Shown here in pieces: positions 1 through 58,382 of a stretch of DNA of 58,382 nucleotides. The stretch lies in contig JAJZJX010000004.1 in NCBI GenBank assembly GCA_021850985.1, forward strand, positions 1 to 58,382, given 5' to 3'. Below the pieces are notes generated by a model, which saw only the letters and a program-made list of their open reading frames with translations, was not told the DNA's origin and did not search any database. The position numbers and the translations under genes are program-made. The stretch's first letter is position 1. Each line of letters opens with the position of its first letter. Origin of the DNA: a bacterium. Its GTDB lineage: Bacteria; SZUA-79; Acidulodesulfobacterales; Acidulodesulfobacteraceae.

Positions 1-2
1 AA

Positions 3-764
3 GTAGGAACCGGCGACCTTTTAGATGCGGAAACGGCAAAAGCTACAATGGAAACGGCAAAAGCCGCATATATAAATTCTATATTCAGCGTACGCATAGC
101 AAGGCTGGCTCTGTTAAATTCCATAGGACTTCCTCCTTCAAAAAACTACGTTTTCGTGAATACATTGAGATTTAAACCATTCAAAAGCAAACTGAAAGGG
201 CTTATTAAATCGGCAGTTAAAAATAATCCCCAGTTGAAACAGGCGCTGTATGCGGTAAAAGCGGCGAAGGCTTCGGTTAAACAGTCCGTCAGCGGCTATT
301 ATCCTACTTTTAACGCAAATTTTTCATATACGGGAGAAAATTCCGCCTTTCCGCTTAACAGAAATTATTCGGCGGGACTTTCGGTTTCCATACCTATTTT
401 TAACGGATTTTTAACCAAAAATAAAATAGATTATTCTAAAGCGGCGTTAAACAGCAGTATCTGGAATAAAAAGCTCACTGAAAGCAACTTGATTTACGGC
501 GTATCAAGCGATTATTACGCTTTAAACAACCAGTATTTAACGGTTAAGGCGCTGAAATCTTCCGAAAAGGCTTCAAAACTTGCTTATACGCTTGCGTTCA
601 AAAGCTACGAAGTCGGAGTAGGCTCCATGGTTCAACTCGTGACGGCAAACGCCCAGTATATCTCGGCATTGACAAGCTATATAAACGGCAGATACACATA
701 TTTTTATCTTAAAGCGAAACTGTATTCCGACCTGGGATTAATACCGGAACATTATCTAAAATAA
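3..764 (+). CDS. TolC-like outer membrane efflux protein, 5'-truncated
   Basis: C-terminal 253 residues of a TolC/OEP-family outer membrane channel; the frame is open to the window edge, so the true start lies upstream. The visible part carries the helical hairpin pattern of the family: a GTGDLLDAETA-type segment, a second repeat near LKGLIKSAVKNNPQLKQALY, a strand-rich stretch (YPTFNANFSYTG) and a final helix ending SDLGL. It would form the outer channel of the tripartite pump whose adaptor, ATPase and permease follow, starting 10 bases downstream. Family and operon context agree; substrate cannot be told. Confidence 0.9.
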   Translation, partial: VGTGDLLDAETAKATMETAKAAYINSIFSVRIARLALLNSIGLPPSKNYVFVNTLRFKPFKSKLKGLIKSAVKNNPQLKQALYAVKAAKASVKQSVSGYYPTFNANFSYTGENSAFPLNRNYSAGLSVSIPIFNGFLTKNKIDYSKAALNSSIWNKKLTESNLIYGVSSDYYALNNQYLTVKALKSSEKASKLAYTLAFKSYEVGVGSMVQLVTANAQYISALTSYINGRYTYFYLKAKLYSDLGLIPEHYLK

Positions 765-774
765 AGGTGAGAAA

Positions 775-1965
775 ATGAAAAAAAATAAAAAAATTATTAT
801 AACCGCACTCGTAATTTTGCTTATTGTTTTTACCGCATCTTATTTTATTATAAAATCGAAAACAAAAAAAGTTTCTTACGACCTTTATTCCGTAAAACCG
901 ATTACTATACAAAAATACGTTACTACTACCGGAACGGCTAATCCTATAAATACTATAAACGTGGGCGCGCAGGTATCGGGAATATTTTCAAAACTTTACG
1001 TCTGGTATAACTCAATAGTCAAAAAGGGGCAACTTCTCGCCCGGATAGACCCTACCCCCTTTATCCAAAAAGTCGATCAGGATAAAGCAAATCTCGCTTC
1101 CGCCGAAGCAAACGTCCTTAAGCAAAAGGCAATATTATCATACGATAGGCTTACTTATATAAGGGACGAAAAATTATGGAAAGAAAACTTAATAGCGCAC
1201 CAGACGGAACAAGGCGCCTACAGCGTTTATCTGCAGGACGTCGCCCAGCTTAAATATTTGGAAAATGCGGTGAGCGCGGCTAAAGCGCAATTGGCGCAGG
1301 ATGAAACAAATCTTTCTTATACAAAGATATATTCGCCGGTCAACGGCATTATAATTAACGTCGGCGTAGTGGTCGGACAGACTGTCGCTTCAAGTTTTCA
1401 AACGCCTAATCTTTTCGTAATAGGCGAAAACATAAAAAAAATGGAGATAGATACGACTACTAACGAAGCAGATCTCGGCGGCATTAAAAAAGGCGACAAG
1501 GCGTCATTTACCGTATATGCATATCCGGATAAAACTATATGGGGCAGCGTTCACAATATAAGAATTAATCCTACGACCGTTTCTGGAGTCGTCAGCTATA
1601 ACGTCACTATATTTTTTAATAACAAAGACGAGAAGGTGCTTCCCGGAATGACCGCTATCGTTAAAATTTACGTTTCGGAAAAAAAAGGCGTACTCGGCGT
1701 GCCTAATTCGGCTTTAAGATTTATTCCGGCAGGAGAAAACAAGCAGATTTTAAATAATATAACGAAAAAATTAAAAGTCGGCGAAGGCGTCGTATGGGTA
1801 TTAAAAAACGGCGCTCCATCGCCGGTTATAGTAAAACTCGGTATAAATAACGACGAATATACTGAAGTTACCTCGAAATATATTAAGAGCGGCACCAAAG
1901 TTATAACCGGCATGCAATCTTCCTATAAGGGCGCAGCGGCTCCAGGAAGAAGAATGTTCTTCTAA
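775..1965 (+). CDS. macA: MacA/HlyD-type membrane fusion protein
   Basis: Periplasmic adaptor (396 aa) linking an inner-membrane ABC exporter to the outer channel. An N-terminal membrane anchor spans about residues 6-26. Next come the first half of the barrel-sandwich domain (VGAQVSGIFSKLYV), a long Ala/Gln/Lys-rich coiled-coil hairpin around 95-185, and the second lipoyl half (IYSPVNGIIINVGV). A beta-barrel and membrane-proximal domain finish at a basic tail. A GGTGAG ribosome site precedes the ATG by 5 bases. It sits between the TolC-like gene and the ABC genes, the usual order for MacA-MacB pumps for macrolides, peptides or lipids; the substrate is unknown. Confidence 0.9.
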   Translation: MKKNKKIIITALVILLIVFTASYFIIKSKTKKVSYDLYSVKPITIQKYVTTTGTANPINTINVGAQVSGIFSKLYVWYNSIVKKGQLLARIDPTPFIQKVDQDKANLASAEANVLKQKAILSYDRLTYIRDEKLWKENLIAHQTEQGAYSVYLQDVAQLKYLENAVSAAKAQLAQDETNLSYTKIYSPVNGIIINVGVVVGQTVASSFQTPNLFVIGENIKKMEIDTTTNEADLGGIKKGDKASFTVYAYPDKTIWGSVHNIRINPTTVSGVVSYNVTIFFNNKDEKVLPGMTAIVKIYVSEKKGVLGVPNSALRFIPAGENKQILNNITKKLKVGEGVVWVLKNGAPSPVIVKLGINNDEYTEVTSKYIKSGTKVITGMQSSYKGAAAPGRRMFF

Positions 1966-2080
1966 TAAGCTAAAATATGGAAAATATAAATAGGACTATT
2001 AGCGAAAAGAGGGCAGCGTCCGCCGTCGCAGTAATGCAAGGAAATGGCGTCAAATAGTTTCTATAGGATAATTATATAAT

Positions 2081-2803
2081 ATGTCAAACAGTTATGATAT
2101 TAATGCAAATATGCCGCTGATACGGTTAGAAAATATAGGCATGATTTATAAAATAGGCGATATCTCCTATGAAGTTCTTAAAGGCATAAACCTTGCCATA
2201 GAAAACGGGGAATTCGTTTCGATAATGGGAGCATCCGGTTCCGGAAAATCTACTCTTATGAATATACTGGGATGCTTGGATAAACCTACGTCGGGAAGCT
2301 ACTTTCTAGAAGGAAAGGATGTTTCAGGGCTGACGTCGGACGAACTGGCGGAAATAAGAAATAAAAAAATAGGCTTCGTATTTCAGGGTTTTAATCTTAT
2401 ACAGAGGCTTTCAATTTTAGAAAATGTTATGCTGCCCCTTTATTATTCAGGCTATCATTCAAAAGACTCCGAAGAAATGGCGCTAAAAGCATTAAAGCTC
2501 GTAGATCTTTCGGATAAAGGAAATAAATTTCCTAACCAGATATCAGGCGGAGAACAGCAAAGAGTGGCAATAGCAAGAGCCATAGTAAACGACGCCCCTA
2601 TAATAATGGCGGACGAACCTACGGGTAATCTCGACTCGGTAAGGGGGGCGGACGTTATGAATTTTTTTGAAAAAATTAATTCGGAAAGAGGCGCAACGAT
2701 AATTTTGGTAACGCACGATAAGCACGTGGCGGATTATGCAAAAAGACTTATAACGGTAAAAGACGGAATAATTTTATCTTTGGAGACGGTCAAAAAAATA
2801 TGA
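2081..2803 (+). CDS. MacB/LolD-type ABC transporter ATPase
   Basis: Cytoplasmic ATPase (240 aa) of a MacB-like exporter. Walker A GASGSGKST lies at residues 50-58, followed by a Q-loop (VFQGFNLI), signature ISGGEQQRVAIARA, Walker B IIMADEPTGNLD and the H-loop THDKH. In Escherichia coli MacB the ATPase and permease are one chain; here they are separate genes with an ATGA overlap of 4 bases, as in the LolCDE/YknYZ type. The 115-base gap upstream holds no convincing gene. Confidence 0.93.
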   Translation: MSNSYDINANMPLIRLENIGMIYKIGDISYEVLKGINLAIENGEFVSIMGASGSGKSTLMNILGCLDKPTSGSYFLEGKDVSGLTSDELAEIRNKKIGFVFQGFNLIQRLSILENVMLPLYYSGYHSKDSEEMALKALKLVDLSDKGNKFPNQISGGEQQRVAIARAIVNDAPIIMADEPTGNLDSVRGADVMNFFEKINSERGATIILVTHDKHVADYAKRLITVKDGIILSLETVKKI

Positions 2804-4035
2804 AACGCAAACGCGTAAAATTTGCTTTTTTTCTCGACTTGGAATCGGCATATAAAACCCTGCTGCGCAATAAAATAAGGTCTTTTTTGACGATACTCGG
2901 AATTATTATAGGCGTAGGTTCCGTTATCGCAACGATAGGGATAGGGCAGGGCGCCTCTAAAGCTATTCAGGCATCCATTAACTCGATGGGTTCTAATATG
3001 CTGATTATACTTCCGGGTTCGTCGTCTTTAGGCGGCATCAACAGCGGATTCGGAGTACTGCCTACGCTTACTTTAAACGACGTTTACGCAATAAGAAAGC
3101 TTTCTTCGGTTAAAACCGACACCGCAATACTCGGCATGCCGCAGCAGGTAATATGGAGGGGAAACAACTGGTCAACCCTGATTAACGGAGCAGACTCTAC
3201 ATTTCCTATAGTAAGAAAATGGCCGGTAGCAAAAGGAACTTTTTTTACTCCGCAGCAGGTTTCTTCAGCCGCAAACGTAGCCGTTATAGGAAATACTGCT
3301 GCCACCGAACTTTTTGGACTTATAAATCCTATAGGACACATAATAATTATCCATAGCGTTCCGTTTACAGTCATAGGTCTTTTGTCGGTTAAAGGATTTA
3401 ACGCTTTCGGACAGGACCAAGACGACATAGTGGTTATACCTATTACGACCATGATGGAAAAAATTGCAGGCACGACCTGGGTGCATGCAATTGCAGTTTC
3501 GGCAAAAACACAGAAAGACACCGTTGCTGCACAGTCTCAAATTACCGCTCTTTTAAGGCAAAGACATCATATACCCGTGAATAAACCAAACGATTTTTTC
3601 GTTAGAAACCTTACCGAAATAGCTCAGGCGGCAAATTCTAGCGCGGCTACTTTTACCATTCTTCTCGCAAGCATTGCCGCGGTTTCTTTGCTGGTGGGCG
3701 GCATAGGCATTATGAATATAATGCTGGTTTCCGTCACCGAAAGGACTAAGGAAATAGGAATAAGAATGGCTATAGGCGCAAAAAAATCAGATATTTTGAA
3801 ACAGTTTCTTATAGAATCCGCAGTTTTAAGCCTTTTCGGCGGACTTTTAGGCATCGGTCTCGGCTTCGGAATTTCAAGCGCAATTTCCGCCTTTTCGCCC
3901 CTTAAAACCGTAGTTACCGCAGAACCGATAATAATCTCCGTCGTATTTTCTCTGTGCGTAGGAATATTTTTCGGCTTTTATCCCGCCTTTAAAGCCTCAA
4001 GAATGAACCCCGTAGAAGCATTAAGATACGAGTAG
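2800..4035 (+). CDS. MacB/FtsX-type ABC transporter permease
   Basis: Inner-membrane permease (411 aa). The first membrane helix (about 26-48, SFLTILGIIIGVGSVIATIG) is followed by a large periplasmic MacB_PCD domain and three C-terminal helices typical of the FtsX family. The conserved cytoplasmic motif is VSVTERTKEIGIRMAIGA, and the end PVEALRYE is the standard family terminus. Its start overlaps the ATPase stop, so the two are translationally coupled. Together with the two upstream genes this forms a complete mechanotransmission-type exporter. Confidence 0.92.
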   Translation: MKRKRVKFAFFLDLESAYKTLLRNKIRSFLTILGIIIGVGSVIATIGIGQGASKAIQASINSMGSNMLIILPGSSSLGGINSGFGVLPTLTLNDVYAIRKLSSVKTDTAILGMPQQVIWRGNNWSTLINGADSTFPIVRKWPVAKGTFFTPQQVSSAANVAVIGNTAATELFGLINPIGHIIIIHSVPFTVIGLLSVKGFNAFGQDQDDIVVIPITTMMEKIAGTTWVHAIAVSAKTQKDTVAAQSQITALLRQRHHIPVNKPNDFFVRNLTEIAQAANSSAATFTILLASIAAVSLLVGGIGIMNIMLVSVTERTKEIGIRMAIGAKKSDILKQFLIESAVLSLFGGLLGIGLGFGISSAISAFSPLKTVVTAEPIIISVVFSLCVGIFFGFYPAFKASRMNPVEALRYE

Positions 4036-4336
4036 GATTTAGATTTTCAAGATAACCCTTAATCCTGCATTAGAATTTTTATTTTCTGCATAAACGGCAT
4101 ATTTTTTTGTTGAAAAAGACATGCTTTTTCAATACATACAAAAAAATATATGTTTATATCCGCTTTCGCGGGAATGACTATGCTGAGATTAAGGTTTTAA
4201 CCAAACAGTCGTCATTCCCGCGAAAGCGGGAATCCAGATTTAATATAGCTTTTGAGTATATAATGCAATTTCTAATGCAGGATTATTAATAACTGTCCCG
4301 CTTTCATATTTTTTACATTTCTGTTATATTATAAAG
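4036..4336. other. 301-base spacer filled by a palindromic repeat element
   Basis: No gene seen. An ATG frame at 4107-4289 exists but its product contains SSFPRKRESR, the translation typical of a GTCATTCCCGCGAAAGCGGG repeat, so it is not a gene. The spacer holds the nested inverted repeat described at 4060-4285, and the last 50 bases must contain the cysE promoter (an AT-rich TATATTATA lies just upstream of its ATG). Confidence 0.7.
4060..4285. repeat. MITE-like nested inverted repeat, copy A
   Basis: The outer ends are a perfect 16-base inverted pair, TAATCCTGCATTAGAA at 4060-4075 and its complement at 4270-4285. Inside are a second hairpin (AAAAAGACATGCTTTTT at 4116-4132) and a third inverted pair, CGCTTTCGCGGGAATGAC near 4161 against GTCATTCCCGCGAAAGCG near 4211. 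The stretch from about 4110 to 4178 recurs in reverse orientation at about 8098-8170, with a single mismatch over roughly 60 bases. No coding capacity, so it would be a non-autonomous element. Confidence 0.8.
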
Positions 4337-4987
4337 ATGTTTAAAACTTTAAGGGAAAATATAAATTCGGTTTACGAAAGAGATCCTGCCGCCAGAAACG
4401 CTCTGGAGGTTCTGCTGTGCTATCCTGGGCTTCATGCGGTATATTTTCATAAAGTTTCTCATTTTTTATGGGAACATAAATTTCGGCTTTTGGCAAGACT
4501 CGTTTCCCAGACGGGTAGATTTTTTACAGGAATAGAAATTCATCCGGGCGCTAAAATAGGGAAAAGATTTTTTATAGACCACGGAATGGGAGTCGTGATA
4601 GGCGAAACCGCGGAAATAGGAGACGACGTCACTATTTATCACGGGGTTACGCTCGGCGGAACAAGCTGGAAAAAAGAAAAAAGGCATCCCACTATAGGGG
4701 ACAGGGTGATAATAGGCACCGGAGCAAAAATATTAGGGCCGTTAACCATAGGTCACGACTCTAAGGTTGGGGCTAATTCCGTAGTCGTCAGCGAAGTTCC
4801 GGCTCATTCGACGGTCGTCGGAATACCGGCGAAATCTGCGAAACGCGACGAATCGGAAGTTCACGACAACATAGACCTTGAGCATAACAGGCTGTTCGAT
4901 CCCGCTTTTTACGAGATATCGCTTTTAAAATCAAAAATATCGGAGCTTGAAAGCAGGCTAAAAGAGATTGAGGCATCAAAAAAATAA
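4337..4987 (+). CDS. cysE: Serine O-acetyltransferase
   Basis: Makes O-acetylserine from serine and acetyl-CoA, the first step of cysteine synthesis. The protein (216 aa) has an N-terminal helical part (about 1-60) and a left-handed beta-helix of hexapeptide repeats. Catalytic motifs are present: [12 protein letters not shown] with the Asp-His pair and YHGVTLGG with the second His, then [22 protein letters not shown] and [11 protein letters not shown]. It is the short form, without the long N-terminal domain of enterobacterial CysE. It is followed after two bases by an Rrf2 regulator and then a cysteine desulfurase, so it opens a cysteine/sulfur-transfer operon. Confidence 0.95.
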
Positions 4988-4989
4988 AA

Positions 4990-5424
4990 ATGAAACTTTC
5001 TTCTAAAGGTCAATACGCTGTGAGGGCGCTTATATATCTGTCATATAATTCAAAGGAAAACTCGGTTCCGGTGGGCTTAAAGGAAATTGCCGCCGGAGAA
5101 TCCATTTCTCTGCACTATTTAGAGCAGATATTTTTTACTTTAAAAAAGGCGGGTATCGTAAAAAGCTTAAGGGGTCCAAAAGGCGGGTACCTGCTTAATA
5201 AAAAACCTTCCGAGCTATTTATAGGGGATATAATAGAATCGGTAGAGCCTATTGAAATTACAAGCTGTATAAGCAAATCCAAAGCAAAAAAAGAATGCGG
5301 CAGAAAATCGGTCTGTTTAGCTTTCGATATGTGGAATTCGGTATCGAAGAAAATAACAGAATTGCTTAATTCTATAACTATACAAGACGTTATAGACGAA
5401 TATAAGCAGAAAAAACAAATATAG
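4990..5424 (+). CDS. Rrf2-family transcriptional regulator with cluster-type cysteines
   Basis: Winged-helix regulator (144 aa) of the Rrf2/IscR/CymR family. The DNA-binding part covers residues 1-80 (MKLSSKGQYAVRAL, ISLHYLEQIFFTLKKAGIV, RGPKGGYLL). Three cysteines, C93, C103 and C109, sit where IscR holds its [2Fe-2S] cluster, though the first gap (9 residues) is longer than in IscR, so cluster binding is likely but not certain. Its position between cysE and the desulfurase suggests control of cysteine or Fe-S supply, probably including its own operon. IscR-like and CymR-like roles are both possible. Confidence 0.88.
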   Translation: MKLSSKGQYAVRALIYLSYNSKENSVPVGLKEIAAGESISLHYLEQIFFTLKKAGIVKSLRGPKGGYLLNKKPSELFIGDIIESVEPIEITSCISKSKAKKECGRKSVCLAFDMWNSVSKKITELLNSITIQDVIDEYKQKKQI

Positions 5425-5432
5425 TTAAATAA

Positions 5433-5523
5433 TCTTAATCTTCAATAGAAAATATTAATACTATTTTTTTGCTTGATTAAGTATGAGCGAATATGCGGAT
5501 AACTTTCTAATGCAGGATTAAGG
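5433..5523. repeat. Short degenerate copy B of the MITE-like repeat
   Basis: The right end at 5504-5523 reads as the complement of CCTTAATCCTGCATTAGAAA, the same end sequence as copy A. The left end at 5434-5452 (CTTAATCTTCAATAGAAAA) matches only partly. The interior is about 50 bases of AT-rich DNA without the GGGAATGAC core. It fills the gap between the Rrf2 gene and the desulfurase. Confidence 0.6.
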
Positions 5524-5565
5524 AATAAAGATTGGCTTCATTAATTTAGAAAATAAAAAACGAAT

Positions 5566-6732
5566 ATGCCCAGAATTTATTTAGACTACAATGCGACTAC
5601 TCCGGTTGACCCGGCGGTTTTGGAAGAAGTAGTCAATACGCTTAAAAATTATCAGGGTAATCCGTCTTCCGTTTATGAAGAAGGGCGTACCGCAAGAATA
5701 TTGATAGAAGACTCCAGGGATTTAGTTAAATCTTTTCTGGATGCCGGAAATTCAGGAGAAGTTATTTTTACGTCTTCGGGTTCGGAATCGATTAATCTTG
5801 CGATAACAGGCTGTGTTTACGCTTATATGAAAAACAACAAAAATAAGGTTCCGCACATCATAACTTCGGCGGTCGAACACCATGCCGTACTAAACACCTT
5901 TAAATTTTTAGAATCGATAGGTGTAGAAACTGCTTATATCGGAGTAAACGAATTCGGGATGATCGATATCGAAGAAGTAACCGGAGCAATAAGGGAAAAT
6001 ACCCTGTTAGTTTCTATTATGGGAGCAAATAACGAAACCGGAACACTCTTTCCTATTAAACAAATTTTTGAAGAAGTTAAAAAAGTCAAGGAAGACGTTA
6101 TCTGCCACAGCGACTTAGTCCAGGTTATAGGCAAAGCGCATTTCAGCTTAAAAGACATTCCTTTGGATATGTGCAGTTTTTCGGGTCACAAATTTTACGC
6201 TTTAAAAGGATGCGGGGCTCTTTATGTAAAAAAAGGGGTAAATATAGAGCCTATTATTCACGGCGGGCATCAGGAACGGGGCTTAAGGGCGGGAACGGAA
6301 AATATAGCGGGTATAGTTTCTATAGCGAAAGGCATGAACATATTAAAAAACGTAATGAATGAAGAATTGACGAGAATTAATTCGCTCGGAAGCATTTTTC
6401 ACGACAAACTTTTTTACGGCATAGAAGGTATAAAACTTAACGGAAATCCGGTAAGCAGGCTGAAAAATACATTGAACGTTTCTTTCGACGGCGTCAAAGC
6501 CGAAACGCTTCTGTTTAATCTTGATCTTTACGGTATTAGCGCTTCAGCAGGTTCCGCCTGCAATGCCGGCACGGTTTCTATGTCTCACGTATTGAAAGCT
6601 CACGGATACGACGCTAAAAGAATTGAATCTGCTATAAGATTCAGCATAGGAAGATACACTGCTGAAGACGATATAGATTATGCAGTAAGCGCTATTAAAA
6701 AAGGCGTGCTTAAATTACGGACGGGCAGCTGA
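5566..6732 (+). CDS. iscS: Cysteine desulfurase (IscS/NifS family)
   Basis: PLP enzyme (388 aa) that takes sulfur from cysteine as an enzyme-bound persulfide for Fe-S clusters and tRNA thiolation. It opens with the family start IYLDYNATTPVDP. The PLP lysine is K209 in SGHKFYALKG, and the active-site cysteine is C332 in SAGSACNAGT, where most homologues have SSGSACTS. The catalytic His lies in VEHHAVLN. No iscU scaffold follows; mnmA does, 23 bases on, suggesting the sulfur is at least partly meant for tRNA 2-thiouridine. NifS-type and IscS-type cannot be separated with certainty by eye. Confidence 0.93.
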   Translation: MPRIYLDYNATTPVDPAVLEEVVNTLKNYQGNPSSVYEEGRTARILIEDSRDLVKSFLDAGNSGEVIFTSSGSESINLAITGCVYAYMKNNKNKVPHIITSAVEHHAVLNTFKFLESIGVETAYIGVNEFGMIDIEEVTGAIRENTLLVSIMGANNETGTLFPIKQIFEEVKKVKEDVICHSDLVQVIGKAHFSLKDIPLDMCSFSGHKFYALKGCGALYVKKGVNIEPIIHGGHQERGLRAGTENIAGIVSIAKGMNILKNVMNEELTRINSLGSIFHDKLFYGIEGIKLNGNPVSRLKNTLNVSFDGVKAETLLFNLDLYGISASAGSACNAGTVSMSHVLKAHGYDAKRIESAIRFSIGRYTAEDDIDYAVSAIKKGVLKLRTGS

Positions 6733-6755
6733 TACCGGTATATTATTTATTTATT

Positions 6756-7880
6756 ATGCTTATAAAATCCAATAAAACGGTCGCAGTAGCAATGTCTGGC
6801 GGAGTCGACAGCTCGGTTAGCGCTATAATCCTTAAAAAAAGGGGCTACTCGGTAATCGGCGTTTCCATGCATCTCGTTTCGGAAGATGCTTTCCACGGAA
6901 CTTTAAAAACCTGCTGCAGCACGGACGATATAATTTCGGCAAAAAGGGTTTGCGTAAAACTCGGCATACCCCATTTCGTAGTAAATCTTGAAAATGAATT
7001 TAAAACTGAGGTAATAGACCGCTTCGTAACGGAATATTTACGCGGAAAAACGCCTAATCCCTGTATTGTATGCAACTGCGTTATTAAGTTCGACCTGCTG
7101 ATTAAAAGAGCAAAAGAGCTCGGCGCGGATTTTCTCGCTACGGGACATTATGCAAGAATAACCAAGGATACGGAAGGACGCTATTTTCTCCTTAAATCTA
7201 AAGACTTATCTAAGGACCAGTCTTACGTTCTTTACGGGCTTTCGCAGGAAAACCTTAAAAATATAATGTTTCCGGTAGGCAATATGAATAAAATGCAGAC
7301 GCGCCGCATTGCTTCCGATGCCGGATTTACCGATATTTCCGGCAAAAAAGACAGCGTCGAAATATGCTTCATTCCCGATAAAGATTATGCGGGATTCATA
7401 AAAAGGCAATCGGCGATATGCTTAAAAAAAGGATTTATTAAAAATTTAAAAGGGGAAATAATCGGAGAGCATGGCGGTATTTTTAACTACACCGTAGGAC
7501 AGAGGAAAAGGCTGGGCGTTTCGTCTAAAAATCCTCTTTACGTCGTTAAAATTTCTGCGGAAAATAACGAAATTTTCGTCGGCGGTATGGAAGACTGCAT
7601 GTCAGATTCTTTAACGGTTCAAAATTTTAATTTTATTAATCCCGAATATAAAAACTCGCTCGAAGATATGAAAACCTCCGCAAAGATAAGATATTCTTCG
7701 CCGGATTATAAATGCAAAGCTTTTGTTTTAGACGACGGTTCGGTAAAAATAAAATTTGACGAAAAAGTTAAATTTATAACCCCGGGACAGTCCGCCGTCC
7801 TGTATTCCGGAATCAAAGTTATAGGCGGCGGGGTTATAGATACAGGGGCAGAATTTAATTCTGTCCATGTCACAACTTGA
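6756..7880 (+). CDS. mnmA: tRNA-specific 2-thiouridylase MnmA
   Basis: Thiolates U34 of tRNA Lys, Glu and Gln using persulfide sulfur. The protein (374 aa) has the PP-loop SGGVDSS at 14-20, the nucleophile region NPCIVCNCVIKF (C106 aligns with the usual CN..IKF cysteine), KDQSYVLYGL, and C204 in EICFIPD as the persulfide cysteine. The C-terminal barrel follows. The last dozen residues (TGAEFNSVHVTT) are encoded by a degenerate palindromic repeat (7845-7866), so the natural end has probably been replaced by repeat sequence. Confidence 0.95.
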   Translation: MLIKSNKTVAVAMSGGVDSSVSAIILKKRGYSVIGVSMHLVSEDAFHGTLKTCCSTDDIISAKRVCVKLGIPHFVVNLENEFKTEVIDRFVTEYLRGKTPNPCIVCNCVIKFDLLIKRAKELGADFLATGHYARITKDTEGRYFLLKSKDLSKDQSYVLYGLSQENLKNIMFPVGNMNKMQTRRIASDAGFTDISGKKDSVEICFIPDKDYAGFIKRQSAICLKKGFIKNLKGEIIGEHGGIFNYTVGQRKRLGVSSKNPLYVVKISAENNEIFVGGMEDCMSDSLTVQNFNFINPEYKNSLEDMKTSAKIRYSSPDYKCKAFVLDDGSVKIKFDEKVKFITPGQSAVLYSGIKVIGGGVIDTGAEFNSVHVTT

Positions 7881-7904
7881 AGAGGACGGAATTAAATTCT
7901 GAAT

Positions 7905-8261
7905 GGAAAAGGTGTCAGATTTTTTTTCCGCTTGATGAACAGTTAATTAATACCTTAAATCACCGTTAGAAACTATTAAAATTGTTTCAACATATAATAA
8001 ATACTGGATGAGCCGTCTAAATACTGACGGCTTTAAAACGTACCCGCTTTCGCGGGAATGACACCCGTTGGGTGAAAAGTTAAAATCACGCATTGTCATT
8101 CCCGCGTAAGCGGATATAAACATATATTTTTTTGTATGTATTGAAAAAGCATGTCTTTTTCAACAAAAAAATATGCCGTTTATGCGGAAAATAAAATTTC
8201 TAACGGTGATTTAAGGTAATATATAAAATTGTTAGCGGAAAATTAATCTTACACCTTTTCC
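7905..8261. repeat. Outer GGAAAAGGTGTCAGATT inverted repeat enclosing another element
   Basis: The left arm 7905-7930 (GGAAAAGGTGTCAGATT then a T-run and CCG) and the right arm 8236-8261 are inverted copies, 23 of 26 positions matching. The same arm sequence recurs at 17982-18068, and related forms occur at 47547-47583 and 49451-49478. Here the arms are about 300 bases apart because another inverted-repeat element (7951-8218) sits between them, which looks like insertion of one element into another. Confidence 0.75.
7951..8218. repeat. MITE-like nested inverted repeat, copy C
   Basis: The ends are a perfect 22-base inverted pair (core CCTTAAATCACCGTTAGAAA) at 7951-7972 and 8197-8218. The end sequence differs from copies A and D at the middle bases, yet the two ends match each other exactly. 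Inside are CGCTTTCGCGGGAATGAC near 8044 and its complement near 8095, then a stretch that is the reverse complement of part of copy A. No coding capacity. Confidence 0.82.
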
Positions 8262-8287
8262 GACGGCAGAACAATAAATTAAAATAT

Positions 8288-9655
8288 ATGGAAAATATTA
8301 ACATAACTAAAGATATAATTGCCGAAATGTTCGGCGAAGAACGTCTGCGCGGCGGAAAAGAAGCCGTTAAATGCGCCGTAGTTTCTTCCGGATGCAAACT
8401 TAATCAGTTTGAATCGGGACAGCTTTCCGAAATATTTAAACGGTATAATATTTATACCGCAGAATTCGGCGAACCGGATATCGACTTTTTTTTGATAAAT
8501 ACCTGCACGGTTACTGACAAAGCAGATATAGAAACCGAAAGAACTTTAAGAAAAATTAAAAAACGCTATCCCGAAAGCCGTTTGATTATTACCGGATGTT
8601 CTGCCCAGATTAATAAAGACGGTTTTTCCGGCATCACAGGTTTAAAACTTATGGATAACATAAAAAAAGCCGAGATTATAAAAAATTCTGCGGACGAATT
8701 TCCAAATTCGGTTTTTAATCAAAAAAGAACAAGGCCTTATTTGAAAATTCAGGAAGGATGCGGACTTGAATGTTCTTACTGTATAATACCCAAAGCAAGA
8801 CCGGTTAAATGGTCGCTCGGCATAAACAACGTTTTGCGTTATATCGATGAATTCGGCAAGCGGGGTTACCGCGAAATAATATTGACCGGAGTAAATATAG
8901 GCTCGTATAAGGATAAAAAATCTGGCGCAGGGCTTAAAGAACTTCTTATTGCCGCGGAAGAACTTAAAAGCGGAGCAAAAATAAGAATAAGCTCCATCGA
9001 CCCTATTTACATCGACGACGAAATGATTAAAATTTTTGCCGGTTCTAAAAAAATCAGAAATCATTTCCATATACCTCTTCAAAGCGCTTCCGACGGAATA
9101 CTTAAGTTAATGAAAAGAAATTATTCTTTTAACGACTATTTAAAAATTACCGAAAAAATTTGCGAATCGGTGCCGGACGCCGCAATAGGAACCGATATAA
9201 TAAGCGGCTTCCCCGGAGAAACGGAAGAAGACTTTTACGAAACCGTCAAAAACCTTGAAAAACTTCCTATTTATTATATACATGCTTTTTCTTATTCAGA
9301 CAGAGCAGGAACGGTATCTTATTCTTTAAAACCTAAAATTAATGAACTTGAAATTAAAAAAAGAACCGGCATAATAAGAGAAATTTCCCTCCAAAAAAAA
9401 TTAAAATTTCATAATAAATTCTTAGGTAAAACTTTAGAATTTCTAAGCCTGACTGATAATAAAGCAATAAGTTCGAATTATATTAAAGCAAAAATATCCG
9501 GAAATCCTAATTTGCCTCAAGGAACAGAATTTAGAGGAAAAATTATCGATATAGGCAGACGGGTTAGGAAAGACGAGGTTTCGGAAGTTACGGTAGAAAT
9601 TTGTGATGGGGACAGAATTGAATTCTGTCCCCATAATATAAAAAATGAATTATAA
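8288..9655 (+). CDS. mtaB: MtaB-like tRNA methylthiotransferase (radical SAM)
   Basis: Radical-SAM enzyme (455 aa) predicted to add a methylthio group to t6A37 of tRNA. The N-terminal UPF0004 domain starts SSGCKLNQFESGQL with C36, has NTCTVTDKAD and IITGCSAQ, and supplies the second cluster. The radical-SAM motif is C158, C162, C165 (GCGLECSYCIIP). A TRAM-like C-terminal region follows. There are about 28 residues before the first conserved block, longer than usual, so the start may lie a little downstream although no better ATG is seen. Residues about 441-449 (GDRIEFCPH) are encoded by a perfect palindromic repeat. CKLNQ and the context favour MtaB over MiaB or RimO. Confidence 0.88.
   Translation: MENINITKDIIAEMFGEERLRGGKEAVKCAVVSSGCKLNQFESGQLSEIFKRYNIYTAEFGEPDIDFFLINTCTVTDKADIETERTLRKIKKRYPESRLIITGCSAQINKDGFSGITGLKLMDNIKKAEIIKNSADEFPNSVFNQKRTRPYLKIQEGCGLECSYCIIPKARPVKWSLGINNVLRYIDEFGKRGYREIILTGVNIGSYKDKKSGAGLKELLIAAEELKSGAKIRISSIDPIYIDDEMIKIFAGSKKIRNHFHIPLQSASDGILKLMKRNYSFNDYLKITEKICESVPDAAIGTDIISGFPGETEEDFYETVKNLEKLPIYYIHAFSYSDRAGTVSYSLKPKINELEIKKRTGIIREISLQKKLKFHNKFLGKTLEFLSLTDNKAISSNYIKAKISGNPNLPQGTEFRGKIIDIGRRVRKDEVSEVTVEICDGDRIEFCPHNIKNEL
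9608..9632. repeat. GGGGACAGAATT palindrome inside the mtaB 3' end
   Basis: A perfect 25-base palindrome: GGGGACAGAATT, one G, then AATTCTGTCCCC. It is preceded by TTTGTGAT, the complement of the GTCACAAAT tail seen after sister copies at 26648 and 33679. It lies in frame within the last 16 codons of the mtaB-like gene. Confidence 0.9.
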
Positions 9656-10337
9656 TATTATTGAAAAAAGAATTGGATATTCGTTTAAGGACAAGTCATT
9701 AATAGACCTTGCTTTTACGCATAAGTCCGTAAGCGCGGAGAAAAACTACGAAAGATTGGAGTTTCTCGGAGATGCGGTTATAGGCGCAATAGTAACGGAA
9801 TATCTTTATAAAAATTATAAAAATTTAAATGAAGGAGAACTTTCAAAATATAGGGCGTCGCTCGTAAGATTGGACGCTCTTTATAATATCGCTCAAAATA
9901 TTAAGATTTCCGAGTTTATAATTAAAGAACGCGATAACGGCGCCGCAGATTTAAAAGCTAAAAATAAAAGAGTAATAGGAAATGTTTACGAAGCCGTAAT
10001 CGGAGCGGTATTTCTCGACTCATCCTTTGAAAAAGCAAAAGAAATACTTCTGCAGCATATTTTAAAAGTTACTCCCGATATCGATGAAGAAATATTAAAA
10101 AATTCGGATTTTAAAACCGAACTTCAGGAGATGGTTCAAAAAGAAACGGGCAGAACGCCGAAATATCATACTATTAACAAAGAAGGCCCCGACCACAATG
10201 CCGTCTTTACTATCTGCGTTAAAATCGACGACGAAATATTTGCTCTGGGGCGCGGCAATACAAAAAAAGATGCTGAACAAAACGGAGCTGAAATTGCAAT
10301 TAAAAAATTTATGGAGAAACTAAATGATAAAAAGTAA
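9645..10337 (+). CDS. rnc: Ribonuclease III
   Basis: Double-strand RNA endonuclease (230 aa) for rRNA and mRNA processing. The signature ERLEFLGDAVIGAI lies near residues 35-49, with further metal ligands in the YEAVIGAVFLD block. A C-terminal double-strand RNA-binding domain (from about 155: DFKTELQEMVQKETGRTPKY to the GRGNTKKDAEQNGAEIAIKK end) is complete. It overlaps the mtaB end by 11 bases and the der start by 14, so the three genes are one transcript. Confidence 0.96.
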   Translation: MNYNIIEKRIGYSFKDKSLIDLAFTHKSVSAEKNYERLEFLGDAVIGAIVTEYLYKNYKNLNEGELSKYRASLVRLDALYNIAQNIKISEFIIKERDNGAADLKAKNKRVIGNVYEAVIGAVFLDSSFEKAKEILLQHILKVTPDIDEEILKNSDFKTELQEMVQKETGRTPKYHTINKEGPDHNAVFTICVKIDDEIFALGRGNTKKDAEQNGAEIAIKKFMEKLNDKK

Positions 10338-11670
10338 AGATTTTTTCGTACTTATAATCGGCAGGCCTAACGTCGGAAAATCTACGATATTTAATAAAAT
10401 AACCGGAAAAACTTCGGCTTTGTCCTCTAAAATCGCCGGCACTACTTTAGATTTAAATATAAAAAAAATATCTTTTAACGGAACCGATTTTTTTGTTTCC
10501 GACAGCGGAGGGTTTAACGTTTCGCCCGCAAACGAAACCGAAAAAAAAATCAGGGACAAAGTTTTTGAATATTCAAAAAAAGCAGGGTTAGTTTTATTTA
10601 CCGTCGATTATAAAAGCGGTTTTTTGCCCGAAGACAGAGAAATTTTTAAACGGCTTAAAAAAAACGGCTCCAATATTATCCTGATAATAAATAAAGTAGA
10701 TTCGCCAAGGGATGCAAGCGGTGCGGAAAGCGAATTTATCGGACTCGGCATAAAAACGGTTTTAGCCGTAAGCGCGGAAAAAGGAACGGGTATATATGAA
10801 ATACTCGAAAAAATAGCCGAGGAAATAAATATTAAAAAACCGGTAAAACCCCAAAAAACGGACGAAGAAAACGAAAAATCTTTTAAAATTGCCATAATAG
10901 GAAAACCTAACAGCGGAAAATCTACCTATATAAACACATTATTAAAAGAAGACCTGCTTTTTACTGATGATAAACCCGGTACAACGCGCGATTCCATAGA
11001 CACATATATACGATATAAAGAGCGTTCAATAACTTTAGTAGATACCGCAGGCATCAGAAAAAAAAATAAACTTGATTTAAATTCCGAAGCATTCCAAAAA
11101 CAGAGCCTTAATCAGATAAAGAGAGCAGACGTGGTCGTTCTTTTTATGGACGTAAATTCCGACGTTACGCATGAAGACCTTTCTTTGCTGAGAAGAATAA
11201 CGCTTGACAAAAAACCAGTCATAATTGCATTCACAAAGTGGGATTTAAAAGAAAAACTGCAGGAAAACGCGGTACAGCTAAAAAACGAAATTAAATATAA
11301 GTTAAAAGAGTTTTCCGGAATACCTTTCGTATATATTTCATCTAAGATTAATAAAAATTTAAATAAAATATTAGATATGTCTATAGAAATATTCGATTCC
11401 AGGAGCATAAAAATAAAAAAGAAAGATTTAAACAGATTTATAGAAACCGCAAAGACGGAGCCCCGCAGCGGCAGGATTTATAAATACATAAGCTACGGCG
11501 TACAGAAAGAAGGAGAAGAAATTCCCACTTTTATATTTTTTACGGGCAATAAGGGAAAAATATTTTCTATGACGGATATAAAATTTTTAAGAAACAGCAT
11601 AAAAGAGGCATTCGGCATAAAATCGAACGTCGAAGTTATAATGGAATATAAAAAATACGACGCAGATTAA
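10324..11670 (+). CDS. der: Ribosome-assembly GTPase Der (EngA)
   Basis: Tandem-GTPase assembly factor of the 50S subunit (448 aa). First G domain: GRPNVGKST near residue 13, DSGGF, NKVD. Second G domain: GKPNSGKST near 194, DTAGI, TKWD. The C-terminal KH-like domain ends with FGIKSNVEVIMEYKKYD. The first switch reads TTLDLNIKKISF instead of the commoner TRD. It overlaps rnc by 14 bases and ends 17 bases before a convergent small gene. Confidence 0.96.
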   Translation: MIKSKDFFVLIIGRPNVGKSTIFNKITGKTSALSSKIAGTTLDLNIKKISFNGTDFFVSDSGGFNVSPANETEKKIRDKVFEYSKKAGLVLFTVDYKSGFLPEDREIFKRLKKNGSNIILIINKVDSPRDASGAESEFIGLGIKTVLAVSAEKGTGIYEILEKIAEEINIKKPVKPQKTDEENEKSFKIAIIGKPNSGKSTYINTLLKEDLLFTDDKPGTTRDSIDTYIRYKERSITLVDTAGIRKKNKLDLNSEAFQKQSLNQIKRADVVVLFMDVNSDVTHEDLSLLRRITLDKKPVIIAFTKWDLKEKLQENAVQLKNEIKYKLKEFSGIPFVYISSKINKNLNKILDMSIEIFDSRSIKIKKKDLNRFIETAKTEPRSGRIYKYISYGVQKEGEEIPTFIFFTGNKGKIFSMTDIKFLRNSIKEAFGIKSNVEVIMEYKKYDAD

Positions 11671-11687
11671 GATTAAGAGGATTGCCG

Positions 11688-11981
11688 CTATTTTTTATTA
11701 GTCAGCTCTTCTATCTTTGCTTCTAACTTTTGGATTTTTTTGGTCAATTCTTCTACGTCGTATGTAGAAGCGAAATTCATTTCGTCAAGCAGAATATCTG
11801 CGGCTTTTTCTTTTATAGCCTTAAAAATAACGCCTGATTCGTATTTAACTGTTTCGATAATCTGGTCTGCGGCTTCTCTGCTTTCTTCATCCGATATATC
11901 GACATAATCATCCAATTTTTCCTGCGCGATAATCGAAAGACCCTTAAGAGCTTTAAGAACTACGTTTATAGTATCGGACAT
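11688..11981 (-). CDS. Small acidic coiled-coil protein, phasin-like
   Basis: A 97-residue acidic protein with no signal or membrane segment. An amphipathic helical N-terminus (VLKALKGLSIIAQEKLDDYVDI) is followed by a C-terminal heptad-like tail (ELTKKIQKLEAKIEEL). The length and pattern resemble phasin-type or polyhydroxyalkanoate-granule regulator proteins, but no PHA genes are in the window, so this is a weak family guess. An AGGAAGG ribosome site lies before the ATG. It follows the sdh genes on the same strand and could be their last cistron. Confidence 0.65.
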   Translation of the reverse strand: MSDTINVVLKALKGLSIIAQEKLDDYVDISDEESREAADQIIETVKYESGVIFKAIKEKAADILLDEMNFASTYDVEELTKKIQKLEAKIEELTNKK

Positions 11982-12009
11982 TTTAACCTTCCTCTTTTTA
12001 TTTTTTTTA

Positions 12010-12897
12010 TTATATATCGTTCTGCCTGACTTTAGCCATTAAACCCCTAAGCGAAACGTTATGCCTCGAAAAACCCATTTCGGCATAATCGGCGCCTAAA
12101 GCTATACCTATAAGCTGAGGCACATGAAGTATGGGCAGAGATAGTTTTTTATTTATATTTTTTGCCGCAACCGTCTGGTAGGTATCTAAACTTAAGTGAC
12201 ATAAAGGGCAAGGGGTAACCATGGCGTCGGCGTTTTTCTCCTGAGCCTCGTAAATGGCGTTACCTGCAAGCGAGGTAGAAGTAGATTCGTTTACGAGTAT
12301 CGTCTGAAATCCGCAGCATTTAGTCCTTCTGGCATAAGATACAGGTTCGCCGCCAAGAGCCTTAATCAGCTCTTCAAATCCTTGAGGATTTTCAACGTCG
12401 TCGAACTTAACTGCGCTTGAAGGCCTGAGTATATGACATCCATAAAACGGCGCAATTTTTATTCCTTTTAGGCTTTTAACCGCTTTCTCTTTTAATTTAT
12501 CGAATCCTATGTCGTCTCTTACCGCATATAAAATATGCTTCACTTTAACTTTTCCTGTATATTTCAAACCTATTTTAGCAAGATATTCGTTTGTTTTTTC
12601 TAAAGATTCCGGATTATTTATAAGTTCTTCGTTTACCTCGCTCAGAGTCAGGGTGCAGGTGTTGCATATAGTCATTATGTCGAGTCCTTCTTTTTCAGCT
12701 AAAGCAAGGGTTCTTCCGTTTATAAAAAGTTTTAAGTTTTTATCGAAACCGTCGATAACCCCGCCTCCGCAGCATGAAGCCTCAGGCATAGGAATTAAGT
12801 TTATACCCAATCTGCCTGCAATAAATTTTGTGGCGTTATCGAGTTCTTTGCCGCTTTCCTGAGCTACGCACCCCGGATAATAAGCATATGTAATCAT
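12010..12897 (-). CDS. sdhE: SdhE-type CCG-domain subunit of succinate/fumarate:quinone reductase
   Basis: HdrB-like subunit (295 aa) with two CCG domains. The first has YYPGCVAQESG and SCCGGGVIDG; the second has FYGCHILRP and TKCCGFQTILVN, with CPLCH following. These cysteines would bind a non-cubane [4Fe-4S] cluster as in HdrB. It lacks the membrane helices of SdhC/D; in the type E enzymes of Sulfolobus and in Campylobacter/Wolinella MfrE this protein replaces the haem-b anchor. It overlaps sdhB by 4 bases, which supports the same complex rather than a heterodisulfide reductase. Confidence 0.9.
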   Translation of the reverse strand: MITYAYYPGCVAQESGKELDNATKFIAGRLGINLIPMPEASCCGGGVIDGFDKNLKLFINGRTLALAEKEGLDIMTICNTCTLTLSEVNEELINNPESLEKTNEYLAKIGLKYTGKVKVKHILYAVRDDIGFDKLKEKAVKSLKGIKIAPFYGCHILRPSSAVKFDDVENPQGFEELIKALGGEPVSYARRTKCCGFQTILVNESTSTSLAGNAIYEAQEKNADAMVTPCPLCHLSLDTYQTVAAKNINKKLSLPILHVPQLIGIALGADYAEMGFSRHNVSLRGLMAKVRQNDI

Positions 12898-13892
12898 AAT
12901 TTATCCTCCAAGTCCAGTTCTTTATATGCAAGCCGGATATCTTCCATATCTTTTATTAATTTTAACCTGAGAGGCGGTATCTTTCCCTTAAGACCTGCGC
13001 CGAACGCAACCGGCAGATCGTTTAAAAGCCCGGTAACCCCTCCGGATTCAAATGCAACTTTTATTTCGTCCAACCTTCCAGTTTCGCCTATGGACCTCGC
13101 TATAGAAACTACATGCTTTGAACCGGGTGAAAAAGTAATGGAATTTTTAATCGATTTTTCATGAAGCCTGACTATCGATTTTACCGGAGAAATACCTTTC
13201 GGACAGAACTGTTCGCATGCCTGACAGTGCACACAGTCCCAAAAACCGTTAGGCATGGAGCCGTTTACTAAACGCGAACCGTTTTTGTCGTTATCTCTCG
13301 GATCTTCGGCATATCTGTACAGCTTAGCAAGGGCGGCAGGTCCGAGATAATCTTTGTTGCCGACTACTCCGCCGCACTCGGAATAACAGCATTCGCACAA
13401 AATACAGTTAGGCGTATCTTCGTTTCCGGTTAAATTTTTAAACTCCGATTTATCGTAAACCGGCTGGCTGATTTTTTCGCCTTCTTTTAATGTTTTAAAA
13501 CGGTTATGGGCATCGTCTTCCCTCTGTCCGAGCAGATAAGGTTTTATGGCTTTTATCTTGTCGAAAAAAACCTCCTGATCAACGATTAAATCGCGGATTA
13601 CCGGCATGTTGGCAAGAGGTTCGACGTTTATTATTCCAAATTTATCTATTTCTAAACTAACCTGCGTTTTACATGCAAGTTTTGTTATTCCGTTTATTTT
13701 CATCGCGCAGGAACCGCAGATAGCGCTTCTGCATGACCTTCTAAAGCTTAGCGTTCCGTCAAGCTCTGATTTTATTTTAATTAAGGCGTTTAAAACCGTC
13801 ATGCCCGGATAATCTTCTACCGTATATTCTTTGTAGTACGGTTTCTCGTCGGTTTCCGGATTAAATCTGTAAGCCCTTACCTTAAATTCCAT
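12894..13892 (-). CDS. sdhB: Succinate dehydrogenase/fumarate reductase iron-sulfur subunit
   Basis: Electron-transfer subunit (332 aa). The plant-type ferredoxin domain has CRSAICGSCAMKINGI plus a later Cys for [2Fe-2S]. The second domain has CILCECCYSECG and CVHCQACEQFCPKG. The last motif is a full C-x2-C-x2-C-x3-CP set, so the usual [3Fe-4S] site is probably a second [4Fe-4S] cluster, a known trait of type E enzymes. It is about 90 residues longer than E. coli SdhB. It lies between sdhA and sdhE. Confidence 0.95.
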   Translation of the reverse strand: MEFKVRAYRFNPETDEKPYYKEYTVEDYPGMTVLNALIKIKSELDGTLSFRRSCRSAICGSCAMKINGITKLACKTQVSLEIDKFGIINVEPLANMPVIRDLIVDQEVFFDKIKAIKPYLLGQREDDAHNRFKTLKEGEKISQPVYDKSEFKNLTGNEDTPNCILCECCYSECGGVVGNKDYLGPAALAKLYRYAEDPRDNDKNGSRLVNGSMPNGFWDCVHCQACEQFCPKGISPVKSIVRLHEKSIKNSITFSPGSKHVVSIARSIGETGRLDEIKVAFESGGVTGLLNDLPVAFGAGLKGKIPPLRLKLIKDMEDIRLAYKELDLEDKL

Positions 13893-13918
13893 TATATATT
13901 TCCTCGCTATTAATTCTA

Positions 13919-15595
13919 TTAATACGTCCTCGGTTGAGGTTTAAATTTTGTTATCGCAACTTCGGAAAAATCGAATTTTACGTTTCCGTTTCCGTCTAAG
14001 GTCGCAAGAGTATGTTTGAGCCAGTTAGAATCGTCTCTTTCGGGAAAATCCGTTCTGTAATGAGCGCCTCTGGACTCTTTTCTGAGTATAGCTCCTCTCG
14101 TGATTACTTCGGCTATAAGCAGTATATTGTTAAACTCGAATGCTTCTACTATATCGGTATTAAATGTTTTCGATTTGTCGTCTATTCCTATATTTTTTGC
14201 GCGTTCTTTGAGTTCGCCTATTTTTTCTAAAGCTTTTTTCATAGCGTTTTCTTCCCTGAATACTCCGACGCCGGCTCTCATCTCTTCCTGAAGTTCCGAC
14301 TTTAAAAGACCGTGTCTTTCTTTTCCGGCCGATTTTTTTAATTTTTCGAATTTTTCTTCGTCTCTTTTTATTGCCGATTCGTCAAATTTTCTGTCGCCTT
14401 CGGCAGATTTAAGATATTCGGCTATGTCTATTCCCGCTCTTCTGCCGAACACTACGGTATCTAGAAGAGAATTTCCGCCGAGCCTGTTTGCTCCGTGAAC
14501 GCTTACGCAGGCAGACTCGCCTGCGGAATAGTAACCTTCTATTACGGTTCTTCCGTTATAATCCGTTTTAATTCCGCCCATAGAGTAATGAGCGCCCGGT
14601 CTTATCGGAATAGGCTCATGAATAGGATTAACGCCTTCAAAATCAATAGATAACTGCATAATCTGCGGTAACCTTTCCATTATTCTTTCTTTGCCTAGAT
14701 GCCTAATATCTAAAAGAATGGCCCCGTCGACGCCTCTTCCTTCGTTTATCTCAGTCTGTTCTGCTCTTGCAACAACATCTCTTGGCGCAAGTTCCATTGC
14801 TTTAGGTGCATATTTGGACATAAAACGGACGCCAAGCGAATTAAGAAGATATGCACCTTCTCCCCTTGCTCCTTCCGTTACCAATATTCCGGTGCTCTTA
14901 AGGGTCGTGGGATGAAACTGGACAAATTCCATGTCCATAAGCGGAACACCGGCATTTATAGATATCGCCATGCCGTCTCCGGTATTTATTAATGCATTGG
15001 TGTTGGAAGAATAAACCTGTCCGTAACCTCCGGTTGCGAATAAAACGGCTTTTGCGGCAACACCCTCGAATTTTCCGTTTTTAATATCGTATGCCACCAC
15101 GCCGCTGACTTTCCCGTTATCGGTAAGCAGGCTGGTAACGAAATATTCATACATGATTTTTGTTTTATATTTGAGTACGTTGTCGAACAATCCGTGCAGC
15201 ATCATATGCCCTACGGCATCCGCATAGTAGCAGGAACGGGGAAAGCTCTGTCCGCCGAAAGGCCTCTGCGCTATTCCGCCTTTATCGTTCCTGTTAAAAA
15301 CGACGCCCATGCTCTGAAGTTCGAGTATGTTCCCTGGAGCCTCGCTCGTCAGTATTTCTATTGCATCCTGATCGCCGAGATAATCGCTGCCTTTTACAGT
15401 ATCGAAAAAATGTGATTCCCAGGAATCGTTTTCGTCAAACGCCGCGTTGACTCCGCCTTGTGCCGCTCCGGAATGGGAACGCGTAGGATAAACCTTGCTG
15501 ACTATTACGGCATCTATGCCTTTTTTCCTGAGTTCTACGGCCGCCCTTAATCCAGCAAGTCCGGCGCCGACAATAACAACGTCATGTTTTAGCAT
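13919..15595 (-). CDS. sdhA: Succinate dehydrogenase/fumarate reductase flavoprotein subunit
   Basis: Catalytic flavoprotein (558 aa) that interconverts succinate and fumarate. The FAD-binding start is VVIVGAGLAGLRAAVEL, the covalent-FAD histidine is in TRSHSGAAQGG, and the substrate region has HPTT, with the active-site Arg in the RPGAHYSMGGI block. There is no Tat or Sec signal, so it faces the cytoplasm, unlike the periplasmic MfrA of Wolinella. It is first in the sdhA-sdhB-sdhE operon, with a good promoter about 100 bases upstream. Direction in the cell (oxidation or fumarate respiration) cannot be read from sequence. Confidence 0.96.
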   Translation of the reverse strand: MLKHDVVIVGAGLAGLRAAVELRKKGIDAVIVSKVYPTRSHSGAAQGGVNAAFDENDSWESHFFDTVKGSDYLGDQDAIEILTSEAPGNILELQSMGVVFNRNDKGGIAQRPFGGQSFPRSCYYADAVGHMMLHGLFDNVLKYKTKIMYEYFVTSLLTDNGKVSGVVAYDIKNGKFEGVAAKAVLFATGGYGQVYSSNTNALINTGDGMAISINAGVPLMDMEFVQFHPTTLKSTGILVTEGARGEGAYLLNSLGVRFMSKYAPKAMELAPRDVVARAEQTEINEGRGVDGAILLDIRHLGKERIMERLPQIMQLSIDFEGVNPIHEPIPIRPGAHYSMGGIKTDYNGRTVIEGYYSAGESACVSVHGANRLGGNSLLDTVVFGRRAGIDIAEYLKSAEGDRKFDESAIKRDEEKFEKLKKSAGKERHGLLKSELQEEMRAGVGVFREENAMKKALEKIGELKERAKNIGIDDKSKTFNTDIVEAFEFNNILLIAEVITRGAILRKESRGAHYRTDFPERDDSNWLKHTLATLDGNGNVKFDFSEVAITKFKPQPRTY

Positions 15596-15693
15596 TTATA
15601 ACCTCTATTATTTTAACAATTTGCTTAACGGCGGCAGACTTAAACCTGCCGTTTAAATCGGTTGATTTTTATTATAAGAATACGGTTTTTGAT

Positions 15694-15722
15694 ATTATAG
15701 GATAAACGTTTAAAATTTGCAA
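15694..15722 (-). promoter_or_regulatory. Sigma-70-type promoter for the sdh operon
   Basis: Read on the minus strand: TTGCAA, 17-base spacer, TATAAT, about 100 bases upstream of the sdhA ATG. The leader between them contains an imperfect hairpin (15627-15654, AACGGCGGCAG against CTGCCGTTT) that may stabilise or attenuate the message. The promoter is seen by pattern only. Confidence 0.55.
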
Positions 15723-15745
15723 TAAATTTTTTTGCGTCAATTTTT

Positions 15746-16231
15746 TTACTTTCTTTTATACGTTCCGCTTTTTCCGCCTTCTTTGCTTATAAGGTAAATC
15801 TCCGATATTTCTATGGATTTATCCGCCGCTTTTAACATATCGTAAACGGTAAGAGCCGCCGCCGTCACGGATGTAAGGCTCTCCATTTCTACGCCTGTTT
15901 TTCCGGATATTTTAACCGTGGAAATTATATCAACCGAATTATCTTTTTCTTCCGGATTAAAAACTATATTGCATCCTTCTATATTCAAAGGATGGCATAA
16001 AGGTATTAATTCCGACGTTTTTTTTGCCGCCATAATGCCGGCAATCTTTGCGGTACCAAAAACGTCTCCCTTTTTTCCTCCACCGCCGACCGCAAGTTTA
16101 AAGGCTTCTTTCGACATAGTTACTTTTGCGTGGGCGGAAGCCGTTCTTACGGTGTCATTTTTTTCTGAAACGTCAACCATTTTCGGCATTCCCTTTTCGT
16201 CGAGATGAGACAAAACCGCCTTATTTTTCAT
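15746..16231 (-). CDS. moaC: Cyclic pyranopterin monophosphate synthase MoaC
   Basis: Second enzyme of molybdopterin synthesis (161 aa), converting the MoaA product to cPMP. Conserved blocks are ARTA-like TVRTASAHAKVTM, AGIMAAKKTSELIPLCHPL, and GVEMESLTSVTAAALTVYDMLKA-type with the catalytic Lys and Asp region. It stands apart from the Mo/W cluster at 28-37 kb, and lies downstream of the solute-binding protein gene on the same strand with a 29-base gap. Confidence 0.95.
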   Translation of the reverse strand: MKNKAVLSHLDEKGMPKMVDVSEKNDTVRTASAHAKVTMSKEAFKLAVGGGGKKGDVFGTAKIAGIMAAKKTSELIPLCHPLNIEGCNIVFNPEEKDNSVDIISTVKISGKTGVEMESLTSVTAAALTVYDMLKAADKSIEISEIYLISKEGGKSGTYKRK

Positions 16232-16260
16232 TTTATTATCTCCTTAATTAAATTTATTTA

Positions 16261-17916
16261 TTAATACGTAAATCCTTTTTTATAATACCATTTTCTTATA
16301 TCGTACCCTATTCCCGCCGGCGCCGGTTTTATTCCTTTTACCGACCTGACGACTACGGGCATTGCATAAGGAACGTATAAAAATGTATAAGGGGCTTCTT
16401 TTGCAAGAATACGCTGGATTTTAAAATAATATTTTTTCTGTTTTTTTAAATTAAACGTCGATCTAGCTTTTCTAAACAAAACGTCTATTTCGGGATTATT
16501 AAAAGAGGTAAAGTTTAAGCCTTTAGGAACGATATTAGAACCGGTAAATATCGAAGCGTTGTCGTAAGGGTCAGGTGTTATGGTAAATCCCAGCAAAACG
16601 GTCTGAAACTTTTTTTTCATAATAAATTCGGATATAAGCGACGTCCACTCCATAACCCTTATTTCGGCTTTTATGCCTATTTTTTTCAAATTCTGCTGTA
16701 TTATCTCGGCGGCGGAAAGCCTTTCCTGATTTCCCTGCGGGGTAAGTATCGTAAACCTGAAAGGGATTCCGTTTTTTTCAAGAATACCGTTTTTTAAGCG
16801 CCATCCCGCCTGCCTTAAAAGCCTCAGCGCTTTATCCGGATTATAGCGGTATTTTTTTACGTTCTTATCGTAAAAATAAGTTCCCGGCATAAAAGGACCG
16901 TAACAGTGAATCCCTAATCCGAACAGAGCCCCTTTTATTATCTCTTTTTTATTTATCGCGTAGCTTAAAGCCCGCCTTACTTTTACGTTTTTGAAAAGCG
17001 GGTCTAAAAGATTATATCCCAAAAAAGTAAAACTTAAAGAGGGATGAATATATTTTTTAAACTTTGAATTAAATCCCTTTCCGTTAGATTCATATTTATA
17101 CTGAATAGGGCTTAATCCCATGTAGCTTATGCCGTTGGATTTAAGCATCAAAAACATGGACGAAATATCCGGCACTATTTTATACACAAGGCGTTTTATT
17201 TTTGGAGCGCCCATAAAATAATGAGGATTTGCTTTTAAAACTATTTCGTAACCGTGGATCCATTTGTCGAATTCGTAAGGGCCGGTGCCGACCGGACGGC
17301 TTCTTAACTTAGTTGTTAAGAGATTTTTTCCTTTTAAAAGTTTTTCCGGCAAAATGCTTAATCCCCATGACGAAAGCGCGGGCGCATAAGGTTTTCTGTA
17401 AGTAACCCGAAAAATATATTTTCCTATAGTTTCGGCTTTATAAACCTTAAGATATTCCGCAGCATAAGGCGTAGGCGTTTTGGGATTTACCATTAAACGG
17501 TAAGTAAACATGACGTCTTTTGCGGTAAATTTTTGGCCGTTCTGCCAGTAAACGTTGCGCCTTAAATAAAAAGTTATAGTTTTGCCGCCGTTGCTTATTT
17601 TCCAAGATTTCGCAAGATCCGGAACTATTTTAAAATTGCGGTTATACCTGACCAAACCGTCGTAAATTTGGGAGGTAACTTCGGCGGTAGGCGCATCGGC
17701 AGCCATATTTCCGATAAGATTCGTCGCGTCGGCGGGCAAACCGATTATTAAAGAGGAATTTTGATAGTTTTTAAAAGGTTTTATTATTTTTTTACTGCGG
17801 CTATTTTTAACGCCGGGTTTTGAATAAAAAAATATAGCGGCTAAAGCAGATATTACTAAAACCGCTAAAATGAAGAGTAAATATTTATTTCTTTTTTTAT
17901 ATCCGGATAATTTCAT
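16261..17916 (-). CDS. Family 5 ABC transporter solute-binding protein (peptide/nickel type)
   Basis: Extracytoplasmic binding protein (551 aa) of the oligopeptide/nickel family. An N-terminal hydrophobic segment (about 13-32) acts as signal or membrane anchor; no lipobox cysteine is seen. Typical blocks are YDGLVRYN, DLAKSWKISNGGKTITFYLR, VYWQNGQKFTAKDV, RRALSYAINKKEI and the C-terminal APYTFLYVPYAMPV. No permease or ATPase genes lie nearby, so its transporter must be elsewhere. The ligand is unknown; its position before moaC does not prove a metal role. Confidence 0.88.
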   Translation of the reverse strand: MKLSGYKKRNKYLLFILAVLVISALAAIFFYSKPGVKNSRSKKIIKPFKNYQNSSLIIGLPADATNLIGNMAADAPTAEVTSQIYDGLVRYNRNFKIVPDLAKSWKISNGGKTITFYLRRNVYWQNGQKFTAKDVMFTYRLMVNPKTPTPYAAEYLKVYKAETIGKYIFRVTYRKPYAPALSSWGLSILPEKLLKGKNLLTTKLRSRPVGTGPYEFDKWIHGYEIVLKANPHYFMGAPKIKRLVYKIVPDISSMFLMLKSNGISYMGLSPIQYKYESNGKGFNSKFKKYIHPSLSFTFLGYNLLDPLFKNVKVRRALSYAINKKEIIKGALFGLGIHCYGPFMPGTYFYDKNVKKYRYNPDKALRLLRQAGWRLKNGILEKNGIPFRFTILTPQGNQERLSAAEIIQQNLKKIGIKAEIRVMEWTSLISEFIMKKKFQTVLLGFTITPDPYDNASIFTGSNIVPKGLNFTSFNNPEIDVLFRKARSTFNLKKQKKYYFKIQRILAKEAPYTFLYVPYAMPVVVRSVKGIKPAPAGIGYDIRKWYYKKGFTY

Positions 17917-17981
17917 ATTTATTTATTATCTCAGATTAACGGGCAATGTTTCAAGGAAAAAACAATTTACGTCGGGGACAG

Positions 17982-18068
17982 GGAAAAGGTGTCAGATTTT
18001 ATTTTCCGCACATATATAGTTAATAAATATAGAAAGTTGTTTCCGGAAAATTAATCTGACACCTTTTC
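17982..18068. repeat. GGAAAAGGTGTCAGATT inverted repeat between two genes
   Basis: The left arm 17982-18008 and right arm 18044-18068 form a long inverted repeat (GGAAAAGGTGTCAGATTTTA pattern, ending CCG; complement CGGAAAATTAATCTGACACC) around a 35-base AT-rich loop. It abuts the argC stop codon, so it may serve as the argC transcription terminator. Just before it is a half-site GGGGACAG of the other palindrome family. Confidence 0.8.
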
Positions 18069-19187
18069 TTACGGATATGGCGAATATTGAGGGATTCCGA
18101 AATCCGGCTCCAAACCGAACATAAGATTCATATTCTGAATTGCCTGAAGCGAAGCCCCTTTTCCAAGGTTATCGATTGCGCTTATTATTTTAATCATAGA
18201 ACCGCCGTCGCCGGAGACTGAGCCGTTTTTTTCGCGAATTTCAAAAGCTATATGGCAGTTATTGGTATAAACTACGTTTTTTATATTGCAGTCTTCGATA
18301 TTATTAAGTATCGAAACAAACGGACTTCCGCAGTAAAAATTTTCATATATGCCTGTTATATTTTCTTTAGATAAACCTTTATTTAATTTTAAATATACCG
18401 TAGTCAATATGCCCCTTATAACGGGGATGACATGAGGGGTAAATATGACGTCCGGCATAAGTTTGCCGGTCTGCTGCTGAGGCAAATTCAAAAAGGCTTT
18501 TTCTATTTTTTCTTTAATTTCCGGCAGATGTCTGTGCGTCCAAACGTTATAAGCTTTTGCCGAGCCGTCTGTTTCGCAAAAAAGATTCTGGAGTTTTAAG
18601 CCCCTGCCGGCGCCCGAAATTCCCGACAGAGAGTCTATTACAACCGGAAACGAAAAATCTACGCACCCTTTAAAAACAAGGGGGAGTATAGGGAGTAATG
18701 CGCCTGTAGGGTAGCATCCCGGATTGGCGATGAATTGCGAATTTTTAATTTTACCGTAAAAAACGTCGGAAAGCCCGTAAACGAAACCGCCGTTTAATTC
18801 CGGAGCGCTATGTTTGCCGTAATGCCGCTCATAGACCGATACTTCGTCAAATCTGAAATCGGCGCCTATATCGATTATTTTAACGTCTTTGTTTTTATTT
18901 AAAACAGCCGGTATGAGCTTAGAACTTTCGTTATGGGGAAGACAAAAAAATACTGCATCGGAAGACCCGCCTATTAAGTCTGCATCGAAAAGCGAAAATT
19001 TAATTTCGGATAATAAAGGGTTTTTATGGTTCGCCTTTGCGAACAGAGGGAAAAAATCGGAAAGTTTTTTGCCGGCATTACTGTTTGAAGTAATTACCGA
19101 TATAGAAACATCCGGTCTTAACGACAGCGCCTGTATAAGATATACACCGCTGTAACCGGATGCTCCTACAATCGAAACTCTTATCAT
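18069..19187 (-). CDS. argC: N-acetyl-gamma-glutamyl-phosphate reductase
   Basis: NADPH-dependent third enzyme of arginine synthesis (372 aa). The Rossmann start is VSIVGASGYSGVYLI, the catalytic cysteine is in FIANPGCYPTG, and SGISGAGRG and THRHLPEI are conserved. It is somewhat longer than the usual 340-350 residues, with an insertion around 235-250 (LNLPQQQTGKLMPD). The C-terminal codons touch the repeat at 17982-18068. It lies 20 bases after rpsI, probably in the same transcript. Confidence 0.95.
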   Translation of the reverse strand: MIRVSIVGASGYSGVYLIQALSLRPDVSISVITSNSNAGKKLSDFFPLFAKANHKNPLLSEIKFSLFDADLIGGSSDAVFFCLPHNESSKLIPAVLNKNKDVKIIDIGADFRFDEVSVYERHYGKHSAPELNGGFVYGLSDVFYGKIKNSQFIANPGCYPTGALLPILPLVFKGCVDFSFPVVIDSLSGISGAGRGLKLQNLFCETDGSAKAYNVWTHRHLPEIKEKIEKAFLNLPQQQTGKLMPDVIFTPHVIPVIRGILTTVYLKLNKGLSKENITGIYENFYCGSPFVSILNNIEDCNIKNVVYTNNCHIAFEIREKNGSVSGDGGSMIKIISAIDNLGKGASLQAIQNMNLMFGLEPDFGIPQYSPYP

Positions 19188-19207
19188 TTATGGATATAAC
19201 GATTATA

Positions 19208-19603
19208 TTATCTCTTAGAGAACTGGAATCTTGCTCTTGCCGCTTTCTGCCCGTATTTTTTTCTTTCTTTGACTCTCGGGTCTCTTGTAAGCATAGAGGC
19301 TTTTGCAAGAGTTTCTTTTAATTCCGGATTTATAAGAAGAATAGCTTTTGCAAGCGCAAGCCTGACCGCTCCGGCTTGACCGCTTAATCCGCCGCCCGAT
19401 ACGTTTATATATACATCGAACTTATTTTCTATCGTATAAAACGCTAAAGGCCTTACGGCAGAAACCCTGTGGCTTTCAAGAGGAAAATACTGCTCGAAAT
19501 CTCTTCCGTTAATAATTATTTTGCCGGCTCCTTCTTTGAAATAAGCCCTTGCAATACCTGTTTTTCTTTTGCCTACCGCGTGTATAATGCTTTTTTTAGC
19601 CAT
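19208..19603 (-). CDS. rpsI: 30S ribosomal protein S9
   Basis: 131 residues, usual length. The start GKRKTGIARAYFKEGAGKI, the central GGGLSGQAGAVRLALAKAIL and the basic tail ending ARARFQFSKR are diagnostic. It follows rplM as in most bacteria. Confidence 0.98.
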   Translation of the reverse strand: MAKKSIIHAVGKRKTGIARAYFKEGAGKIIINGRDFEQYFPLESHRVSAVRPLAFYTIENKFDVYINVSGGGLSGQAGAVRLALAKAILLINPELKETLAKASMLTRDPRVKERKKYGQKAARARFQFSKR

Positions 19604-19665
19604 CAGCTTTTACCTTATTAATTATATCTTAATTTAATTTCTATTTTTTAATTGTTTACTTTGAC

Positions 19666-20082
19666 TTACTTTACCTTATCGGCTATTTCTACCCTAACCG
19701 GCTTTTGCGCAGCATGAGGATGCTCTTCGCTTTCGTATATTTTAACTTTTTTTATTACCGCATCCGACAGTTTATTCTTCGGAAGCATTCCTTTTATAGC
19801 CGAAAGCAGAGGATAGGAATGGTCCTTTTTTACCATATCTCTATATTTGAACGTTTTAAGTCCTCCCGGATAACCGCTGTGAAAATGATATTCTTTATCT
19901 TCGGTTTTTTTTCCGGTTAATTTAGCTTTGGCGCTGTTTATAATTATAACGAAATCTCCGTTGTCCGCATACGGCGTCCAGTCCGCTTTATCTTTGCCCA
20001 TAAGCCTGTTAGCCGCAAAACTTGCTACTCTTCCAAGGCTTATGTCTTTTGCATCAACTAATATCCACTTGCTTTCAGTCAT
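19666..20082 (-). CDS. rplM: 50S ribosomal protein L13
   Basis: 138 residues, usual length. Diagnostic stretches are WILVDAKDISLGRVAS, NGDFVIIINSAKAKLTGKK, YHFHSGYPGG and the GMLPKNKLSDAVIKKVKIY block. First gene of rplM-rpsI-argC, with a TTGACA promoter about 60 bases upstream. Confidence 0.98.
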   Translation of the reverse strand: MTESKWILVDAKDISLGRVASFAANRLMGKDKADWTPYADNGDFVIIINSAKAKLTGKKTEDKEYHFHSGYPGGLKTFKYRDMVKKDHSYPLLSAIKGMLPKNKLSDAVIKKVKIYESEEHPHAAQKPVRVEIADKVK

Positions 20083-20139
20083 TCAAAATCTCCCGAAATA
20101 AAATATAAAATAATATGTACAATTTAAGCGTAGTTTAAT

Positions 20140-20168
20140 ATTATTAAATAATTATGCTTTTTTGTCAA
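20140..20168 (-). promoter_or_regulatory. Sigma-70-type promoter for rplM-rpsI
   Basis: On the minus strand: a perfect TTGACA, a 17-base spacer, and AATAAT, 58 bases upstream of the rplM start. The region is very AT-rich, so other -10 registers one or two bases away (ATAATA, TAATAT) are possible. Confidence 0.55.
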
Positions 20169-20190
20169 GAATTTTTTTATAATTTATATT

Positions 20191-20739
20191 TTACCACCAG
20201 TATTCGGGATATTTTCTGTATTTAGAAAGATTATTTACCACTAAAGCGACTATCAGCATTATAAGGGCGCCTAAACCCACGGGCATTAGCGGATAAAGAA
20301 AGCCGAGTTTATATATTCCTTTGCCGCCGATTACCGCTATTAAAGAAGTGGCGCCCCCTGGAGGATGAAGCGTTTTAGTCGCGTGCATAAGCATAATTGC
20401 AAATGAAACCGCTACTGCAGCTGCTAACGGCATATTTATATGGCCGAGCAGTTTATAACTTGCGACTCCAACGAAACCCGAAAGTATATGCCCGCCCAAA
20501 AGATTCCTCGGCTGAGCGAGAGGAGTTTTGATAGCGCCGTAAATAAGAACCGCCGAAGCTCCGAAAGAACCGATTAATAAAGTTAAATCGTACGGATTGA
20601 AAAATTTAGCGGATATGTAAGCTACTGTCCCTATGCCTATTATAGAAGCCAAGCCAGACCAAAAAATTACGTGCAGGCTTATAGTAGTTGCATTTTCTCC
20701 TCCGCCCTTCATTCTGTCAAAGTATTCTTTAATCCACAT
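20191..20739 (-). CDS. HPP-family membrane protein
   Basis: Integral membrane protein (182 aa) with about four helices (roughly 25-48, 53-70, 95-115, 145-168). The family motif LHPPGGATSLIAVIGG is present. HPP proteins have been linked in cyanobacteria to nitrite transport; the role here is open. In many genomes the HPP domain is fused to CBS domains; here the next gene upstream is a separate two-CBS protein 41 bases away, so the pair probably acts as one regulated transporter. Confidence 0.9.
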   Translation of the reverse strand: MWIKEYFDRMKGGGENATTISLHVIFWSGLASIIGIGTVAYISAKFFNPYDLTLLIGSFGASAVLIYGAIKTPLAQPRNLLGGHILSGFVGVASYKLLGHINMPLAAAVAVSFAIMLMHATKTLHPPGGATSLIAVIGGKGIYKLGFLYPLMPVGLGALIMLIVALVVNNLSKYRKYPEYWW

Positions 20740-20780
20740 TTTAGTTTCCCCGCTGTTATTATGGTTAATTTTATTTATTT

Positions 20781-21386
20781 TTAATTTTTATCGATATGCT
20801 TTATGATATCCGTCATAGATATTACGCCCGCGAGTTTTCCGTTTATATCCACTACAGGCATAACTTTTATGCGCTTTTCGTTAAATACCGCCGCCGCTTT
20901 TTTAATACACGTATCGGTCGATACGGTAATTGCAGGCGAAGCCATAATATCTTTAACGTTTTTGGCGTCGATAGTCCTTTGAGCTTTTGGCGTCGGTTCG
21001 CCTATTAAATGCCTTACCAAGTCCTTAAAAGTGTGTTTTTTTATGACTCCCGCGCTGGTTAAAATGTCCGAGTCGGACAGAAATCCGACGACCGCGTTTT
21101 CGTCGTTAACTACCGGAGCGCAAGTCAATCCTTTTTCCGCAAGGAGATTCATAGCGTCTTGTATTCCGGAATTTTCATGCACGGAAACTACTTTTTTCGA
21201 CATCACTTTATCGACGGTAATGCCGTGAACTTTGTCCCTGGCAAGCATAAACGCATCCCTGTAAATTTTAATAAAATCGCCCAGAGAGATATCGATATAG
21301 GTTTTGTGTTTTTCAAAAGCTTCCCTGATATCTTCTTCGGTCACTTCTACGCAGCTTTTTTCTTTTTCTTCGTTTAAGTTTTCCAT
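20781..21386 (-). CDS. Protein with two CBS domains
   Basis: Cytoplasmic 201-residue protein. An acidic N-terminus (1-60) is followed by a CBS pair: VDKVMSKKVVSVHENSGIQDAMNLLAE-type with GFLSDSDILTS (about 60-120), and VKDIMASPAITVSTDTCIKKAA with GVISMTDIIKHI (about 145-200). CBS pairs bind adenine nucleotides and gate partners. The partner is probably the HPP protein encoded next. An FNR/CRP-like palindrome lies about 95 bases upstream. Confidence 0.92.
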   Translation of the reverse strand: MENLNEEKEKSCVEVTEEDIREAFEKHKTYIDISLGDFIKIYRDAFMLARDKVHGITVDKVMSKKVVSVHENSGIQDAMNLLAEKGLTCAPVVNDENAVVGFLSDSDILTSAGVIKKHTFKDLVRHLIGEPTPKAQRTIDAKNVKDIMASPAITVSTDTCIKKAAAVFNEKRIKVMPVVDINGKLAGVISMTDIIKHIDKN

Positions 21387-21481
21387 AATTTTTTCCTCAA
21401 TTTTTAAAATTAAATTAGGGGATTTATTTATTATTGATGTATAAGTTTTATTATATATTAGCAGAGCCGGTATTTTTAATA

Positions 21482-21497
21482 TGTGATTTATGTCACA
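21482..21497. promoter_or_regulatory. FNR/CRP-family palindrome upstream of the CBS-HPP pair
   Basis: TGTGATTTATGTCACA, a perfect match to the TGTGA-N6-TCACA form used by CRP-family proteins. On the minus strand a TATAAT or TAATAT -10 lies about 30-35 bases downstream, which places the site near the -41 region expected of a class II activator. It sits between the polyferredoxin stop and the CBS start. A weak resemblance to the GTCACAAAT tail of the palindromic repeats is a caution. Confidence 0.6.
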
Positions 21498-21499
21498 AA

Positions 21500-22621
21500 T
21501 TAAAAATTATTTTTATTTAGAAGGAGAAGTTTTTCGCCGGAAATATCTTTTATGCCGGCAGCCTTGTACATTCTTAACGCGCCGAAACTGCATATATCCT
21601 TGCAAAGACCGCAGGAAGTGCAAAAAAACGGCTTGAGCAATATTTTGTTTTCCTTAAAAATTAATGCGCCGGTAGGACACATTTCCCAGCAGTTAGAACA
21701 AAAAACGCAGTTTTCGTTTATTTTAGGCAGCCTTATATTAAAAAGCGGTACTAACTCTTTATTTTCTTTCAAAAACTCATAAATTTTTTTCTGCCTTTTT
21801 AATAACGAATAATTTACGCTTTTATCTTTTTTTCCGGTATTAATAAATTGAGAATATAGTTCCGATAATGGAAGATCTTCTATTGAAACGTTTTCTGCAA
21901 GCTTTTTTGCGTTGTCTTTTAAACTTTTAAACGAATTTTTAAAAAATTCTCTTCGGTCTAACGTTTCGGGGGTTTTAACGCCGCCTGCGTTTTTGTTATT
22001 TTTTTTATCCGTTTCTTTATACTTATCCGCGGCTTTATCGCAGGTATGTTTAAACTTATATGCCGCAAACTTTTTAAAATTAAAATCCTCCGCTTTAATT
22101 TCCTTAAAAGCGTTTTCTTCGTTTAAAAACTTTTTTATTTCGTCTATTCTTTTTATTTTTTTGTTATAGAAATATTTAAGCCTGCATGATTTACAGCCGG
22201 ACGAAACGAAGGTTATCTGCGACCCGTTTTTTACGGAAGAAATTATATCTGCGTCTTCCAATTCATAAATACATTTTATAAAATTATTATTATCGTTCAC
22301 CGGAATTTTAAATTCTTTAAGATACTCTTCGGTTTTACAGCAAAAATAAAAATTTTCTAAATTTTTATCGGGTTTATCTTTCTTAACGTAAAAAACGGAA
22401 TTCGGACACAGGTAAAGACAAGCGTTGCAATTCGAACAGTTTTCCAGAATATTTATTTCGGCGCCGGTTATTTTTATGGATAAATCGGGGCATCTTTCGA
22501 TGCATTCATAACATCCCGCCATAGGGGTTTTGAGCCTTACGCAAAAATCCGGATTTATTAAAATCCGTCCGTCGTCTTCTTTTGCGTTTAAAAATTTATC
22601 CAGCAGGTTCAGAATATTCAT
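21500..22621 (-). CDS. Polyferredoxin-like protein with two ferredoxin modules
   Basis: 373 residues with a ferredoxin module at each end. The N-terminal one has CYECIERCP and CSNCNACLYLCP; the C-terminal one has CVFCSNCWEMCP and CTSCGLCKDICS. In between is a lysine-rich linker with CKSCRLKYF around 140-148. No signal or membrane part, so it is probably a cytoplasmic electron carrier with up to four [4Fe-4S] clusters. It overlaps the dus gene by 26 bases, and mobB is upstream, so a link to molybdoenzymes is possible but not shown. Confidence 0.85.
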   Translation of the reverse strand: MNILNLLDKFLNAKEDDGRILINPDFCVRLKTPMAGCYECIERCPDLSIKITGAEINILENCSNCNACLYLCPNSVFYVKKDKPDKNLENFYFCCKTEEYLKEFKIPVNDNNNFIKCIYELEDADIISSVKNGSQITFVSSGCKSCRLKYFYNKKIKRIDEIKKFLNEENAFKEIKAEDFNFKKFAAYKFKHTCDKAADKYKETDKKNNKNAGGVKTPETLDRREFFKNSFKSLKDNAKKLAENVSIEDLPLSELYSQFINTGKKDKSVNYSLLKRQKKIYEFLKENKELVPLFNIRLPKINENCVFCSNCWEMCPTGALIFKENKILLKPFFCTSCGLCKDICSFGALRMYKAAGIKDISGEKLLLLNKNNF

Positions 22622-23597
22622 TAGGCGCTATTTTTGTTTTAAGTATTTCTAAAATTTCGGCGTTCTCTTTACCGCTTTTTGCGTTATTGACGGCTGCTCT
22701 CAGTTCTTTGGAGCCTTTAAATCCCTTTAAAAAATTATAAAGATGGGGTTTCATAACGTTAAATCCCCTTGTTTCACCGTAAAAAGAAGATATTTCTTCG
22801 TTTAATTCAAGCAGTATATCTATTTTATCAGACATAACCGTCATATAAGGCGCCTTTTTTTCAGACCGTCCTCCGGCAGCCGATATATTTAGATAATCGC
22901 CGAATATCCAAGGTTTTCCTACTGCTCCCCTTGCGAACATAATTCCGTCGGCTCCGGTATAATTCATTATGTTCAAAGCATCGTCCGCCGTAAATACGTC
23001 GCCGCTTGCATAAACGGGAATTCTAACCGATTCTTTAAGTTTTTTAGTCTGGGAATGGTCTGCCGCTCCGCCAAACATCTGAGAACGCGTCCTCGGATGA
23101 AAAAAAAGAGCGTTTATTCCGTAATCTTCTGCAATTTTTCCTATCTCTATGAAATTTACGGAATTAAAATCGAAACCGCTTCTAAATTTTACGGTGAAAA
23201 AGGCGTCTTTGACCGATTTCCTGACGGAGCAGGCTATATCCGCAAAAAGCGCGGGGTCTTTTAATAACGCGCTTCCCGCACCTGTTTTAACAACCTTTTT
23301 AACCGGACAGCCCGCATTTACGTCTATAACCTTAAATCCCGCATCGAACGCTTTTTTGGCTGCTTCCGACAAAACGGCGGCGGAATTGCCGAATAACTGA
23401 ATGCCGGTTTTTGCAATACCTGCACCGGATTCAAGAAGTTCAAGCGTTTTCTTATCGTTTCGCAAAAAGCCTTCGGAGCTTATCATCTCCGTAAAGCAGA
23501 ATTCCGCTCCGTATTTTAGGGAGATTTTTCTGAAAGGATATCCTGTAATCCCCGCCATTGGCGCCAAAATGCATCTGCCGAGGCTGATTTCGCTCAT
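22596..23597 (-). CDS. dusB: tRNA-dihydrouridine synthase
   Basis: FMN enzyme (333 aa) that reduces uridines in tRNA. Blocks: LAPMAGITGYPFRKI, the catalytic cysteine in DVNAGCPVKKVVKTGAGSAL, FRSGFD, FFHPRTRSQMF and a GADGIMFARGAVGKPWIF FMN-phosphate site. The DusB type is favoured by these blocks and the length. It starts 12 bases after mobB. Confidence 0.92.
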   Translation of the reverse strand: MSEISLGRCILAPMAGITGYPFRKISLKYGAEFCFTEMISSEGFLRNDKKTLELLESGAGIAKTGIQLFGNSAAVLSEAAKKAFDAGFKVIDVNAGCPVKKVVKTGAGSALLKDPALFADIACSVRKSVKDAFFTVKFRSGFDFNSVNFIEIGKIAEDYGINALFFHPRTRSQMFGGAADHSQTKKLKESVRIPVYASGDVFTADDALNIMNYTGADGIMFARGAVGKPWIFGDYLNISAAGGRSEKKAPYMTVMSDKIDILLELNEEISSFYGETRGFNVMKPHLYNFLKGFKGSKELRAAVNNAKSGKENAEILEILKTKIAPNEYSEPAG

Positions 23598-23609
23598 ATA
23601 CTTATATAC

Positions 23610-24152
23610 TTATATATCGTAATTATGCAGAATAATTTCTTTCTCTATAAAAGCAGATATTTTTTCTGCATCGTTAATATTTATTTGCGGAACGTCCAAA
23701 CCGCCTATCGGCTCGTCGGCGCAAACGAGGAGAAGATTGGGGTCGTTTTTAAATCTTAGTTCTAAACCGCCCGCATCCTTTCTCGCAAGCTCAATTTTTT
23801 TTAAGCCGAGTTCTTTAAAACCTTCCACTATAAGTATATCGGAGCCTTTAAAAAAATCAGATATTAAACCGTCTACGGTTATATCTGCAGACGGCTCTAC
23901 ATCGCTGAAAAATGAAATTTTTTCTTTAGATATAAGCATCGTGGAAAATGCACCGGCATTCTTGTGCCTCCATGAATCTTTTCCTTCGATATCAGCCGAA
24001 ACGTTATGATCGGTATGTTTTATAGAAGAAACTTTATATCCCTTTTGAGACAGTATTTTTATTATTTTTTCTATCAAAGTCGTTTTGCCGGTTCCCGACC
24101 TCGCAAGGAAAGAAACTACGGCTGGGATTTTCACTCTTTTTGTTTTAACCAT
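23610..24152 (-). CDS. mobB: Molybdopterin-guanine dinucleotide adapter MobB
   Basis: P-loop GTP-binding protein (180 aa) that assists MobA in bis-MGD formation. The P-loop is ARSGTGKTTLIEKII near residues 18-32, followed by VSSIKHTDHN, DSWRHKNAGA and ILIVEGFKELGLKKIEL. All are standard MobB motifs. First gene of mobB-dus-polyferredoxin; it supports use of bis-PGD enzymes such as the one at 33720. Confidence 0.93.
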   Translation of the reverse strand: MVKTKRVKIPAVVSFLARSGTGKTTLIEKIIKILSQKGYKVSSIKHTDHNVSADIEGKDSWRHKNAGAFSTMLISKEKISFFSDVEPSADITVDGLISDFFKGSDILIVEGFKELGLKKIELARKDAGGLELRFKNDPNLLLVCADEPIGGLDVPQININDAEKISAFIEKEIILHNYDI

Positions 24153-24197
24153 AAATTTTTACCGTTTATCGTCAGTATTTGTAAATATAAAGCATAT

Positions 24198-24226
24198 TGT
24201 ATATAATATAAATGACGTAAATGCAA
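24198..24226 (-). promoter_or_regulatory. Possible promoter of the mobB operon
   Basis: On the minus strand: TTGCAT, 17-base spacer, TATACA, 46 bases upstream of the mobB ATG. Pattern only. The H+-ATPase gene diverges from the same 157-base spacer, and its own promoter could not be placed with confidence. Confidence 0.4.
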
Positions 24227-24309
24227 TATCCGGTCAATTCAATCTGTTATTTATTATAACAAAATTTAAAGTAAATTCTACAAATTAATCTTAAAAAAAA
24301 TAAAATTAC

Positions 24310-26643
24310 ATGGATATGAACAAAGAAATTAAAGGATTATCTTCATCGGAAGCCGAAGCATTAATTAAACAGTACGGATTAAACGAAATAAAAGAGAAAA
24401 AAAAGCATCCCGTCGAAATTTTTCTTTTAAAATTTTGGAATCCGGTAGCATGGATGTTGGAATTTACCTTTATTATCGAATTAATACTTGGGAAAAACAT
24501 AGAAGCATATATTATTATCGGTTTAATTTTCTTTAACGCCATAATATCTTTTCAACAGGAAAACAAGGCGGAAAAAGCTCTCGAAATTTTGAAAAAACAG
24601 TTAAAAATTATATCGAGGGTTTTAAGGGACGGGAAATGGGTTCAGTTAAGCGCCGAACAGTTAGTTCCGGGCGACGTGATTCACGTCCGAATGGGCGATT
24701 TGGTTCCGGCGGATACCGAAATTATTTCGGGCAGCGTACTGGTGGACCAGTCGGCTCTGACCGGAGAGTCCCAGCCGGTGGACAGAATCGAAGGCGGGCT
24801 TATATATTCCGGTTCGGTAATTAAAAGAGGAGAAGCTACCTGCAAGGTTACGGCGACGGGAGAAAAAAGCTATTTCGGTAAAACTGCGGAACTTATAAAA
24901 TCGGCAAAAACTAAAGGTCATATAGAAGAATTAATTTTAAAAATAGTACGCTATTTTATTATGATAGACGGCATTCTCGTAGTTTTAATACTTGCGTACG
25001 CCCTTATATACAAATTGAATTTTGCCGAAATGCTGCCGTTTGCTTTAATCCTCTTGGTAGCGTCTATACCGGTCGCTCTTCCGGTTACTTTTACTCTGGC
25101 TACAGCGCTTGCTTCAATGGAACTTGCAAACAAAGGAATATTGGTAACGCATCTTTCTGCAATAGAAGATATTGCCTCTATGGAAGAATTATGTTCCGAT
25201 AAAACCGGAACATTAACGGCAAATAAACTTTCGCTTACGGCTTTTAAACCGATTGAACCTTTCGGCGAAAATGAACTTTTTGCCTATGCGGCGGCGGCAT
25301 CGGACGAATCTACGCAGGACCCGATAGATTTATCTATATTATCTTATATAAAAAACAATAAATTGAGCCTGCCGGAAATAGGAAAAACTGTCAAATTTAC
25401 GCCGTTCGACCCCCAGACGAAAAGAGCGGAAGCATTGATAGAAGTATCTGAAAAAGGCGAAAAAAAATTAATTAGTTCGATTAAAGGTTCGCCTATAATC
25501 GTCGAAAAAAATCTTGACGAAAACGATGCAAAAAAACTTAGGGAAGAATCCGAAAAATTTGAGGCTATGGGCTATAGAGTAATAGCGGTAACTATAAAAA
25601 ACGAACAAGAAGATAAATATTTTCCGGTTGGAATTCTTGGACTGTCCGACCCCCCGAGGGACGACTCGAAAGAACTGCTAAAAGAACTCAAAGATTTAGG
25701 AATAAGGGTTAGAATGGTGACCGGCGATACCGAACTTACGGCTAAAACGACTGCCCGCTTAATAGGGCTTGGAGAAGGCGTATGCACGAAAGAAAAATTT
25801 AAAAATCCATCCGGATGCGACGTATTTGCGGGAGTTTTCCCAGAAGATAAATTTCACCTCGTACAGGGTTTGCAGAAGCTGAAAAAGATTACCGGAATGA
25901 CGGGCGACGGGGTAAACGACGCGCCTGCGCTTAAACAGGCGGAAGTCGGCATTGCCGTAGCTAACGCCACGGACGTAGCAAAGGCATCAGCGAGCCTGAT
26001 ATTGACGGAACCCGGTCTTGCAAATATCGTGGATGCCGTAAAATACGGCAGAATGGTTTATAGGAGAATGCTGACTTATACTTTAAATAAAATATCAAAA
26101 ACTTTTCAGGTTGCACTTTTTTTGAGTTTAGGGCTTATATTTTTCGGGAAGTTCGTTACTACTCCCAAACTTATTCTAATACTTGTTTTTGCCAACGATT
26201 TCGTCACTATGTCTATAGCAAAAGACAATGCCGTATATTCCAATAAACCGGATAAGTGGAAAATAAAACTTATAGTATCGGCATCTCTTATAATTGCCGG
26301 AGCATGGCTGATTTATTCTTTTATTTCATATTATATCGGGTATTACTCGATAGGAATGGGTTTGCCTGAGGTTCAAACATTTACGTTTTTATCTTTAGTA
26401 TTCAGCGCACAGGCAACAGTTTATTTAGTAAGGGAAGAACGTCATTTCTGGAGTTCTAAACCGGGAAACTATTTAATGCTCGCAAGCGCTTTAGATTTAA
26501 TAATTATCATTTTAATGGCAGGTTTCGGCATACTCATGGCTAAAGTTCCTTTTGCGTATATATTTATACTGCTTGCGGCGACTTTTATTTATATGGTCGG
26601 ACTAGACTATATTAAGAAGCCGCTGATGGAAAAACTAAGATAG
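24310..26643 (+). CDS. Plasma-membrane-type proton-pumping P-type ATPase
   Basis: P-IIIA ATPase (777 aa) that uses ATP to pump H+ out. An N-terminal cation-ATPase domain precedes helices near 50-90. The actuator has the TGES loop (DQSALTGESQPV). The phosphorylated Asp is D297 in CSDKTGTLT. The hinge is TGDGVNDAPALKQAEVGIAV, and VASIPVALPVTFTLA matches the PVALP helix of H+ pumps. Length and motifs fit the plant/fungal/archaeal Pma1 group rather than Ca2+ or heavy-metal pumps. It stands alone on the plus strand. A palindromic repeat begins 5 bases after the stop. Confidence 0.93.
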   Translation: MDMNKEIKGLSSSEAEALIKQYGLNEIKEKKKHPVEIFLLKFWNPVAWMLEFTFIIELILGKNIEAYIIIGLIFFNAIISFQQENKAEKALEILKKQLKIISRVLRDGKWVQLSAEQLVPGDVIHVRMGDLVPADTEIISGSVLVDQSALTGESQPVDRIEGGLIYSGSVIKRGEATCKVTATGEKSYFGKTAELIKSAKTKGHIEELILKIVRYFIMIDGILVVLILAYALIYKLNFAEMLPFALILLVASIPVALPVTFTLATALASMELANKGILVTHLSAIEDIASMEELCSDKTGTLTANKLSLTAFKPIEPFGENELFAYAAAASDESTQDPIDLSILSYIKNNKLSLPEIGKTVKFTPFDPQTKRAEALIEVSEKGEKKLISSIKGSPIIVEKNLDENDAKKLREESEKFEAMGYRVIAVTIKNEQEDKYFPVGILGLSDPPRDDSKELLKELKDLGIRVRMVTGDTELTAKTTARLIGLGEGVCTKEKFKNPSGCDVFAGVFPEDKFHLVQGLQKLKKITGMTGDGVNDAPALKQAEVGIAVANATDVAKASASLILTEPGLANIVDAVKYGRMVYRRMLTYTLNKISKTFQVALFLSLGLIFFGKFVTTPKLILILVFANDFVTMSIAKDNAVYSNKPDKWKIKLIVSASLIIAGAWLIYSFISYYIGYYSIGMGLPEVQTFTFLSLVFSAQATVYLVREERHFWSSKPGNYLMLASALDLIIIILMAGFGILMAKVPFAYIFILLAATFIYMVGLDYIKKPLMEKLR

Positions 26644-26647
26644 CTAT

Positions 26648-26721
26648 GGGGACAGAATTCAATTCTGTCCCCGTCACAAATCGGAAGTGCCGGAATACAA
26701 TTCCTGCACCGTCACAAATCG
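26648..26721. repeat. Tandem GGGGACAGAATT palindromes after the ATPase gene
   Basis: The first unit, 26648-26672, is a perfect 25-base palindrome (GGGGACAGAATT, C, AATTCTGTCCCC). The second, 26687-26709, is a degenerate relative (GTGCCGGAATA against AATTCCTGCAC). Each is followed by the same tail CGTCACAAATCG (26672-26683 and 26710-26721). It lies between convergent genes and may terminate transcription from both sides. Confidence 0.85.
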
Positions 26722-26743
26722 TAAAAGATATGCTCCAATGACG

Positions 26744-26938
26744 CTAATTCCCGATGCTTAATGCGTAGTTGACGTACTTTATGAATTCTTCTTTCGTGGG
26801 GTAATTTTTAACGCCTATGTTAAAAACTTTCCTTTTCTTTTCATACCACTTATCGAAATTTTCGGGAGATACGGAATGCACTTCTATTAGTAACTCTTCC
26901 AGTAAAACCGTAATGGACTTTTCGTTTTCGCTCTCCAT
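26744..26938 (-). CDS. Small acidic hypothetical protein
   Basis: 64 residues, not recognised. Soluble, acidic N-terminus (MESENEKSITVLLEELLIEV), then a more basic WYEKKRKVFNIGVKNYP stretch; no cysteines. It lies 44 bases downstream of the FAD/NAD oxidoreductase on the same strand and ends the Mo/W cluster. Length and context make a real gene likely, but no function can be given. Confidence 0.55.
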   Translation of the reverse strand: MESENEKSITVLLEELLIEVHSVSPENFDKWYEKKRKVFNIGVKNYPTKEEFIKYVNYALSIGN

Positions 26939-26982
26939 AATTTATCACCGCTTAGTATGTAAATATTTTGATTGTCTGCAGG

Positions 26983-28308
26983 TTAGCGCCAATTAGTCCT
27001 TGAAAATTCGGGAAGGTCTTCAAAGTCTCCCCTTATGGCGTAACCTTCATTTATGTTGTATATTTCAAATTCGTTATCTATAACGAACGAATATATGTTG
27101 CCGTTTAAAAATTCATCTTTATATTTAAGGCATTTTAATCCCTGCCTGATAATTGCCGACAATATTCCGCTGCCGGAAATATCGCCCAGCAATATCGCTC
27201 CAACCAAGACTTCTCCGTCAAAAACAAGTTTTCTATATATGTTATCGTCTTGAAAAATAAAAACGCTTTGGGTCTCATTAGAAGGATTGGTTAAACCTAT
27301 GGTTACTATAGGAAGTCCGTAAATTTCGACGGAATTTAAACCCATGCCGCCAGGATATTCCCTGTAAACTCCCGCCATGTTAGTTCCCGCAACCCTTCCC
27401 TCTTCGCATGCCAATGGAACGATGGCTATTATGTTTGGACGTTTATTTATGACGTCATAGATTACAACTGCATCGCCGCCTGCATACACGTCTTTAACGC
27501 TCGTCATCATAGTTTTATCGACTATTATGCCTCTGTCTATTTTTACTCCGCTTCCTTCGAGAAAACCGACATTGGGTCTAACGCCTACGCCGACTACGAC
27601 GATATCTGCAGGCAATTCTTTGCCGCTTTTCAATAAAACGCTGACGGGATTGCCGGATTCGTCTAAGTTAATTTTTGTTACCGTCTCGCCGGTAGCCGTA
27701 TCTATGCCGTTTTCGTTAAGTTTTTTAGAAGTAATGTTTCCCGATATTTCGTCAAGAGCAAGCCCGAGAACTCTCGGCAACAATTCGACTATGGTAGTAT
27801 GAAGACCCAATGCCCTTAATCCTTCTGATGCTTTAAGCCCTATAAGTCCGCCGCCGACGACTATCGCTTCTTTTCTTTTAGACATTTTTGCGGCTTTTTC
27901 CATTTTTTTGGCATCGTCGAACCGTGTAAAAGTACCCATCATAGGGGAATCGGGGTTAAATCCTTCCGTCGGGGGTATAAAAGGCGTTCCGCCGGGGCCG
28001 ACGAACAGTTTGTCGTAATTTACGGCCGAACCGTCTTCCAAAACTACTCTTTTAGCATTAGTATCGACGGAAACTACTTTTTTTCCGAGCATTAAATCGA
28101 AATTATTTTTTTCGTAATAATCGTCTTCTTTATACCATATAGTTTCGTCGGTAGTTTTTCCTTCCAAATAATATGAAATCAAAGGCCTTGCATAAGCCCT
28201 GTAGTTTTCGTCCGATATTATTACGACTTCTCCCGACTTGTCGAAACGCCTTATTGCATCGGCGCACGATAAACCGGCGTATGAATTTCCTACAATAACG
28301 TATTTCAT
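26983..28308 (-). CDS. FAD-dependent NAD(P)H oxidoreductase (rubredoxin/ferredoxin reductase type)
   Basis: Two-dinucleotide-fold flavoprotein (441 aa). FAD fold: VIVGNSYAGLSCADAIR; NAD fold: AIVVGGGLIGLKASEGL; the FAD-ribityl motif VYAGGDAVVIYD follows. The active-site region lacks the redox-active CxxC of disulfide reductases, which fits electron transfer to an iron-sulfur partner. A C-terminal dimer domain follows. It lies 15 bases after a four-motif ferredoxin; such pairs occur next to CO dehydrogenase (CooF plus FNOR), but no cooS is in this window. Confidence 0.88.
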   Translation of the reverse strand: MKYVIVGNSYAGLSCADAIRRFDKSGEVVIISDENYRAYARPLISYYLEGKTTDETIWYKEDDYYEKNNFDLMLGKKVVSVDTNAKRVVLEDGSAVNYDKLFVGPGGTPFIPPTEGFNPDSPMMGTFTRFDDAKKMEKAAKMSKRKEAIVVGGGLIGLKASEGLRALGLHTTIVELLPRVLGLALDEISGNITSKKLNENGIDTATGETVTKINLDESGNPVSVLLKSGKELPADIVVVGVGVRPNVGFLEGSGVKIDRGIIVDKTMMTSVKDVYAGGDAVVIYDVINKRPNIIAIVPLACEEGRVAGTNMAGVYREYPGGMGLNSVEIYGLPIVTIGLTNPSNETQSVFIFQDDNIYRKLVFDGEVLVGAILLGDISGSGILSAIIRQGLKCLKYKDEFLNGNIYSFVIDNEFEIYNINEGYAIRGDFEDLPEFSRTNWR

Positions 28309-28323
28309 AATCTTATCCCCTTT

Positions 28324-28878
28324 TTAATATTGCTTAGATATCGATTTTATATAAGGTCCGTATATTTTTTTTGCGACGGAAAGCCTTCTTTCGTATGAAT
28401 AATTTTTAATACCGATTCTTTTTAGCGCCCCTTTCTTACATGCTTCTACGCATTTCGGAGTATCCTCATCCGAACAGCCGTCGCATTTTGAAGCAAAATG
28501 GTCTTTTCCTATTCTTTCTATAGCTCCGAACGGACAAGACATTACGCACATCCAGCATCCGACGCATTTTTTATAATTAGTTACCGTCCATCCCGACTCC
28601 AAGTCTTTATATCTTGCTCCCGGCATACATGCATCGACGCACGGCGCCTCGTCGCAGTTGTGGCATATCAAAGGAAAAAACTTGTTTCCTTTCTTTTTTA
28701 TATTAATTCTGGCTCCTGCATATTTTGAACCGTATTTTTCAGACATATGCGATTCGCATGCTTTTACGCAAGCCGCAAAGCCTTCGCTTTCGCATCCGTC
28801 GCATTTTGAGGGATAGAGCATTATTTCTATTTGATTTTTCTTTAAATCTTCCTCTAAATTTGTAAGTTTTTTACTCAT
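28324..28878 (-). CDS. Four-motif [4Fe-4S] ferredoxin (CooF/DmsB-like)
   Basis: 184-residue electron-transfer protein. Cysteine groups: CDGCESEGFAACVKACES, CHNCDEAPCVDACMPGA, CVGCWMCVMSCPFGAI and CDGCSDEDTPKCVEACKKGA, enough for four clusters. No signal peptide. It pairs with the FAD/NAD oxidoreductase downstream and follows the MobA-like gene. A plausible job is to connect NAD(P)H to the Mo/W enzyme of the cluster; this is inference from position. Confidence 0.88.
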   Translation of the reverse strand: MSKKLTNLEEDLKKNQIEIMLYPSKCDGCESEGFAACVKACESHMSEKYGSKYAGARINIKKKGNKFFPLICHNCDEAPCVDACMPGARYKDLESGWTVTNYKKCVGCWMCVMSCPFGAIERIGKDHFASKCDGCSDEDTPKCVEACKKGALKRIGIKNYSYERRLSVAKKIYGPYIKSISKQY

Positions 28879-28908
28879 AACAGCCTCTTTTTATTTTATT
28901 ATTTTTGT

Positions 28909-29862
28909 TTATTTGCATATTTCTTCACTGAATGCGCCTACATGGCCGCGTATCGTTTTAATTAATTTTCCGCCCATAAAATCTAATCCGCCTGCGTAAT
29001 ATTTATCGGAGTCTTTTTTAAAATAGCCGTAAGATTTTTTTAGATAAATGTAATTTCCAGTTTTTGAATATATCCACCAGTAATATAGAGCATTTGCAAG
29101 TATGCCGGACGGTTTTCCCGACGGATTTTTTACGTCGAAAAATCTATTAGCTTTTCTTATTTTAACACTTTTTGCATATTTTTTTTTATCGGTATTAATT
29201 TTTCCCGCCAAGTAATTTTCGATATCATTCTTTGAATTAATATTCATAAAAAATTCTATTTTCAAATCCGGATTTTTTTTGATTATATCCGATATATTAT
29301 AATAATATGCCGACGGCAGAAATCTTGAAATATTCACCGAATCATTAAACGGAAAATTTTTCCCAAGATTCAACGCGTAATCGTTTAGCATATCTAAAAC
29401 CGCAGCCGTTTTTTTTATATTATAAATACCGAGGAGGGGTTCTACGGTGGAATCCTGCCATAAAGGCACTACCGCATTGACTTTCTCCTTCTCCATTTTT
29501 TCAATTAGTTCGTTTGCAGCCGAAAAATTAAATAAAGGCGCGTCGCACTCCATAACAAGAGCGTATTTGCCTTTAAGACGCTTAATGCAGCTGTAAATTC
29601 CTCTAAGAGGACCGATAAAGCCGCAGTTTGTATCGTCGGCAATTACCGGCGGACTTATGTTTAATTTTTTTTTTAGCTCATTGCTATAAAGTTCTGCGTT
29701 TTCTTTTTCTCTTGCCGAAATTATTATATCGCCTTTTAATTTTAGGGCTGTTTCCGCCGCTCTTTCTATAAACGATTTTCCGTTAAAATTAAAAAATGCT
29801 TTATTTTCTCCGAATCTTTTAGATTCGCCCCCGGCAAGTATTATACAGCTTAATTTTCGCAT
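28909..29862 (-). CDS. MobA-like molybdenum cofactor guanylyltransferase with C-terminal extension
   Basis: 317 residues. The first 200 are a MobA-type nucleotidyltransferase: CIILAGGESKRFGENKA, then a GPLRGIY block and VMECDAPLFN for metal binding. MobA would join GMP to molybdopterin. The protein is over 100 residues longer than E. coli MobA. The tail (about 215-317) is rich in Tyr, Lys and Gly, with SGILANALYYWWIYSKTG and GGLDFMGGKLIKTIRGHVG, and is not a domain I recognise. It lies between the QueD-like gene and the ferredoxin on the same strand. Confidence 0.8.
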   Translation of the reverse strand: MRKLSCIILAGGESKRFGENKAFFNFNGKSFIERAAETALKLKGDIIISAREKENAELYSNELKKKLNISPPVIADDTNCGFIGPLRGIYSCIKRLKGKYALVMECDAPLFNFSAANELIEKMEKEKVNAVVPLWQDSTVEPLLGIYNIKKTAAVLDMLNDYALNLGKNFPFNDSVNISRFLPSAYYYNISDIIKKNPDLKIEFFMNINSKNDIENYLAGKINTDKKKYAKSVKIRKANRFFDVKNPSGKPSGILANALYYWWIYSKTGNYIYLKKSYGYFKKDSDKYYAGGLDFMGGKLIKTIRGHVGAFSEEICK

Positions 29863-29891
29863 TTAAATTAAATAAAACGGCCGCATCATAA

Positions 29892-30377
29892 TCATAATTC
29901 TATCTTTATTCTGCCTCTTTGGCCGTGTCCTTCGCTTAGCGTAACTTCAAAATAATTTATAGGGTTAAACATTTCTCTATTTTTTAAATCTGCGGCAAGT
30001 TCGCCGGCGAAATAAACCGTCAAATCCTCGATATTTAAAGACGGACACTCTATTTTAAAAATATCGGCTTTCGGTATAAGATACATTTTACCGTTAATTT
30101 CTATCCTGTAATGCAGTTCTTCCATGACAATGCGCTGAACGCTTTCAGGATAATCGGCTATTAATATTTTATCTTCAAATGTAGAACATATTCTTTTTAT
30201 AACGGCTTTTAAGTTATACAGATGCACTATTCTCCTTTTGTCGTCGAATTCTCCGTCGATCAAAACGTCCACATAATGAAAATGAGGATGAATTCTCGAG
30301 CAGTCTCCTTTTCCAGGAACTATATGCATACATTCAAACGTTAATCCGGCTTCTTTACCGTTCAGTTCTACTATCAT
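29892..30377 (-). CDS. Divergent QueD/6-pyruvoyl-tetrahydropterin synthase-like protein
   Basis: 161 residues of the T-fold PTPS/QueD family. Zinc ligands are kept: H18, then H30 and H32 in CSRIHPHFHY, with the catalytic-type C26. The usual Asp-His catalytic pair (LDH) is FEDK here, placing K70 at the His position, so normal carboxytetrahydropterin or sepiapterin chemistry is doubtful. The conserved end VTLSEG resembles the family's final Glu region. A canonical queD exists at 42552-42935, so this is a second, specialised copy. It sits directly after the MoaA-like gene, 23 bases away, suggesting a pterin step tied to Mo/W cofactor assembly. Confidence 0.72.
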   Translation of the reverse strand: MIVELNGKEAGLTFECMHIVPGKGDCSRIHPHFHYVDVLIDGEFDDKRRIVHLYNLKAVIKRICSTFEDKILIADYPESVQRIVMEELHYRIEINGKMYLIPKADIFKIECPSLNIEDLTVYFAGELAADLKNREMFNPINYFEVTLSEGHGQRGRIKIEL

Positions 30378-30400
30378 TTAATTTTATTTACCTCTAATTT

Positions 30401-31243
30401 TTAATAATAAAAATTTTTAAGAACGCCGTTCGGCAGAAGCCTTAAACCGCCGCATCTGTCTCCGGTAGATTTGCATACGTCGCTTACTTTTCTGCAAAGA
30501 GTAATTTTAGAATTTTTAATTTTAAAAAACTGCCTGTCGTTCGTATTATCGTTTAAAAAATCTAATCCTGCTTTTTTTAACGTTGCGTAAGGGTCGGCAT
30601 AAAACTTAGAATACGTAGCCTCGCCGATTTCGTTCGATAATTCTATAAACTGCAGATCAAAATCGTTATTTACGCAATAATCAATTAATTCGTTTAATGA
30701 AGACTTTGAAGAATTTATTTTTTTTAGTAAAACCGCGTCTATTTCAACATTATAACCGGAATTTTTTAGAATCTTAAGTCCGGATAGAACTTCCCCCAAA
30801 TAGTCTTTGCCTGTAATATATTTATAAAATTCAGGGTCTAACGTATCTAAACTTACGGATATTTTATCTATAATATTAGGACTAAGGTCTTTAATTCTTT
30901 TTCTGATAAGAGTGCCGTTCGTCGTAATATACAGTTTTAAATCACTGATATGTTTAACCTTATATAAAAGATTTTTTAAATCTTTATAAAGCAGGGGCTC
31001 GCCACCTGTAAATTTAATTTTTTTAAGTCCGAAACCTTTTAGCGAATATATGACGTTTATTATATCGCCCGTCTGAATAGTCGAAGAAATTTTTCTGGGA
31101 ACGCCTTCGTTGTGGCAGTAAAAACAGTTTTCGTTGCACCTGCCTAAAAGAGAAACCCTTAAGGACGGAATTTTAAATTTAAATCTTTCAAAATTAGAAT
31201 CGTATGCCGTATTTTCGAATAATTCAAATAAATACTGTTTCAT
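30401..31243 (-). CDS. MoaA-like radical SAM protein lacking the full C-terminal cluster motif
   Basis: 280 residues. The radical-SAM motif is C36, C40, C43 (CNENCFYCH), with TGGEPLLYKDL, TTNGT and SVSLDTLD as in MoaA, which makes the first pterin intermediate from GTP. It is about 45-50 residues short of standard MoaA. The C-terminal motif C-x2-C-x13-C is incomplete: C264 is present in RCGGLRLLPNG, but the first position is G261 and the last is F278; C250 and C257 lie nearby. The protein ends at KNFYY, so the Gly-Gly tail is also missing. The stop is natural: a ribosome site and the next gene follow. Either it folds a different cluster or it makes a different product. Confidence 0.8.
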   Translation of the reverse strand: MKQYLFELFENTAYDSNFERFKFKIPSLRVSLLGRCNENCFYCHNEGVPRKISSTIQTGDIINVIYSLKGFGLKKIKFTGGEPLLYKDLKNLLYKVKHISDLKLYITTNGTLIRKRIKDLSPNIIDKISVSLDTLDPEFYKYITGKDYLGEVLSGLKILKNSGYNVEIDAVLLKKINSSKSSLNELIDYCVNNDFDLQFIELSNEIGEATYSKFYADPYATLKKAGLDFLNDNTNDRQFFKIKNSKITLCRKVSDVCKSTGDRCGGLRLLPNGVLKNFYY

Positions 31244-31253
31244 AATTTGTTTT

Positions 31254-32546
31254 TTATTTATATTCGATTTCGTAATCGTTTAACGTAACGTCTATCAAAC
31301 TTCCTGCTTTTAAATTCGTAATATCCTCTTCCATAACAAAACTGCCGTCGGCATTTATCATCGGACTTAACGATCTTGCGGCGGAAGGAGGCTTAGGGGC
31401 TGATATTACTTCGGCATATAACGAACCTTCGCTTTTAGTTAACTTAACCTGAAAATACTTCCTGACGCCCTCTTCTTTTATTATATCATTTTTTAAAGCG
31501 GCTTTAACAGAAGGATATCTTTTATACTGGTCTTTATAGTTGGACATTCTTTGAATAGCAGGCCTTACGAAAAGGTCGAACGTAATAAGAACGGAATAAG
31601 GCCAGCCCGCAAGCGCAAAAATAGGGGTGCCGTTAGTAAGCATGCCGAACGACGTCGGCTTGCCCGGAACTAATTTTACTCCGTGGAATAATAATTTTCC
31701 GGTTTTTTCTATTGCGGAAGGAACCAGGTCGTAAAAATTTTTTATCTCTTTGCTTTCCAAAACCAGAAAACTTGCGCCCGTTCCGCCGGTAGAAATAATG
31801 AGGTCGTATCGTGAAGACTCGTCGGCATTTTTTAAAGTTTGCGTTAATTTTTCAAATTCGTCCTCGACCGCGCCGATTACCTCCGGAACGCCGCCGGCAT
31901 CCGACACTAAAGATTTCAAAACCGTCGTATTTATATCGTATATTTTATTAGTTTTTAACTTTTCGCCTGGTGGCGTCAGTTCGTTTCCTCCGGACAATAT
32001 TCCTACCGAAGGTTTCTTATAAACCGAGATCGAGTCCATCCCTATCCCTGATAGGGCGGCAATGTCGCAGAATCTTATTCTGTGCCCTTTCTCGAAAAGG
32101 ACCTCTCCGGCCTTTATATCGTCTCCTATAGGAGATACATAAGAACCCTTTTCGACTTTCTTTTTGTAAACCATATAACCGCCGGCATACTCTTCTGCGT
32201 CTTCTATTAATACCACGCTGTCGGCATTGGGCGGAATAGGAGCGCCTGTAGTTACGAAAGCGGCTTCTCCCGAATTAAGAGGCTTTATCTCTTTCGAGTA
32301 TCCGGCCGTTATTTGATTTTTAACCTGAAATTTATCTATTTTTTTTTCTAAAAAATCGCTCGATATAACCGCAAAACCGTCAACTGCGGATCTTACAAAA
32401 GGAGGGACTTCGTTTTGCGGAATTATGTTTTCGGATATTATCCTGCCGAGTGAATCTTCGACGGAAATAATTTCGCTTTCCTTTATTTTTTTAATATTTT
32501 CAGCGGTAATATCAAGTAATGTTTTAGCGGTTTTTTTATCCTGCAT
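31254..32546 (-). CDS. moeA: MoeA-like molybdopterin molybdenumtransferase, variant
   Basis: 430 residues with the four MoeA domains; it would insert Mo or W into adenylylated molybdopterin. PPFVRSAVDGFAV matches the usual P.....SA.DGYA motif, and TTGAPIPPNADSVVLIE and PGKPTSFGML are standard. The active-site loop, normally TGGVSxGxxD, reads STGGTGASFLVLES here, so the conserved Asp is missing, and the usual LPGNPVS reads LAGWPYS. It is the first gene after the terminator at 32565-32607 and heads the second half of the cluster. Variant MoeA copies are known where tungsten is used; that is a possibility, not a proof. Confidence 0.85.
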   Translation of the reverse strand: MQDKKTAKTLLDITAENIKKIKESEIISVEDSLGRIISENIIPQNEVPPFVRSAVDGFAVISSDFLEKKIDKFQVKNQITAGYSKEIKPLNSGEAAFVTTGAPIPPNADSVVLIEDAEEYAGGYMVYKKKVEKGSYVSPIGDDIKAGEVLFEKGHRIRFCDIAALSGIGMDSISVYKKPSVGILSGGNELTPPGEKLKTNKIYDINTTVLKSLVSDAGGVPEVIGAVEDEFEKLTQTLKNADESSRYDLIISTGGTGASFLVLESKEIKNFYDLVPSAIEKTGKLLFHGVKLVPGKPTSFGMLTNGTPIFALAGWPYSVLITFDLFVRPAIQRMSNYKDQYKRYPSVKAALKNDIIKEEGVRKYFQVKLTKSEGSLYAEVISAPKPPSAARSLSPMINADGSFVMEEDITNLKAGSLIDVTLNDYEIEYK

Positions 32547-32564
32547 GGAGTTTTTATTTTTTCA

Positions 32565-32607
32565 AAACAATAATAGCCGCCAAATATTTAGGCGGCTATT
32601 ATTGTTT
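32565..32607 (-). terminator. Strong hairpin terminator within the Mo/W cluster
   Basis: A perfect 17-bp stem (AAACAATAATAGCCGCC against its complement) around a 9-base loop. On the minus strand it is followed at once by a short T-rich stretch (the stem ends in TTGTTT, then TGAAAAAATAAAAA). It separates the enzyme genes (37183-32616) from the cofactor genes that start with moeA at 32546, so the two halves can be expressed at different levels. Confidence 0.75.
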
Positions 32608-32615
32608 AAAGTTAA

Positions 32616-32861
32616 TTAAAAATATGGCTCTACGGGATATGTTTTAATTCCCGCTTTTTTAATAGCCTTTAATGCTTTATCTTCTTCCTCTAAACTTACG
32701 AATATAGTTGCATGATAAGGCGTAACGCTTGCGACGTTTCTTCCTAGTATATGAATTTTTTCTTTTTTTAATGTTTCTTCTGCCTTGTCGAAATCTCCGT
32801 TTATATAATCGACTCTTATAGGCGCATTATAAACGGTCCCGGACTTCAGTGCCTCTGCCAT
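32616..32861 (-). CDS. Small ACT-like protein in the Mo/W operon
   Basis: 81 residues, no cysteines, no signal. The pattern (a strand APIRVDYINGDFD, helix AEETLKKEKI, strand ATIFVSLEEE, helix ALKAIKKAGIKTYPV) is that of a small alpha/beta ACT-like fold, but no ligand motif is recognised. It is the last gene of the enzyme half of the cluster, 54 bases after the Fe-S subunit and just before a strong terminator, so it may be a chaperone or regulatory subunit for the Mo/W enzyme. Confidence 0.7.
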   Translation of the reverse strand: MAEALKSGTVYNAPIRVDYINGDFDKAEETLKKEKIHILGRNVASVTPYHATIFVSLEEEDKALKAIKKAGIKTYPVEPYF

Positions 32862-32915
32862 AATTAACCTCCTTATTTTATTTTTAATATTTTTAAAATA
32901 TAGTCAAATATTTAA

Positions 32916-33572
32916 TTATCCGACTTTAATCTCATTATCGGTATCGTTTACGTTTGACGTTCCCATTTGACTTGGATTAGGAGCGACAAAACCGAATAAA
33001 TGTTCCGTTAATTTTCTGGCGGTCTTCTCTCTGTCTATGGTCGATATTCTGTTTATATTTCCGAACCATAAAGCGTCCGCCGAGCATAAAGTTACGCATG
33101 CCGGCAAAAGTCCTACGTCAATTCTGTGTTTGCAGTAATCGCACTTCGTTACTTTTCCCGTAGCTTCGTTAAACTGAGGAGAACCGAAAGGACAAGCGTG
33201 TATGCAGGATTTGCAGCCGATACAGGTATTGGGATCGTTAAATACGATGCCGTCGGCTCTTTTCTGCATAGAACCTGTAGGACAGGCTTTTACGCATGCG
33301 GCATCGTCGCAGTGAAAACAGTTCATGGGAAGATATACCGTTTTAAGCTGCCCTTTTTTGATAAAATAAGGTCCTACCTGTATAACCCTCATTCTGCGGG
33401 GTCCAACTGGAAGATTATGTTCTTTTTTGCACGAGACTTCGCAAGACATACATCCTATGCATCTGTCTACATTTACTTTCATCGAATATTTTGGAGTGGA
33501 AGACTTCAGGGTAATCCTGGAAGCTCTTTCTTCTCCAAGGTGAAATCTGTCAAATCCGTATTCCGAAGACAT
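32916..33572 (-). CDS. Four-cluster iron-sulfur subunit of the Mo/W oxidoreductase (DmsB/PsrB family)
   Basis: 218 residues with four cysteine groups: CIGCMSCEVSCKKEHN, CFHCDDAACVKACPTG, CIGCKSCIHACPFG and CDYCKHRIDVGLLPACVTLC. This is the standard four-[4Fe-4S] partner of DMSO-reductase-family catalytic subunits. No Tat or Sec signal, so the complex is cytoplasmic. The gene lies 147 bases after the catalytic subunit gene with a palindrome in the gap. No NrfD or cytochrome b anchor gene follows, which is unusual for this family. Confidence 0.9.
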   Translation of the reverse strand: MSSEYGFDRFHLGEERASRITLKSSTPKYSMKVNVDRCIGCMSCEVSCKKEHNLPVGPRRMRVIQVGPYFIKKGQLKTVYLPMNCFHCDDAACVKACPTGSMQKRADGIVFNDPNTCIGCKSCIHACPFGSPQFNEATGKVTKCDYCKHRIDVGLLPACVTLCSADALWFGNINRISTIDREKTARKLTEHLFGFVAPNPSQMGTSNVNDTDNEIKVG

Positions 33573-33678
33573 ATTTATACTCCTATTTTTATTTAAATTA
33601 AATTTCTTTTAACGTCCGGAAATTTGCATATTATCATGTTTTAATGAATTTTTTATGCAAATTTACGGCTTTTCAAAT

Positions 33679-33707
33679 ACGGGGACGGAATTCAATTCCG
33701 TCCCCGT
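33679..33707. repeat. GGGGACGGAATT palindrome between Mo/W subunit genes
   Basis: A perfect palindrome ACGGGGACGGAATT, C, AATTCCGTCCCCGT, followed by the CACAAAT tail typical of the family. Compared with the copies at 9608 and 26648 the arms carry G for A in the left arm and the matching C for T in the right, a compensated change. It lies between two genes of one operon, where a strong hairpin could reduce read-through or stabilise the upstream message. Confidence 0.85.
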
Positions 33708-33719
33708 CACAAATTTACA

Positions 33720-36263
33720 TTAGTATTTACGAATATCGCAGGAAACCGGCGTACATTCGACCGGCTCTTTAAAATTAACAAGCTTTTTCCAGCCTATGCT
33801 AAGCTCATGATATTCTTTCCAGTGATTTTTCCATTTACCGACGATAACATTTTTGTCCTGATGTTTAGGATCCCAAACTTCGGGGAATCTTTTCTGCAAA
33901 AATTCAAGAGTCTTTTTTGCAGTGGTATCAGGATCTGCATCGCCTTTTCTATAAACCCTGCAAAGAACGGCTTTGAACTGTATCTGTCCGTAAACGGGGT
34001 CTTTTATAATATCGTCTATAACGGTATTAATAGATTCATACGGATGAAACGGCTGATATCTGTCAAACCCGAAATTTGCCCATATTCCGTCTTCCGGTAC
34101 CATTTCGGTTACCCATGCCGGACCTTCAACCCATCCTCTGTCGTTTTCTACTATAACCATATCTCCGTCTTCGATTCCCATAACCGCAGCCGTTGCAGGA
34201 TTTATCTCTATATTTCTGTCGGGTTCGAGTTCGTCGTTCCAAGGCCACCAGTGACCTCCTTCATGAAAGGACTGCGCTATCCTGGTAGTATTTAATACTA
34301 ACGGATATTTCTTGGCTCTTTCAAAATTTCCTATCGGCGATTCCGAACCTTCAACCTGCGTAGGAACTTTATACCAGCCTATTTTCTCCAAAGCTTCCGA
34401 AGCTAATTCGATTTTGCCTGAAGGCGTCGGGAATCTCTTGTCGGATTCCGGATAATTTTCTCCTTCTTTATACATTATCCATTTGCCTCTTAAAACTGCT
34501 TCATCGTCCTGAAATACCGCTTCTTCTTTCGACATAACGGGCCACATTAAACCGCCTTTAGGGTTTTTTTCCGGATTAAGAAGTTCGTACGTAATACCCC
34601 TCGTAAACGATTCCTGTTCGTTAAAGAAGTCGGTCATTTTAATTTCGTTTACTCTTCCTTTATCGGGACCTTCTTTATAGTAACCCCACGGATTAAATTC
34701 AACTTTATCGAAATGTCCGGCTTTGCCTTTAAGCCTTTTTGCAAGACCGTCGAAAACATCGATGTCAGCTCTGTGTTCATGCTGATAAGGTATTATTTTA
34801 TTGTGCCACTGAAGAAGCCTGTTGTTTCCGTGATGGCAAACGCTGTCGGTTTCTACGGAGATTGCTATAGGAAACGCAACATGGCTGAACATATACGTAT
34901 GATTTGGATAAATGGAAAGATGGATATTGATTATATTTTTCTTCATCGCTTCTTCCATTTTCCAGGAATTTGGAAACTGCGGCAGATGGTCGCCGTTCCA
35001 TATAATACCCTTAACAGGATACGGTTTTTCATACATCATCGCATTTATTATGCACGGTACCGAACTGTCTCCCCAGGATATTAATTTGTCTGTTATCTGC
35101 GGTCTTTTAAAATCCGGCAGATCTTTTAAATCGTGTCCGTAATTCAGAGGAGGACGGCAGTTATGCAGCCAGTTCCATCCGCCGCCTTTAACGCCTATAG
35201 ATCCGGTAAGAGCTAACAATGCCGCTATGGACCTGTTTACGTTGTTGGAGTTATAAATCTGCGCCGTTCCAAGGTTGCCGGTCACCGACGCAGGTCTTGC
35301 CGAACCGAATCTTCTTGCGGCTTCTATAATCATTTCTTTTGGCACGTATGTGAGTTTTTCGGCTCTTTCAGGCGTCCACTGGGCGCATTCTTTTGCATAC
35401 TCTTCAAAACCTTCAACCCATTTATCCACAAATTCTTTGTTGTAAAGTTTTTCTTTTATTATGATATTGCCCATAGCCAAAAATAAGATTGCATCGGATC
35501 CTGAACGGATTCTCATTCCTATATCGCATTTTGAAAGCGTTGCGTTGAAACGCGGGTCAACGCCTATTAAAAATGCGCCGTTATCTCTTGCATCCAGAAG
35601 ATGAGTCATCGTGATAGTTTCCTGCGCCGCCATATTTGTACCGACTACGAGAATACACTTAGAGTTTTTCCAGTCCTGCGAAGGATTCATAAGCCTGCCG
35701 AGTCCTTTTGCGCCGAAAACGTAGTTCATGGATACGCCCGGGCTTTCGCAGCATATAGGTCCCTGCCCGTAAACGTTAGGCGTTCCGAATATCCTGCCGA
35801 ACCTTGCGCCGCCTTCTTTATTGCCGAATGAAGATCTTCCTGTCCTGAAAACAGTCAATGCCTCGGGGCCGTATTCGTCATGAAGTTTTATTAATTTTTC
35901 GGCTGCAAAATCAAGCGCATCATCCCATGAAACCCTTTTAAAATCGTCAGTTAATGATTTCCTTATCATCGGATGATGTACTCTTAAAGGATCGTACCAC
36001 CACTGAATCTGACCGACGCCCTTAGAGCAAAGGCCGCCTCTGTTTTGCGGATGTTCCTCATCTCCCATAACATCGACTATTTTGCCGTCTTTCAAGAATA
36101 TTTTAAGACCGCAGCCGCTTTCGCACATATTAGTGCAGGTGGAATAGCGAACCGTGTCGTATTCTTTCGTTGATTCCTGCGGGCGATGATCGGGCTTTAT
36201 TTTCATAAGCCTGTTATCTTTCACGCGCATGAACTTTTCGTTTTTTAACTCCTCAAAATCCAT
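33720..36263 (-). CDS. Cytoplasmic Mo/W-bis-pterin oxidoreductase catalytic subunit
   Basis: 847 residues of the DMSO-reductase superfamily. The N-terminal [4Fe-4S] site is C43, C47, C51 (C-x3-C-x3-C) and C79; most thiosulfate/polysulfide reductases have C-x2-C-x3-C. The metal ligand is probably a cysteine in GPICCESPG (C171 or C172). Pterin-binding blocks follow: LVVGTNMAAQETIT, LIGVDPRFNATLSKCD, VTGNLGTAQ, GSIGVKGGGWNW, and the C-terminal RIAQSFHEGGHWWPWNDE with EINPATAAVMGIEDGD. No twin-arginine signal, so it stays in the cytoplasm. A polysulfide/thiosulfate reductase-like, acetylene-hydratase-like or novel enzyme are all possible; the substrate cannot be named. Confidence 0.88.
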   Translation of the reverse strand: MDFEELKNEKFMRVKDNRLMKIKPDHRPQESTKEYDTVRYSTCTNMCESGCGLKIFLKDGKIVDVMGDEEHPQNRGGLCSKGVGQIQWWYDPLRVHHPMIRKSLTDDFKRVSWDDALDFAAEKLIKLHDEYGPEALTVFRTGRSSFGNKEGGARFGRIFGTPNVYGQGPICCESPGVSMNYVFGAKGLGRLMNPSQDWKNSKCILVVGTNMAAQETITMTHLLDARDNGAFLIGVDPRFNATLSKCDIGMRIRSGSDAILFLAMGNIIIKEKLYNKEFVDKWVEGFEEYAKECAQWTPERAEKLTYVPKEMIIEAARRFGSARPASVTGNLGTAQIYNSNNVNRSIAALLALTGSIGVKGGGWNWLHNCRPPLNYGHDLKDLPDFKRPQITDKLISWGDSSVPCIINAMMYEKPYPVKGIIWNGDHLPQFPNSWKMEEAMKKNIINIHLSIYPNHTYMFSHVAFPIAISVETDSVCHHGNNRLLQWHNKIIPYQHEHRADIDVFDGLAKRLKGKAGHFDKVEFNPWGYYKEGPDKGRVNEIKMTDFFNEQESFTRGITYELLNPEKNPKGGLMWPVMSKEEAVFQDDEAVLRGKWIMYKEGENYPESDKRFPTPSGKIELASEALEKIGWYKVPTQVEGSESPIGNFERAKKYPLVLNTTRIAQSFHEGGHWWPWNDELEPDRNIEINPATAAVMGIEDGDMVIVENDRGWVEGPAWVTEMVPEDGIWANFGFDRYQPFHPYESINTVIDDIIKDPVYGQIQFKAVLCRVYRKGDADPDTTAKKTLEFLQKRFPEVWDPKHQDKNVIVGKWKNHWKEYHELSIGWKKLVNFKEPVECTPVSCDIRKY

Positions 36264-36298
36264 TTTTTTACCTCCGTTTTAATTAAAGTATATTTATT

Positions 36299-37183
36299 TT
36301 ATATCCGGCACTCTTCTAACTTTACATTTTCTGGTTTAACTGCGCAAGGCAATATACCGTTTAATATCTCTCCGCAGCCGTCGATATCAAGCATGAAACC
36401 GATAAACTCTACTAGTCCGATTACCGGCGCAAATACGTCTAAATCAGATAATTTCATACCGTCGTCTATATTTTTTTCGCACATGGAACAAACCGTGACT
36501 ATATAGTCCGAATTTGTTTCGTCGGCTTTTTTATTTATTAGTTTGAAGAAATTATCGGCAATATTTGCGTTTTCAACTCTTTTAGAATGAACAGGCGTCA
36601 TATTTTGGAGCTTTTCGCCTCCGCAGCAGTCGTTAAATATATTAACTTCGGCGCCCATAATATTGAATAGTTTCTTTAATGATTCTATTTTAGCATCGTC
36701 TTTATAACATCCGGTATAAAGAAGAATAGAGTTCCCTTTTATTTTCGACGGAACGGCTTTCAACAGTTTATTTTCGACGGAAGCATCCGTAATAATATCG
36801 ATTATATGAATAGCTCCGGTCTTTGACGTATCCGTTTCTTTAAGCCGCGCATTAAACGGGTTCAGACTGTAATCAGCCTGTTTTCTGAACATAGAATCCG
36901 AATTGATAAGATTAAGGGATTCATTTATCTGCTTTACGCACACGGAACAGCCGGAATATAAAAAATTTTCGCCGTCATTCTGACATAAACCTAAATTTCT
37001 CAAGGGCATTACAGCTTTGTTAAAAAAATCGGGTTTATAGTGCGAGGGCGGAGCGCCGCAGCAGTTCCATTCCGAAACCGGCTTAATATCTATGTCTAAT
37101 GCGCTAAAAATGTTTTCTATTTTTATTTTGCGGTCAAAAGAATTTACGCAGCCTGGAAAATAAACAATATGATTTTTCAACAT
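36299..37183 (-). CDS. HdrB-like CCG-domain protein linked to the Mo/W enzyme
   Basis: 294 residues with two CCG domains: VYFPGCVNSFDRK and EWNCCGAPPSH, then YTGCYKDDAKIES and DCCGGEKLQN with VTVCSMCEKN. These bind a non-cubane [4Fe-4S] cluster in heterodisulfide reductase HdrB and reduce disulfides or pass electrons to quinone or flavin. It is the first gene of the enzyme operon, 35 bases ahead of the catalytic subunit. It is clearly different from the SdhE copy at 12010. It could take the place of the missing membrane anchor. Confidence 0.85.
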   Translation of the reverse strand: MLKNHIVYFPGCVNSFDRKIKIENIFSALDIDIKPVSEWNCCGAPPSHYKPDFFNKAVMPLRNLGLCQNDGENFLYSGCSVCVKQINESLNLINSDSMFRKQADYSLNPFNARLKETDTSKTGAIHIIDIITDASVENKLLKAVPSKIKGNSILLYTGCYKDDAKIESLKKLFNIMGAEVNIFNDCCGGEKLQNMTPVHSKRVENANIADNFFKLINKKADETNSDYIVTVCSMCEKNIDDGMKLSDLDVFAPVIGLVEFIGFMLDIDGCGEILNGILPCAVKPENVKLEECRI

Positions 37184-37444
37184 TAAACCTATATTTTATT
37201 TTTAAAAGTGTATTTAAAAAATAGATTAGACAATTGCTGTATTTTTTACATCCTTTTTAGTTTATTACAAAAAAAAAATTAAATCAATATTTTTTTTTAA
37301 AAAATATAACATTGTTTTTAAATTGAAGATAAATAAAAATTAATATAGGCATTATATGTTCATCTATATAATATTTTATAAACCTTTAAAGAGGCTTAAA
37401 AAGGATCGATTTATTCGGAAAGGCTTTATTTAAGTGTTTAAAGG
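37184..37444. other. AT-rich spacer upstream of the Mo/W operon
   Basis: 261 bases with long A and T runs and no gene seen. It must hold the promoter of the operon that starts at 37183, but no convincing -35/-10 pair stands out, because TATAAT-like and TTGNNN-like words are common by chance in such sequence. Confidence 0.5.
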
Positions 37445-37520
<76 letters not shown>

Positions 37521-37530
37521 ATTAAACGTG

Positions 37531-37561
37531 ATAAGTTTTATTATGTTATCATAAAACTTAT
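37531..37561 (-). other. Hairpin between tRNA-Leu and tRNA-Phe
   Basis: A 10-bp stem ATAAGTTTTA/TAAAACTTAT around an 11-base loop, without a T-run after it on the minus strand. It is more likely a processing or spacer structure in a shared tRNA transcript than a terminator. Confidence 0.4.
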
Positions 37562-37598
37562 TTAAATACAAATATTTTTATAGTATTATCGGCTTTTA

Positions 37599-37686
37599 TG
37601 GTGCCGAGGGCCGGAATCGAACCGGCACGGAACTAAGTTCCGAGGGATTTTAAGTCCCTTGCGTCTACCACTTCCGCCACCCCGGC
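37599..37686 (-). tRNA. tRNA-Leu (UAA)
   Basis: 88-base class II tRNA with a long variable arm (CGGAACTTAGTTCCG). The acceptor GCCGGGG/CCTCGGC pairs with one G-U, the anticodon loop CTTAAAA gives UAA, the T loop is TTCGATT, and CCA is encoded. Confidence 0.96.
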
Positions 37687-37761
37687 AATTATTTAATTGA
37701 GAAGACGGACTTCAAAAAATGCATTATATAATATCTCACAAATCTCAATATTTGTCAAATT

Positions 37762-39198
<1,437 letters not shown>

Positions 39199-39223
39199 TT
39201 ATAAATTGGCTATACTTATGCAA

Positions 39224-40069
39224 TTAAGCGGTTAAATTATGGTGCGCTTTCATATGGCAATCATAGGAAGTTTTTTCTTCTTCCTTATAAAATTTAAGCC
39301 TGTTCATAAGATTGTCAAAATCCACTAAATGCCCGTCGAAGTCGGGACCGTCAACGCAGGCAAATTTTGTTTTATTGCCTACCAGAACTCTGCATGCGCC
39401 GCACATTCCCGTTCCGTCTATCATAATAGGATTCAAGCTTACGATTGTTTTTATAGATTTTTCTTTAGTTAGGTCGCTTACCGCTTTCATCATAATTACC
39501 GGACCGATGGCTATAACCCTGTTTATCAGTATTTTTTTATCGTAAATAAGGTTTCTTAAGACATCCGTGACTATGCCTTTAGTGCCGCAACTTCCGTCGT
39601 TTGTAGCGGCAAATACTTCGTTGCTCGCCGCTTTCATCTCGTCTTCCATCAAAAGAAGTTCTTTGCTTCTTGCTCCGATTATAGATATGACGTGATTTCC
39701 TTCCGCTTTCATAGCTTTAGCTATAGGATATATCGCAGCGGTTCCGAAACCGCCTCCTATACAAACTACGGTTCCAAATTTTTTTATTTCGGTGGGAACG
39801 CCGAGAGGACCTACTAAATCCGCCAAACTTTCGCCGACATTCAATTCGCTGAGCAGATGGGTAGTTTTTCCAAGAGTTTGCACAAGTATAGTAATAGTTT
39901 TATCTTTTTTGTCGGAATTTGCGATAGTAATAGGGATTCTTTCGCCGTTTTTATTTACCCTCAATATTATAAACTGACCGGGCTGCGCTTTTAACGCTAT
40001 ATCCGGAGCCGATATATTATATAAATTTATCCCTTCGCCGAGATTTTTCTTGCCGATTATTTGATACAT
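39224..40069 (-). CDS. nfnA: NfnA/SudB-type FAD/[2Fe-2S] small subunit
   Basis: 281 residues of the ferredoxin-NADP reductase/PyrK family. RVNKNGERIPITIAN binds FAD, VGPLGVPTEIK and CIGGGFGTAAIYPIAKA bind NADH. The C-terminal motif MCGACRVLVGNKTKFACVDGP with a preceding Asp (DGTGMCG) fits the unusual Asp/Cys-ligated [2Fe-2S] cluster of NfnA. It is 46 bases from nfnB and transcribed first. Confidence 0.93.
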   Translation of the reverse strand: MYQIIGKKNLGEGINLYNISAPDIALKAQPGQFIILRVNKNGERIPITIANSDKKDKTITILVQTLGKTTHLLSELNVGESLADLVGPLGVPTEIKKFGTVVCIGGGFGTAAIYPIAKAMKAEGNHVISIIGARSKELLLMEDEMKAASNEVFAATNDGSCGTKGIVTDVLRNLIYDKKILINRVIAIGPVIMMKAVSDLTKEKSIKTIVSLNPIMIDGTGMCGACRVLVGNKTKFACVDGPDFDGHLVDFDNLMNRLKFYKEEEKTSYDCHMKAHHNLTA

Positions 40070-40109
40070 ATTTTTTATAGATAGCTTATTGTTTGATAAT
40101 GTAATGTGA

Positions 40110-40184
40110 TGGAGGCGGCACTCGGAATTGAACCGAGGTATAAAGGTTTTGCAGACCTCTGCCTTACCGCTTGGCTATGCCGCC
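40110..40184 (-). tRNA. tRNA-Cys (GCA)
   Basis: 75-base cloverleaf: acceptor GGCGGCA/TGCCGCC perfect, D arm GCC/GGC, anticodon loop CTGCAAA giving GCA, T arm CTCGG TTCAATT CCGAG, discriminator T and an encoded CCA. Confidence 0.96.
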
Positions 40185-40255
40185 TTAATTAAAATATTAC
40201 CGGATGTTCTTTTATTATATTACTTTTTCATATTTTTTTAAATAGTTTTTTCCTA

Positions 40256-41356
40256 TTATTTGTAAAGCAGCAAGCTTTTTGCTTTTATTCTGCGGTTTAC
40301 CTTAGGCACTCTAGACTTAAGCTGTTTAAGGTTTATATCTTCCGGTTTAGCATAAATGGAAAATGTTCCGACTCTGTTAAATACGGTTTTTACTAAAGCG
40401 ATACCTTTATTAAAAGCTTTAAAACTGAATACGCTGCTTCTTTCTATTCCGCTCGAAGAAACTAATGACAATTTAACGCTGCCGCTTATTCGGTCGGCGT
40501 TTGTTATCACGTTGCCGAATTTATCGACGGCGACTATTTTAATTATAAAAGGCCTTCCTGCAGGGACTTGGGCAATATTTGTAGAAATTAAAAACTTTTT
40601 AAAATAAGAAGGCTTTATGTTTATATTTTTACTTATAAAAATATGCGATCTGCCGCCGTAATTAACGGCAAAGTTTAACTGCCCTATACCTGCCCTGTCC
40701 GAAATAAAATTAAATTTACCGGAACCGTCATTTATATAACTGGCGGGTATTATTCTGGGTCTTACGCTGAAGTTGTCTCCGGTTAAATAAACCTTTATAT
40801 TGCCGTTTGATTTCGGCATTAATTTCACCGGGTTTCCGTACTGGTCGGCTGCATATATTTTTACTTTAAACGGAACGCCCGCTATAACGTTTTTCGGAGC
40901 CGATATTTTTAAATTATGGAACGGCCCTGCATAAATATGAATGGGCGTGCTTTCGTCTTCTACGCCTTCAAATGAGCTTGAAACTTCTATTCTGCCGGCT
41001 TTTTTATAAGAAACGTCAAAGTTCACTATGCCTTTTTTAAACTCTGAAGCGGGAATATTTAACTGTTCTTGATTGCTTTTGCCGCCAATATTGACGGTAA
41101 TGTTTAATCCCTCGTATTTCTTGGAAAAATCAGTAATTACGTTGCCGTAATCGTCTAATGCTACCAATCTGACGTCGAATTTACTGCCGGCTTGGACGCC
41201 GTGCGGTACGCTTATCCTGAAATTATTAAGCTTTCCCGGAAGAATGGTTATAGTAGTAAATGCATAACCGTTAACGGAAAGCATAGGAATAAAGCAAAAA
41301 AGCAATAAAAAGAAAATAACTGCGTAAAAAGTTATTTTTTTTGCATTAAAATTCAT
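40256..41356 (-). CDS. Secreted protein with three Ig-like/invasin-type repeats
   Basis: 366 residues with a Sec signal peptide (about 1-32). Three repeats of roughly 105 residues each carry the same pattern, an extended segment followed by A-x-D-x-x-GN: LVALDDYGNVIT (GN at 71), IYAADQYGNPV (174) and IVAVDKFGNVIT (281). This resembles bacterial Ig-like filamin/invasin domains on surface or periplasmic proteins. No anchor or sorting signal at the C-terminus. It lies 40 bases downstream of a membrane-anchored TPR protein on the same strand; function unknown. Confidence 0.8.
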   Translation of the reverse strand: MNFNAKKITFYAVIFFLLLFCFIPMLSVNGYAFTTITILPGKLNNFRISVPHGVQAGSKFDVRLVALDDYGNVITDFSKKYEGLNITVNIGGKSNQEQLNIPASEFKKGIVNFDVSYKKAGRIEVSSSFEGVEDESTPIHIYAGPFHNLKISAPKNVIAGVPFKVKIYAADQYGNPVKLMPKSNGNIKVYLTGDNFSVRPRIIPASYINDGSGKFNFISDRAGIGQLNFAVNYGGRSHIFISKNINIKPSYFKKFLISTNIAQVPAGRPFIIKIVAVDKFGNVITNADRISGSVKLSLVSSSGIERSSVFSFKAFNKGIALVKTVFNRVGTFSIYAKPEDINLKQLKSRVPKVNRRIKAKSLLLYK

Positions 41357-41396
41357 AATCTGATTCCCCTTAATAAAGAATAATGTTTCATATTTA

Positions 41397-42485
41397 TTAT
41401 CGTATTTTTTTTGAAATATTTAAATAATATTTAATTTTTTCATCGGAAGGATTTAACTCTAAAGCTTTTCTAAAGCTGTATTCGGCATCGGAAAACATTT
41501 TTAAACGCATATACGAAAGTCCAAGGATAAAATTTATCTGCCATAATTTTTTGTACTCAAGCGCTTTTTTAGCATAATAAACGGATGCGTTGTAATTTTT
41601 AATTTCATATTCGCCCAAGGCGGCATTAGATAATGCCCTGTAATTATCGGGATTAAATCTTAAGGCCTTTTTAAACATAATCAGAGCGTTGCTGAAGTCG
41701 CCTCGCGAAAACGATAAAACTCCTTTTTTATTGTAAAAATTTGATTCTTTGATACCCGGTTCTTTAATGAAAGCGGTTTTTTTTGCTAATTTCTTATATA
41801 CTCTTTCGGATATATTTGATTTTTTCTTTATTTTTTCATAATTTAAGAACGCCGCTTTCGGTTTCGCTGCGGCTTTTTTCTTTTTCTTAACTATATATAA
41901 AAACGGATTTATAGCCCCTAAATCCTTCGGCATTTCTATCTTGTTCTTCGATTTTAAAATGCTTTTTAACGCCTCCTGCTTGCTTATGACATATGCAGCC
42001 AAGATTGAAGAAAAATTTACAAAATTATTTTTATTAATATTTTTATCTATATAAAATTTTTTAAAATTTATTTTATAATTATACTCTAAGTCTTTAACGA
42101 AGGAGTATATATCGCGGGGATGCCCCGAACCGGACACGCTGAAATAAAAATCTGCGGCGTTATTTTTTTTATTTACTCTTATAAATTTAACCTTAGCGAG
42201 TTTTATTCCATATTTTCTTCCTGCGCTTATAATTTCCGACATAAAATATTTTTCGTTTTTATTGAAAGAGTATCCGTAGCGTAAAATAGGAAAGTCGGTT
42301 TTTCGTATTCCTTTTATGCTTTCGTCTATCTTGGCTTGAATACTTTTTAGCGCGGCGATTCTTTTGTTTATCGACAAGCTTATTTTATTTTCTTTTGCCG
42401 TAATGTTTTTATATATAAAAAAAACGGCAAACGCCGATATTATAAAAAACATAACGGCAAAATAATATGCTATTTTTTTATTCAC
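41397..42485 (-). CDS. Membrane-anchored TPR protein
   Basis: 362 residues. One N-terminal helix (about 6-25) anchors it, followed by an extracytoplasmic region of unknown type (30-230) rich in Lys, and three TPR-like repeats at about 250-360 (GVLSFSRGDFSNALIMFKKA, ALSNAALGEYEIKNY, LGLSYMRLKMFSDAEYSFRK). The middle region has a PilO-like short stretch (YSFVKDLEYNYKI), which is weak evidence. It probably works with the secreted repeat protein downstream. Confidence 0.78.
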   Translation of the reverse strand: MNKKIAYYFAVMFFIISAFAVFFIYKNITAKENKISLSINKRIAALKSIQAKIDESIKGIRKTDFPILRYGYSFNKNEKYFMSEIISAGRKYGIKLAKVKFIRVNKKNNAADFYFSVSGSGHPRDIYSFVKDLEYNYKINFKKFYIDKNINKNNFVNFSSILAAYVISKQEALKSILKSKNKIEMPKDLGAINPFLYIVKKKKKAAAKPKAAFLNYEKIKKKSNISERVYKKLAKKTAFIKEPGIKESNFYNKKGVLSFSRGDFSNALIMFKKALRFNPDNYRALSNAALGEYEIKNYNASVYYAKKALEYKKLWQINFILGLSYMRLKMFSDAEYSFRKALELNPSDEKIKYYLNISKKIR

Positions 42486-42551
42486 GGCATTATATTTTTT
42501 AAAAGTTAAATTGATATATTATATATTTAATACATTATTAAGAATTTTAAG

Positions 42552-42935
42552 TCAATCTATTTTGTAATAAGACGCCATAGACGTGTCCGTTTCATATACG
42601 TTTATGCTTTTTACGGCTATGCCGTTATGTTTCGCAGATTTAATTTTCTTTTCAAATTCGTTATATATATACATAGCTAAATTTTCCGCAGAAGGGTTCA
42701 CGCTTAAAAAAAAACCGGTCTCGTTTATAAACTTATGGTCAAGCGTTTCCAGCACTTCGTTAAGATAATTTTTCAGCAGTTTAAAATCTATCGCTATTCC
42801 TATTTCGTTTAATTTAGCCGCAGAAACGACGGCTTCAACCTTCCAGTTGTGCCCGTGAACGTTTTCGCATTTTCCCTGATAGCCTCTTAAGGCATGCGCA
42901 GAAGAAAAACCTGACGTTATTTTTAAATCGAACAT
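42552..42935 (-). CDS. queD: 6-carboxytetrahydropterin synthase QueD
   Basis: 127 residues with the canonical motifs: H14, then C23 with H27 and H29 (CENVHGHNW) as catalytic Cys and zinc ligands, the D67-H68 pair in LDHKF, and a final YETDTS Glu. Makes the queuosine precursor CPH4. It serves as a within-genome comparison for the divergent copy at 29892. No other queuosine genes are next to it. Confidence 0.93.
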   Translation of the reverse strand: MFDLKITSGFSSAHALRGYQGKCENVHGHNWKVEAVVSAAKLNEIGIAIDFKLLKNYLNEVLETLDHKFINETGFFLSVNPSAENLAMYIYNEFEKKIKSAKHNGIAVKSINVYETDTSMASYYKID

Positions 42936-42952
42936 AAAATTTTTTATTTTTA

Positions 42953-43576
42953 TTATGAACCGCTAAAATTATCGTTAATTTTAATTTTTGCGTGTATTCT
43001 TAGATTTATTATCATATTTTTAAGTTTCTTCGCTAATTCAGCCGAATATTTTTGCTTTTGATTTTTTGAATATCTCCTTCCGTTTTCGATAGTAAATAGA
43101 AAGAATTGCAGTCTGTATTTTATAAATTTTTTTTCTATTAGGATTTTTTTTAAAAAATTATAAAAACCGTTTTTATTAAAACCGAACTTGCTTAAAAATA
43201 ACGAAAAACTAGTATGCCTATGAAGATAAGCAAATTTCTTTTTAAAATTTTGAGCCATAGCCTTTAAAGCGCGGTTGTGTATAACTAAGCCTCCGGCTTT
43301 TTCCTGCTGTTTAAGAATAATAATCCTGTTTATATATATATTCGCTAACCGCTTTAACTCCGCCTTAGGCAACGTTTCGTTAATTTTAACATATTTTAAA
43401 TTATTTACCATATTAAAATTATATAAAAAATATAAATCATTAAGCGTTACAGGCGTATTGCCCACCGAAGCGGCTATAGAATCAACCTGAAATCCGCTTG
43501 AAACGGTTGCAGAAACAAACGTCAAAAAAAATGAAAAAAAAATCGATATCCATATAATTTTTATTTTATATTTCAT
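42953..43576 (-). CDS. SurA-N-like periplasmic protein
   Basis: 207 residues, signal segment at about 5-25, then VDSIAASVGNTPVTLNDLYFLYNF, close to the VDxIVAVVNxxxI-type start of SurA-family chaperones, and a helical basic region. No rotamase domain is present, so it would be a chaperone-type fragment or a member of a PPIase-less family. It lies 17 bases upstream of queD on the same strand. Confidence 0.65.
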   Translation of the reverse strand: MKYKIKIIWISIFFSFFLTFVSATVSSGFQVDSIAASVGNTPVTLNDLYFLYNFNMVNNLKYVKINETLPKAELKRLANIYINRIIILKQQEKAGGLVIHNRALKAMAQNFKKKFAYLHRHTSFSLFLSKFGFNKNGFYNFLKKILIEKKFIKYRLQFFLFTIENGRRYSKNQKQKYSAELAKKLKNMIINLRIHAKIKINDNFSGS

Positions 43577-43620
43577 TATTTTTAATAGAAATTATTAAAA
43601 ATTTATTATAAAATCATACT

Positions 43621-44886
43621 ATGCATTATAATACAATATCTATATTTTATATTTTAATATTATCATTATTTTTATTTTTTTTATATATTTTTTTATTTAA
43701 AAATATACAATCTTTATTTGCTAAAAATAAATTAAAGGAATATAAGCGCGAAATCGATAATTATCAAACTATTTTAAACAACATTGCCGAAGGAGTTGCC
43801 GTTATAAACAAAGAAAAAGAAATCTTGTTCGTAAACGAATCTTTCGGCAGGAATATAAGATCGGCAAAAACGGACGCAAAAAATATTAATAGCCGGTTCG
43901 ATTTTTTAACCAGAAATATAGAACTTAATTTCTTAATAGATGAAGCGGTTAAAAATAGTTTATTTAAAATTGCCGAAAAAAAAATATTCTATTACGACAG
44001 AGCCGAAAAAAAAACTGCAAATTGCGTAATATTTAAGATAAACGATAAGGATAAATACGCAGTAATAGTAAAAGACGTCACCGATATTCAAAAGGTAGAA
44101 GATATCAGGTCGTCTTTTATCCAGAACGTCTCTCATGAACTGCAAACGCCCGTAACGGCTATTACCGGTTTCGCCGAAACTTTAAAAAACGGCGCTATAG
44201 AGAACCCTGCGGTCAGAATGAAATTCGTCAATATAATCGAACAGCATGCAAAACGGCTTCGGTTTTTAATCGACGACCTTATTACGCTTTCCAATATAGA
44301 AACGGAAAGGTTTCCGGTCAAATTAGAAAATATAGATATTAAAGCCAATATAGAAAATTCTTTAATTTTATTTGAACGTGAAATAAAAGAAAAAAATTTA
44401 TCCTTTACAAATAAAGCAAAAAACGATATCTTTATTTCCGACCCGGGTAAAATCATCCTTATAATAAACAACCTTATTCAGAACGCCGTAAAATACGGCA
44501 ACAAAAACGGCACGGCAATAATAGACGGATATACTTGCGGCAGATCAGACGCGATGAGTTTTCTTTCGGAAACCGAAGAAACATCCGTTTTATGGAATTT
44601 TTATTTTCCTAATGAAGACGACTCGCAATTTCTTTTCTTTTCTATAAGCGATAACGGCATCGGCGTAAATTATACTAATCTTTTAAGGCTCGGCGAAAGG
44701 TTTTTCAGGATTGACGGCTCGCATAAAAATTCGGCGAAAGGTTCGGGGCTCGGTCTGGCTATCGTCAAACACACGCTGAAATTCTTAAGGGGCGGTGCGG
44801 TCATTAAAAGCGGCATGGGAAAAGGATTTGAGTTTTCTTTTATTTTACCGGTTAAAACGGTTAAACAAAATTTAAATCGGGAATAG
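43621..44886 (+). CDS. PhoR-like sensor histidine kinase, orphan
   Basis: 421 residues. One N-terminal membrane helix (about 6-28) with very short outer part, then a PAS-like region (about 45-150, IAEGVAVINKEKEILFVNES). The HisKA box is FIQNVSHELQTPVTAITGFAE with the phosphorylated His near 172. HATPase motifs are NNLIQNAVKYG, FSISDNGIGV and GSGLGLAIVKHTL. No response regulator gene is adjacent on either side. Its 3' end overlaps the convergent mqnA end by 26 bases. Confidence 0.92.
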   Translation: MHYNTISIFYILILSLFLFFLYIFLFKNIQSLFAKNKLKEYKREIDNYQTILNNIAEGVAVINKEKEILFVNESFGRNIRSAKTDAKNINSRFDFLTRNIELNFLIDEAVKNSLFKIAEKKIFYYDRAEKKTANCVIFKINDKDKYAVIVKDVTDIQKVEDIRSSFIQNVSHELQTPVTAITGFAETLKNGAIENPAVRMKFVNIIEQHAKRLRFLIDDLITLSNIETERFPVKLENIDIKANIENSLILFEREIKEKNLSFTNKAKNDIFISDPGKIILIINNLIQNAVKYGNKNGTAIIDGYTCGRSDAMSFLSETEETSVLWNFYFPNEDDSQFLFFSISDNGIGVNYTNLLRLGERFFRIDGSHKNSAKGSGLGLAIVKHTLKFLRGGAVIKSGMGKGFEFSFILPVKTVKQNLNRE

Positions 44887-45745
44887 ATTTTATAAGCTTG
44901 TATTTGTACAGCAATTCGGTATAGATATTAAAACCTCTTATTTCGTCGGATCCTAAATTAAAACTCAGGCAGTCTGTCCAATATTCCATAAGCTCCTCAA
45001 AAGATATGAAATTATAATCTCCGGATTTTATTACAGATTCGGCTGCCTCTTTAAAACCCGATAAAGCCTTTCTTTTTGATTCTATCAAATAATCGTATAG
45101 AACCGAAAATTCATTTTTATTAGCATCGTAAGATTCTTTTCTTATTATAAAAAGAGCGAAAACAAACGGAAACGAGGTATGCCTGTACCATAAATCCGCT
45201 AAATCGTAAGCATGATAACCGTCGGGAATAGATTTTACAAGCCTTAATGCATTGTTGCCTATATGCAGGAAACTGCTTCCTTCGGCTATTTTTTTATAAT
45301 AATCCGAATCTATCTCAAGTTCTAAATTGTCGTTCTGTTTCAAGCTTAAAAATTTCATTAAGTTTAAATCCATTTTATAGAATTCGGCTAATAAAACCTT
45401 AAGTAAATTTACGGAGGTAAGAGTTTCGGGGGTAACGTATATCGTTTCGTTCTTATTGAAATCCTCTATGGACTTATTTGAAAAAAGATATATGCTTTTA
45501 ACTTTTTTCTTAGAACTTATCGAAAGATTTGGAAATATATAAGAATTATCGTAATTAGAAATATAGTAAAATGAAGATGAAGGGCTTATATCTACTCCGC
45601 CGGATTGTAATTTACGGTTCAAAAAAGCCGGCGTTCCTGAAATAAAATCCGCAAAATTATTCCTGTTTTCGTCTTTAAGTATTTTTTTTAAATAATAATA
45701 GATAGGATAAACGTTTAAATAATTTATTTCTCCTATTCTAATCAT
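44861..45745 (-). CDS. mqnA: Chorismate dehydratase MqnA (futalosine menaquinone pathway)
   Basis: 294 residues of the periplasmic-binding-fold MqnA/MqnD family, opening IRIGEINYLNVYPIYYYL, with SSSFYYISNYDNSYIFPNLSIS-type blocks and a LHIGNNALR/YDLADLWYRHT region fitting MqnA better than MqnD. It makes 3-enolpyruvyl-benzoate from chorismate, so menaquinone is probably made by the futalosine route, in line with the type E quinone reductase. It is convergent with the histidine kinase. Confidence 0.85.
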   Translation of the reverse strand: MIRIGEINYLNVYPIYYYLKKILKDENRNNFADFISGTPAFLNRKLQSGGVDISPSSSFYYISNYDNSYIFPNLSISSKKKVKSIYLFSNKSIEDFNKNETIYVTPETLTSVNLLKVLLAEFYKMDLNLMKFLSLKQNDNLELEIDSDYYKKIAEGSSFLHIGNNALRLVKSIPDGYHAYDLADLWYRHTSFPFVFALFIIRKESYDANKNEFSVLYDYLIESKRKALSGFKEAAESVIKSGDYNFISFEELMEYWTDCLSFNLGSDEIRGFNIYTELLYKYKLIKSIPDLNFV

Positions 45746-45761
45746 AAAATGATTACCCGTA

Positions 45762-46397
45762 TTACGGTAAAATTTGCGAAATTTCTTTGAATAAATAGTC
45801 GGGGTTGTATCCTTTCAGCTCGCCGTATTCGTGATTTCCGGAAGCAACGGCGCATATATGAATGCCGGCATTTTTCGCCGTCATTATGTCTATCGGCGAA
45901 TCGCCTATTAATATAGTGCTCTCTTTTGGAATAGCGGTCATTTCTACTATTTTGTTTATCATTTCCGGCGACGGTTTGCCTTCTAAACCGTCGAATACTC
46001 CGTAAACGTAATCAAAAAGACCTATAATCTGCAGATGCGTTAAAAGTTCCCGTGATATTGAACCTGTTTTATTTGTCGCTACGCTGAGAGTTTTATTTTC
46101 GCCTTTTAATTTTAAAAGAAGCTCTTTTGCGCCTTTTATTAACGTTGTTTTATCGAAACAAACTTCCGTATATCTTTTCCTAAAAACGGCGATAGCTTCT
46201 TCTTCGTTTTCTTTTCCGAAAAGTTTGCCGAGCAGGCCTTCGAGCGGAACGCCGACGTAAGAGCTGGATTCTTCGGGTGTTATCTGCCTGCTTTGAAATT
46301 TGGAAAACACGGCGTCGAAGGCATCGTTTATAGCCTCAAACGAATCTATAAGCGTCCCGTCTAAATCAAAAATTATTGAATTATATTTTTTTAAAAT
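45762..46397 (-). CDS. HAD-family phosphatase with a non-AUG or frameshift start
   Basis: A phosphoglycolate-phosphatase-like hydrolase. Starting at the first standard codon (GTG at 46308-46310) would leave out HAD motif I. Reading the same frame upstream gives IIFDLDGTLIDSF, with the nucleophile Asp pair, so the true protein must begin further up. The frame has no ATG, GTG or TTG before galT ends. An ATT at 46395-46397, about 9 bases after GAGAGG, is the best start and gives 211 residues. Later motifs: VATNKTGSI (motif II Thr) and ILIGDSPIDIMTAKNAG (motif IV). The alternative is a -1 shift from galT at T TTT TTA (46406-46400), giving a GalT-HAD fusion. A sequence error in the T6 run cannot be excluded. 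Confidence 0.8.
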   Translation of the reverse strand: MLKKYNSIIFDLDGTLIDSFEAINDAFDAVFSKFQSRQITPEESSSYVGVPLEGLLGKLFGKENEEEAIAVFRKRYTEVCFDKTTLIKGAKELLLKLKGENKTLSVATNKTGSISRELLTHLQIIGLFDYVYGVFDGLEGKPSPEMINKIVEMTAIPKESTILIGDSPIDIMTAKNAGIHICAVASGNHEYGELKGYNPDYLFKEISQILP

Positions 46398-47476
46398 TTT
46401 AAAAAACCTCTCATAAATTCGGCGGTTTCTTCAGGAATAGCGGTATTAATGGACATTCCCGTTCCTATCTCGAAACCGGCTTTCATAGTAAGCCTTGGAA
46501 TAATTCTTAGGCTCCAGTGGTAATAATCTTCTTTTTCGTCGGCTATCGGCGGATTATTAAAGACGAAATTATAGTCGGGATCGTCGAGCGCGTCATACAT
46601 ACCTTTAAGAATCTTTTTGACTATTACGCCTAGAGCCTTGACCTTATCCATAGAAATATTCGAAAAACAAGGCTCGTGCGACAGAGGCATTATCCATGTT
46701 TCAAAAGGGCTCGTCGAAGCAAACGGATGAAAAACTATGAAATCGTCGGTCTGCATTATTATCCTTCTGCCGTCCACTATTTCAGCCTGTATCATATCGC
46801 AAAAAATACATCTTCCAACCTCGTCGTAATAAAATCTGGCCTGCGAAATATTATTTCTAAGGCTAAGCGGTATTACGGGCGCGGCTATAATCTGCGAATG
46901 GGAATGAATAATCGATGTTCCGGCGTTAGCGCCGCTGTTTTTAAAAATTATAATATATTTAAATTTAGAATTATTACGCAGGCTCAAATACCTCTGCCTG
47001 TACATCAAAAATAGCTCCTGCACCTGCTTGTCGGAAAAAAAAGGTATCGTTTCGTTATGTCTGGGCGTATCTATTACTACTTCGTGCGTACCTATTCCGG
47101 GTTTAGTCCTGAAAACTTCCGTTGCCCTCGGAAAAAAATATCCGGTAAAATCGGTATTTACGGATTTAATTCCTTCGTAAGCGTTTAAATTTTCTTCGGA
47201 ATTAAGAGAAAGAGCGGCAAATTTGTTAGGTATTACCCTTATCCACCAGCCCTTTGAATTTGGAGCGGTGCCGTAAGTCCTGAAAGAATCGACTTCATGC
47301 GGCGAGAAGTGTTCGTTTCCCGAACAAAAAGGGCAATCTGCCGAATATTCGCCGAGCTTTTCGAGCGCGTTTTTTTTATTCGCGGAGTCTCCGCCGAACT
47401 CATTAGGACGCCTTCTTCTTTCGGTAGCTATTATGACCCATTCCCTTGTTGTAGGATCCTGCCTTAATTCCGACAT
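46391..47476 (-). CDS. galT: Galactose-1-phosphate uridylyltransferase family protein
   Basis: 361 residues of the HIT superfamily. CPFCSGNE supplies zinc cysteines, the catalytic motif is HSHSQ in SIIHSHSQIIAAPVIP, and the second half has SLRIIPRL with the zinc His region. It moves UMP between UDP-glucose and hexose-1-phosphate, or ADP in related phosphorylases. No other Leloir gene is nearby. Its last codons (GFLKF) overlap the 5' part of the HAD gene by 7 bases. Confidence 0.9.
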   Translation of the reverse strand: MSELRQDPTTREWVIIATERRRRPNEFGGDSANKKNALEKLGEYSADCPFCSGNEHFSPHEVDSFRTYGTAPNSKGWWIRVIPNKFAALSLNSEENLNAYEGIKSVNTDFTGYFFPRATEVFRTKPGIGTHEVVIDTPRHNETIPFFSDKQVQELFLMYRQRYLSLRNNSKFKYIIIFKNSGANAGTSIIHSHSQIIAAPVIPLSLRNNISQARFYYDEVGRCIFCDMIQAEIVDGRRIIMQTDDFIVFHPFASTSPFETWIMPLSHEPCFSNISMDKVKALGVIVKKILKGMYDALDDPDYNFVFNNPPIADEKEDYYHWSLRIIPRLTMKAGFEIGTGMSINTAIPEETAEFMRGFLKF

Positions 47477-47514
47477 ATTTAATATTTATATATAATCTAT
47501 TTTTTATATTATTC

Positions 47515-47643
47515 CCTTAATCCTGTAATAGAAACTTATTTACTCGGAAAAGGTGTCAAAAAAATAAAATTTGACGCCTTTTCCTCTTATTTTCCTTAAC
47601 TGAGCAAAGAAATCTATAAATATTTTCTATTGCAGGATTAAGG
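47515..47643. repeat. MITE-like repeat copy D with the GGTGTCA hairpin inside
   Basis: The outer ends CCTTAATCCTGTAATAGAAA (47515-47534) and the complement at 47624-47643 match at 19 of 20 positions, the odd one being a G-T type pair. Inside is a tight hairpin GGAAAAGGTGTCAAA against TTTGACGCCTTTTCC (about 47547-47583), a relative of the arms at 7905 and 17982. Here that element is inside the CCTTAATC ends, the reverse of the nesting at 7905-8261. It fills the galT/phosphodiesterase gap. Confidence 0.8.
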
Positions 47644-47646
47644 TAC

Positions 47647-49335
47647 TTATTGCTTTATATATTCATTATATAAAAAATCATGAATTTTACAAGAATTATT
47701 TACGTCGGAGAAGTTAAACCGCAGAGATTTTTTCCAGACCGCGAAAGGTTTATTCTGTTCCCCGCCTATTCCGCCGTGCGCTCCCATCTGATTTTCAAAA
47801 TTTATTATATTTTTACCGTCGTATTCTCCGAACAAAATTAAATCTCCGGAATTTTTAAACCGGACAAATCTTTCAAGCGACGAAAAAGCGGTTTCTACTT
47901 CCGATTTTGTCTTACATGCTTCGGTTATCTTTATTATCGTATAATTTTTGTGCGTTGAATTATTCATGAAATCTTTCAAAACGTAAAATTTTCGGTCTTC
48001 TTTGTCGTATAAGGATGTTTCGCCTTTTTCGTTAATGCCGGCTATGAAACCTATGCCTTTTAAGTTTGCAAGCATATTTATCAGTTTATTGTATTTATTT
48101 TCAATTTCTTCGAGAGTCATTCTTTTAGGTTTTCCGGAAAAATAGATATTAGCCATGGGACCGGAATCCATTATGTAAATCGTTTTTTCGTTCTGCCATT
48201 GAAACGTCAGCATACTTTCAGGCTCTTTAACCGATTTCATTCCTCCTATAAATACATTATAAATTTTTTTGCATGTACCTTTCTTAAAAAAATCGCCCAT
48301 ATATAAAAACAATCTTTTAAAAACCGCATTGTAACCGGTATCGAATTCGTAAACTTTTAATTCCGGGTCGTTAATGTATTCGCCGATTGCGTCTTTGAGC
48401 ATTTTACCGCCGTTTGCTTTTTGAAAGGGAACTGAAGGCGTATGTCCGTGGTCGGATATTATAAAAAAGTCGTATTTTCGTTCAGATTTCAAGACGGCTT
48501 TATTTATGTGATAAATTTTTCTGTCTATAGCCTTTAACGTCCTTAGCGCGCTATATGAATAGGGTCCCCTATGATGAGAAAGTTCGTCGTATCCTATGTA
48601 ATCCGAATATATAGACGGCACTCCGCGGGAAATATCCATTATTGCGCCGAAAGTTTCTATCTCTTTAAATATAACGTTAGTCATCGCCCTTGCAAAAGGA
48701 AAAAAACCTTCGGGACGGACTTCCCGCCTCTTCGCTATATCCTGTATTTTTTCCAATATTTCCAATATCGCCTCAAAAAATACGTAAAAAAAAGTTTTCA
48801 AAAAAGTAAAGATATGAAAAACGAAAACGATAAAGATATCGAAATTCCTTACTTTTTTTTTAAATAAATATCTTATTGAAAACGTGGAAAGAGTGAAGGT
48901 TGAGCGAGACGCGCCGCCGGAAAACAGATTGACGTAACTTGAGCCGCCTTTCAAAAGACCGGGGCTCATCCGCGCCAATCGTTCCTCTATCCGTCCCGCG
49001 CTTTCCGGTTTCTTGAATATTATTTCTTCTCCGGTCTCTCTTTCTATCCATCTGAAACCGGGTATATCGTCGTTATTTCCGTACAAAAGACCTGCCTGAA
49101 AAAACGGCGTATCGCTCGGTACGCCGGTAAAATAATCGCCGAGCAGATAATCTCCCGAATGTATCATTTTCTTAAGGTGAGGCATCAAGTTTAACGAGAG
49201 AGCTTTTTTTAAAGCGGCATAAGAAAGCCCGTCTATTTGAAATATTACAAAGCCTTTTTTTTCGATAGACTTAGCTATTTTTATTTTTCTTATAGATTTT
49301 TTAAAAATATTTAACAGGCTGAATTTCATATTCAA
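47647..49335 (-). CDS. Alkaline-phosphatase-superfamily phosphodiesterase, membrane-associated
   Basis: 562 residues of the type I phosphodiesterase/nucleotide pyrophosphatase fold. The first metal site is FQIDGLSYAALKKAL (D35), followed by YIGYDELSHHRGPYS, the FFIISDHGHTP metal motif and a late AHGGIGGEQNKPF motif. A hydrophobic stretch at about 165-195 (IFIVFVFHIFTFLKTFFYVFF) is likely a membrane hairpin or surface-seeking insert. There is no cleavable signal, so the site is probably cytoplasmic. The substrate (nucleotide, lipid or phosphonate) is not known. Confidence 0.82.
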   Translation of the reverse strand: MNMKFSLLNIFKKSIRKIKIAKSIEKKGFVIFQIDGLSYAALKKALSLNLMPHLKKMIHSGDYLLGDYFTGVPSDTPFFQAGLLYGNNDDIPGFRWIERETGEEIIFKKPESAGRIEERLARMSPGLLKGGSSYVNLFSGGASRSTFTLSTFSIRYLFKKKVRNFDIFIVFVFHIFTFLKTFFYVFFEAILEILEKIQDIAKRREVRPEGFFPFARAMTNVIFKEIETFGAIMDISRGVPSIYSDYIGYDELSHHRGPYSYSALRTLKAIDRKIYHINKAVLKSERKYDFFIISDHGHTPSVPFQKANGGKMLKDAIGEYINDPELKVYEFDTGYNAVFKRLFLYMGDFFKKGTCKKIYNVFIGGMKSVKEPESMLTFQWQNEKTIYIMDSGPMANIYFSGKPKRMTLEEIENKYNKLINMLANLKGIGFIAGINEKGETSLYDKEDRKFYVLKDFMNNSTHKNYTIIKITEACKTKSEVETAFSSLERFVRFKNSGDLILFGEYDGKNIINFENQMGAHGGIGGEQNKPFAVWKKSLRFNFSDVNNSCKIHDFLYNEYIKQ

Positions 49336-49384
49336 TTCCTTTGGAAAAGACGCCGAATTAATTTATTTGCTAACTGCCGAGTGC

Positions 49385-49478
49385 GTTTGCCGGCAAACCA
49401 CCCCGGCGGCCGAAGGCCGCCACCCCTCCTTTAAAAAGGAGGGGAGTTATTTTTCCGGAAAATTAATCCGGCCTTTTC
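49385..49478. repeat. Cluster of three hairpins and a GGAAAATTAAT arm remnant
   Basis: In order: a perfect palindrome GTTTGCCGGCAAAC (49385-49398), a GC-rich hairpin GGCGGCC-GAA-GGCCGCC (49405-49421), a hairpin CCCCTCCTT/AAGGAGGGG (49423-49444), and a single right arm of the GGTGTCAGATT family (49451-49478) that runs into the stop of the ABC-2 gene. The middle two resemble a repeat common in many unrelated bacterial genomes. The GC content contrasts with the AT-rich surroundings. Confidence 0.75.
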
Positions 49479-50251
49479 TAATTATCTTCTCTTTCAAAAA
49501 GATAGTTTGAAAGAAAAACCATTAAAATTAAAAAACCGGCAATAAAAATAAAATTCCATATAAGAGGGGTTTCGGGCATAAACAGCGTCTTTTTTTTGCC
49601 GTAAAAAAACAGGTATTTCATTATATCTACCGCATAAGTAACCGGATTTATATAAGCCAATATTTTTAAAAAAAACGGAAATTTTTTAATGGGATAAAGC
49701 GCTCCGCTTACGAAAAACATAGGCTGCACCAGTAAATTAATTATGGAGTTAAACCCTTCGAAAGAAGTCATCTTGGAAGCTATGACTATGCCGAAAGCCG
49801 TGATCGAGCATGATATCAAAAATAAAGAAGCCGCAATCAGCAAAAACGAAATAACCGTAATGCGGATTCCCAAAAAAGGCGCAAACGCCAGCATTATAAG
49901 AGCCTGGACAGTACTTATAATGCCGCCCGACGAAATTTTTGCCAGAACAAATGTTTTTCTTGAAACGGGCGAAACTAATATTTCTTTTAAAACTCCGAAC
50001 TCCCTATCCCAGATAATCGATATAGATGAAAATATAGACCTGAAAAGTACGGTCATAATCAGTATTCCGGGGAAAATATACTGCATATAAGAGCCGTTTT
50101 TCAGTTTCACGAGGGTTGAAATTCCGTAACCTACGAATAAAAGCCATATCACCGGCCTTGAGAGATCCGTGACGATTCTCGACTTCTGTCGCGTAAATTT
50201 TAAAATTTCCCTTTTATTTATAGCTGCAAAAGCTCTAAGTTCGCCTTTCAT
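49478..50251 (-). CDS. ABC-2-type transporter permease without a neighbouring ATPase
   Basis: 257 residues with about six membrane helices; the motif around IWDREFGVLKEILVSPVSRKTFVLAKISSG is the standard ABC-2 cytoplasmic loop, and NPVTYAVDIMKYLFF is conserved near the end. Daunorubicin-resistance/polysaccharide-type exporters need an ATPase, usually the next gene; here the neighbours are a phosphodiesterase and a methyltransferase, so the ATPase is encoded elsewhere. Confidence 0.88.
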   Translation of the reverse strand: MKGELRAFAAINKREILKFTRQKSRIVTDLSRPVIWLLFVGYGISTLVKLKNGSYMQYIFPGILIMTVLFRSIFSSISIIWDREFGVLKEILVSPVSRKTFVLAKISSGGIISTVQALIMLAFAPFLGIRITVISFLLIAASLFLISCSITAFGIVIASKMTSFEGFNSIINLLVQPMFFVSGALYPIKKFPFFLKILAYINPVTYAVDIMKYLFFYGKKKTLFMPETPLIWNFIFIAGFLILMVFLSNYLFEREDN

Positions 50252-50272
50252 AAATAATAATAACGTTATTTT

Positions 50273-51118
50273 TTATTTTTTTACGCATGTAATTAAGAAA
50301 TCCGTTTTAGAAACTAATATATCTTCTTTTTCGGAATTTAAAAATTTAAAATAATCGTTTAACCCAATGTGATATTCAGACGGCGTAATCATTTTTTTTT
50401 CAAAAAGATTTTTTTTTATCGATTCAAATTCATTTTGCAATAGCAGAAATGCGTTTTTAATCTGCCCTGCGCTGCCGTAATCGTTTTTTCTTTTAAAAAA
50501 AATCTGGGTAAATGGTTGTATTTTAATATCGCAAAAGCCGCCGGAAGATAAAAACGACGGCAATTTTTTAGAAATATTTCTGTCGCCTCCTTTTAGCGCC
50601 TGATAACGCGAATAGGCATTAAACAATTTTCTTGAATTGTCGGCCGGCTCCGGATAATGGAGCGTCATGTCGTCTTCTATATCGATTAAAATCAGCAATC
50701 CGCCGTATTTTAAAGTTCTTTTGATTTCCGAAAGAAACGGGACCGAAAGATTTGTATGCTGAAAAACATATCTTGCAAAAATTGCGTCGAATATTTCCGC
50801 TTTGAAAGGCATACTTCGGACGTCGGCATTAATATAAGAAGTATTTGAGTTACCGCCGATCGCCGCCGCAGTTTTTAAAGAGACTGCGTCTAAATCTAAT
50901 CCTATAATTTTTAAAGGATTTTTTTCTTTAAGGATGCAGGGAAGTATTCCCAGACCGGTACCTGCATCGCATATTATTTTTCCGGCGAAGGAATATTCCA
51001 GTTCGTTAACCTGCCGCAATAAAAACGGCGCCGTTAAATATGACTGGAAAGCTATGTAACGGATATCAGCGGAATTAGTTTCCGCCAAAGCCGCATCTAA
51101 AAATTGCCTGCAATACAA
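50273..51118 (-). CDS. SAM-dependent class I methyltransferase
   Basis: 281 residues with the Rossmann motif I ICDAGTGLGILPCIL, acidic motif II IIGLDLDAVS, ADVRSMPFKAEIFDAIFARYVFQH and a C-terminal all-helical part. The UbiE/Methyltransf_11 type is likely, but the substrate cannot be told. It lies 8 bases after purA and 21 before the ABC-2 permease on the same strand. Confidence 0.85.
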   Translation of the reverse strand: MYCRQFLDAALAETNSADIRYIAFQSYLTAPFLLRQVNELEYSFAGKIICDAGTGLGILPCILKEKNPLKIIGLDLDAVSLKTAAAIGGNSNTSYINADVRSMPFKAEIFDAIFARYVFQHTNLSVPFLSEIKRTLKYGGLLILIDIEDDMTLHYPEPADNSRKLFNAYSRYQALKGGDRNISKKLPSFLSSGGFCDIKIQPFTQIFFKRKNDYGSAGQIKNAFLLLQNEFESIKKNLFEKKMITPSEYHIGLNDYFKFLNSEKEDILVSKTDFLITCVKK

Positions 51119-51126
51119 AACCCGTC

Positions 51127-52419
51127 CTAAAATATATTTTTTAAATTTATAATCTGCATTCTTTCTTTACCGATGGAAAGCATATTAATTTTCAATCCGG
51201 TAAGCTCTTCTATTCTTAAAATATATTTCTGGGCATTAACCGGAAGGTCTTTAAAATCTTTGATTTGCGATATGTCGCCGCTCCATCCTTCCGTTTCTTC
51301 ATAAAGCGGGACAGCTTTTTCATAGTCGGACGAAGAAAAAGGTAGATGATTAATTACGGAACCGTTCAGCATATAACCGGTACAAATTTTAATCTTCGGC
51401 AGACCCGATAAAACGTCCAGTTTCGTAACGACCATTCCGGTAATTCCGTTTAAACGCCCTGCTTCTTTAATTAAATTTACGTCAAACCAGCCGCATCTTC
51501 TCGGCCTTCCCGTAACGGAACCGAATTCTTCTCCTTTATCCCTGATGTTTTTGCCGTCGTCGCCTTTTAATTCCGTGGGAAAATAACCCTCTCCTACGCG
51601 GGTAGTATATGCTTTGGTAATACCTATAACTTCGTCGATTTTCGTCGGACCCAAACCTACGCCGGCAAGCGAAGATCCGCCTACGGTATTAGACGATGTA
51701 ACGTAAGGATAAGTACCGTGGTCGACGTCTAAAAAAGTACCTTGCGCGCCTTCCAGCATAACGTTAAGTCCCTGTTCCAATTTTTCGTTTATATATATGG
51801 AGGCATCTATCAGGAATTCCTTTATTTTTTTCCCGTAATTTAAATATTCTTCAATTAAATCGTCTGGATTAAATACGTCTTCCCCAAGAACGTTTTTAAA
51901 AAGATAATTTTTTTCTTTCAGGCTCAAAACTATTTTGTTATACAGCACGTCTCTGTTCAGCAGATCTACCGCACGTATTCCGAGTCTTGCAACTTTATCT
52001 TCATATGCCGGACCTATTCCTCTTCCGGTAGTGCCTATCATTCCGGCGCCCCGCAATCTTTCCCTTGCCGTATCTAATCTTTTATGATAAGGCATGATTA
52101 TATGCGATTTATAAGATATAAAAAATCTGTTCTTGATATTTATTCCCACGGTACTTAATTCTTTAAGCTCCTGGAAGAGGACGGACGGATCTATTACTAC
52201 GCCGTTTCCGAGAATACAGATTTTATCTTCGTTTAATATGCCGGAAGGCACTAATCTGAATACTAAGCTCAAATCGCCGCAAACTACAGTATGCCCTGCA
52301 TTATTTCCGCCCTGATAACGCGCTACTATATCTGCGTTTTTAGCAAGCAAATCGACTATTTTTCCTTTCCCTTCGTCTCCCCATTGAAGACCTACTACTA
52401 TAATATTTTTTTTTCTCAT
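51127..52419 (-). CDS. purA: Adenylosuccinate synthetase
   Basis: GTP-dependent first step from IMP to AMP (430 aa). GLQWGDEGKGKIVDLLA opens the protein; GGNNAGHTVV, TTGRGIGPAYEDK, the LEGAQGTFLDVDHGTYPYVTSS block and GRPRRCGWFD are all diagnostic. Full length. It lies 15 bases after hisZ, a common pairing. Confidence 0.97.
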   Translation of the reverse strand: MRKKNIIVVGLQWGDEGKGKIVDLLAKNADIVARYQGGNNAGHTVVCGDLSLVFRLVPSGILNEDKICILGNGVVIDPSVLFQELKELSTVGINIKNRFFISYKSHIIMPYHKRLDTARERLRGAGMIGTTGRGIGPAYEDKVARLGIRAVDLLNRDVLYNKIVLSLKEKNYLFKNVLGEDVFNPDDLIEEYLNYGKKIKEFLIDASIYINEKLEQGLNVMLEGAQGTFLDVDHGTYPYVTSSNTVGGSSLAGVGLGPTKIDEVIGITKAYTTRVGEGYFPTELKGDDGKNIRDKGEEFGSVTGRPRRCGWFDVNLIKEAGRLNGITGMVVTKLDVLSGLPKIKICTGYMLNGSVINHLPFSSSDYEKAVPLYEETEGWSGDISQIKDFKDLPVNAQKYILRIEELTGLKINMLSIGKERMQIINLKNIF

Positions 52420-52434
52420 ATTTTAAGTTATAAT

Positions 52435-53697
52435 TTATATATTTTCGGTATTTTTTTTAAGTTCCGATATATTTTTAAATTTTCTTTCTTTGCCTGAATT
52501 TATATCGCCGAGCAAAATATAGTCTTTCGTTATGTTTATAATTTTTTTTATTCTATTTTCCTTCATGTATTTTAAAGTATCCAAATATCCGTAGTCCATA
52601 AAATTAGTTTCGACGGCATACCCTTTTTTGCGCAAAAATAAAATAATTTCTACTTCGGATTTTTTGTCGTCCGTTTTATTGAAAATAAGAAAATCTCTAT
52701 TTTTGAATCCGCTTTGCGAAAAATCGCCGTATCTGCATAAAGTATCGAGATTGACCGCAAAACCGGCTCCTGCGCAATTCTCGCCGAACTTGCCGATTAA
52801 ATTGTTATATCTGCCGCCTCCGAAAATTTCGTAACCTACATGAGGCGCAAAACATTCAAATATCGTTCCGGTATAATAGTTTAACCCTCTAATTTCGCCA
52901 AGGTCTATTGTTATGTATTCTTCCAGCTTATAATATTTTATATACGAAAGTATCCGCTCGAGGGTTTCTAATGCTTCTTGCGACTTTTCGTCGGAAGCCA
53001 TTTTCCATGCTTTTTTTATAACGGATTTTTCGCCGAAAATAAACGGAAGCCCGCTGATAACTTCTTTCTTTTTTTGCGGTATAGAAACTCCTTCAAGAAA
53101 AACGTTTAAGCCAGAAGAATCCTTTCTTAAAATAAATTCTTCTATTTTTTCTCTTACGGCGTAATCTATGTCGGATACTATCCCTTTAAAAAATTCTACG
53201 TTTCCTATATCTACGCTGAAATCCTGAACCCCGAGCCGCTTTAAAGATTCAATGCCCATTATTATGAGTTCGGCATCGCTTTCCGGACTTACGGGTCCGA
53301 CTGATTCGACCCCTGCCTGCCATATTTCTCTTGGTCTGCCCAGAACAGGATCGAAATTCCTTAAAACAGGGCCGCAGTAAGAAAACTTATACGGCAGAGC
53401 GACCGAATTTTTTAAAGCCGAGCTTAACCTTGCTATCTGGGGAGTAAAATCGCTTCTCAACGACAGCATCTCCCCTGTGCTTATATCGGCAATTTTAAAA
53501 AGTTCGCGTGCTTTAGAACTCAACAAAAAAACGTCTAAAAAATCTATGCTCGGAGTTATAACTTTTCCGTAACCCCATTTAGAAAATTCTTCGAGAAGCG
53601 TATTTGCAACTCTGTCGATATTATCCGTTTCCGCTATTAAAAAATCTCTGGTTCCGGGGGGCGGCTGAGAAGAAAACGTTAGGTTTTTCGTGTTCAC
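52435..53697 (-). CDS. hisZ: ATP phosphoribosyltransferase regulatory subunit HisZ
   Basis: 420 residues of the HisRS-like HisZ family. PPGTRDFLIAETDNID, DFTPQIARL and a LNYYTGTIFECFAPH block match class II tRNA-synthetase folds, but the protein lacks a clear anticodon-binding domain and lies next to purA, as hisZ often does. The start is GTG in TAGTG, overlapping the serA stop by one base. A true histidyl-tRNA synthetase is the alternative. The use of HisZ implies a short-form HisG elsewhere. Confidence 0.85.
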   Translation of the reverse strand: MNTKNLTFSSQPPPGTRDFLIAETDNIDRVANTLLEEFSKWGYGKVITPSIDFLDVFLLSSKARELFKIADISTGEMLSLRSDFTPQIARLSSALKNSVALPYKFSYCGPVLRNFDPVLGRPREIWQAGVESVGPVSPESDAELIIMGIESLKRLGVQDFSVDIGNVEFFKGIVSDIDYAVREKIEEFILRKDSSGLNVFLEGVSIPQKKKEVISGLPFIFGEKSVIKKAWKMASDEKSQEALETLERILSYIKYYKLEEYITIDLGEIRGLNYYTGTIFECFAPHVGYEIFGGGRYNNLIGKFGENCAGAGFAVNLDTLCRYGDFSQSGFKNRDFLIFNKTDDKKSEVEIILFLRKKGYAVETNFMDYGYLDTLKYMKENRIKKIINITKDYILLGDINSGKERKFKNISELKKNTENI

Positions 53698-55274
53698 TAT
53701 AACTCTAAATATTTAGCTTCCGTTATATTAGGTTCGGATTTTAATTCGTTAATCACTTCGCCTTTAACTTCCGAATCAAGCTGTAAAATAGAAATGGCCT
53801 TATCCAAATGTCTTCCAAGGTGCATCCTTGCGATGTTAATATTATTTTTACCGAGTACTTTTCCTATAGATGCGATTACGCCGGGTTTATCCAGATTAAA
53901 AATAACTAAAATATGTCCTTCCGGAATAGCTTCTATTGAATAATCGTCCACTTTTACTATCCACGGATTTTTTTTGCCGAATATCGCTCCGGTTATAGAA
54001 AAAGTTTTAGCGTCGGTTTTGGCCGAAATAGATATGGTGCTCGTATAATCTAATGCCTGGTCGGATTTTGACTCTACAACGGATATACCCCTCGTCTTTG
54101 CAACCTCGACGGCATTAACATAGTTTATGTCTTCCCTAAGCACCGGATAAAGAACACCTTTTACGACGTTAGGCGTTATTGCGCTTATATTGTGCTTAGA
54201 AACTGCGCCGTTGTAATCTATTTTAATTTCAGTAATTCCGCCGGTTATAATATTGCCGAGCAGTTTACCTATTTTTTCGCCGAGATTAAGGTAAGGACCT
54301 ATAATATCAACCTCTTCTTTTGTTACGGACGGAACGTTAACGGCATTTTTTATAGTTCCGTTAATAAGATAGTCGGCAATTTGGTGGCATATTGCTACCG
54401 CAACGTTCGTCTGAGCTTCTTCGGTAGAAGCTCCGAGATGCGGAGTAGCGATAACGTTGTCTAAAGTTAAAAGGGGGTTGTTTACCGGCGGTTCTACTTC
54501 GAATACGTCTAAAGCGCACGCGGAAACCTTGCCGGATTTGAGAGCTTCGTATAAATCGGCTTCGTTTATTATGCCGCCTCTTGCAATATTGAGAAGTTTA
54601 ACTCCGTCTTTCATCTTGGCTATGGTTTCTTTATTTATCATGCCTTTAGTTTCTTTGACTAAAGGCGTATGAACGCTTATATAGTCTGACTTCGCATATA
54701 TTTCGTCTAAACCAACAAGATTTATTTCAAGTTCTTTTGCTTTTTCTTTAGATAATAGAGGGTCGTAGCCGATAGGGTTCATGCCGAAACACTTTGCGCG
54801 GGTATAAAGAACCTGTCCTATATTGCCCATTCCGATAATACCTAAGGTTTTTCCGTAAACTTCGGTACCTTGAAATTTGCTTTTTTCCCATTTACCTTCC
54901 TTTATAGAAAGAAAAGATTGCGGTATATAGCGGGACATAGCCATTAGCATGCCGAAAGTAAGTTCGGCCGTCGTTACCGTATTTCCGCCGGGCGTATTCA
55001 TAACGACTATTCCGGCGGCGGTAGCCGCGGCTTTATCTACGTTATCCAATCCGCTTCCGGCTCTTCCTATAACTTTTAATTTTTTAGCGGCTTCTATAAC
55101 GTCTTTTGTAAGTTTTGTCGCGCTTCTTATTACTATGCCGTCGTAATCTCCGATTATTTGTTTGAGTTCTTCCGGTTTTAATCCGGTTTTAACGTCAACC
55201 TGAATTTTGCCGGTTTTCGTTAATATGTCTACGCCTTCTTTTGAAAGTTTATCGCTTACGATAACTTTGAACAT
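53697..55274 (-). CDS. serA: D-3-phosphoglycerate dehydrogenase
   Basis: 525 residues, the long form. Catalytic domain with GRAGSGLDNVD and NTPGGNTVTTAEL; NAD fold LGIIGMGNIGQVLY; catalytic His region ATPHLGASTEEAQ. An intervening domain (about 320-450) is followed by a C-terminal ACT domain (HILVIFNLDKPGVIASIGKVLG) that usually senses serine. First enzyme of serine synthesis; the aminotransferase gene is immediately upstream. Confidence 0.96.
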   Translation of the reverse strand: MFKVIVSDKLSKEGVDILTKTGKIQVDVKTGLKPEELKQIIGDYDGIVIRSATKLTKDVIEAAKKLKVIGRAGSGLDNVDKAAATAAGIVVMNTPGGNTVTTAELTFGMLMAMSRYIPQSFLSIKEGKWEKSKFQGTEVYGKTLGIIGMGNIGQVLYTRAKCFGMNPIGYDPLLSKEKAKELEINLVGLDEIYAKSDYISVHTPLVKETKGMINKETIAKMKDGVKLLNIARGGIINEADLYEALKSGKVSACALDVFEVEPPVNNPLLTLDNVIATPHLGASTEEAQTNVAVAICHQIADYLINGTIKNAVNVPSVTKEEVDIIGPYLNLGEKIGKLLGNIITGGITEIKIDYNGAVSKHNISAITPNVVKGVLYPVLREDINYVNAVEVAKTRGISVVESKSDQALDYTSTISISAKTDAKTFSITGAIFGKKNPWIVKVDDYSIEAIPEGHILVIFNLDKPGVIASIGKVLGKNNINIARMHLGRHLDKAISILQLDSEVKGEVINELKSEPNITEAKYLEL

Positions 55275-55318
55275 ATTATTTATCTCCTATAAATAATTTG
55301 ATATCATACATTTTGATA

Positions 55319-55344
55319 CGGGACAGAATTGAATTCCGGCACCG
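55319..55344. repeat. Degenerate GGGACAGAATT palindrome between serA and the aminotransferase
   Basis: CGGGACAGAATTGAATTCCGGCACCG: the left arm is of the perfect type (GGGACAGAATT), the right arm of the degenerate type seen at 26687-26709. It looks like a decaying or recombinant copy. It lies just downstream of the aminotransferase stop. Confidence 0.7.
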
Positions 55345-55351
55345 TAGTTTA

Positions 55352-56494
55352 TTATTCTCCGAACAAAGCCTTTTGCGCGGCTTTAAGTCCGCTTCCTATT
55401 TCAAACTTATATCCTAATTCTTTTAATACCGCTTCTAATGCCGATATTGCAGTTATGACGTCAAAACATCCGGCATATCCCAGATGCGCTATTCTGAATA
55501 TTTTACCTTTTGCGGCATCCTGTCCGCCTGCTATTGTAATACCGTACTTTTCCCTTATAAGCTTAGTTATTTTGCCGGCGTCTATGCCTTCAGGCGCCCA
55601 AACGGCCGTTAGAGCGTTGGAAGGCTCGTCTATCGTATAAAGTTTTAATCCCATGGCCTGAACGGCAACTCTGACGGCATTTGCAAGATTTGCATGCCTT
55701 TTGAATACCTTTTCCAATCCTTCTTCCTTAATTTCTCTTAATATTTCCCTTAAGCCTACTATAAGCTGAACGTTAGGAGTGTAAGCATTCTGATTTTTTT
55801 CCAACGATTTTTTTTCTTTTTTAAAATTAAAATAGTACTTCGGCAGGGTCGATTTTTCTACGAAACTCCACGCTTTTTCGCTCAAAGAAGCAAAAGCGAG
55901 TCCCGGAGGCAGCATAAGGGCTTTCTGCGAACCGGTAACGACGACGTCTATTCCCCATTCGTCCTGCGGAATATTTGTTACTCCAAGCGCGGTAATCGCA
56001 TCCACGACGAGAATAGTATTCGGTCTTTTTTTAACGATATCGGCAATTTCTTTAACCGGATGATAGACGCCCGTGGACGTTTCGGATGCCTGTATGTAAA
56101 CGGCTTTTATTTCAGGGTCTTCGTTTAATGCATCTTCTATGGACTTCGGCGAAACGGTATGCCCCCACTCAACGTCTATAGCTTTTACGTTAACGGAATA
56201 CGCCTTGCATATATCGAACCATCTTTCTCCGAATTTTCCCCCTCTTACGGCAAGCGCATGGTCGCCTGCGGAAAGCAGATTCGTAACGCATCCTTCCATA
56301 GCGCCTGTTCCGCTTGAAGTAAAAATTAAAACTTCCTGTTTGGTCTGAAACAGGAATTTAAGATTATCCCTAACTTCCTGCAGAATAACGGAATATTCGG
56401 GAGCGCGGTGGTGAATTATAGGAAGAGACATATCGGCTAAAGCGCGTTCGGGCACCGGCGTAGGTCCGGGCGCCAATAAATACTTTTTTTGCAT
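55352..56494 (-). CDS. Class V aminotransferase (serine/alanine-glyoxylate type)
   Basis: 380-residue PLP enzyme. LLAPGPTPVPERALADMSLPI opens it; SSGTGAMEGCVTNLL binds the cofactor phosphate; the PLP lysine is in VVTGSQKALMLPPG; a C-terminal RIAHLGYAGCFD block completes the family pattern. Beside serA it probably supplies the serine-pathway aminotransferase step (in place of SerC) or serine-glyoxylate transfer. The family is certain, the exact substrate is inference from the neighbour. Confidence 0.88.
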   Translation of the reverse strand: MQKKYLLAPGPTPVPERALADMSLPIIHHRAPEYSVILQEVRDNLKFLFQTKQEVLIFTSSGTGAMEGCVTNLLSAGDHALAVRGGKFGERWFDICKAYSVNVKAIDVEWGHTVSPKSIEDALNEDPEIKAVYIQASETSTGVYHPVKEIADIVKKRPNTILVVDAITALGVTNIPQDEWGIDVVVTGSQKALMLPPGLAFASLSEKAWSFVEKSTLPKYYFNFKKEKKSLEKNQNAYTPNVQLIVGLREILREIKEEGLEKVFKRHANLANAVRVAVQAMGLKLYTIDEPSNALTAVWAPEGIDAGKITKLIREKYGITIAGGQDAAKGKIFRIAHLGYAGCFDVITAISALEAVLKELGYKFEIGSGLKAAQKALFGE

Positions 56495-56776
56495 TTTTAA
56501 ACCCCTTTAAATTAAGATATTAAAATTAATTTGAAAAAATTATAATTATAAATTAAATTTAAAACATTATATACTAAAACAAATTTAATAAAAAAAGTCA
56601 AGGATTTAATGTACTTTATACTTACGCATTTGAATTTTTTTCATAAAATTTTTTAAAAAATTTGACTTTTAGCTATGCAGGCATTATAATTTAAAATGTA
56701 TTTATTTGTTCGATTTTTTTTATCTATTTATATAATGTAGATATATGAGGTATAATTTTAACTTTAATTGAAAAAA
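56495..56776. other. AT-rich divergent promoter region
   Basis: 282 bases between the aminotransferase (minus) and transglycosylase (plus) genes. No gene is seen. It holds the plus-strand promoter at 56662-56690. A TTGACT and a separate TATAAT occur on the minus strand (around 56602 and 56566), but their spacing (about 24) is too long to make a promoter with confidence. Confidence 0.6.
56662..56690 (+). promoter_or_regulatory. Sigma-70-type promoter for the transglycosylase gene
   Basis: TTGACT, a 17-base spacer and a perfect TATAAT, giving a start about 80 bases upstream of the ATG at 56777. It is the best promoter match in the window. Confidence 0.65.
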
Positions 56777-58382
56777 ATGGAAAATATGCGCAGTATTTAT
56801 AAATTTGATAAAACCCGCTTTTCTATATTCACCGTTTTAATATTATTAACATTTTTTATTTTAGTCGTTCCTTCGTATGCCTCTAATCCCAGTAAAAAAA
56901 AATACAGCGGCAGCTTTTTGAACATTAGATTTACGACTACTAAGCTTAATCAAAATAAAATTAGCAGAAAAAAAGGCGACGCCCAAGTTGTTATTGTTTC
57001 TTCGGCAAATACAAACAACAGTTCGCAATACAATAAGGTATTTATAAAAAAAATAAAGCCGAAAAAACATGAAACCGCAAAAGAACCGGCAGTTGTTGCC
57101 GATGCATCTATTAATAAGAAGCATGTAAACGCTTCAAGCAGTCTGACAGCATCTGGACTCCTTGCAAAAAAAGGCGATTTTGCCAATTACCAAAAAAATA
57201 TGACCCATATATTTCCTATGATTATAAACAAGGAAATAATACATTACATTCATTATTATCAGACTACCGGAAGAGATTTTTTTAAATATGCTCTTTCAAG
57301 ATCGGAAAGATATATACCTATGATAAAAAAAATTTTCCAAAAAATAGGACTTCCTAACGATCTCGCTTATCTTGCAATGATTGAAAGCGGTTTTTCACCC
57401 ACCGCATATTCTTATGCAGGCGCCAGCGGTATGTGGCAGTTTATACCTTCTACCGGCAGAATATTCGGTCTGACTATAAATTGGTGGGTCGACGAAAGGA
57501 GAAACCCGGTAGAATCGACATATGCGGCGGCGGAATACTTAAAAGATTTATTTAACAAATTCGGCTCATGGTATCTTGCGGCTGCGGCTTATAACGCCGG
57601 AGAACTAACTATAGAAAGAGCATTATCGCTTGATCCCGGCGGTAATTTCTGGTCTATATCGCAGAACAAGCCTTATCTTTTACCAGGGCAGACAAGAAGA
57701 TACGTTCCTAAAATTATTGCTGCGGCAATTATTGCGAAAGATCCGGCTAACTTCGGATTCCATAATATTAATTATCAAAAACCTATTAAATTTAAACAAG
57801 TGAAAGTACCGTATTCGGTCAGTCTTTACGATTTAGCTAAATGCATTGGGATTTCGGAATATGAATTGCAGCAGATGAATCCCGAACTTTTAAGGAACGT
57901 CACGCCGCCGGACGACCCTGGATTTATGCTTAATATACCCGCAAGCGATTACGGTAAATTCTTAAAGAATTCCAAACATCTTAAAAGGTACGCGCTAAAA
58001 AAGCCGGCAATACAATATACGACTTATTCGAGGCCGGCAAATAATACCGTCTATACCGTAGAACCGGGAGATACGCTTATGGGAATCGCTTCAAAATACG
58101 GAGTATCTTTGTCTGCCATAGAAAGGTACAACGGACTTAACGGCTATTCCGTACTGAAAGTAGGAGAAAAAATAACTATACCCGGAATAAACGCGGCAAA
58201 TACAAATTACGCGGCAAATGCTTCTGGCTCTAATACCGTCTATACCGTAGAACCGGGAGATACGCTTATGGGAATCGCTTCAAAATACGGAGTATCTTTG
58301 TCTGCCATAGAAAGGTACAACGGACTTAACGGCTATTCCGTACTGAAAGTAGGAGAAAAAATAACTATACCCGGAATAAACG
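56777..58382 (+). CDS. mltD: MltD-like lytic transglycosylase with LysM repeats, 3'-truncated
   Basis: Open to the window end (535 residues visible). A signal segment spans about 14-36, then a Lys-rich low-complexity linker to about 130. The SLT domain has the catalytic Glu in AMIESGFSPTAYSYAGASGM, then WQFIPSTGRIFGL and LAAAAYNAGE, typical of MltD, which cuts peptidoglycan glycan strands. A degenerate LysM-like stretch (VPYSVSLYDLAKCIGISEYE) follows, then two LysM domains (VYTVEPGDTLMGIASKYGVS). These two are identical at DNA level (58042-58193 and 58231-58382). The first ATG fits the spacing to the promoter; the second Met, three codons on, is also possible. Confidence 0.92.
   Translation, partial: MENMRSIYKFDKTRFSIFTVLILLTFFILVVPSYASNPSKKKYSGSFLNIRFTTTKLNQNKISRKKGDAQVVIVSSANTNNSSQYNKVFIKKIKPKKHETAKEPAVVADASINKKHVNASSSLTASGLLAKKGDFANYQKNMTHIFPMIINKEIIHYIHYYQTTGRDFFKYALSRSERYIPMIKKIFQKIGLPNDLAYLAMIESGFSPTAYSYAGASGMWQFIPSTGRIFGLTINWWVDERRNPVESTYAAAEYLKDLFNKFGSWYLAAAAYNAGELTIERALSLDPGGNFWSISQNKPYLLPGQTRRYVPKIIAAAIIAKDPANFGFHNINYQKPIKFKQVKVPYSVSLYDLAKCIGISEYELQQMNPELLRNVTPPDDPGFMLNIPASDYGKFLKNSKHLKRYALKKPAIQYTTYSRPANNTVYTVEPGDTLMGIASKYGVSLSAIERYNGLNGYSVLKVGEKITIPGINAANTNYAANASGSNTVYTVEPGDTLMGIASKYGVSLSAIERYNGLNGYSVLKVGEKITIPGIN
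58042..58382 (+). repeat. Perfect direct repeat encoding LysM domains
   Basis: 152 bases (58042-58193) recur without a mismatch at 58231-58382, a period of 189 bases or 63 codons. The second copy is cut by the window end, so more copies may follow. The identical codon use shows recent duplication or gene conversion. Confidence 0.95.

Follow-up and report, generated by a model that had tools for sequence, protein, structure and literature searches.

The window, a stretch of 58,382 nucleotides, comes from an uncultured acid-mine bacterium of Ca. Acidulodesulfobacteriota (SZUA-79). It contains a string of ten genes on the minus strand (Table 1), the order of which, HdrB-MopB-Fer4x-P81-MoeA-MoaA-PTPS-MobA-FeS184-NADHox, is kept in relatives of the same family up to the end of each locus. 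The first-pass annotation described an operon of four genes, encoding an HdrB-like protein, a catalytic subunit, an Fe-S subunit and an 81-residue protein, and closed by a terminator. The coordinates, order and strand of these four open reading frames are correct, but the unit does not end at P81: the conserved string continues through the cofactor genes to FeS184 and NADHox, a NADH module that was overlooked and that is retained in both lineages in which the enzyme occurs.

Table 1 Genes and features of the MopB locus in the window
Feature	Coordinates	Strand	Description
HdrB-like protein	36299..37183	minus	two CCG domains with ten motif cysteines; subunit likely lineage-specific
MopB catalytic subunit	33720..36263	minus	Mo/W-bisPGD; one [4Fe-4S] (C43, C47, C51, C79); predicted metal ligand C171
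Fer4x, four-cluster Fe-S electron-transfer subunit	32916..33572	minus	closest solved relatives PsrB, ArrB
P81, ACT-like 81-residue protein	32616..32861	minus
Terminator-like hairpin between P81 and MoeA	32564..32606	minus	ends approximate
MoeA-like Mo-cofactor protein	31254..32546	minus
MoaA-like radical SAM protein	30401..31243	minus
PTPS/QueD-like pterin protein	29892..30377	minus	member of cofactor gene string
MobA-like guanylyltransferase	28909..29862	minus
FeS184, second four-cluster Fe-S protein	28324..28878	minus	AorA/PadI-like
NADHox, FAD/NAD(H) oxidoreductase subunit	26983..28308	minus	AorC/PadH-like

The terminator exists in the window, where a hairpin of -26.3 kcal/mol followed by GTTTT lies between P81 and MoeA, but it is not universal; it is also absent from the list of a consensus terminator scan. 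Among the 21 loci measured, the P81-MoeA gap, which was taken from tblastn ends and is approximate, holds in 14 a hairpin at least as stable as -14 kcal/mol and in three a weaker one, and is just 1-22 bp long in the other four. We therefore rejected the general rule that a terminator ends the operon after P81. In 8/22 loci, the gap between MopB and Fer4x also has a hairpin, at least as stable as -18 kcal/mol. In the window, FeS184 and NADHox lie beyond the terminator-like hairpin and four cofactor genes, and may thus be transcribed apart. As had been noted for the four genes, no membrane anchor is apparent in the string: neither NrfD nor cytochrome b was matched by Pfam or NCBIfam among its ten genes, and the same holds for HdrA, HdrC and MvhD.

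MopB exhibits the domains PF00384, PF01568 and PF04879, which place it in the DMSO-reductase family, and its residues 1-60 contain no RR, in agreement with the earlier reading of a catalytic subunit without a Tat signal. At an E-value of 0.001 it is matched by 25 NCBIfam models, none of which attains its cut-off, the best being the formate dehydrogenase alpha model TIGR01591 (273.5 bits, cut-off 666); the PhsA model reaches 229 bits, with a cut-off of 694. To this extent the earlier view of an enzyme outside the known ones is supported. The predicted metal ligand C171 aligns with the selenocysteine of FdhF, and every clade row covering that position has this cysteine. The residue that follows is a cysteine (C172), a threonine in one Nitrospirota protein (L072) and never a histidine, so the ligand part of the proposed CC pair stands, whereas the pair itself is no signature. 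In formate dehydrogenase alpha subunits the Sec or Cys ligand is generally followed by histidine, as in the FdhF row of the alignment (Sec, written X, then His); this difference and the TIGR01591 cut-off led us to reject a formate dehydrogenase identity. The C-x3-C-x3-C spacing that had been pointed out is present, but it is also found in E. coli DmsA and in a second MopB of the same genome and cannot be regarded as unusual. Across the clade rows of the alignment, 286 of the 847 residues are invariant, with two truncated rows omitted for residues 1-59.

In a tree of 30 MopB proteins, the family of the window joins the Nitrospirota proteins (100/98) and then the protein of another Nitrospirota genome, G413 (100/100), the next neighbours being three plasmid proteins of Nostoc, Streptomyces and Pseudohalocynthiibacter (89/94). 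The clade stands apart from PhsA, DmsA, FdhF, NapA and the two other MopBs of the genome itself, in a tree that has several long rows and does not include SoeA, TtrA, ArrA, PsrA or acetylene hydratase. The G413 protein is the closest found outside the clade; it is 31-33% identical, sits on a long branch and adjoins 2-oxoacid oxidoreductase genes (POR_N, TPP).

The four-cluster nature of Fer4x is well supported, as Pfam recognises 4Fe-4S dicluster domains and all 16 cluster cysteines are invariant in 22/22 distinct family sequences. Its closest solved relatives are PsrB (2vpw_B, 4.3e-31) and ArrB (1.5e-30), so MopB and Fer4x together resemble the catalytic and four-cluster B subunits of Psr/Phs/Arr complexes; unlike these, the present set shows no Tat motif and no anchor gene in the string, and attains no equivalog cut-off. 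P81 gave nothing above the cut-off with Pfam, NCBIfam, PDB sequences or PADLOC. Below the cut-off, ACT_8 was the Pfam family matching the largest number of members of the P81 set (7/17, best E 0.014), while the lowest E-value, 0.0076, was that of SBP_bac_5, with three members. The predicted model, of moderate confidence (pLDDT 72), has the order beta-alpha-beta-beta-alpha, and many of the 50 Foldseek matches listed are ACT-domain proteins, judged from their titles, but none of the matches reaches E<=0.001. The ACT-like label is therefore to be read as a fold guess only. Of its alignment columns, 16 are invariant in 17 sequences from both lineages. Among the 376 genomes searched, P81 is found in 27, namely 26 MopB carriers and G009, the contig of which ends inside Fer4x; apart from this broken contig, it occurs solely with this MopB.

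The HdrB-like protein was correctly recognised as a CCG protein. PF02754 matches above the cut-off in two stretches (E 1.4e-12), the ten motif cysteines are invariant in 24/24 distinct family sequences, and an AF2 model (pLDDT 76.7, pTM 0.78) has as its best PDB match the methanogen HdrB 8rvu_B, with a TM of 0.72 over most of its length. Its best NCBIfam score, 44.4 bits with SdhE (NF042965), is nevertheless far below the cut-off of 500, and the CoB-CoM HdrB model TIGR03288 gives 34.2 bits with a cut-off of 345. A hydrophobicity scan showed a stretch at 250-268 (KD 1.73), which is not diagnostic. An HdrB alongside a MopB enzyme is also found in HdrABC-FdhAB, one chain of which (7bkb_B) is a fold match to the HdrB model; an HdrBCA-MvhD-FdhBA arrangement appears in passages of PMC5736913. 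Here, in contrast, HdrA, HdrC and MvhD are lacking among the ten genes and MopB is not a formate dehydrogenase by the model cut-off or by the residue after the ligand.

SdhE of the E-type succinate/fumarate oxidoreductases is a further point of comparison. In the passages of PMC2680327 that deal with it, SdhE is a ten-cysteine CCG protein with no predicted transmembrane helices, the membrane attachment of which is most likely by amphipathic helices. Like SdhE, HdrB could serve as a non-transmembrane electron port with ten cysteines, its partner being MopB and not SdhAB. The window also contains an SdhA-SdhB-CCG set at 12010-15595, the CCG protein of which attains neither the HdrB nor the SdhE cut-off and is 23% identical to HdrB, so a succinate/fumarate enzyme of this lineage seems to have a CCG partner as well. 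A menaquinone biosynthesis gene (PF02621) lies at 44861-45745. Taken together, the monotopic character of SdhE, the Sdh-linked CCG protein and the menaquinone gene suggest by analogy that HdrB is, as a best guess, a monotopic quinone port using menaquinone in the manner of SdhE-type subunits, but the distance of HdrB from SdhE in both score and identity makes this reading weak.

The NADH module has clear counterparts. NADHox finds its best PDB match in AorC of the tungsten aldehyde oxidoreductase AorABC of Aromatoleum aromaticum (8c0z_E, 4.6e-51, 177 bits), and FeS184 matches 9mqx_E (7.4e-17), HDCR subunits and, lower, AorA (8c0z_C, 1.2e-10); the two also resemble PadI/PadH-type and other modules. 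The PadH model NF045765 gives 285 bits with a cut-off of 475, and two Nitrospirota partners of the enzyme give 336 and 347 bits with NADHox, a rough comparison only with the 177 bits of AorC, since blastp scores are set beside a phmmer score. All 16 cysteines of FeS184 are invariant in 23/23 rows, comprising the window, the family loci and three Nitrospirota proteins. In NADHox a glutamate comes after the second Rossmann motif (VVGGGLIG...TIVEL), and such a glutamate generally favours NAD(H), so that NADH would be preferred over NADPH. According to passages of PMC10413684 and PMC6365974, AorA of AORAa passes electrons to the FAD in AorC, the site of NAD+ reduction. AorABC connects, as is proposed for the present set, a Mo/W catalytic subunit to an NAD-using FAD subunit by way of a four-cluster Fe-S protein. 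Its catalytic subunit, however, belongs to the AOR family and that of the window to the DMSO-reductase family, and the window has two four-cluster proteins as well as the ACT-like protein and HdrB.

A scan of genome contigs for relatives yielded 29 loci, of which 22 belong to the family of the window (L005-L025 and L030, with SZUA-79 and Candidatus Acididesulfobacter diazotrophicus among the titles), five carry Nitrospirae or Nitrospiria in the title (L026-L029, L031) and two are distant (L032, L033). FeS184 is present in 20/21 and NADHox in 15/21 of L005-L025, the remaining loci ending before or at the gene. In a wider sample, 26/386 genomes match MopB at 1e-80, namely 25 of the family and G707; the 25 comprise 24 with a whole MopB and G025, in which it is split over two contigs. 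HdrB adjoins MopB in all 25, which bears out the claimed linkage as more than chance, and in 24 of them the contig goes on to P81, which G029 has on a separate contig. NADHox is present in 26 of the 30 family genomes and missing from G006, G010, G011 and G018, whereas MopB and HdrB are both missing from G006, G007, G009, G010 and G018. G006 and G018, each 99% complete (G006 with 6% contamination), lack HdrB, NADHox, P81 and MopB altogether, and G010 is 59% complete. The co-occurrence is imperfect in G007 (86% complete), with NADHox and no MopB, HdrB or P81, and in G011 (84% complete), with MopB and no NADHox match; contig gaps may explain both cases.

Within the family, MopB is 89-99% identical among relatives, and its mean identity to the window copy is the highest among the ten genes. 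Over L005-L025, a slow group is formed by the catalytic pair, MopB (mean 94.0%, n=21) and Fer4x (91.6%, n=21), together with the two proteins of the NADH module, NADHox (89.5%, n=15) and FeS184 (87.5%, n=20). The other six genes (n=20 each) follow with 82.2% for the PTPS-like protein, 79.0% for P81, 74.2% for MoeA, 65.9% for MoaA, 62.2% for HdrB and 56.4% for MobA. HdrB thus belongs to the fast group, yet keeps its ten cysteines.

The Nitrospirota were sampled with 395 genomes, this being the phylum of G061 (a 'Nitrospirae' MAG), and MopB was searched at E <= 1e-90. A match was found in ten genomes, nine of them close, with 54-55% identity over long matches (in G099, two pieces of 49-61%), and one, G413, at 33%. 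The order at the close loci is MopB-Fer-P78-(774-803 aa protein, in some loci)-TorD/NarJ-like-FeS-FAD, P78 being the ACT-like protein, and no HdrB is adjacent. The bracketed protein, roughly 750-800 residues long, was seen in L027, L029, L075 and L077 and has no Pfam match in L029, where the chaperone matches PF02613 at 4e-21. Three loci, L029, L074 and L077 (the contig of which is also that of L028), show the string up to the gene of the FAD subunit; L072 and L075 break off within FeS184. By tblastn, a stand-alone HdrB-like gene was found upstream in none of the six loci that extend 5 kb or more in that direction (L027, L072, L073, L074, L075 and L078, the last containing L026), and an HdrB search of four Nitrospirota genomes at E <= 1 gave one weak match (G061, 27%, E 7e-10) and nothing in the other three. 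A CCG protein, confirmed for L072, lies beside qmoAB-like genes about 4-6 kb from MopB in L072-L074, and genes near MopB in L078 read as aprBA-qmoABC; these Qmo and apr names are presumptive, as the open reading frames were read by eye. In these homologues the CCG gene is thus largely unlinked, and HdrB does not appear to be the defining partner that the first-pass annotation had seen in it. Together with its fast divergence, its absence beside the Nitrospirota enzyme makes HdrB look, from sequence comparison, like a lineage-specific addition.

On balance, we consider it probable that the locus encodes an NADH-linked Mo/W-bisPGD oxidoreductase that works in the cytoplasm and represents an undescribed clade within the DMSO-reductase family, with HdrB as a second port. 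In such a complex, electrons would pass between NAD(H), the FAD of NADHox, the four [4Fe-4S] clusters of FeS184, the four of Fer4x and MopB, and within MopB through its [4Fe-4S] cluster and the Mo/W cofactor to the substrate, in a direction that is reversible in principle. P81 would be an assembly or interface protein. The HdrB of Ca. Acidulodesulfobacteriota would give electrons a second way in or out through two non-cubane clusters, its partner being most likely menaquinone, as in SdhE-type subunits, or else a thiol/disulfide. The substrate may be a sulfur compound (an oxyanion or polysulfide) or an organic one (an acid or aldehyde). That the complex bifurcates electrons, as was suggested, has no positive evidence, since no HdrA-type flavin subunit is found among the ten genes.

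A sulfur substrate is the core of the first alternative, a cytoplasmic enzyme of the Psr/Soe kind acting on polysulfide, thiosulfate or sulfite, in which the CCG protein replaces NrfD and meets a quinone or a DsrC-like disulfide, along the lines of the first-pass annotation. The proximity of Fer4x to PsrB and ArrB, the putative qmoAB or aprBA-qmoABC genes near MopB in four Nitrospirota loci and the description of the lineage as sulfur- and iron-cycling in passages of PMC6776010 all point this way. However, the PhsA model falls far short of its cut-off, and we rejected a link to dissimilatory sulfite metabolism through dsrA, with which no association was seen. This gene is missing from 6/25 MopB-bearing family genomes, including G016 (99% complete), and is full-length in four of the five family genomes without MopB. 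G006 and G018 carry it, while two of the five, G007 and G009, keep other genes of the string and are probably cut. In the Nitrospirota, it is present in 5/9 MopB carriers and in 177/395 genomes overall, a comparison of raw counts in which G099 is taken as negative, being not among the matches listed. The enzyme does not, then, rely on DsrAB, and a DsrC-trisulfide role for HdrB becomes less likely; we regard this alternative as possible but rather unlikely.

An enzyme acting on an organic substrate (an aldehyde, a 2-oxoacid or an aromatic acid), sharing its NADH module with AOR/Pad-type enzymes, appears unlikely to us. The module is indeed closest to AorC/PadH and the G413 MopB has 2-oxoacid oxidoreductase neighbours, but the module tells what takes the electrons and not what gives them, and the low identity and long branch of G413 make it a distant guide. 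We likewise doubt that HdrB stands outside the enzyme as a co-transcribed thiol/disulfide or assembly protein. Its identity drops to 47% where that of MopB is 89-92%, and no stand-alone HdrB-like gene was found beside the Nitrospirota enzymes, which would fit a separate protein; its constant position next to MopB in the family, its absence where MopB is missing and its invariant cluster cysteines argue for a part in the enzyme.

We found no prior description of this gene set in the literature (open-licence PMC papers), and the main text of the lineage paper PMC6776010 contains no word beginning with 'molybd'. The enzyme is best described as real, well conserved and outside the named enzymes, forming a new NADH-linked Mo/W clade with an HdrB-like subunit specific to this lineage; its conserved partner being a NADH module of a known kind reduces the surprise. 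A bolder version of the NADH-linked reading, which we hold to be quite improbable, is a two-port Mo/W enzyme in which an AOR-type flavin module connects a single catalytic site to NADH and the HdrB-like subunit, with no HdrA, connects it to menaquinone or a disulfide. If true, it could provide an NADH:menaquinone route in a lineage for which a passage of PMC6776010 reports nuoE, nuoF and nuoG as not found, and the reaction at MopB would then be a third point of entry. The most conserved gene of the string belongs to an uncultured acid-mine phylum. If the enzyme is wired as proposed, CCG proteins and AOR-type NADH modules would be interchangeable ports on enzymes of the DMSO-reductase family, and what HdrB contributes to an enzyme that seemingly dispenses with it in the Nitrospirota would become a testable question.

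In the window, the gene for the Mo/W catalytic subunit (MopB) is separated from that for the four-cluster Fe-S subunit by a strong hairpin (-23.9 kcal/mol), and 8 loci out of 22 carry a hairpin of -18 kcal/mol or lower in this gap. The PTPS/QueD-like protein encoded within the Mo-cofactor gene string is retained at 71-96% identity. The GltD-like and FNR-like gene pair, which we take to be NfnAB/SudAB-like, is matched near MopB, within the available locus flanks, only in L005 and L006, two loci of the same family.

Coordinates of features in the window and in two Nitrospirota loci
Feature	Location	Positions	Remark
SdhA, SdhB and HdrB/SdhE-like CCG protein	Window	12010-15595	SdhA above TIGR01812 cut-off; SdhB above TIGR00384 cut-off
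Plasma-membrane proton-efflux P-type ATPase	Window	24310-26643	Score above family cut-off
PTPS/QueD-like protein	Window	29892-30377
Hairpin	Window	33681-33707
GltD-like and FNR-like pair	Window	37762-40069	Upstream of two tRNA genes
774-803-residue protein	L029	3583-5907	Between P78 and a TorD-like gene
	L077	8169-10580	Same

The additional Nitrospirota protein is presumably VWA/NorD-like, judging from its C-terminus; a Pfam search with the L029 copy (threshold 1e-4) gave no match.

The two other MopBs of the genome, L079 and L080, lie on contig 44. One adjoins what we assume to be a membrane hydrogenase/antiporter cluster, and the other, next to a gene presumed NuoEF-like, clusters with FdhF in the MopB tree (support 84/61). 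The more distant MopB of genome G413 (L076, about 31% identical) adjoins 2-oxoacid oxidoreductase genes (POR_N, TPP) as well as the gene of an FAD/NAD protein.

Judged from its sequence, the SdhA/SdhB/CCG set is an E-type succinate/fumarate oxidoreductase, encoded in the same window as MopB.
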